From Halocafeteria seosinensis (lineage: Eukaryota; Sar; Bigyra; Bicosoecida), in NCBI GenBank assembly GCA_001687465.1, contig LVLI01000154.1:1-64000 (forward strand): a stretch of DNA of 64,000 nt, in the 5' to 3' direction. Below, in pieces: positions 1 to 64,000 of this stretch. Positions within the stretch are counted from its first letter, which is position 1; each line of letters starts with the position of its first letter. The translations under genes were made by a program, and so were the position numbers. The notes beneath the pieces were generated by a model, which was given only the letters and a program-made list of their open reading frames with translations, had not been told where the DNA came from and did no database searches.

Positions 1-147
1 TCATGGAAGTTGACGATTGAGCCAACACAGGCTATATAATGGTATTATACAGCCTCGTTGGTTTGTCGAAACCGTGGACCCTTGTCTACTAATGCTTTAA
101 TGAACTTGTATGTACTTCTTTGTTTACCTTGCCATCAATTCGCCACA

Positions 148-633
148 ATGGAGTCTAAGGGATCATGTCGTTGCGGTAGAGTGAAATTCACTGTGCAATT
201 AACTGGACCAGCTCCTTTTATGGTATGCAATTGCTCGAGATGTGTGAAATGTCAGGGACCATGGAACCCTAATCTACTCGGGGATACACGCTCGTTTAGA
301 CTGGTGGAAGGCCCCGAGTTTGTAAAGACGTATCAAGCACGGGAGGAGGATGGAAGTCTGTCCAATCATGAGCGGAAGTTCTGTTCTGAGTGTGGAAGCC
401 ATTTATGGGCTTTCGATTCGCGTTGGCCTGATGTTATTCACCCTGTGGCAAGCGCTATTGATACAGAGCTCCCAGTGCCTCCTTGTTATCGGCATATAAT
501 GATGGGAGACAAAAAAACGTGGATCCCTGCTTCAGCTGAACAAATGAAAATTGAACAGGCTTTCGAACGCTATCCGGACAAGTCTCTTGAACAGTGGCAT
601 AAGGAGAAAGGCATGTACCACCCGACAAAGTGA
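148..633 (+). CDS. GFA/CENP-V-type zinc-binding protein
   Basis: A 161-aa protein of the glutathione-dependent formaldehyde-activating (GFA) fold family, a small beta fold that binds zinc. The visible zinc ligands follow the family pattern: C7-x-C9 (GSCRCGRVKF), a central C-N-C-S-R-C cluster at residues 27-32, and C79-x-x-C82 (FCSECGSHLW). Length matches the family (130-170 aa). I chose ATG 148 because the family domain begins within five residues of it. The open frame extends upstream to position 58, but those residues (ALMNLYVLLCLPCHQF) do not resemble the family and could be UTR. The GFA name comes from a bacterial enzyme. Most eukaryotic members have no proven reaction, so the substrate is unknown. 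It converges on the RAP-domain gene with 138 bp between stop codons. Confidence 0.85.
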   Translation: MESKGSCRCGRVKFTVQLTGPAPFMVCNCSRCVKCQGPWNPNLLGDTRSFRLVEGPEFVKTYQAREEDGSLSNHERKFCSECGSHLWAFDSRWPDVIHPVASAIDTELPVPPCYRHIMMGDKKTWIPASAEQMKIEQAFERYPDKSLEQWHKEKGMYHPTK

Positions 634-771
634 AAGCAGCTCTTGACGGAAGGTATGAATAAAGGAAGACGGCTACGAGATGAAATATGCCCAGCCACCG
701 TACTGCGCTGTTTCTTGCGGTACGTGGAGATGCTGTAGCAGAAGCAGATTATTGAAACTACTGCGACTCGT

Positions 772-3546
772 CTATTCAGAAGAAGAAATATACAATCGAC
801 GCGGTAATCTATCTTTGAGAAAGTCCGTAATCCTATGCTCTCCTTTTGCGCGCTCCCATTCGAAGGTGTACACCACAGGCACAGTCCAGCCGTTCCTTTC
901 AAGTAAGCGAACAGAATGCTCATGCTGAGGACGCAAAAATCGGGTGTCTAAGCGTCGTACATGCCATGGCCTGAGAGAGGCACACAGCTGATCAGTATTC
1001 CAAGAGGTGAGACTTACAGAGGCTTGGCCACATCGCATTCCTCGGGCTAGCACGTATGGTCTGGTAGCCACAGAAGAAGTTGGTGCCAGGTGCTCGCAAC
1101 CGAATACCAATAGGGCGACACGGCTCTCTTGCCAAACGACGTCTACCCGTGAGAGAGGAAACGCTGCACATTCCAGTTCAGGCTCGAGGATCACCATGTC
1201 TCGGTGTCGTTTGGTAAGTTCTTCAGTGAAATCCTGCAACAGCAGGGCAGTCTGTTTTTGGTGATACTGAATCGTGGAGAGAGTGCCCAGCGAATCCTCA
1301 AAGTTTCCGGCAGCATCTGTCTTGTGAAAATGTAAAGGCTGAAAATATTTATTCACAACTGAGTTCAGCATACCACTTCCAGAATTTACTCCCAGGGACT
1401 GCGCACTATCTGACGAAGCAGGAGAGTATGAAAACTCCATCTCCGGGCTGGAATAGTTCTGCGAATCCTCCTTCAGAAGACTGCTAAGAGACGATACCGG
1501 AGATAGAAGGAGACGACTCAGTGACTGCCAAATATTTTGACCTGACACATGTTTTTGCTCACCCGAATGTGATGGTGAGAGGCTTTCGAGATTGTCTTCC
1601 TCCAGTGGGCAAGTATTTGGAACTACTCTCCTAGCCAACTCGCTCCTGAGTTCGGGAGAGATCCAAGAAGACGATAGCTCTGGCCATGGGCTGAGAAGCT
1701 CAACGCTTTGAACCACTTCCCAAAGCTGATCGAACGTGCTCTCTGAGAAGAGGAAACTGCCCGGGACCTCCATTTCACTGTCATTTTCGGGAGACGCTTT
1801 CCCATACAACGTATAGAGGATCGAGAGCAGTCGCAGCCCATGTTGAAACAGCCCATAGTTACACCAAAACTCTGACACACTGTAAGCCCATAGGACTTGG
1901 GTTACCTCTCGTGGAGAGAGTACGGTCCGCACAAAGGAAGGGGGAAACCAAAGTCTTGTCAATCCAATGTCGTTGGACGAGATATTCCATTCATATTCAA
2001 CTCCTACAGGCTTCTCCAGGATCGGCTGTATCCGGGCTCTAGTGTCCTGAGGTAGGTGATTCAAGTACCGCTGAGCAGAACCTTTCAATGCGCCCACCAA
2101 CCGAACAGAAGCGAGCTCTAGAAATTGATTCGCAGGGATTCCCTGGTTTGCAAGCGCCGTTATTGTATTGATTACAGTTTTCAGCTCTAATACGGATCCG
2201 TTAAGACTACCTCGTTTCCGCAACGTATTGTCGTCACCTGCGCCGACCTTCAGATATTTACTAGCCTCGACCAGGAGGTTTGGAGCAGGTTCTCCGGCAA
2301 TCGTATATAGCTGAATAATAGTGGCGGCCCCTTGTGATGTAGGATATTTCCTGCGAGTGGTCTGTGAGTTAGGTAGATGTTCTCGGAAGACCTGGCTGGC
2401 GACAAAGAAAAATTTCGGCGCCAACACGCCTGACCTGGCCACACAGTCAGCTACAGTTAGAAGCTCATTGATACCCATTGCACTTCTTTCTATGCGATGG
2501 ATGCATTCGTCGGCCAGATGTTTTGCCACTTCCTGCTCAGATGACGAGACTTCCTGTGAAGGCTTGGAGATCGTGTCTCCAATAATAGCCAACTGCCGTC
2601 CAGTGAAGTTCGATAGTCCTGCTATGACGCTCTCCTGTACCATTTGCCGGCTGGTAACCAGTCCGTTCTTGTTTGAAACGTCATCTAGGTGCAGCTTTTC
2701 CAAACTAGTGAATAACGAAAGAAGAGATGAGCCATCGCTCAGAAGCTTCAGTCTCTGAGCAGAATGAGTATCCCCAGAGACCAAAGGCGCAATTTTCCCC
2801 AGGCAAAATTCTGCGGCAGCCAAATGTGGAGGACTGTCGACGAAGACTGACAACATCGTCACCATGTCCTCGGGCTCCCACTGTTGAATTTTCGACTCTG
2901 GGTATTTACCCATCACCACTCCCGCCATGCTATCCCAAAATCGTTGATAGGTGTTGAAATCTGCTCGGGAGGCCTGCTTGAAGGATCGGGCCAACCCTGA
3001 CAGATACCTTGGCGTCAACAGATGGAGTTGGGCTCGGTAGTTCGGTTCTAAGTCCAGAAGTCGCTTGATTTCGGGGAAGCGATGAGATTTTCGACCTGTT
3101 GCGTTATCGAGATGCTGAAGTAACCCTGCCCAAACGTGTACAGGAACCATGTCTTGCTCACGGTGAGCTTTGCTGGTGACGGCCTCCACGGCATCACGAA
3201 CACATTGCACAAAGTCCGAATCTTGCGCCAATCGTTTGAGCATCGCATTGGAGCACGTTTTCACTAAATGTGAAAAGAGGAACCTGTAATTTCGGACCTC
3301 AAAATCGTGTTTATACTGTAAATAGACCTGTTTCGCATCCTTCCAGTTCCGTGTGTTGGCGAGGTTTTGACCAATATTCGCTCTCTCTCCTCCATGGAAC
3401 CACCGCCACGTTATACATATGCGTCGATGCGGGTGAGACACCCCTGTGAGAACCCGTGAACAATGACTGCATAATGAATATAATGGACTTGCTTTCCTCG
3501 CCCGTACGGCCAATGGTGCACCCAAGTGTAGCCATCTGTGGCTCAT
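772..3546 (-). CDS. RAP-domain organellar RNA-binding protein
   Basis: Single exon, 924 aa. The N-terminus is rich in Arg, Ser and His with few acidic residues over the first 50 residues (RWLHLGAPLAVRARKASPLY), like a mitochondrial or plastid transit peptide. The middle is helical with no sharp motif, as in FASTK/OPR-like helical-repeat proteins. The last 80 residues match the RAP domain: VDVVW and ALLVFG near residue 830, then the diagnostic end LLERNGWTVPVVYTFEW followed by ITDFLKDRL. RAP proteins act in organellar RNA processing, stability or translation, and the domain has an endonuclease-like fold. The RNA target cannot be read from sequence. Start is the first ATG of the long frame and sits directly before the transit-like segment. 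I am sure of the RAP domain and less sure which organelle. Confidence 0.82.
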   Translation of the reverse strand: MSHRWLHLGAPLAVRARKASPLYSLCSHCSRVLTGVSHPHRRICITWRWFHGGERANIGQNLANTRNWKDAKQVYLQYKHDFEVRNYRFLFSHLVKTCSNAMLKRLAQDSDFVQCVRDAVEAVTSKAHREQDMVPVHVWAGLLQHLDNATGRKSHRFPEIKRLLDLEPNYRAQLHLLTPRYLSGLARSFKQASRADFNTYQRFWDSMAGVVMGKYPESKIQQWEPEDMVTMLSVFVDSPPHLAAAEFCLGKIAPLVSGDTHSAQRLKLLSDGSSLLSLFTSLEKLHLDDVSNKNGLVTSRQMVQESVIAGLSNFTGRQLAIIGDTISKPSQEVSSSEQEVAKHLADECIHRIERSAMGINELLTVADCVARSGVLAPKFFFVASQVFREHLPNSQTTRRKYPTSQGAATIIQLYTIAGEPAPNLLVEASKYLKVGAGDDNTLRKRGSLNGSVLELKTVINTITALANQGIPANQFLELASVRLVGALKGSAQRYLNHLPQDTRARIQPILEKPVGVEYEWNISSNDIGLTRLWFPPSFVRTVLSPREVTQVLWAYSVSEFWCNYGLFQHGLRLLSILYTLYGKASPENDSEMEVPGSFLFSESTFDQLWEVVQSVELLSPWPELSSSWISPELRSELARRVVPNTCPLEEDNLESLSPSHSGEQKHVSGQNIWQSLSRLLLSPVSSLSSLLKEDSQNYSSPEMEFSYSPASSDSAQSLGVNSGSGMLNSVVNKYFQPLHFHKTDAAGNFEDSLGTLSTIQYHQKQTALLLQDFTEELTKRHRDMVILEPELECAAFPLSRVDVVWQESRVALLVFGCEHLAPTSSVATRPYVLARGMRCGQASVSLTSWNTDQLCASLRPWHVRRLDTRFLRPQHEHSVRLLERNGWTVPVVYTFEWERAKGEHRITDFLKDRLPRRLYISSSE

Positions 3547-3817
3547 TGTAGGTGCTCCCTACTACCTGTTCATCCGCTTTTCGGCATGCTATAATACCAA
3601 AAGAACACATAGGAACGTCTATATCAACATGAGACACACTGTATAGAGTGACTATTAGAGTCAATTTGACCTTCACAACACGGGGGATTTTCTTCCTTCA
3701 TGTCTTCATAACACGGCGACTACCACCCATATCTTCGATTTGTTGGCATAAATACATTGTGTGTGATTGTTTTTAGAAAAGGGAGAAGAAGAAGAAGAAA
3801 AAAAAAAAAAATTCACC

Positions 3818-4217
3818 ATGGAGCAATATGAGCCGCCACCACCCTACGTGCATTCGCCTCAAGAAACTAGTTTGACGGTAGAATGGGACCAAGTAGCCGG
3901 GTAAGTGCATGATGTGGTCTTTGACAACACACGAGGCGACCACTAGGTTTGGTGTGGTAGACCGCAGGGCGACGGAATACAAGCTGATCTACAGAGCCTT
4001 CTCGGATTCGTGGGAGAACGCGACAGAATTAGTCTTCGATGGAAAGGAGACATCCACTATTGTCTCAGGGTTAATGCCGACAAATACGTACCAATTCAAA
4101 CTCGTTGCCAAGCAGGACGACGTGGAAAGTAAACCAAGCGAAGTGGTCAGTGGAGATACCTTAGCAGCCGATTGCTCTGGAAGCGGAGGCAAGAAAAAGA
4201 AATGTATTGTGCAATGA
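3818..4217 (+). CDS. Small fibronectin type III protein with C-terminal CaaX box
   Basis: Two exons, 3818..3900 and 3968..4217, with a 67-nt intron (gtaagt..cgcag). The join restores frame and gives 110 aa. Exon 1 begins MEQYEPPPPYVHSPQE and leads into LTVEWDQVAG. Exon 2 continues ATEYKLIYRAF and VSGLMPTNTYQFKLVA. This is one complete FnIII domain with the conserved W in strand B, the Y-x-L strand, and the L-x-P-x-T-x-Y-x-F signature. The tail is a Gly/Ser linker, KKKK, then CIVQ at the stop codon. That is a polybasic region plus a CaaX box, with terminal Gln favouring farnesylation. There is no signal peptide, so I infer a cytosolic protein anchored to the inner face of a membrane. The ATG lies right after a purine tract (GAA repeats and a poly-A run, about 3781-3810). 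Partners are unknown. Confidence 0.75.
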
Positions 4218-4581
4218 ATGAACACAAGGCAAGAAGAGCAACGGGAACGAGTGTGTTGTGGTAATGTGATTTGGAAAGCATAGCAAAGAAACGGGTATCG
4301 TCTGTATTCTATTCATTTCGGATTAGACGCTTTTACTTTATACGAAAGCGGGATCGAACATCTATTGCGTTTGCGTGCTACACATCATCAAAGGGGCAAG
4401 AATAGCTCATGTCGTCTCTACGGACTCGGTATTTCCTTGTAACAGTAAGAAAAGACCTTTCCTTGGACGAAATAGCGAATATCATACCCTTATTCCCTCC
4501 TATCTCTTCCTTACCTCCTGTTCACTCAGCAAGGAAGAAGTAGCATGAAATCGAACCAGATGATATGACCATCTATTTCCA
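4218..4581. other. Intergenic region between convergent genes
   Basis: 364 bp between the stop of the FnIII protein and the stop of the PDK1 gene on the opposite strand. It should hold both 3' UTRs. I see no ORF of note and no repeat. Confidence 0.6.
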
Positions 4582-7415
4582 CTACTTCTTATGAAGCGTA
4601 CTCTCCGGACGAGCCAGGTACTTATTGTATTTCTTCAAGGGTGCGGGTAATAACTGAAGCTGCCGGCACGCTAGCAGTGCCTTTCTCCGGCTATTTGGAC
4701 TCTTCTTCAGCGCGAGTAAATCGGTAATGGCTTGCTTCCATGACCCTGGATGGCCATCTTTATCCTCAATCCTATATTCAGTTTTCTCACTCGGAATCTT
4801 CAAGACCCATGATCCTTTGGACTTGCCGTACGACAGCTCCATATCATCCTTGAATGGAATTTCTCCTTTCTTTATATTATTTTCGGGATCGAAATATTCT
4901 AGCGAAGGTTTGTTCGTCAACACAAGGTCTCGTGTATGAGGAATTCCGGCAATGTGTCTTTTCTTCTTGACACGGCCCCACATTACAACACCCCTGCGAA
5001 CACGACCACTTGACATTGTAGGCAACGATCCTGAACGAGGGGCTTGAATGTAGTCACGATCCCGATTTTCGTTCCCTTTTGGCGTAGCATACTCCTCTCC
5101 TCCATCGCGGGGATCATCTAAATCTAAGATACTCGCCCAATAGAGCTTGCTATAGTCACCAGAAGAGTGGATGGGATACGGAAGAGCCTGCGAGTTCTCG
5201 GCTGGTTGCTCTTCGCTATCTTCTGGTATGCTTGGTAGCAAATCAGCCGTCTCCGGTGGAAGACGCTCCAAAACGGAGCTCAAACTTAGAAATGGCTGAC
5301 CATGGAGTTGGTCATCACTGATGTTGCCTACTTCCGCAAACACCTCCGGTTGGGAAGCCAACCCAGATTTCTGCGAAGATTGCCTTTCTACTTCTGTGGT
5401 ATCCGGTTTGGGGTAGTAGTCCTCAGTGAGTTGCAACTGCAAATTCTTTGGGGTATTGGGAGTCTCCGACCTCGATTCTTGGAACTCATCAAACTCTAGT
5501 TCCCACGAAAGTTGTTCACTATCCACAGGCTCGGGTAGTTCTTCCGTGTCGGGAACATAAGGAGGGTCGTATACAGAGGCGTACGGGCGAATGGCACTGA
5601 TAGACCGCGGGGTTGCATCGTTAGGACTCGCCTCTCCATTGTATTGCCGGCTGTTCGAGCGATCGAGCTCAGTTAATTTTCTCTTACGCTCAGCATACAC
5701 CTGCCGTTCCTTCAAAGCTGCAAAATCGAAGCCCTCAAAGAATGGATGATTCTTCAAATGTTCATACGAATATTGCTCCTGCGTAACACCGAACCGTAAT
5801 AAACCGAACATGTTCCTTTTAGCTTTTTGACAATTACTTACTCGGTATTCTGAACTCATAAACTTGCTCCAACAAGAACAGTCACTCCCGGCCCCTAGAC
5901 GCTCTTCGGGCTCTTTCCGTGTGAGCCTTTCAATAAGGTCTTTCGCCGTTTCAGGAATCCACTCAGGATATTCTATTTTCAAACGTCCTTCCGCGTAGTC
6001 AGTTACGTTTTGCAATGTCTGATATTCAGCACCACCCCGAAGCATCGGTTTTCCAACTAACATTTGATACAGAATACAGCCCAACGCCCACAAATCCGCG
6101 GGCATGTGCACAACTTCGTCGGCCACCATCTCCGGTGAGACATACTCGGCAGTACCACAAAACGAATCGTCTTGTTTCTCTGCACCTTCGTCCTTTGCAG
6201 AACCAAAATCTGCCAATTTCAGGTGGCCATGCTCTGTCAGTAGTACATTCTCAGGCTTTAGATCACGATGCACTACTTTCAACTTCGTGTGAAGATATTC
6301 TAGAGCAGCCACTAGTTCAGCCATATAGAACCTGGTAACCTGCGCAAAGCCAATCCCCAAAAATAAATCCCCAAAATCACTGCAGTCAAGTGAGTTGACG
6401 GTAGAGTTGCTTACATCTAATGGACATGCTTGATTCTCCTCTCCCCGCCGTCTAGCTTCTTCCCGAAAATGTCTAATGACACCGAGAAGGTCACCACCTC
6501 GGCATAGATCCATTATAAAATATAGGCTTCCCTTATCTTGAAAAGTATACCTTAACCGGACGATATTTGGGTGTTGGACTCTGGACATGACATTTCGTTC
6601 CATCATGACGAACTTTTCCTGCTCAATCAAGACACAGGGAACTCACTCTTATAATACAGGCAAGGCATTACAGTCAGTCTCACCTTTTTCTCCTTTACAA
6701 TAAATCGACGATCCATGACTTTGCATGCGTAGTCAGTGTGTGTGTTGCGATCTCGGCAGTGCACTACTTGAGCGTAAGCGCCGACGCCCAGTTCTTTGCC
6801 GTACAGGAAGTCAACTCTTCGTTTTGGCTTTACTTTCTTCTTCGAAGAACTATCCCCATTACTGTTATTGCGCGAAGAATCTGACCCTTCCTTATGCCGA
6901 TCCGAACTAATTGACCTTCCCTGTGTAGTATCTGCAGATCCATCAGCAGCATCAGCCGCGGCATTCTGCACAGCTCTCGCGCGTAAGGATTCCCTCCCGA
7001 CACTCGGAGCGCTGGTCGAAATATTGAACGGATGTTCTGCTTCTGTCGTTCCATTCCCCGTGTGTCCTGCAGCACTCGTCGTGCAACTAGAATTCACTAC
7101 TTCGGGTATACTGGCAACAGAAAAGGGGGGAGTGGGCGCAGTTGAAGCGGTTTCCACGGCTCCATTTCGTGTCTCACCCTCACCGGCAACCGTATCTACG
7201 GATACCTGAGCAAAGCGGGAATGTAGACTGGACATACTTTCTTCTTCTGCCGTTGTACTGGCATCAGTGGGCGCACAATCCGCGGATTCTTCCTTGGAAG
7301 CTGAGACAGCTTTCTGCTCTGGCTCTGTGGAGATGTCATCCTGTTCCCCAGGATGCTGCTGCCGCTGCTGATGAAGATGTCCTTCGTCAGAAGCTTGTTC
7401 AGCACGAGCTTCCAT
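4582..7415 (-). CDS. PDPK1: 3-phosphoinositide-dependent protein kinase 1 (PDK1)
   Basis: Four exons on the minus strand: 7415..6684, 6618..6415, 6339..5842 and 5778..4582, giving 876 aa. Residues 1-200 are a low-complexity Ser/Glu/Thr-rich extension. The AGC kinase domain starts at VDFLYGKELGVGAYAQVV (about 201). ACKVMDR has Lys232, HRDLKPEN is at 336-343 and DFG at 356-358. The activation loop DDSFCGTAEYVSPEM matches PDK1, with Ser371 at the self-phosphorylated position. No hydrophobic motif follows the kinase, as expected for PDK1. A PH domain of PDK1 type occupies about 745-845 (GVVMWGRVKKKRHI, RDLVLTNKPSLEYFD, WVLKIPSEKTEYRIED). PDK1 phosphorylates the activation loops of other AGC kinases (Akt, S6K, PKC classes) at membranes. 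Introns of 75 and 63 nt are in frame without stops, so the genomic frame reads through them. I removed them because the kinase core aligns cleanly only without them. Confidence 0.92.
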
Positions 7416-8106
7416 CTAAATAAGAGGGCAAAAACCTTAATGAAATGCTGTGGTAGGGTCTAAAATGGCTTCAAAAGGAGATCCGTTTATCTTTCTTTGT
7501 CTCCGAGTTTAGCCGCGTAGGGCGGCTTTCTTCTCTTCTCTACTTGAATAACGCGGATATAAAGGATACCAAGGGACAAATACATGCATAAAATACAATA
7601 GTGGAAGCACAGACGTACAAACAAGGCGCAACCACGCATACAATCCCTCGAATGGCTGGCTCCTTCAGTAACCGAACAAACAATTCGCTCGGGGATCAAG
7701 AGTCCCGTAGGTTTACCTCTCGGAAGTCCGGACTCTCGGACGGATATTTCCGCCTCTACCAAGCATTCGTACACGGGAACGTAGTAGCAGAGTTCAGAGG
7801 CGTGGGATGTCGCGATGCTTCGCTTTCGAATGAGTCGACACTGCGAGTATATTCTCTTGACTCACCCACGCGGGAGAAGAGTAGGAGGGTCACCCTCAGC
7901 ACAGCACCACGAGAATTCAGGAGGATAGAATTAGCATTTGAGGATCCCTCTTAACAGGTTTAGTTTAGTTCTAAAAAGTATTCAATCATTAAGTGAGAAA
8001 CTCATCGCGAGCGGTGGGTAAGGGCTATTGGAGAATCCGCATGGGGCTACGTGCGTCCTCAAAGTACAGTCACATGGAGTACCGGAAAGAGCTATTCCAG
8101 CCACCC
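7416..8106. other. Intergenic region upstream of PDK1
   Basis: 691 bp upstream of the PDK1 start and downstream of the secreted-protein gene. It holds overlapping open frames up to 117 codons on both strands, but none shows a known domain or a splice-supported structure. It probably contains the PDK1 promoter and 5' UTR and the 3' UTR of the neighbour. Confidence 0.5.
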
Positions 8107-8612
8107 CTAATAACTACAATTGGGGAAAACGACACCGCTGCACATATTTTCGCAGTCTTCCCCACTGCGAATACTTCGACATTTCTCCTCGGCGTCACAG
8201 TGGCAGCAGCAGAACTCAGACACTTCGGCTGAAACTTCTTTGTTCCCTTCTTGAAACGGCCCACTATTACCAGAGCTTGCACCTTCATCTGCCCGGCGTA
8301 CCCATCCTGGGTCATAGCAATAGTCTTTCACTCCACCGCCTCCGCAGTTAGGGTACTCTTGGAGACAATCCCCAGGACATAAGGTGCACTCCTTAACTCG
8401 AAAGCTGGTGGATTCGTGAGTCGCGGCACAAGTACATGAGCATACATGTTTCACTGCAAATCCACCGCATCAATAATTAATAATTGAATAAAGTCCTAAT
8501 ACCCATACCAAGATATGCATTATACACTATTTCATCGTTACTTACGATCTGCATGGACGAACTGGATGGCAAAGGCCAAGACCGCGAAAGCAGTGACAGT
8601 GTAAAGTTTCAT
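8107..8612 (-). CDS. Small secreted cysteine-rich protein
   Basis: Two exons on the minus strand, 8612..8546 and 8453..8107, with a 92-nt intron (gtaagt..ttgcag). Total 137 aa. Exon 1 is a clear signal peptide, MKLYTVTAFAVLAFAIQFVHA, with cleavage expected after HA. The mature part starts DLKHVCSCTC and carries about 18 cysteines, including CPGDC, NCGGGG, YCYDPG, FCCCHCD and a terminal NMCSGVVFPNCSY. I do not recognise the family. A decayed copy lies 0.9 kb upstream on the same strand and shares the signal peptide, the YCY-P-G segment, the ADE-ASS segment, the CC-x-HCD segment and the VVFPNCS ending. That sharing supports the gene structure. The even Cys spacing suggests a disulfide-rich extracellular or wall protein. 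No enzymatic motif is visible. Confidence 0.72.
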
Positions 8613-9479
8613 CTTCCTCCAATGGGTAGTTGTCTGTAATAGCGGCAGGGAGCATACACGTGCCTCGGGTTTAGGACATACTATGCGTCGGCGGTTATTC
8701 TAACCTTCTTGTTCGTTGCACCGAAAGTGTAAATCGACGTTGGAAGTACGCTTCTATGTAAATGTTCCAAGGCAAAGCCGTGTGTCAATACAGCACTATC
8801 TTTCTTAACAATGTATTGTGAATAATTCAATTCCCGGTGAATGGTGATTCTGCCAAGTGGGGATAATGCACTGTGAAAATCCTAGGGTGTCCGGCTACAA
8901 TTGTTTAGCCGCCAAATTTAACGCATCGCGCAGGTACTGCCCAAGCTGAAGAAATTCCGAAGAATTCTCCGGGACCCCAACAATCGTTTTCGTCAAAGAG
9001 AGTTCGTCACAACTGTTCATGACAACGTCAGTTTATCACTGTTTGGGGCGACGTGTCACTAGGATGGTCATGTCCAGCGCCAGAGAAGCGCTTCGCGAGT
9101 ATAGTAAAGTACAGCTAAATCAGCTGTCGACTTCTCGAAGGTGGGCAAGTTCCTGATGTGGGACATGAAAAGACAATTTCTACCTGTATTCAGGCTCGTC
9201 TTCCATACTCGAAAACGTCGATAACGACGCAGGATCAGAAGAACGCGAAGATAAAGAAAGATCCGCTATTGAACAAGAGAGCAAAAGACGATGAGCAATT
9301 GCCCGTCCTCACAAAAAATATACGAGTCCTACCGCTAGTCGGTATCTGCCCCGTCCAGTAAGAACATACACAGAGAAAGCAATAACTAAACCAAGCAGTG
9401 ACAAGAAAAGAGGCGATTCGTGGACGACCCGTTCTTAACAGTCAAGCAAAGTTACTGGATAAGCATTTCCGATCTATCC
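8613..9479. other. Intergenic region between tandem Cys-rich copies
   Basis: 867 bp between the intact secreted-protein gene and its decayed copy. It must hold the promoter of the intact gene. I found no coding frame with a recognisable domain and no tRNA-like cloverleaf by eye. Confidence 0.5.
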
Positions 9480-10031
9480 CTAATTGCTGCAATTGGGGAA
9501 CACAACATCGTTGCACATGTTGTTACAGTCTGTCTGAACGTGGACGCTTTTGTAGTTCTCGGTATCACAGTGCCAACAGCAGAGCTCAGGCCCTTGGCTG
9601 GAAACGCTCTCCTCCCCCTCCCGCGAGACATCGCTGTTCCTTTGCTGAAATAACTGAGTGGCACTGGAGCTTGCGTCTTCGTCTGCTTGGAATCCTGGCC
9701 CCGGATAATAGCAATAGGTCTTTGTCCCCGCAATTAGGGTACCGTTTGGTGGCAATCGCCGAGCCACGAACGGCATTTTTTGATCCGAAAGCTAATGGAT
9801 TTATGCTCGTCAGGGCAACTGTATGAGCATATATGGTTCACTGCAGGAGATTCACCTTATCAACGAATAAATGTATGCGGTCAACTCCCCGGCCGGTGGG
9901 CTATCTGTCACATATGTGTGTGTGTGTAATGTACCACCACAGAAGGCTCATGAACTTGTTCTTGCTTCTGCCTGAACGGACCAGATTACGCATGCCAAGA
10001 CCGCGAACGCAGTGGCAGTGTAAGACTTCAT
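9480..10031 (-). pseudogene. Decayed tandem copy of the secreted Cys-rich protein
   Basis: Same strand and same layout as the gene at 8107-8612. The signal peptide is present at 10031 (MKSYTATAFAVLACVIWSVQA). The 5' splice donor that follows it in the intact copy (GATCgtaagt) reads GAAGCAAGAAC here, so the donor is lost and the frame ends soon after. The second-exon homologue starts near 9840 after a tgcag acceptor. It keeps SFRIKKC and GDC, then frameshifts at the NCG segment: one frame reads QTVP-stop, a second reads PNCGDKD, and a third carries on as TYCYYPG, ADEDASS, LCCWHCD and NDVVFPNCSN. Loss of the donor plus at least two frame changes argue that this copy makes no equivalent protein. 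A shortened or respliced product cannot be excluded. Confidence 0.75.
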
Positions 10032-12202
10032 CTTCTCCTTTCTGCAATGGTCACGTGGAACTCAGGTGCTTTAGGGGTGCGTGTTTATAGAGCACATTCT
10101 ATGTACTCTCAGCTGAAAAATGTTCCAGCAAACTTGTAACAGAAGTCGAGCTTCTAGAAGGAAAGCGATCGTTCATCAACACATAACCTTCAAGTACAAA
10201 TAGTTGCCACTGGCCAAGTTACCAGACAATGTCGATAATGAGCAGATTCTGTAATTGCATGCCGCTTGGAAGATTCAAGTTGAAGTTCATGGCTCGGCAG
10301 AGGTCGCAGGGCCTATGTTGCTCTTGTCAGGCATAACCTAGTCCTTCCTTCCTGAGAGAGTAGGTGACCCCGTAGCCTACTAGGTCTCGAACCCTACTAG
10401 TCAATGTAGGTGTATAGTGGGGCGTGTGCACGTAGAGAAGGTCACCAGACTCATTGGATTGTTGAGAGTTTGTAGTCTCCCCAGGAAGTCGCAAGCGCCT
10501 GTATTCCCTTGATTTTGATCTCTACAAAGCATCACAGGGGCCATCAACAGCGCGCTATAACACTGAGAAGGGGTGGTAACCTATGTAACGTTGAGAATGG
10601 GTCATGGGTGCTCCGCGGTGCTGTACTGGGATAGGTAGCATGAAAAGACCGGGTGCTTTCTTTCTTCATTACTCAGAATTTGGACGATTATTTATGTCTC
10701 AGTGTCTTCCGCATACATTTTATTTTAATGGAGAGATGACACTAGCTACTCGGTAGCGAGTATGAGCCCATTAACGAGGGGAAATGCGTGGGATCTGGTG
10801 GGCTCAAGGGACTGATGTTATCGACCGAGTATTGGTGGAGCTTGCATGTTTCAATGGTGACTAGAACATAGGGGAAAATGCAGAGTCTATGTGCATGCAC
10901 CATATACTGCGGGGCAAAGAATGGGCGATGTCAAGGTCAGAGAACGGCAGACCCGGGAAAGTTGGCTCCCGTGGCTGCCAGACTCTTGATATCGTACCTC
11001 CACCGCTATTCTTGGGGTGCATGCAGGTATGTTCGGTGTCAGCAATAACCGTTTCATTCACTGGTGTGTTTGAATGGAAGACACATACGCGGAGAGGGCG
11101 AGTCCGGCTGAAAGGCGAAGCGAGAAGGGCAAAGGGTTTGGCCGTACACTTAGCCTCCTTTCTGCGACTTTTTCGATATGGAATGGTATTATTTGTCCCC
11201 GCTAGCATTCCAGTTTACATTTTGCGTATGTCATACAGTTTGTAAACCCGTGAATTTTGTTGGGAAGGAAGGTTGGAACCACCTGCTGCAAGGGGAAAGT
11301 TGCAAATCTGATAAACGAAACAGATATCGGATGTATCGCATTGCGTTACCTCATTTGTCAATTTGTTATGTCAGCGTGAACAATGCATGTAAGCTGACTT
11401 ATTGTATTTGCGCTCTAAAATACTGACACAGTGCCACTTTACTCTCCTCGGCCTAACTCTCCGGGGTCCGCCCGCCGCAGCTGAATTAGTGTCCATTACT
11501 TGGGTTGTTCCAAGTCTCATTCACGCAGTTAGAATACATAAGCACTTGGTGTTGATACACCCAAATCAAACGAAACAAGGACTTTTTTCTTTTTTTCTTT
11601 CTCGTACATATCGGCATTTTCCTGGTGGGATTGTATTATCCTGCCTGGTATTTAACCCCAAGAAGGTAGGCTTTTGGCCAAGTTTTTGGCTGCCCCCTTT
11701 CAAAAAAGGGGAAAAAAAGTGATAAGAGGCCAACTTTGAAGGGCTTTTCTGAGTCTATCGACGCCTTTCAGGAGGGATATCCAAAGGAAATAGGTTGATT
11801 ATTGTATGATTTAGTGTACAGTACGCCGTTTTGGCTGAACTCATCGTTTATATCTGTCAAATTTGGCCCAGATCCATTGCTCTTGAGGGACCTGTGCAGG
11901 AGAAAACCTCAAGGACCAGGAAAGCCCAGGAATTCGGCCGGAAACCAAAAGTATCCAGGAAGGATATCCGCCAACGCGCAGCTATCGTACAGAGAATAAC
12001 ATAAGGGTTGCTTATTATTAAAGAGTAAGGATCCGCCCTAGCAGCCAGGCTGTTGTAATCTTGATGCAAAGAATGCCTTTGAGCCTGGTGCAGCTGGACT
12101 GGAACTGGTTGTTTGCCATTACTTGATTGTGGAGTGTACGGATATCCCCGTGCTCCTATTGCCTACTCGTAGCTCAACAACTAAGCTAGAAAGCGGAAGG
12201 CT
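10032..12202. other. Gene-poor region of 2.2 kb
   Basis: No ORF here has a recognisable domain, signal peptide or intron pattern. Overlapping frames of 115-118 codons on both strands at 10861-11245 mirror each other and look like chance. A short hairpin-like CCCCTTT/AAAGGGG element occurs near 11694-11715. The last few hundred bases should contain the promoter of the ELM2/PHD gene at 12203. Confidence 0.5.
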
Positions 12203-15200
12203 ATGGAGAACGACACGAGCATGAATGGAAAAGGAGTTGAGGAGGAGCATGGCCCTGACACCTCGACTGATAACTCTATCCCTGCTTCGGCAAAAACTAC
12301 TGGATACGAAGAGACCCATTCAAGAGTTAGTAAAGCTCCTGCCAGTCAAGATAGCGAAGCGTCTATGGAAGATGCGTACCCTAAAGTGATCGTAACATCC
12401 GGCTCTGTAGACTCGGCGAATCAACCTTCGTCCCCTGGCACAGACTCTCTACAACAAGCTGGATCTTTCAGCCTTTGCGTCGGAGGCGTCCTCGGCGGTG
12501 TTACATATAATGACTTGCTTGATAAATTTCCTGGCATGGAGTTTCCTAGGTCGGCTAACCAAAGCGCAGCAGTAGCTACACAACTTACTAATCACCCACC
12601 TATGGAGAAAGGTGCTTCACTCCCTGGCACTGTGGAGAAATACCCGTACAAGCCTCCGCGGATCGATGGTGTAAGGTACCAGGTACAGCCGCCCCCTCTG
12701 CTAGACAACACGCCATATACACAGGAGTTTGGATATGTGAAACCGGGATCCGAATCTTCTGCTTCACACCGGCCTAAGGATGAAATGTTGAGTGAGGCCA
12801 TCCAAGAAGAGAAGAAACGAGTCCGTCCGCCTAATCTCAACGGTAAGCCCTTATCATATCATATCATGCCATCTGGTTCATTGTTGCCAATCATTCTGGC
12901 GTTATCATGCAGTTCCGCTTTCGCGTTCAAAAACGAAGGTGGGAAAAGGCAAGAAAATTAGAACGCTTTTCCAACCGGAGTGGCCGACTGACGCAGCGGA
13001 AATCCCGGATATCAACAAGTACCCGTCGGCATCCGCATCGCTCTCAGAGGAAGAACGCTGGGACCCTTCTCGTTGTAGTACAAAGGCAAAATGGAACGAA
13101 GGTATGATAAAGCTCAATAATGGCCTCCTGCTCTCTGGTTCATTAGTTGTTCTTCGTTTCATTCTCGACAACAGTTGAAGACTGGATACGATTTGCCCGT
13201 CAAGTCCTGCATCTGCGTGGAAACGGGGCGGATAGTGATGGGAATGACTATCATCGACAAAAGCAACACGAATTCTTCAACCAAGCAAAAGATGCATACG
13301 GAATCAGCTTCGAGTTTGGAACGGAACCGCCAGATAAATGGGACGAAAAGATTCTGGCTTTTCTGCATGACTGTGACTATGATGTCCCAAGAGCCAAGTT
13401 GCAACTTGTTTCACAAGTCGGCGGTGGCTTTGAGTTCGCCACGCTCTCCTGTACGGACACGCTTTGCGGCGAGCGTCTCCACGGCAGAATGGATAACAGT
13501 TCCAGTGCTAGCACTCCAGGTACAGTCCCTATGTCTTCCGGTACAGCTTCGATGACACAACCTGCGGCTTCCCAGAACCGTGGGCAATCTGTCACGCGAT
13601 CTACACAAGAAGATACTTTAGAAGTGAGTGGTCAATCTGGTCTAGAAAAACTGAAAGGTCTTGTCGGCCTCCGGCCCCTAGCTGACACAGATCCAGTTAC
13701 GGAACTTTACGAGACTGGAAAGAGGCGTCTACACAAGGTGAATGAGTTTATCGATACTGAAATGTCGGAGAGCACGCTGGTACAGGAGTGGACCGACTGG
13801 GCTAATGAGCTGCAAAAGCTTTTGAAAAGTAAGAATGCACTTAAGTGGGATGTCCTTGTCGAAATGCGAGAAAGAGCGCTGGGGCTACGACCGCTAAACC
13901 GATTTAGCAGTGGGGGTGCGAACGCCCAGCTAGCCAGACGAGCGAACGAGTATGCAGACGAGTTGGCGAAACGATTGGCAGCGGCTACCCGTTGGCGAGC
14001 AAAAGTCCGCGATGCATTGAGCAGAATTCATGAAAAGTTTGACTACTCAGCGTTTGAAAGCTTAGCACTTCAGTCCAATCAGCTCTGGGTAAAATTACCT
14101 GAACAACCTATAGTTACCAGGATCTACAAAGCGTGCCAGCGAGCGAAACGCGAAGCAGAACAAATGATATTTGAAGCTGCGAAAGCGGCCGCGTTTGCAA
14201 GGCAGCGACATGCCGTCTATACTGAACGCTTTGCCGCGTTCCGTGTGGCTTCGTCGCATTCCAAGAGGTCTAGGATGTCGATGGGTTCAGGACAAACGCA
14301 CGATGAGAATTTGAGCTCTGCAGATTTTAGTGGTGACAGCTATGCAAGTTCGTCAATTAGTCAGGCTCCTAAGATGGAATGCGTCGACAGTCGGGACCAA
14401 GATGTTAGAACGGAGCAGTGTATGCTTTCCAACTGTTTAACATGGGAAGATTTTGTGAAAGTGGCTGCTGCTAACTTTTCAGCGTCTAGTATCGCATCTT
14501 CCATCTACGGCCCTCCACCATATCTTGAGGAAGATGGGGACGTGTCTGAACCCCCAAGGCTTCCTCCTGCGCCCAAACCTGTATCAATTGCTTCAATGCG
14601 GAGCATGCTGAGTAAGCTGGAGAGATTGCCAGTGAAGTTTACGGAGACGGACATAATAGCTCGGCGGCTAAAACACGTGGAAGACTTAGCTCAGCGAATT
14701 AGTGCATTATTTCCCAAACATGTGTACCATAGCTCGGGACCCTCCGGCAAGCGGGTATCACAGGCGCATATGCTATCGTCTGTACCAAGATGGGCATCAA
14801 ATTGTAGGTTTCCTGTAGCTCGTGAGGTGTTCCCAGATCGATCGAAAGAGGATGAAAACAAAGTATTACCACAGAGCAGCAGTGCTGCCACTGATACTAG
14901 TGATGAACAGGATCCCGGGAAATGGATGGAAGAGTCGCTGGGAACTGGAGCGAGCTCTCGCGGTACAAATCTTGGCGGAGGATGTGCTTACGTCTCATAC
15001 CATTCTCCAGAATCTGGCGGAGCAGTGGCTACTGCCGGTGGGACTAGTTTTGCAGCACAGCTGGGTAAGCAAGGTGGGGCGACTGGTTCGTCTGTGCACG
15101 TGGCGGCTTCGAGTGATGGAAATAGCTTTACCACAGAGAACCCATCGGCCACAACAGAGAAGGATTCTACGAAGACAGGTGCTGAAAAAAGCACCTCCAA

Positions 15201-18200
15201 AGAAGACGGTGATAACTTGCCTAATATAGTGTCGAGTCGACAATTGGGTTTCAAGGAAGACTACAGACTCGGTCGCATCCCGATTGAGCATCTGTTGGCT
15301 CTGGCGACAGACGTTGAGGACTGTGGAGTTGGTTTTCGGGAAGGAGTGCTCATTACACATTACGCAAGCATATCAAGAGAGTGGCGACGGCGTTGCTCCA
15401 CCTTATTTTCGAGTCCTTTCTCACCTCAACTTAGTGAAATACAGAGCATGATTGAAGACGCAGAAGCGAGTCCCGTCGATTTTAGTGAAGACGTGGCTTC
15501 CTTAAGGGACGAGGTTTTGAAAGCTGCTAAATGGTTGTTATGCGTCCGGTCCGTCATCAGTTTGCTTCATGCTGCTGGTAATGGGGCGACTACGCACGAG
15601 CAAGCCCGAGACATGAAAAACCCTGGTAACACGACAAACAAGGCCACTCTTGCAAACAGTATTGAAGGGGCCCAACGGAAAGCTGGTTCGGATAAGAGTA
15701 AACTGAAGGCGGATTCGCTGTCGTTAGCGAAGGAAGCTATCACTTGCATGAAGGACGGTGGTTGTCCACGGATGCCGAAAGAGCTTGTTCCGTTGGAGAA
15801 GCTCGTTGGCACGGCTGAGGAATGGAGAAAGAAGGTGCGAGAGTGTATCCGAGTTGTAGACACAGACGAGAATGCCGTCGAACTTTGCTTGCAACTCCTT
15901 AGTGAGGGAGCTTGTATTCCTGTGGCTATGAGAGAGTATGGCATGTTGCTAAGTGAGCTGAGGGTTCGGTGGTGGTCTAGACGAGCCCAACAGTTACTAG
16001 AGGACTCTGAACCGTCCTTGCAGAGTCTGAAACGATGTTTAGAGGAACTCGAGGCTATAAAGGTAGCCGCTAAGAACATGCAAACTCATGCATATTCAAG
16101 TGACGCAGCATGCCTTGCTGCAGCATCCGGGTTGGATAAGGAATTGGGGCTGGACAAGGTTCTCCGAGAGAAATACCGAGAGAAGGGTCTCCTAGTTAAG
16201 GATAAAGCTGAAGAAGGTACATCGCAGGAGCAAGCCGCAGGTGAAGCTTCCTCAGTTAGTTCCCAAGTCGAGCAGCCGGAAGGTGGCGCGGAGGCACAGT
16301 TTCAACCAACAGAGAACACCGCTGAGGACGGGCCATCTACCAGAGGATCAAGGCGCACTGGGCGCAGGATAGAGGCGGATGGGGAAGTGCAAAGCTCTGG
16401 GGCTAGGAAAGAGGGTGACAGCGAGTCCAGATCGAGAGATAGATCAAGCAAGGAGGAGGTCTCTTTGGATATGAGTGATGCTTCATGGTGGCTCGCTCCT
16501 GTGGAAGAGTACCGCGTTTCAGATAGAATCGAACGTTGCGAACATTGGATTAAACAAGCTTCAAGAGCGCTGCAAACCAGACCTAAAATGGAAACTGTCA
16601 ACGAGTTGCTTGAGGGGCGCTCGAGCTGGGTGACCGATATGGACCCATATATCCGGCGTTTGGAAGTGCTAAAAAAAGAAGGTGAAGGATGGTTTTATTC
16701 GGCTGTACCGGTCCTCTCTAGAGTCGCAAGTTGCTTAGAGGAAGTGCCTTTTACAGGGCGTTCCCGTCTTCCTCCCCCAAATGGCGTTATACTGTCTTAC
16801 AGGAAGCTATTAGAGGAATACAGGTCCACACTCCAACTAAGTGTAGTACCCTCAGCAGAATTGTTGCTGCAGAAGGCCCAAAGTAGATGCGATACTTGGC
16901 TTCGCACTGTAGCATCGGCATTTGATAGCGCGTTTGATGACCATCAGCTAAATCCATCTCCATTTTTGGAGTTAGCGCGGCGTTATGCAAGGTCCACCAG
17001 TACGAGTAAGACTGCAAATAAAGGAGCAAGGTCAAAGAAAAAAGGTTCGCGGAAGAAGTCCAGTAAGAAAAAGGATGCACCAATCGAATCGGAGCTCGAA
17101 AATTTACAGCACAGTAGAGTATGTGATACATGGGTCATGGGTATCGAAGTGGAGGAATTAGCAGAGGCCGCCAGTGGAGATTATGTAGTAGAGAACGCTC
17201 CCATACATTTCGGACGGGAGCTGCGATTGGACGAAATTTTGCCTGCTATTGAAGGAGAGTTGCAAGGGCAAGATGCACAGCAAGACTCCTTGAGCAAGGA
17301 GGTACACACGCTCCTGAATGAGCTGTCACTCTCCCAATCGGAGGAAGAGGTTCAAGCGACGAGGTCTAAGGAGGAGGTCATCCGAAAGCTTGCTGGCTAC
17401 TCTCACCATATTCCTGTAAATGTGGGTGCTGCGCAAGCTTGGCTCTACAAACACCTTAATTTGAGCTCCGTATGGAAAGCCTACCTTCTTGCGAAATTAA
17501 GGCAGCATAACCTGTTTTCAGAAGTGAGCTCTTTTTCTCCTACAGAGGTTTTAAGATGCTTTTTGGAACAAAGCAGAACGAGAAAACTCTTACTTGAAAT
17601 TTCCCGTCTGAAGGCGAATATATGTGTTTCTTCGAACGAAGAAACTGTAGTGTCCTGCGCCGTAGCATTTCATGACTGGAATTGCCGTGTTGTTGACATT
17701 GTTGATAAATTCGACCGAGTCATTGCCGTCATTGAAAAGAACTGCAACCAATTCCACACACTATTGAGTAGTCCGTTTGACGGCGACTCAGAAGGCGGCT
17801 CTGAAGATGGAAGCATAGGAGAGGGAGAGGATGAAAACAGTAGCATGCCAAGGTCAAGGAGAACAAGAAGGAAATCGCAAAAATATGAAGAAGCTTTGGA
17901 ATTTTTGCGTCCTGGTTCCAACCCGAAATCTACTGCGGGACAGGATACACGCACGGACGATTCTCGCGAGGAGGCAGTGAGTCAACAGACTAATGGAGGT
18001 GCTTTAAGATCTTTGTGTTCTTCTCTACGATCGTTGCCACAGCAACAAGTAGAGGTCCTCACAGCACTAGAAGGTATTTCCTCTGTGTGCGACATTACTG
18101 AACAGAAGTTCCGAGACTTCTCCTTGGGATGGATGGAAGTCTCTCGAGCGTTCGAGACTCAACCTCTGGAGTTAAGTCCTGTGTCAGCAAGTGAATCCGA

Positions 18201-21200
18201 GAAGGAAAGTATCAAAAAGCTTTCGCTCGGCGACATTACCCTTGAAGCGATAGAGAAAGAAACCATTGATGATTTACTTTCAGATGGAGAGTCTGTGCTG
18301 TCACGCATCCAAAACTATCTGAATTGGGATCGTTTTGATGTAGATGAGAATCCTCAGATGACTAGGCTCAGTTCTTTAGAACAGCACTACGACACCTGGG
18401 AGACAACTGTATGGAAACGTCTGGCGTCAACACCAGGGCAAGATTCCTCGAATACACAAGGGGTAAATGGTTTGTCTTTGCCTTTTGTATTTGCTCTAAC
18501 GGCTGTTGGCGTGGAGTTGAAGACATTTGACTCTGTGTTTATGACTCTACAAACTGGACTACGAAGATTCTTTTCCTGGGCAAGGCGGTGCGCGCTGATG
18601 ATGGATAGAGCGCAGCTTCAATCCCTACTTTCAACGAAGAAATGGCGATCAAACGATCAGACCGGTATTTCCCAGATGGAGTTTGAAAAACATGTGATGC
18701 TTCGGTTTTCTGATACTTCTCCGAATGACCATACCTCTGAACGTACTTTAGCAAACTTACAGAAACTGAGGGACTATTATGATCGCTATATTCCGTTCAC
18801 TTTGGTCTTTGGGGAGCAACTAAAACAGGAAACGGAGAAGGCAGAACAATGGTTTGAAACCGTGAGCAAAACTGGTTTACAGAGTGGTGAAGAGATTGAC
18901 AAGAAACTTGTCCAGTCATTGCTTCGTCAAGGACCAGAGTTGTTGGTGGCATGTGAATCGTCGATGAATTTGTTAAGGAATGCTACACTTCCGCAGTGCA
19001 TTTGTCGACGGCCATGGAGTGGGTCGATGCTACAATGTGGAAGCTGCAAAATGTTTTTTCATAGTGACTGCTTCAATCGAACTAAAGATGAGTGCCAAAC
19101 ACTTCTGGAACGAAGCAAGAACCGAACTCGTGCCTTCAACAGACTAATCACCGGGAAAAATTCGTTCGAAGCGGTGAAAGGGATACTTCCAGAAGGCGAG
19201 TCGAATACAGAGAATGGAGCTCTGGAAGACTGGAAATGTCCCGAATGTTTAGCGCATGCTGGCATAAATGCCGCGATTGTGAAGTGCTGCTGGAGTTTGA
19301 GCCTGCTTCATTCTGAAATCAAGGAGGAAAGGGTTCAGCTCACCCGAGGTCCGCCTTCCAACCAAAGTTTACGTGACTCTGTTGAAAGCACTGTTGCAGC
19401 GTCCCAAGCAGCAGTCACTGAGAACGACGCCAGTAAAGCCACCGAAAAATTGCATCAAGTAAGCACGACCTCTTCTCTAGATTGGCTGTGCTGCGTGGAG
19501 GACGTTCTATCTGCTTTCTCGAAGGCCCCCTCGAGTGACTCACCACATTACGAAAACGTTTGTCGTGGACAGCGGTGGTTGCTCGAGGAAGAGGAGGATG
19601 CAAAGCACGGTGAAACCACTGCTCCTGTTGGGCATAAAGATTCTTCGATTGTATCTCCCCAACACATTGAGACGCTGATCGCCACAGGAGCCCGACGTGG
19701 AGTTTACTCTCTTAATGGTAATGGTATGAGCTCTGGAGAGACGTCAACGGCTTCAGCTGATTCCATTTCAGAGGATGCGATCTTATGGTCCGTTCTTGGA
19801 CACCAAGTATTGTTCGATAACCCACCCCGGTTTATCTCCCGTCTAGCTCACATCGTGAAAGTTAAAAAAGAAGAAGACGGGTCCACGGTAAGAGCCTGGG
19901 AGAATACCATAACGCATGCTATGGAAGGTTTCCATGACGCTGGTCGCGAGGAGAGGAGTTCAAGGATAGCAGAAGATGCCGGTATCAAAGCAGTTGCTTT
20001 CGTCGGAAATGAGGTGCGCGAAGCGGACTATCCTCAAAAGATTGCCCATGTGCTAAGGTGTTTGCGACTACTAGTGTGGTATACACGATTCCGGGATAGC
20101 CTGAAGTCGTGCGTGGATGAAAGAGAGATCCACAGGTGTCTTTTGTCTGCAATTGTTTTCCGCCTACCGTCGGTGTATTCCGGGCCGTTTACGCCATTTG
20201 ACCCCCTACATAATTTAAGAGGCAGCTCCATGTCTGCTAATTGGGATACTCTGCTGTCAAATCATACCTTCCTTCTATCCATTGGCTCAGTGCTATGCCA
20301 GGGCATGTGGTGGAGGCAAGAAGCGAAGCCGCTTCTACGCATGACAGGCCCGGTTTCAGTTAAGAAATATCAGAACTTGTTGATCCGTGCTAGGAATATA
20401 CCTATGCTACTTGCCGAGGAGCCTCAAGTAGAAAGCGTTGTCTTGGATGGCGGTCAGGCATACTGCATATGCGGTGGACTAAGCGATGGTCGCTTTATGA
20501 TTGCTTGTGAGTATTCCAGTCCTCATTGTAAACAATGGTACCACGCAGAATGTGTGGGTGTGCCTGTCCCTGAAACTAATGTGCCTTCTCCCGGCGAAAC
20601 CGTCGCGTCGAACATCCGCTCAGGGTTGCGTGCGAGCCATCGCATAATGCCTTCCGGGAATGAAAGCGACAAGTCTCAAGGCACCGACTTGCAAGAGGAA
20701 ATCGAGCAAGAGGACTTTAAGTGCCCAGTTTGTGCACTGGCTCACAAAGAAAACTACAAATATAAAGGAGCCCTTCCCCAGGAGTCCATCAGACTACTTC
20801 AGCAGTCTTTAGGCCCTGATGAAGTACATGAAGGGATGGGACATGCCAACGCCGCCAATTCGGGAAGTATACCGAACAAGAAGATCGGTTGTTGCTATGC
20901 CGCTGCCCAAGGTGTTGGTGTAAACGCTATGCCGTCCCGCCCTCAACCTTATTGCTTTCTACCACTCAGTGTCGGAATGAGCGAAGCAGCAGAGAAGAAT
21001 TCTCGCATTACTGTTGACGCTGGATCCGGTGCTCGTGAAAGAGTAGTTGTTGCGTTACCGTTCAATAATACTTGGCTGTCGCAATGCGCTCAGCCAGACG
21101 AAGGCACCTCTTGTTCCGTTTTGCAAAGGAACTATGGTCTTGTTCCGAACACTAAGAAGTTTTCCGAGCATCTCCGGCAGGCGCTTAGGGCGTCTGATCC

Positions 21201-21624
21201 ATCCTCTACTCGAAACAGTCTTCTCGACGTCGACGTATATTCCGATGGTGCACTGTTTCATATGATAAGGTCTCTTCAGCATGACCCCAGCTTCAGGAGC
21301 TTTGAGCCCTCTGACGCGGGTAAGCTGCTTGAAGAACTGGTGGAGACGGCAAAGTCGAGGAATGAGACAACTCTGTGGGTAGCCGGGGTCAGCGATGCTT
21401 GTGCTAGTCATTCGTCTACGATTGGGGGGGATGCCATTAACGACAGCATCCAACAGGGAATTATCGAGTACATTTACCATGTTGGTGGAGCAGATGCCGC
21501 ACTAGCTTACTGCGAAGGGTTGAAACAGTCTCGTCTGCCGGCATCCAAGAGGGGTAACGGTGAAACCGATGAGACCCCGACGTCTTCATCCAGTGAACGG
21601 CCGAAACGCCGTCGGCTTTCCTAG
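12203..21624 (+). CDS. Giant ELM2-like / PLU-1-like / double PHD-finger chromatin protein
   Basis: Three exons, 12203..12842, 12913..13101 and 13175..21624 (introns 70 and 73 nt), 3092 aa. An ELM2-like region covers about residues 225-365 and spans both introns: KIRTLFQPEWPTDAAEIPDI, EEERWDPS, then LAFLHDCDYDVPRAKLQL, the typical helical end of ELM2. The middle 1500 residues are helical with repeated short Trp-containing helices (EEWRKKVREC, CEHWIKQASRAL, CDTWLRTVASAF) resembling the PLU-1 region of KDM5 demethylases. PHD finger 1 lies at about 2218-2300 (CICRRPWSGSMLQCGSCKMF, FHSDC, WKCPEC). PHD finger 2 lies at about 2707-2792 (YCICGGLSDG, QWYHAECVGVP, FKCPVC). The C-terminus ends with a basic tail, ERPKRRRLS. 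No JmjN, ARID or JmjC is present, so it is not a demethylase. ELM2 usually recruits histone deacetylases and PHD fingers read histone tails, so a scaffold or corepressor role is inferred. Confidence 0.8.
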
Positions 21625-21852
21625 AGTACCAATGTTACGTATACTACACTACAGTCAATTAACACCTACCCTTGATTGTGCATACCGATTGTTTACATAT
21701 ATCCGTTGCACCAAACCGTTCTCAGGGCAAACAATAAGCGTGCAATCTTTTCATCGACTTAAGTTTTTGTCTGTGAAATTCTTGAGGTAGAAAAGCCACG
21801 TCGATCAGGGTCGATTTTAGCTATCATATAGTAGGTTGATTAGACATACAAG

Positions 21853-46700: not shown

Positions 46701-49700
46701 AATACGACTTATTGGAGGATGTCGCTTGCATGCTGGGGAGACAGCTCTTCCGGGAAAATTTGACTGCGAGGACAGACAGGACTACGCTGCTTAGGCTGCT
46801 GAAGGGAGGCGCAGCCTGCGAAGGAATTCTTAATATTCAGCGTAGCGAACTGTGCCTTGATCGAGTTTTTGAAATGGTAGGGACCGAGCTTTCGTCAATT
46901 CAAAATGTATTAATGAAAGGGCATAAATGGCTTCCAATTGACGGCTCTGTTTTGAAGGTTCCCAGGTCCTCATCGATCATGTTTTCACAGAACTGTGAAA
47001 GTACTTCGATGAGTCATAAGTCGTATTTGCAAGGACTATTCAGACCCATGGCACTAACTAATTGCGATAGTAGGGAGTTTCTTCAGCTGTGCTTCACGGC
47101 ACTCGGAAGTTCTTGCCCTTGCCAAGCCGCTAATAAAGTTATAACCACTCTTGACGCTCTCGAAGGTTCTGGAATTATCTCCGCAAAATCGTTTAGTCGC
47201 GAGGCAGTGATTGCAAACGCGTGGAGGAGCGCTCGCGGTGGTTTCTCTTTTGCTGATAATTTGTGCACTGTGGAAGATCATATGGTTCGCCTTTTTCTCC
47301 AGATCGTTGAGCACCAGTTTGTACAAGGGACGGGAACTCATGACGATATACTGCTTATACAGAGCATTCTACGCGGAGGCGACCCAGAAGGTAGACACGT
47401 AGAGGAGAGTTCGTTCAGTGAACAATTATATATAATCATGGGTATAATGGTTTCAATGAAGATGAACCCGGAAGTGTCATTCATCGTTTCGGTGATGCAG
47501 CTTATTTCGCTTATCCAGCACCACTCATCCGTGGTCCTTAGTGGTCCTCATTTCTCAGGGAAAACTTCGGTTTGCGAAATTGCTCAGAAAGCACTCACCA
47601 TGTTTTCGTCGCGCAGTTTACGTACTTTACCAGTAGCGGTTCATAGGGCGGAACGGGAGTATCCGTGTCCGTCTGGGGTAGATGCGTCTCGTAACGAGGT
47701 GTGGCTCGCATATGATTACCCGTCAGATGAGGAGCTACAGACGCTAAATCTGCGGGAATCTGCAAATTGGAGACAGGTGGTGGAAGTCGGTTCCCTCGAC
47801 GGACTTGATCCTTATTTGCTGTCTTCTGTGGGTATACTACCTGTTCTCGAAGGTGTGCAAGTGACATGGAGGGCCATTTTGCGGAGCCGGTTGCATGCAT
47901 CCATGCATCCATTCGTAGTGCGTTGGTACTCTTCCATATACCAACTTCTGAGCTCCGTCACTGGTGGTCTCCTAGATTATATTGATCTAAATCCCGTCCT
48001 GTTCGCAGATTTTCCGGGGAAGGTGACGGTTACGGCAAACGTTGTAAGATTCTTTTTTGTCGGTCTGAGATTCGTAGAGTCGAGTTTTGCATCCACTGGA
48101 GATACACACAGCCCTTGTTCTACCAGGCAGGCCCCCATGGCTGTCGCTCCAGACAGTTCCTTCGTTGACGACGTGGAGCATACGATTGAAAACCTAAAGT
48201 CAGGAACAGATCCATGCCCTACCGCTAGTCTTGAGACGGACGGAGATATGCTAAACTTTTTGCCAAGTTCGGTTGCTGGGGAAGTGATCCACACTTGCTG
48301 TGTCTTCGGAATCATCTGGGGCTTTCGTGGTGCACTAGAGTCTGAGGCCCAGGTTGGAGTTGTGGAACATTGGATAAGAGCGCGGTATAGTGGGCTAGAA
48401 CTACAATCTCGCGAGGGCCAGAGCTCGGCCGTGCATGCTTCAGAACGGGAGAACGAGAAAGAGTTCCAAGACAAACTCCGATGCTTATTCTCATTGACTG
48501 CTGCTGGTGTGACCGAGCCAGAGGAAGCCGATGTATCAACGATTCTCCGCCGACTGTGTCGCGATCCTCGGAAGGAACTACCGGAAAGACTGAATGCTCC
48601 GATTCTACCTCGGACAGGATCTGTTTATGACTACGTCCCTCAGCTATCGATGGACCAAAATGATAAAGATGCAAGCGGCCTCTTTGCCTCCCACAAGCAG
48701 CCGTCCTTCTCCTCGGTTATAGAATCTCCCTGGATCAATTCACTGTATGTCACCTGGTCGAATCCTCTACGTCAAGGCGACATAAGGGCGGATCACCCGT
48801 TCCCTCTCTTCCACTCCAATTCAATTCTTATTCCCGCACCCTCTGTGATGCGGTCACTGCGCATATGCTACGAATTGCTCAAGCAAGATGAGCACCTATT
48901 GCTACATGGCCCTTCAAACTCTGGGACTTCGTCCTTAATAGATATGCTGCGCATGCTGGCGACCTCTGGATCAAAGTTGCGCAGCTTGACCGAGTTTTCG
49001 CAAATGGAGGACTTGGCTTCTGACCGAGTATGCATCAGCTGTGGAGGTTTCGCGACGCTCACAGCGGAAACCCTGAAGAGTCAGCTATATAACAGGCGAC
49101 AACTAGAGCAAACTGTGACTCCTAAGATTCAGAGACCTGCGGCGCTGTTCATTGAGGATTTGAATTTAGAATGGAACAAATTCGCGACTACGTCAGTAAG
49201 TAACTTGCTTCGTCAGGTGGGTGGTTGGAGCCGCTTTCCTCAAGATGATGGACAGTCAGGTTCTGCTGTTAGAGAAGCAAACCTATGGGAAGGCGTTAGC
49301 TTGTTCATGACCACACGCCAGCGTCTTATAGACCTCAAGGGACTTATTGGGGCGACTGCGTTAGTTCACTCGGAGGGATTACAGTCAGCAGAGCTGGATC
49401 ACATCTACGAGTGTAAGCTCGTTAGTTTGCAGGACCCTATCAGGGACGAGCATGCGGCTACTGCAGCAAACTACCTTGTTACTCTTACTGGGCTGTTGGG
49501 TGAATCCCTCCAGTTTTTAGGAACTCCAGCTGCAACTCACGGTTGTCTCGCGATAGCTGAGGAGCTTAAGCGCGTCGAGTTTCTTGATGGTCTGAATTCC
49601 GATGTTGAGAACAATCACGAACTCTTCTTGGTTTTTCTGTTTCATGAGACGCTGCGATCACTTGGTGATCGTTTCAAACTCAGTGATGATAGGAATGACT

Positions 49701-52700
49701 GGTTGGTTACCAGGATTTCTAAAGCGTTCCGCAGAGTCTATTCTTACGACGTCTCCGATCTGATAGGCCACAATCCTGAACTCTCTCAGTGCATACCTGA
49801 TTCAAGGGAGGATAGCCGGAGCAAATTTCTAAAGAATCTCACGTTTGGGTTCTCGTACGCTGAACATGGAGGATCTTGCATTTATTCTCCATTGCAGCTG
49901 CAAAACATCGAAGACGACACCATGTATCGGTTAACGAAGGATCTTACATGTCGGAGCAGCTCGCTGTCGCACGTTCTACGCAAATTTGTTTATGCCATGA
50001 ATGGAAGTTGGAAGTCCTGTGTTGTTTACCACTGGGACACGCTGCTGAGCGAGAGCTGCGTCACCTCTGCTGCGAAGCAGATGAGCAAAGACTGTTTGCA
50101 CGTCCCATCTTGCCACGAGATGCACTCGCCGGAGACGGTCGAGATAGGTAACTTGCCCCTGGTCCAAACTTTGAAATCCGCTATTTTAAAGAGTTTGGAT
50201 TGTCAGAACGGGACTCTGTTGGTAGCAAACACGCACAGACTTTGTCCGGCTTGCCGCCAGCAACTACTTTTTGTCATCAACCAATTATTGGTGCATGGGG
50301 ACATCCTGAGGATTTTTGGAGCCGCCGATATCAGTTTCCTGCTGGCTAAGACAGAGCTGCAACAAAGAAACATATTCGAAGCCACCCTTGGTACAATGAG
50401 TAACCATGAAGAAAGCAGAAATCAAGAAGGGGCTTACTTAAGCTATGCTTTCTTGGAAGGGAAGGGTGAGGCCTATACTAAGAAGGGTGGTGTTACTTTG
50501 CGATCAGTCTTTTCGCAACAGCGGAGTGCTCCAGAAGATGATGCGTCCGCAGAAGTGCAGTTGCAGTGCTTAACCCGCTATATACAAGAGCATTGCCAAC
50601 TATTTATAATTTCAGCGTCTGATTCCGTGGATGATATATTCACGGGACCAGATTCTCCGGGGGCTAATATGGAGCATTTATGCCAACCGGTGTTGAAAAT
50701 ATCTCATGTTCTTGCTGTTGATTGTGACGAGGAAGAGAACTTAGAAACTCTCTTAGCCAGTTATTATACGGCCAAAGTCAGTCAAGGTTTTCAGCTTCCT
50801 CCCGAACGAACGACCATTGACTTTTTCATTCAATTAAGAAAAGAGGTCTGTGTCGTTGCCGATTCCGGTAGAACGCCTGCTCTTTCCGATGCTACTGAAG
50901 GTTTGAGCATGACTGGCCGGATAATGAGGGCCCTAGATGCGTCTTCGCTTTATCAAACTCTTGTTGCTGTAAGTTTAGCTTGTTTTCTTGGGATTGTTTC
51001 TTTTTACTTTTATTTGGTTTGCTTGCAGCAAGAGACAAGCGATTGTGACGTAAAGACGATGCAGCACTGTCATTCGTTAATCATTGCGTCCTGTGGTTCT
51101 TTCCTGTGCCGAGTATCGGCACTAAGGAGAGGGGAATTCTTCAAGTTGATCCACAGGCTGATTGGTAGTTTTTTTGACCGAGAGACAATAAGTATGAATG
51201 GAGTATTGGATTCCTTGTCCGGGACTTTGTTTCCGCTTTGCCCGGATAACGACGGACTGAGGCTTTATCTGTCACTATCTACTCTGATAAGCGAGAACGT
51301 TCACTGGATTAGGGAGGCTATTTGCACCGAGAAAATCTCTTGCGAATTAGCATGCATAGCTCTTGCTGTGTCGCAAAGTTCCAAGTGGCCACTCCTTATC
51401 GATGAAAATGTAAGCCCTTGTGTCTGCTGCGGTTTCTTGCTTAACCTCTTCAGTACTTTCCTTCAATTATACAGCATTCGGCCGCTCAGCTAATTAGATG
51501 TAGAGAGCAGGGGAGAAACATTTGCTGGCTCACTGCCGATTGTTCAGCGGAAGACATGTCAAGAACAGCTATTAGTTGCCTAAAAGAGGGCAGGGCACTG
51601 GTTATAACCCTTAGTCAATACATGGACACATTCGCCGTTTCAGAGCACATTGAGGACCTTTCCGACCAGGAGGTAAGGTATATTCGAAAATACATTGCTT
51701 AGAAGTTCCCAAGAAATCTGCTTTGTGTGCTGCAGATAAGTCTGCCCCGGGGAGCCCAGCAACCGCTGATCCGTTACAATGGCCAGTGGGTTCCCATAAA
51801 CAGGAGCTTTAGACTGTATATTCTAAGTTACCCTGGAGCGTACCTTCCCGGCCACTGGTTTCGAAATGTACGTGTCTCTGCTTGAAGGATTTCTCCTTCG
51901 TCTGTTAACTTTGCTCTTGTTCTACGTGCAGCTCAATGTACTACGAGTGTCCAATTCGGAGTTAGCACTTTTCGAGAGATTTCATAGCGGCTTATTAGAA
52001 AAAATTTCGCAAGCCGACTTAGATCACTTGAGAAGAACCATGGAGAGTGTTTGGGATGAATTGCTAAAGCTAAAACTTTCAACCACCGAAAGCGTCGCTC
52101 CCTCAGCGGAATTCTTCAATACGCTAAAGCTTCGAGAGTCTGCAGTCTCTTATCCGGTGTTATCATCGGCCCTCTATCCGCAGTTTCAATTCCTATGCAG
52201 TGCATTATGTGCCACCAGAGATGACATCTCTCACGGCATATCATTTCTACCATTACTATCAAAATGCTTGAGTGATTTGCAGCAAGATTTGGGTGCAACT
52301 CAGGTCCTCCCGAAAGGCATAAGCGAGAGCATATTGAAATCTTGGTGTACTGTCCTTTTAAAACGATTCGACGCGTTAGCGTTTCGCTCTCTATCAACCC
52401 GGAGAGAAGTAGCGTTATGGCGCCTTCATGCTATGTTGGTGATAGGAATCAGTCGCCGCCAACACCATACAGAGCAGTTATTGGCTAGGGTGATTCTAGA
52501 AGCATTACATAGTGCCCATAGACGCTATTGCTGCAACACGAACGTTTGCTGTGGCCTCCGCGAGAACAGTTACCTTCAGTATTTCCAGCAGACAGCACTC
52601 ATGGTTTGTGATAGTGTTTGCCCGGCACAGCTAGAAGAAGTAACTCTGAATTGTACCGTCGACCTCCAGGGACTCCAGAAGGGGATCAAGATGACCATTG

Positions 52701-55700
52701 ATCAGGTTTGCAACCTACTTTATACAACTGAAGCGGATATCGATACAGTTGCTAGAAGTCTACTGTTGGTTGCCATTGGGCCGGCTACGATAGCTTTTGG
52801 GATCCTGTTTAGAGACGTTCGTCAACGCTTCGGGTATGACAGCATGGAACTTAAAATTCTACGTGAGAAATGGAAAGAATTGCTAGATCTCTTTAGTACA
52901 GACAACTTGAATGTACTCGTTAGCTGGAGAACTAACCCGGAATATTATAGTGGAAGCGAAGAAGTGCTTCTGGGACGTTTTCCTCAACTCCAAATTGTAT
53001 GCCACGTATCCGGCAGCAACAGTTCGCCTCATTGCCATATAACAGTAGAAGAGCGAAACGCGAACGATGATGAATTGCCTTCCTGCACTTTTTCCCATCA
53101 AGTACTTGCCCCGTTCGTGGAAGAACGTGATCTGCTCTCCGTAGCGGAGAGTATATGGAACCGCAACCGATCGGGCGTTGATGTCGAAAGCTGCGGAGAG
53201 AATGTTACACGGTGGATCGCAGACGATGCAACAGGGAATGGAAGAACGTATCGCTCCACAATTTGCTACGCTGAAGCGGAGACCTCAAAAAAATTAATCA
53301 GCGACCTGCTCTCAGCCTTATCCAAGAAGGAGGGGAGACGAGCGATAATCCTCTCAGTAGACCGTCTGACGCTACATAAGTTAAAGGGGGCGTTTCAGCA
53401 GTGCGCTCGTGAAGGTAGCTGGCTAATTCTTGATGTCTGTATGGAACTTCCTGCTATAAGTTCTGAGCTGTGCCAGCTGGAACACATACTCAGAGGCGAT
53501 GTGCCGGAACTAGTCCAGGAAACTCCTCACACAGATTTCCATGTGTTTTTCGTGGTTAACTGTAGGCAACGTCAACACAGCAATTCGTTACACTCGTTCT
53601 CATCGGTGATATCCCTAAGACACCCGTTGGTGTCTGCCGGGGTACTCCAAGATACTCACTGGAACCATTCGAGTTTAACGTTCCGTGGAATATTGTGGAA
53701 TCTGTCCATATTAGCGCAGGACGATTGGGAAAACCGGTCGTCTGATACACCACTGCTACCAAGTTCGCTGGAAGAGTTCGAGCCTCGAGTCAACAAACTT
53801 CTGCAAGCGATGAAGATAATCGTAGCTTTGGTACTGTCGCATTGTCCGCTCACCGTGATAGAATATGTCACTAACGTACTTTGCTGGAGGATGCTGTACG
53901 GTGCCCGGTGTGTGTACAAGTTGGGAAAATCATATATGGACTTCGGAGATACGCATGACTCGTCAAAATTCCCTGAAATTCTTCGCTCAATATTCTATTA
54001 CAGCTTGGGCTCCTTTGTTCATTTCGTCCCTCGGAAAGATATTTTATCGCTTCAGAAAGGGATGTATGTTATCTCTAGACTTCCTGAGCTGTTGCTAGAA
54101 GGGAAAACACCTTCCTTAAATGAGAACTGGCTTAAACATGCCTCGCTCGCGTTTGTTCGGCCTGGAATTCAGGTAATGGATTTCAACTCTAGCGCGCAAG
54201 AGGAAAAGACAAGATGGAACTCCTTGGAGAAGCTTATGGAAGCTGTACAAACCACGAGTGACGGAAAAGAATTGCGGCTATGGCAGCTTTCCACAGATGC
54301 GGACCCCTATGCATCCTATCTTGACGGCCCTAAGGCATGCACACCCTCAGATGCTAGTGGCCGGCAACTCGTCGTGCGGGAATCCAACAGCACGCCGGTG
54401 GAGCCAGACGTTTCGCTTGGTCTACCTGTGCTGGTTTCTAACAACCCGTCGTTGTTACACAAGATGGAAACTAAACTTGCTCTCGCGGTGGAGTCACACA
54501 AACTGGCAGATCGAGCTGTATCTTTAATCGTAACCATTGATAAGTCACTGAACAATTTCTCAAGGGAACTAAGGAATCAGCTGCTTCAATACTCCGAATT
54601 GTTCTCACTGATTCGTCTCAGTTTGCAGCCTGTGTGCGATCACCTACGATACACTAAGAGCATCCCGTTTAGCTTTGACGCGTTACATCTTCTTTCTGGA
54701 CGAATACCCGACACATGGCTATCAGAATTGGGCTCGCACATTGCGGAGAGCAGTGGTTTTGATTTGGAATCCTTTTTTTCCCGTCTGCAAGTGTCTATTG
54801 CGATGATTCGAGAACAGTTAGCCGTTGGGAAGATGCCGCGCGTACTTTGGCTACCATTCTTCTCTTCCCCTCATCGCCTCCTTGCCAATTTGCTCCTTGA
54901 TATATGCTATCAGCAGGGTATACCTCTTCATTCCATAGCGTTTGAAACTGTTGTGTTGGAACAGGCTGTTCCTTCCTGGCTTTACACCCAAACAATCAAA
55001 AGCAATAAGTGGAGAAGATATAAAGGGAACGATTCTGCATCAGTCCATGAGCGAAAAGGGGAACGAATGAACCTTCATGCCCCTATATCGTGCAATCTGA
55101 GCACCGGAGTGATCCGCCATTTTGTCCCGGACTATGCGCAGATGCGGAGTACTGCAAAAGTGAGTAGCACTGGCAGTGTTATGAAAAAGACACTCTCCTT
55201 TCCAGGAGAAGAGTATTCCCATCTCCCTTCATCTGAGGAGCTGGAGCAACGAATGTCTCAAAGTCTCCCTTTGCGCCCGCTTCTAGAGCAATCTACTACT
55301 AACAAGGAAGTCAGCAGCCAGCAACTTTCCAGTCTTATTTTGTCAAAAGGACTTTTGTGCTATGGGCTTAAACTGAACAACTGTTACTGGAATTGTTCAA
55401 GTCACTCACTGGAACCCGCAGTGGAAGAAGAGACGAGCGATTCAAGCCCGGTTTTGTGGCTCCGGCCCATTGCCAAGGATTCGTTTGCCTCAGGCAACGA
55501 ACGTACGGTGCAGCTAGCAGAGCAAGGATCCTGTGATGCTAATGGGATACTGCACTGCCCTTGTCGAGAGAGCTCTCGGACTTACTGCTCTTTGCTAAAG
55601 TGGAGCGATTTGAACACAAAAGCGTTAGTCTTCCCAACCCACAACTCACCGGAGGAATTTGCTGCAGCTGATGCGCGATGGACGTATGGTTTTTGGGTGT

Positions 55701-55702
55701 GA
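40798..55702 (+). CDS. Dynein heavy-chain-like protein lacking stalk/MTBD and AAA1 ATP site
   Basis: Eleven exons: 40798..42105, 42174..42589, 42660..44220, 44282..45095, 45167..45225, 45288..45448, 45511..50968, 51029..51409, 51475..51672, 51736..51867 and 51932..55702. All phases fit, 4752 aa. Residues 1-1200 are a helical tail. The linker is clear (LMDIQNAWLEG, then EFPRWYFLSNSEL at about 1440). In AAA1 (about 1790-2050) the P-loop site reads GQYDLLEDV and the Walker B site reads GILNIQRSE, so neither can work. AAA2 keeps GPHFSGKTS (2118-2126). AAA3 has GPSNSGTSS (2573-2581, Lys lost) but a fair Walker B, ALFIEDLNL. AAA4 has lost its P-loop but keeps GDILRIFGAADI. Only about 90 residues (3180-3270) lie where stalk and microtubule-binding domain belong. 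AAA5 (SSKWPLLIDEN), AAA6 (FRLYILSYPG) and the C-terminal domain (LWLPFFSSPHRLL, KGLLCYGLKLNNCYW, HCPCRESSRTY) are conserved. Family identity is firm. Motor activity is very unlikely. Confidence 0.9.
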
Positions 55703-56028
55703 AAGGGGGGGACCGTGTGAAATATCAAATGAAGTTGATATGGCTGGTATTCATTAGTAGATGGTGTCACAGAGGAGAAGCAGTGTTCATCGTAACACTT
55801 GCTATGTGTAAACGTCGACGACTGTGCGTGCTCGTTTGGTACGAGCCATATGAGTCTATACCCTCGTTAGTCCAAAGTTCGCAAATTCCGCCTCGGTAGT
55901 CTACGTGATATAGTCCCAAGCTGGAAGCCACTATGTTGATAGTTGACACAAAATCGTTGGGTTCTCGCTATACTGATGGAACAGCACAATTTTAAACGTT
56001 GCCACCACTCTGGTGTGCAGCATAAGAT
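55703..56028. other. Intergenic region between convergent genes
   Basis: 326 bp between the dynein-like stop and the stop of the cold-shock gene. It should be 3' UTR of both. No other feature seen. Confidence 0.55.
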
Positions 56029-56665
56029 TTATTCATCCCTGAATTTCTCCGTGTTGGCAAAGTTAGCTCCTTGTTGGCGCTCACTGCGAAAATGTACACA
56101 TTTAAGAAGTGAAGGTGTAGGTATCGTTCTCCGTATGAATTTCAACGAAAGAGCGTAGTATGCACATACCGATCCAGTGATTCTCCGTTGGGTCCACGGA
56201 CATTGGAAGCTTGAACGCCGCGGTCCGTTTCCACTTGGTCGAATTGAACCTGAAGTCACGATGAAACGGGGCTTGTCATTGGCAATATATGCAAAGAGAA
56301 ATTAACTCATGCTTGTGCCACACCGTCATGGTATGCTGCAGGGTAAGCCAATGACGTACATGTTCACCTTCTTGAAGAAACCGGAAGCCATCTGAAACAA
56401 TCGCTGTTTGATGGACAAATACTGCAGTGGAAAATAGCAACCATAGGTACGTTAGATGAAAAAGACTATGCGCTGTTCGATCAGCACCTCGGACGGGTCA
56501 CATACCATCGGGACCACCCTCATTATCGGGCTCAATGAAGCCGTACCCCTTGTTGATATTGAACCACTTGACTGTGCCTGAAGCGAATCCTCTCGCTCCA
56601 TAGGTAGCTACGCTACTGCCCACTCGGGCAGAGCGATTGGCAACTGATTGGATAGCACGGAACAT
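56029..56665 (-). CDS. Cold-shock-domain protein, probably mitochondrial
   Basis: Four exons on the minus strand: 56665..56506, 56360..56421, 56170..56249 and 56029..56083. They join in phase to 118 aa. Residues 1-28 (FRAIQSVANRSARVGSSVAT) are Arg/Ser/Ala-rich without acids and end YGARGFASG, a good mitochondrial presequence with cleavage near RGFA. A full cold-shock domain follows: SGTVKWFNINKGYGFIEPD with RNP1 (KGYGFI), then VFVHQTAIVSDG with RNP2 (VFVHQ), FRFLQEGEHVQFD and TDRGVQASNVRGP. The domain binds single-stranded nucleic acid, usually RNA, and works as a chaperone. A tail of about 20 residues ends TEKFRDE. An acceptor-like tgtttcag lies 11 bases upstream of the ATG, suggesting an intron in the 5' UTR. 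The open frame reads upstream into that region, but I prefer ATG 56665. Confidence 0.88.
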
Positions 56666-57778
56666 TTTAAGAGACTCTGAAACACAGACAGAAGGCGGAT
56701 AAAGACCAAACAAACCCAGGGACTGAAGTCGTTTGGGAGTCACTCCGAGGGCAACGATTTGTTTGCTGTGTTAACCCATGTGGAACTTTCCGCAGTTTGA
56801 CGGGTTATACACGTTTGGAACTTCAAGCAAGCCGTTACCCATAACAAAATGTATGACAACTTTCACGGTGATACATGAAGGAGACTACAGGGTGTAGGGA
56901 GTCGCGTTTGCGCCTGTATTATGGTAAGTACATACTCTGGACGTATAGGAACCAACAGTTGTACCAAGTACAAATTGTGGATGCAAGAAATGAGCAATAC
57001 AGTACACGTATACAGTAGGAGACTCAAGCGTGTAGGGATTCACAATTGCATTTTCATGGTGGTAAAGTACTCTGATGTATTGGAACCAGTGTTCTCCGTT
57101 TTCCGATGCATACGGGAGCTGGTCCCCCAAAACCCGCCTGGCGGTTGCAACCCCCAGTACCTAACCTAATGAGTCACACACGATGGGGCAACACCACCGC
57201 TTTACAGGACAGTTGTAGACGGACGGGCAGTTGATGAGTTATTATTGACTTCCAACCAACTTATAAACACGTAAACATCAACTACAGGTACAGCGGTACC
57301 GTGTATATCATACACATTGTTCATAGTGGTGCGACTGGTCCCTGGTCCCTGGTCCTGGTCCCCAGGTTTCCTCGCAGAAATTGCGCCGCGCCGATCGAGC
57401 AATGTCGTCCGCCTTTTCACCCCTGTTGGATCTTTCTTAGTGTGAACCTTTGGCGACAAAACACCACTGTATGAGTGGGAGTAGTTCAGCGGGTTTTGTG
57501 TCGGCAGGAAAGGGCACGTACATGTATTAGCACGTGCGAGTGCGCATAGACGACGAAACCCTGGTCTAGAATCCATAGTGGCGTTATCTGAAGGAAACCA
57601 GCCAGTGTCGTTATCGTCTTGGTCTTTCCCGTAACCTACAGAACAGAACACTACCCACCTGCTGAGTTCGAAAATTTCTCTGGCAACACTGCCTGCGGTC
57701 GTCAACTGACTCTATAAACCGCGACCAACGAACGCTACTAGATACTACTATAAACCAGGGAGATCAGGACCTATCACG
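56666..57778. other. Divergent promoter region, 1.1 kb, with diverged direct repeats
   Basis: Between the cold-shock gene (-) and the giant membrane protein (+). A block starting gagactacagggtgtaggga near 56881 recurs as gagactcaagcgtgtaggga near 57020, including the later gtactctg-cgtat-ggaacca part, as a diverged tandem copy of about 140 bp. A short ggtccctggtccctggtcct run lies at about 57338. A 167-codon frame on the minus strand (57202-57705) has no recognisable domain and is not called. Confidence 0.5.
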
Positions 57779-60700
57779 ATGCTACACTGTAAGCGATTCG
57801 AGTGCAGAGGAAGAGCACTGTACTCCTCTCATTTAGAAACGACGATTCTAGGGTCCTTGCTAGTTGCTTGCTTGCTTCTGTGTGCCCAGGAAGCGGAAGC
57901 CAGCGAAATTGATCTGGAACATGAGCCATGCATAGAGGAAGATGACGCCAATAGTCTGTTACTCCAGACGTGTGACATCGACTGGAATTACAGAGGTTAT
58001 CAAAATGATGATTATATAACGTTGAAAAAAAATCAAGAATTCGACGGGCAGAACTATACGTTCAGTCTACATGGTGTGGAAGCATTTGATGGTCTATTTA
58101 GGGTCCATGGCGATGTTGACTCGTTCGATGAAGCCCCTCTGATAAGGAACGTCCATACTATCAAAGGAGAGGCTGCTGGGAGTGAGGGATTTATCGTTCA
58201 AGCTGGACAAAGGTTTTTACAGATATACTTCTGCGGTAATTCGGGTGGTAAACTCAATTACGGTAGCGGAGGAATTGCTGGTAGGGACAGCGGGTATGCG
58301 TCGGGGCAAGTTCTTATTGAAGATTGCTATTTTACTGGATCGATGACCGACAATGATGCCGGAGGGATCATTGGATTGTATGCCGGAAACAATGGAGGCA
58401 CAGTAAACGTATCCAACTGCTATAACACTGCTGATACCGCAATGTGGTGTGGGGGAATATGCGGAGCGCGGGCGGGTAACGGCGAGGATTCTCAGGTGTA
58501 CATTAAGCAATGCTACTCCACGGGACAGATAGCCGCTGACAATAGCGGTGGCATTGTTGGAGGAAAGACATATAGTGTAAACGTATCCCAATGCTTCACT
58601 ACTGGTGCAATTATGGCAGACCATACTGGAGGCATCATTGGAGCCAAAACGGCGTTTGACGGCGGTTCAGTCGAAATAAAAGATGTGTTCTCTACAGGGA
58701 ACGTACAACAGGGCACCTACGAGAGCGGTGGTATTGTTGGTGGTATAGCTCCTACAGGTAATATGTGGATAAGAAATGTATACATGCTCTCTGGTAGTGA
58801 CAGTAACTCCAGAGCATTTATGGTTGGCCAGGTTGAATCTGACAACGCGGAGATCCAGTATTCCGTACATCATTCCTCAGATGGGACTACAGACGCAGCT
58901 AAACTGGTAGACATAAATCCTGATCCTTTACACCAAGAAGGTAACTCTGGAGATCTACGTGATATCGACGGTCAGTTGTATCAGGTAAACACGCACAGCT
59001 GGAGCCATGATATCTGGCACGTTCCCGAGAATCCTGACGATGAAGGGAAAAAGTATCCACGTTTCCAATTCCAAAAAGCTTCTGAGAGCTTTTGCGGGAG
59101 AGGAAAAGTCCCTCGTTTACAAGAGGACGGGTGTCAAGACTGTCCAAGCCATCAAATATCGTCTACCGTAGACTCTCAGTGTCGTCCCTGTGGTCCTGGC
59201 GAGATCCCGACTGAGGATCAAGATGAATGCCAACGCTGTCCTCCTCATCAAGTAGCTACGAGTCTAGACAATATGTGCCAACCCTGTGGTGATGGTGAAG
59301 TGCCAAACGCAATTCAGGTCTCATGCAAGCAATGCCTGCCCTACCTAATCGCCAATTGTACAGACACCGAATGTAAACCCTGCGAAAGTGGTGCAGTTCC
59401 GAATGGGGAGCAAAACGGTTGTGAACGATGCCCTGCTCACAAAGTCGCCAATGAATCAGTTTCCGAGTGCCAGCGATGTGGAGCTGGCCATATACCCGAT
59501 GAACAACAGCATCGCTGCCAGCAATGCCTTCTTCATCAATATGCGAATATATCAGACGTTGAATGTCAGGTGTGTGGAAGGGGAAGGGTACCCTCTGAAG
59601 ACCAAAGTGAATGTAGACCGTGCTCGCCTAATGAAATCGCGAATAGTTCTGATATAAGGTGCCGTGTCTGTGAATCGCCACATATTCCTACAGCTGATCA
59701 GGGTGCTTGCATGGAGCCCTCTAGCTACCCAACCCCTTCAATATCCAGCACTCCCAGTGATAGCCCCAGTGTAACATCTTCGCCGACTGTGTCTCCTACG
59801 GCGACAGCCTCATCAAGTAGTAGTGTTTCTGGAACTGTAAGTGTAACTATGACGTCCTCCTCGAGTGGAACCGAGTCCCCGACTGCATCAAAGAGTGAAT
59901 CTGCGTCGCCAACGATGTCAAAATCCAAGACTGTCACTCCGACGACAACATCTTCTCCGACTGTGTCTCCTACGGCGACAGCCTCATCAAGTAGTAGTGT
60001 TTCTGGAACTGTAAGTGTAACTATGACGTCCTCCTCGAGTGGAACCGAGTCCCCGACTGCATCCAAGAGTGAATCTGCGTCGCCAACGATGACAAAATCC
60101 AAGACTGTCACTCCGACGACAACGCTTTCAGGAAGCCCAACATCCAGTGTAACATCTTCTCCGACTGTGTCTCCTACGGCGACAGCCTCATCAAGTAGTA
60201 GTGTTTCTGGAACTGTAAGTGTAACTATGACGTCCTCCTCGAGTGGAACCGAGTCCCCGACTGCATCCAAGAGTGAATCTGCGTCGCCAACGATGACAAA
60301 ATCCAAGACTGTCACTCCGACGACAACGCTTTCAGGAAGCCCAACATCCAGTGTAACATCTTCTCCGACTGTGTCTCCTACGGCAACAACCTCAAGAAGT
60401 CCATCCCAAACTGTTACGAACACTGCAACACTTAGTTGTTCCGCAACAGCCTTATCAAGTAGTAGTGTTTCTGGAACTGTAAGTGTAACTATGACGTCCT
60501 CCTCGAGTGAAACCGACACTCCGACTGCCTCAGACAGCGCCTCAAGAAGTCCAGCGAACCTCCAGCCTGTCATTTTCAACAATGTATCAGTATGGGAAAA
60601 CCAATCAACAAAGTGCTCCGAAAAACAACCTATTTGTATCACTTTGCTTTACCCCCCAATCGTCCGCCGTGAATACACGGAAGAAGCTGATGGTTTCGGG

Positions 60701-63700
60701 GAAGCGTTTCTTGGGGTGCGAACCACTGATGAGAGGTTGACAACGGTCGAAATACTGGCGGCTTGTGCTCCGGATCTTTCAGCTGAGAAGGACGATCAAT
60801 TCGTGTATTCATCTTGCCAGCAACAGTACCAGCAAACTGAGTCGTCCTTGGAACTTCCGGTATTTTTGAAGGCTCGATTGCTGCGAAATCAGACCTGCGG
60901 GACCGCCGAAAGGGAGTTTGTAAAATGCCGACAGCTGGAATACAAGTTAATGTGGTTTTTCACGCCTAACTCGTCCTCACTGATTAGTTCAGAGATACCC
61001 CTTCTCAGGGCAAGTTTTAAAGACAGGTTCCGCAACCCAGACGAGGACGTGAAAATAGCTATTCCTCTCAGCCTTACAGTTCAGGTGTCCAACCGAAATC
61101 TGGCATCCATCAACCAGCAACTTGTATTGAATGTGTCCGATGTACTCCGAACTGTAGAGACTGAGATGTCGGTGCAGCCGAGGATTCTATCCATCGACGT
61201 CGAACGACGCTTAACCAGCCCAAACATGACAACAAGTGTCACTCGAACAGTAACTTTGACGCTTGAAAGCAACCAAGAGTACAGGTGGAAAGCCTCTTCC
61301 ACATTAAGGGATTTAGTTACCCTTCCATCATCTGGGAGCTCGGGAGAGCGCGGCAAGTCCATTCAGCACACTGTTCATTTTGATGTCTTACATGCTCCGC
61401 ATGGGAGCATTGATTCCACCATCGAGGTGCAGGTGTCACCTATCGGTCTTAACAATTGGAAAATTATGAGGATTTCCACCTCCATTACAGTAAAACAAGG
61501 AAGTATAGAGTCGCCTACAAAAAAGCTGCTTGTCCAGAAAAGCATTCATGGAGACCCAGAGAGACGAGAAATTCTGGTGTCAAACACTGGAGACTTGGAA
61601 GTCCAATGGCGTGCCCGGCTTTTGGCAAGTACCGAGATGGGACACAAGGAACTCTCTTATGCAGAATTGCGTAGGTTTTGGGTACAACCAACGACACTCT
61701 CGTCCATGAGCGGTGGAACCCTTCCACCAAACAAACAACAGCAAACGCTTGTGCGGATGGAAATGATCCCTAAGTTTGTCAGCTCTGGCCTTTTCGAAGG
61801 GTGGGTAGTCTTCGAGACCGACGCTAGTGATGCTTCACCGCAGTCGTTCTCGAACAAGATCCCTCAGATTGCTTCAAAGACCTTGTTTGGCAAGCAACTT
61901 TGGGTACAGCTGAGGCTCCTGGTAACTTCGGTGTTTGTTTGTCCATCATTCCCTGTTCAAACTGACGTGCTTCCCTTTGAACGAGTCTCTACTGAATGGA
62001 AAGTACTGAACGTTGACACCCAACCATTGCTCGTATTTGCGAACAGTTTCCATATGAATTTTGCGGAAAATGGAAACGGATCGATCGTGCAATTTAGTTT
62101 CGCAAATGGCATGCAAACGGCACTGCTAGCAAAGGATCGAACTTTTGGAAACTGGCTCACTCTTTCGCCCACGGCAGTTACCATAGCACCCAAGAGCACC
62201 CGCATTTTCCGCGCATCGTTAAGGTACCCATCGAAGCGTTTAAGAATAAAAAATGTTTCTCAGGACTTTGTTGCAGCGTCTTATACTACCACATTCAGGT
62301 TTAGGCTTTCTGTACTCACTTGGGAGAAATGGCGTAGCCTTGGCTTATCAGCGCAAAGTGGGGATGACAGAACGCTGTCGTTAGCGACATCCTTCTTACC
62401 AGGAAGTGCTACCCCTGTTCACTCATCAGTAATCGCAGCGAATAATCAGACCGAGATCGGAAGAGGAGTTGACGTGCATATTCGTCTGAGCGATGTTTTT
62501 GGGACTCCCGGGGCCAAGGCTATCAACCATTGCTCCAAACTTCCTCCATTCAGCACAAACCGGTTGCCGTGCTTGAATGTAGAGATGCACCCTCTGAACG
62601 CCGACCTTGATCGATCCTCAATCAAATTACGGTTCCCGCCACGTACACAAAACGCTCGCAGGATTCGCAGCTTTTCGTTTTCTGTCATGTTTCAGGTCCA
62701 GGGAGACGCCCAAATAAGTGTTCGTTTAAACAATGTGTCTATCACAGGTTCTCCCCTTGTGCTCCAAACGAAGACAGTGAGTTGCCATGAACACGAAGTT
62801 CCAAATGCCAGAGGGACGAAGTGCTTGTGTGAAGCAGGCCGATACCGCATTCCCATGAACCAGCATGTTGGTTCCCATTGTGTTCCATGCGAGGAAGGAC
62901 GTTTCCAACCAGAGCCATCCAACATAGAGCAATGCCCACTTTGCCCTTCTGATCAGTTTTCAACACCCGGAAGTAAAAGGTGTTATCCCTGTCCAGTGAG
63001 TGGATTCAAATGCGTCAAGGGGAAGTTACTGATGGAGGATGGCTTTTGGTGCGAAGTTTGTTCCTCAAACAGTGAAACAGGAGCGTCTAATGAGACAGTA
63101 CGTCGATTAATATTGAGCAGGCTCCAAAGTTTTGGTGATATACAAATGCACCGCTGTAATCCTGAGAAAGCATGCGTCATCAATCAAACTAGGTTCCTGA
63201 CTGAATGCAAGAGAGGACACAAGGGCCCACTATGCAGTGTTTGCGAGGACGGGTACGTGAAAACAGACGGTACATGTCTTGTTTGCAATCAAAGTGAACG
63301 AGCTACCATACTCTTATCGCTGTGGGTCATCGTTGAGTTCGCGATCGTGGCAGGACTGAACATCGATGAGTCAAAGTCCAAAACCTCGACGGGGAACAGG
63401 ACTAGCAATGCAGACGCGAGAACTGCTAGCAACGTCCATAAAATGAAATCGTCATCATTTGAATCACCAGCTGTGGCTGACAAGCTCGTGGACCAATACA
63501 AGGAGAAGAGTTCTGTGGCATACATTGAGCTGGTCGTTTTGTTGATTGTAGACTACCTACAGGTTTGCTCGATCATTGGGCGGACACAATACAATCCCTA
63601 CGCAGGCACTCTGATGTTGTTTGGAGAGGTTACAAAACTGTTTTTGATGGATCCTACCACTCTGGACTCCTTCCGATGTCTATCCCAACTTGGATTCTTT

Positions 63701-64000
63701 GCGCGTTCTCTTATCTCTCTCCTCTTTCCGTGGTTCCTCGCTGTACTATCCGTCGCACTGTATTCCCTACTGACTGCAATCCAAAATAGCCGAAAGGCAG
63801 AGACAAGGAACACTACGTGGAAGGATTCGTTCAAACCCGTAGTGACTATTATAGGGCAGATACACTCGGCCGTCACAATGACTGTCATTAGCGTTTTCGA
63901 TTTGTATCCTCATGAGATACGGGGCCACTTGAGACCAACTGCAGACTTGTCCTTTAAGATCGAGGAGCAGGAGTATCTAATCCTGGCTGGGTTGGGTGGT
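57779..64000 (+). CDS. Giant secreted/membrane protein, partial at the window edge
   Basis: An uninterrupted frame of at least 2074 codons that runs off the window. It starts with a signal sequence (TTILGSLLVACLLLCAQEAEA). Residues about 140-330 hold GLUG-like beta-helix repeats (GGIVGGKTYSVNVSQCF, GGIIGAKTAF, GGIVGGIAPTG). Residues 437-644 are at least six Cys-rich modules of the ephrin-receptor/TNFR-like type, each with CPPHQVA and CGDGEVP elements. A Ser/Thr/Pro stalk built from 58- and 68-residue repeats covers 645-930. A large beta-rich ectodomain with many N-x-S/T sites follows. A second Cys-rich block is at about 1665-1840, then hydrophobic spans: LSLWVIVEFAIVAGL, YIELVVLLIVDYLQV, FPWFLAVLSVALYSLL and PVVTIIGQIHSAVTM. 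A cell-surface receptor or adhesion protein with a multi-pass anchor is inferred. No catalytic domain is seen within the window. Confidence 0.85.
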   Translation, partial: MLHCKRFECRGRALYSSHLETTILGSLLVACLLLCAQEAEASEIDLEHEPCIEEDDANSLLLQTCDIDWNYRGYQNDDYITLKKNQEFDGQNYTFSLHGVEAFDGLFRVHGDVDSFDEAPLIRNVHTIKGEAAGSEGFIVQAGQRFLQIYFCGNSGGKLNYGSGGIAGRDSGYASGQVLIEDCYFTGSMTDNDAGGIIGLYAGNNGGTVNVSNCYNTADTAMWCGGICGARAGNGEDSQVYIKQCYSTGQIAADNSGGIVGGKTYSVNVSQCFTTGAIMADHTGGIIGAKTAFDGGSVEIKDVFSTGNVQQGTYESGGIVGGIAPTGNMWIRNVYMLSGSDSNSRAFMVGQVESDNAEIQYSVHHSSDGTTDAAKLVDINPDPLHQEGNSGDLRDIDGQLYQVNTHSWSHDIWHVPENPDDEGKKYPRFQFQKASESFCGRGKVPRLQEDGCQDCPSHQISSTVDSQCRPCGPGEIPTEDQDECQRCPPHQVATSLDNMCQPCGDGEVPNAIQVSCKQCLPYLIANCTDTECKPCESGAVPNGEQNGCERCPAHKVANESVSECQRCGAGHIPDEQQHRCQQCLLHQYANISDVECQVCGRGRVPSEDQSECRPCSPNEIANSSDIRCRVCESPHIPTADQGACMEPSSYPTPSISSTPSDSPSVTSSPTVSPTATASSSSSVSGTVSVTMTSSSSGTESPTASKSESASPTMSKSKTVTPTTTSSPTVSPTATASSSSSVSGTVSVTMTSSSSGTESPTASKSESASPTMTKSKTVTPTTTLSGSPTSSVTSSPTVSPTATASSSSSVSGTVSVTMTSSSSGTESPTASKSESASPTMTKSKTVTPTTTLSGSPTSSVTSSPTVSPTATTSRSPSQTVTNTATLSCSATALSSSSVSGTVSVTMTSSSSETDTPTASDSASRSPANLQPVIFNNVSVWENQSTKCSEKQPICITLLYPPIVRREYTEEADGFGEAFLGVRTTDERLTTVEILAACAPDLSAEKDDQFVYSSCQQQYQQTESSLELPVFLKARLLRNQTCGTAEREFVKCRQLEYKLMWFFTPNSSSLISSEIPLLRASFKDRFRNPDEDVKIAIPLSLTVQVSNRNLASINQQLVLNVSDVLRTVETEMSVQPRILSIDVERRLTSPNMTTSVTRTVTLTLESNQEYRWKASSTLRDLVTLPSSGSSGERGKSIQHTVHFDVLHAPHGSIDSTIEVQVSPIGLNNWKIMRISTSITVKQGSIESPTKKLLVQKSIHGDPERREILVSNTGDLEVQWRARLLASTEMGHKELSYAELRRFWVQPTTLSSMSGGTLPPNKQQQTLVRMEMIPKFVSSGLFEGWVVFETDASDASPQSFSNKIPQIASKTLFGKQLWVQLRLLVTSVFVCPSFPVQTDVLPFERVSTEWKVLNVDTQPLLVFANSFHMNFAENGNGSIVQFSFANGMQTALLAKDRTFGNWLTLSPTAVTIAPKSTRIFRASLRYPSKRLRIKNVSQDFVAASYTTTFRFRLSVLTWEKWRSLGLSAQSGDDRTLSLATSFLPGSATPVHSSVIAANNQTEIGRGVDVHIRLSDVFGTPGAKAINHCSKLPPFSTNRLPCLNVEMHPLNADLDRSSIKLRFPPRTQNARRIRSFSFSVMFQVQGDAQISVRLNNVSITGSPLVLQTKTVSCHEHEVPNARGTKCLCEAGRYRIPMNQHVGSHCVPCEEGRFQPEPSNIEQCPLCPSDQFSTPGSKRCYPCPVSGFKCVKGKLLMEDGFWCEVCSSNSETGASNETVRRLILSRLQSFGDIQMHRCNPEKACVINQTRFLTECKRGHKGPLCSVCEDGYVKTDGTCLVCNQSERATILLSLWVIVEFAIVAGLNIDESKSKTSTGNRTSNADARTASNVHKMKSSSFESPAVADKLVDQYKEKSSVAYIELVVLLIVDYLQVCSIIGRTQYNPYAGTLMLFGEVTKLFLMDPTTLDSFRCLSQLGFFARSLISLLFPWFLAVLSVALYSLLTAIQNSRKAETRNTTWKDSFKPVVTIIGQIHSAVTMTVISVFDLYPHEIRGHLRPTADLSFKIEEQEYLILAGLGG
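59777..60540 (+). repeat. Coding minisatellite in the Ser/Thr stalk
   Basis: The segment tcttctccgactgtgtctcc recurs at 59777 (one mismatch), 59951, 60155 and 60359, with periods of 174, 204 and 204 bp. All are multiples of 3, so the frame is kept. The longer units add a codon block for LSGSPTSSV. A truncated copy follows near 60450. Copies are nearly identical, pointing to recent unequal exchange or slippage. The mirrored minus-strand frame (59725-60642) is a by-product. Confidence 0.92.

Follow-up and report, generated by a model that had tools for sequence, protein, structure and literature searches.

A dynein heavy chain relative in Halocafeteria seosinensis with apparent loss of the stalk and of the AAA1 catalytic motifs

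The window analysed is a 64,000-nt stretch of Halocafeteria seosinensis DNA (contig LVLI01000154.1, positions 1 to 64,000, forward strand), from a draft genome (30.6 Mb, 605 contigs). It contains a relative of dynein heavy chain (DHC) genes, whose features are listed in Table 1. The gene model was built by hand from the sequence alone, and GT-AG sites were picked to make the reading frames join. It has ten GT-AG introns of 60–71 nt and a sole stop codon at the end; the largest exon, of 5458 nt, is devoid of stops. The length of 4752 aa given in the initial annotation was reproduced exactly by the rebuilt model. A codon-usage test of coding was uninformative, as the genome has almost no codon bias. 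The gene is probably a real one and is seen once in the assembly. A second version with a stalk was not found in the genome, where everything else that scores 8.7 bits or more belongs to other DHCs or to one weak place on contig C64.

Two other open frames of the window, both on the plus strand, should be mentioned. One, at 13147-21624, encodes 2825 aa with a PLU-1-like domain and a PHD finger. The other, at 57710-64000, has 2097 codons and runs off the window; its translation carries Ser/Thr/Pro-rich and Cys-rich repeats and has no Pfam match at E <= 0.001.

Table 1. Features of the DHC relative (window coordinates)
Feature	Position	Strand	Remarks
DHC relative, whole gene	40798..55702	+	11 exons, 4752 aa + stop
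Exons 1-6	40798-42105, 42174-42589, 42660-44220, 44282-45095, 45167-45225, 45288-45448
Exons 7-11	45511-50968, 51029-51409, 51475-51672, 51736-51867, 51932-55702
Possible HU-CCDC81_euk_2 domain	41287..41415	+	residues 164-206; sub-threshold, a lead only
Linker (DHC_N2)	44504..45814	+	residues 1170-1541, across three introns; PF08393 and own-genome profile
AAA1 region to AAA2 start	46010..47608	+	residues 1607-2139; PF12774 and own-genome profile
AAA2 Walker A, GPHFSGKT	47543..47566	+	residues 2118-2125; aligned to AAA2
AAA3	48434..49720	+	residues 2415-2843; PF12775 and own-genome profile
Probable degenerate AAA4	49940..50845	+	residues 2917-3218, boundaries by eye; weak match in Walker B area
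Missing-stalk site, by eye	50846..51058	+	51 residues (3219-3269), includes intron; site without statistical support
Intron in stalk-site region	50969..51028	+	60 nt, GTAAGT...TTGCAG, in frame, no stop
AAA5	51302..51831	+	profile match residues 3351-3484, across two introns; MQHC start (51059) by eye only
Dynein C-terminal domain	54452..54964	+	residues 4337-4507; PF18199 49.4 bits (cut-off 25.7)

A profile of 15 DHCs from the same genome matches the translated aa sequence in five collinear blocks (linker, AAA1, AAA3, AAA5 and C-terminus), with a total of 208 bits. As these blocks stand in the order found in DHCs, the protein descends from a dynein heavy chain, from which it has far diverged. 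In the Pfam search, DHC_N2, AAA_6 and Dynein_C score above the curated cut-offs and AAA_7 slightly below. The linker is matched by PF08393 on two open frames (70.7 and 32.9 bits, cut-off 31.9) and by the own-genome profile with 111.8 bits, and the AAA1 region by PF12774 with 34.6 bits (cut-off 25.2; 38.2 bits in the genome-wide search). For AAA3, PF12775 gives 24.5 bits, under its cut-off of 25.8, with a collinear own-genome profile match of 35 bits. AAA5 is recognised by the own-genome profile (E 4e-11) although PF12781, the Pfam AAA5 family, has no match in the protein, and AAA6 displays a weak profile match of 6.1 bits (E 2.6e-4), limited to residues 3978-4042.

The extent of divergence is seen in the best-scoring public match over the linker, which has 78 bits and 20% identity. 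In a linker/AAA1 tree made with 33 of 37 DHC rows, four having been dropped as too short, the branch of the DHC relative has a length of 6.95 against a median of 0.51, which is too long for placement. It should be noted that when fragments were aligned with full-length DHCs the later half was misplaced, and short homologues were therefore used in the alignment.

The ATPase sites also depart from those of ordinary DHCs. At AAA1 Walker A, where GPAGTGKT or GPAGTGKS is found in all 15 own-genome DHCs examined, LVTTGQYD stands opposite GPAGTGKT (LVTTGQYDLLED, residue 1832, base 46685), and the segment that aligns with the Walker B motif CFDEFNRI has no acidic pair. The Walker A of AAA3 is degenerate (GPSNSGTS, with the Lys lost), with an acidic Walker B-like FIEDLN retained. 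GPHFSGKT of AAA2 is the only match to the pattern G....GK[ST] in the 4752 residues. Judged from these alignments, both Walker motifs of AAA1 are lost and the AAA2 P-loop is the only intact one. The protein is thus read as a pseudo-motor. The initial annotation, which described a dynein ring minus its stalk, is incomplete in this respect, as the loss of the AAA1 ATPase had been overlooked.

The stalk was assessed by an interval measure for which the position of AAA4 is immaterial. From the end of AAA3 to the middle of AAA5, profile anchors that are good to a few residues enclose 509 residues, as compared with 696-907 in all of 37 ordinary DHCs. Of these controls, 22 were picked by hand among 90 public DHCs and 15 belong to the set of 17 others encoded in the genome; the own-genome DHCs on contigs C225 and C398, which both have MT (the stalk) and AAA_9, were left out of the alignments for their split reading frames. 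At least 187 residues are therefore absent between AAA3 and AAA5. Alignment of the interval with a stalk profile is at shuffle level (z -0.5; 40 of 60 shuffles as good), whereas three divergent DHCs that served as controls are far above their shuffles (8 each). A home-made heptad score is 0.80 for the interval and 1.32-1.68 in the 37 controls. The shrunken interval and the lack of a heptad coil, both claimed in the initial annotation, are thus borne out. Elsewhere in the protein, the block with the highest heptad score (1.38) lies near residue 1164, where the linker begins.

A genome-wide search gave a concordant picture. The stalk family PF12777 is found at E <= 0.001 in 17 places of the genome, none of them in the 64-kb window, and at this threshold PF12777 (stalk/MTBD) and PF12781 match an identical set of 17 contigs and not the DHC relative. 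The protein differs here from all DHCs that were compared, a stalk being present in the 90 public DHCs retrieved with its own linker and, accompanied by AAA_9, in each of the genome's 17 other DHCs. The lowest AAA_9 scores among the DHCs of the genome are those on contigs C52 (L020) and C225 (L021), both of which keep the stalk and AAA5.

The 60-nt intron at the presumed stalk site, said earlier to be the only one there and to conceal nothing, was found again at the same length and in frame. Two other accounts of the missing segment were tried and rejected. A hidden exon is ruled out by size, as the intron and a 350-nt stretch compare with about 900 nt for a stalk. Relocation of the stalk within the protein was likewise discarded, the best stalk-profile pieces (residues 1053-1070 and 1659-1703) scoring below zero bits. 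Loss or shortening of the buttress, the hairpin that extends from AAA5, is plausible by eye but unsupported, the alignment of the stretch having a z of -0.25; the buttress interval is exactly 128 residues in 32 of the 37 control DHCs.

Because there is neither room nor signal for a coiled-coil stalk and the intron is empty, microtubule binding of the canonical kind is very unlikely, which agrees with what had first been proposed. Together with the state of AAA1 this indicates that ATP-driven motility has been lost twice, with no catalytic site and no grip on the microtubule.

A deletion or chimera arising in assembly or sequencing, by which the stalk DNA of a diverged DHC was removed, was considered as a source of the short interval, given that this is a draft genome of 605 contigs. 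It is a very improbable explanation: the frame is kept, an intron lies at the spot, no remnant of a coil is seen on either side and 17 other DHC stalks are intact in the same assembly. Moreover, the loss in AAA1 makes a motor unlikely in any case.

The position of the cut is a separate question. The motif NLETLLASYY, taken initially as the AAA4 lid at about residue 3180, is at residue 3183 (base 50738), and MQHCHSLIIASCGSFL, called the conserved AAA5 start at about 3270, is at residue 3270 (base 51059), with 77 residues between the two. Both motifs are thus where the initial annotation put them. On visual inspection, TTIDFFIQLRKE is similar to the end of AAA4 and MQHCHSLIIASCGSFL to the AAA5 start. 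With this placing the stalk site has 51 residues as opposed to 311-385 in the 37 ordinary DHCs, measured with nearly identical anchors. The identities assigned to the two motifs fare differently: the AAA4 profile alignment is at shuffle level (z -0.1; 31 of 60 shuffles as good), as is that of the AAA5-start profile at MQHC (z -1.2, and -0.5 for a shorter piece; 87 and 68 of 100 shuffles as good). By contrast, the later part of AAA5, from about residue 3350, has a z of 8.9 with none of 100 shuffles as good, and it is this later part that accounts for the z of 6.8 of the first half of AAA5 taken as a whole. As AAA4 and the AAA5 start are both at shuffle level, the exact cut point is a reading by eye.

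A second placing comes from an alignment script that allows one free large deletion. In three of three settings it puts the cut after residue 3351, and the deleted profile positions, 1936-2280, cover almost the entire stalk (1905-2205) together with the AAA5 start. An earlier alignment with cheap gaps had given scattered matches and was set aside. Global hhalign of the AAA3-AAA5 interval returned a probability of 0.04%. With both placings of the cut the stalk is absent, insofar as this can be judged from the sequence.

These results raise the question of whether the ring itself is complete. AAA4 may have been lost or replaced along with the stalk, in which case residues 2844-3350 would largely be another domain and the protein would have no six-module ring. 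Consistent with this are the failure of profiles to detect AAA4 and the AAA5 start, the weak AAA6 match and the lack of a confident fold. AlphaFold gave a pLDDT of 48 with a 26-row alignment and of 36 with the single sequence, and both models are uninformative. The long helices drawn in the 26-row model at about residues 3118-3146, 3160-3197 and 3205-3250 have block pLDDT values of 30-59 and are not trusted; a trial alignment had stalk columns laid over the end of AAA4, where these helices were drawn. However, there is a weak HMMER match to the AAA4 Walker B area in the expected place (residues 3022-3054, E 0.03), and HMMER, our alignment script and MAFFT all put a Walker B-like stretch (about 3007-3054) at the position expected for AAA4. 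We regard an incomplete ring as rather unlikely.

The reading to which the balance of probability tilts, if modestly, is that the gene encodes a pseudo-motor derived from a DHC, which has lost its stalk and is kept as a static scaffold. In the course of events envisaged, AAA1 would cease to hydrolyse ATP, the stalk would then be without function, and it would shrink to a short loop. The tail, the linker and the remaining ring would be kept as a static scaffold that binds partners through the tail, and ATP bound in AAA2 could perhaps keep the ring closed. The AAA2 module of canonical dynein is described as holding ATP without hydrolysing it (PMC12338079, in the part available).

The branch of 6.95 in the linker/AAA1 tree also fits relaxed selection. 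The gene, whether or not it is expressed, might then be a doomed DHC paralogue that drifts without selection and is by chance still open. Besides the very long branch, the loss of the P-loop motifs of AAA1 and AAA3 and of the stalk would be expected of such a gene, and a comparable idea is in print for DNHD1, a "ghost gene" that is maybe becoming a pseudogene (PMC8754002, in the part available). The orthologue search points the same way. For orthologues with an equal deletion, a search first suggested in the initial annotation and since run, none was recognised among word-sharing candidates when 5.8 billion database proteins were searched, and none in two collections of contigs queried with exact short peptides, which reach close relatives only; the collections may lack relatives of this organism. 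Against such drift stand the 4752 codons without an internal stop, the long open exon and the ten GT-AG introns. Divergence of this extent without one stop would seem to need long selection for an open frame, and we consider the doomed paralogue an unlikely explanation.

If the static scaffold is the correct reading, its location in the cell can be considered. The N-terminal region has a match to HU-CCDC81_euk_2 of 17.5 bits, which is below the cut-off of 26.1; with an E of 0.02 it is the single match of this family found in the genome. In Tetrahymena, a CCDC81 protein has been proposed to belong to the inner junction of the axoneme, according to the part of PMC11961760 that was available. The HU-CCDC81 match would tie the DHC relative to axonemal proteins of the CCDC81 type. 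The dynein set of the genome is large, and some of its chains cluster with cytoplasmic dynein 1 or with a named outer-arm alpha chain, these classes being a reading of the named neighbours among public matches. Because of this large set and the weak CCDC81-type HU match, the axoneme or basal body would be the likeliest place, and we infer a scaffold role that is perhaps ciliary or basal-body. A scaffold or tether had also been suggested in the initial annotation. The fullest form of this proposal, a permanent structural protein of the cilium or basal body that is stalkless and dead in AAA1, with AAA2 alone able to bind nucleotide and with an N-terminal HU domain like that of CCDC81, is put forward as a tentative possibility.

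The initial annotation held that no stalkless DHC had been described. This needs qualification, as DNAH12 was described in 2025 as being without an MTBD and as required for recruiting DNAH1 and DNALI1 (PMC11949491, in the part available). However, a stalk query of 301 aa matches two deposited DNAH12 chains from solved axonemes, 8j07_g1 and 9fqr_PW (3960 aa), at residues 2507-2819, with E 1.2e-53 and 1.8e-54, respectively, and the matches cover residues 4-300 of the query. The DNAH12 chains thus contain the stalk stretch that is absent from the protein described here. Since both chains match, DNAH12 is not regarded as a true stalkless precedent, and its description would seem to be a matter of annotation or isoform. 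In the parts of the literature that were available no stalkless DHC was found beyond DNAH12, the main dynein phylogeny aside, where a description is possible. A remark in the available part of PMC7215579 concerns crystal density, and the titles and abstracts of PMC4579568 and of the other papers found contain no pointer to a heavy chain that lacks a stalk.

A further relative to consider is DNHD1, a dynein-related gene that is called both a "ghost gene" and an orphan in the available part of PMC8754002. Human DNHD1 has 4753 aa (PMC9916431, in part) and the protein described here 4752 aa, and both are dynein-derived. Unlike the latter, DNHD1 is given an MTBD in a figure legend (PMC9749982, in part). 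The name DNHD1 is absent among the 90 public matches of the linker, and orthology is a first guess from length alone. The present protein bears on the role of such orphan relatives. If it is maintained without a stalk and without the AAA1 ATPase, the dynein body would be reusable as a structural part, and the protein would offer a naturally occurring ring for testing how AAA1 catalysis and stalk retention are linked. Its interest would lie mainly in confirmation of its maintenance, by orthologues or expression.

In comparison with the canonical cytoplasmic, IFT and axonemal DHCs, the order of linker, AAA1, AAA3, AAA5 and C-terminal domain is held in common. The canonical chains have the stalk with its MTBD and the AAA1 catalytic motifs, neither of which is detectable in the protein described here.
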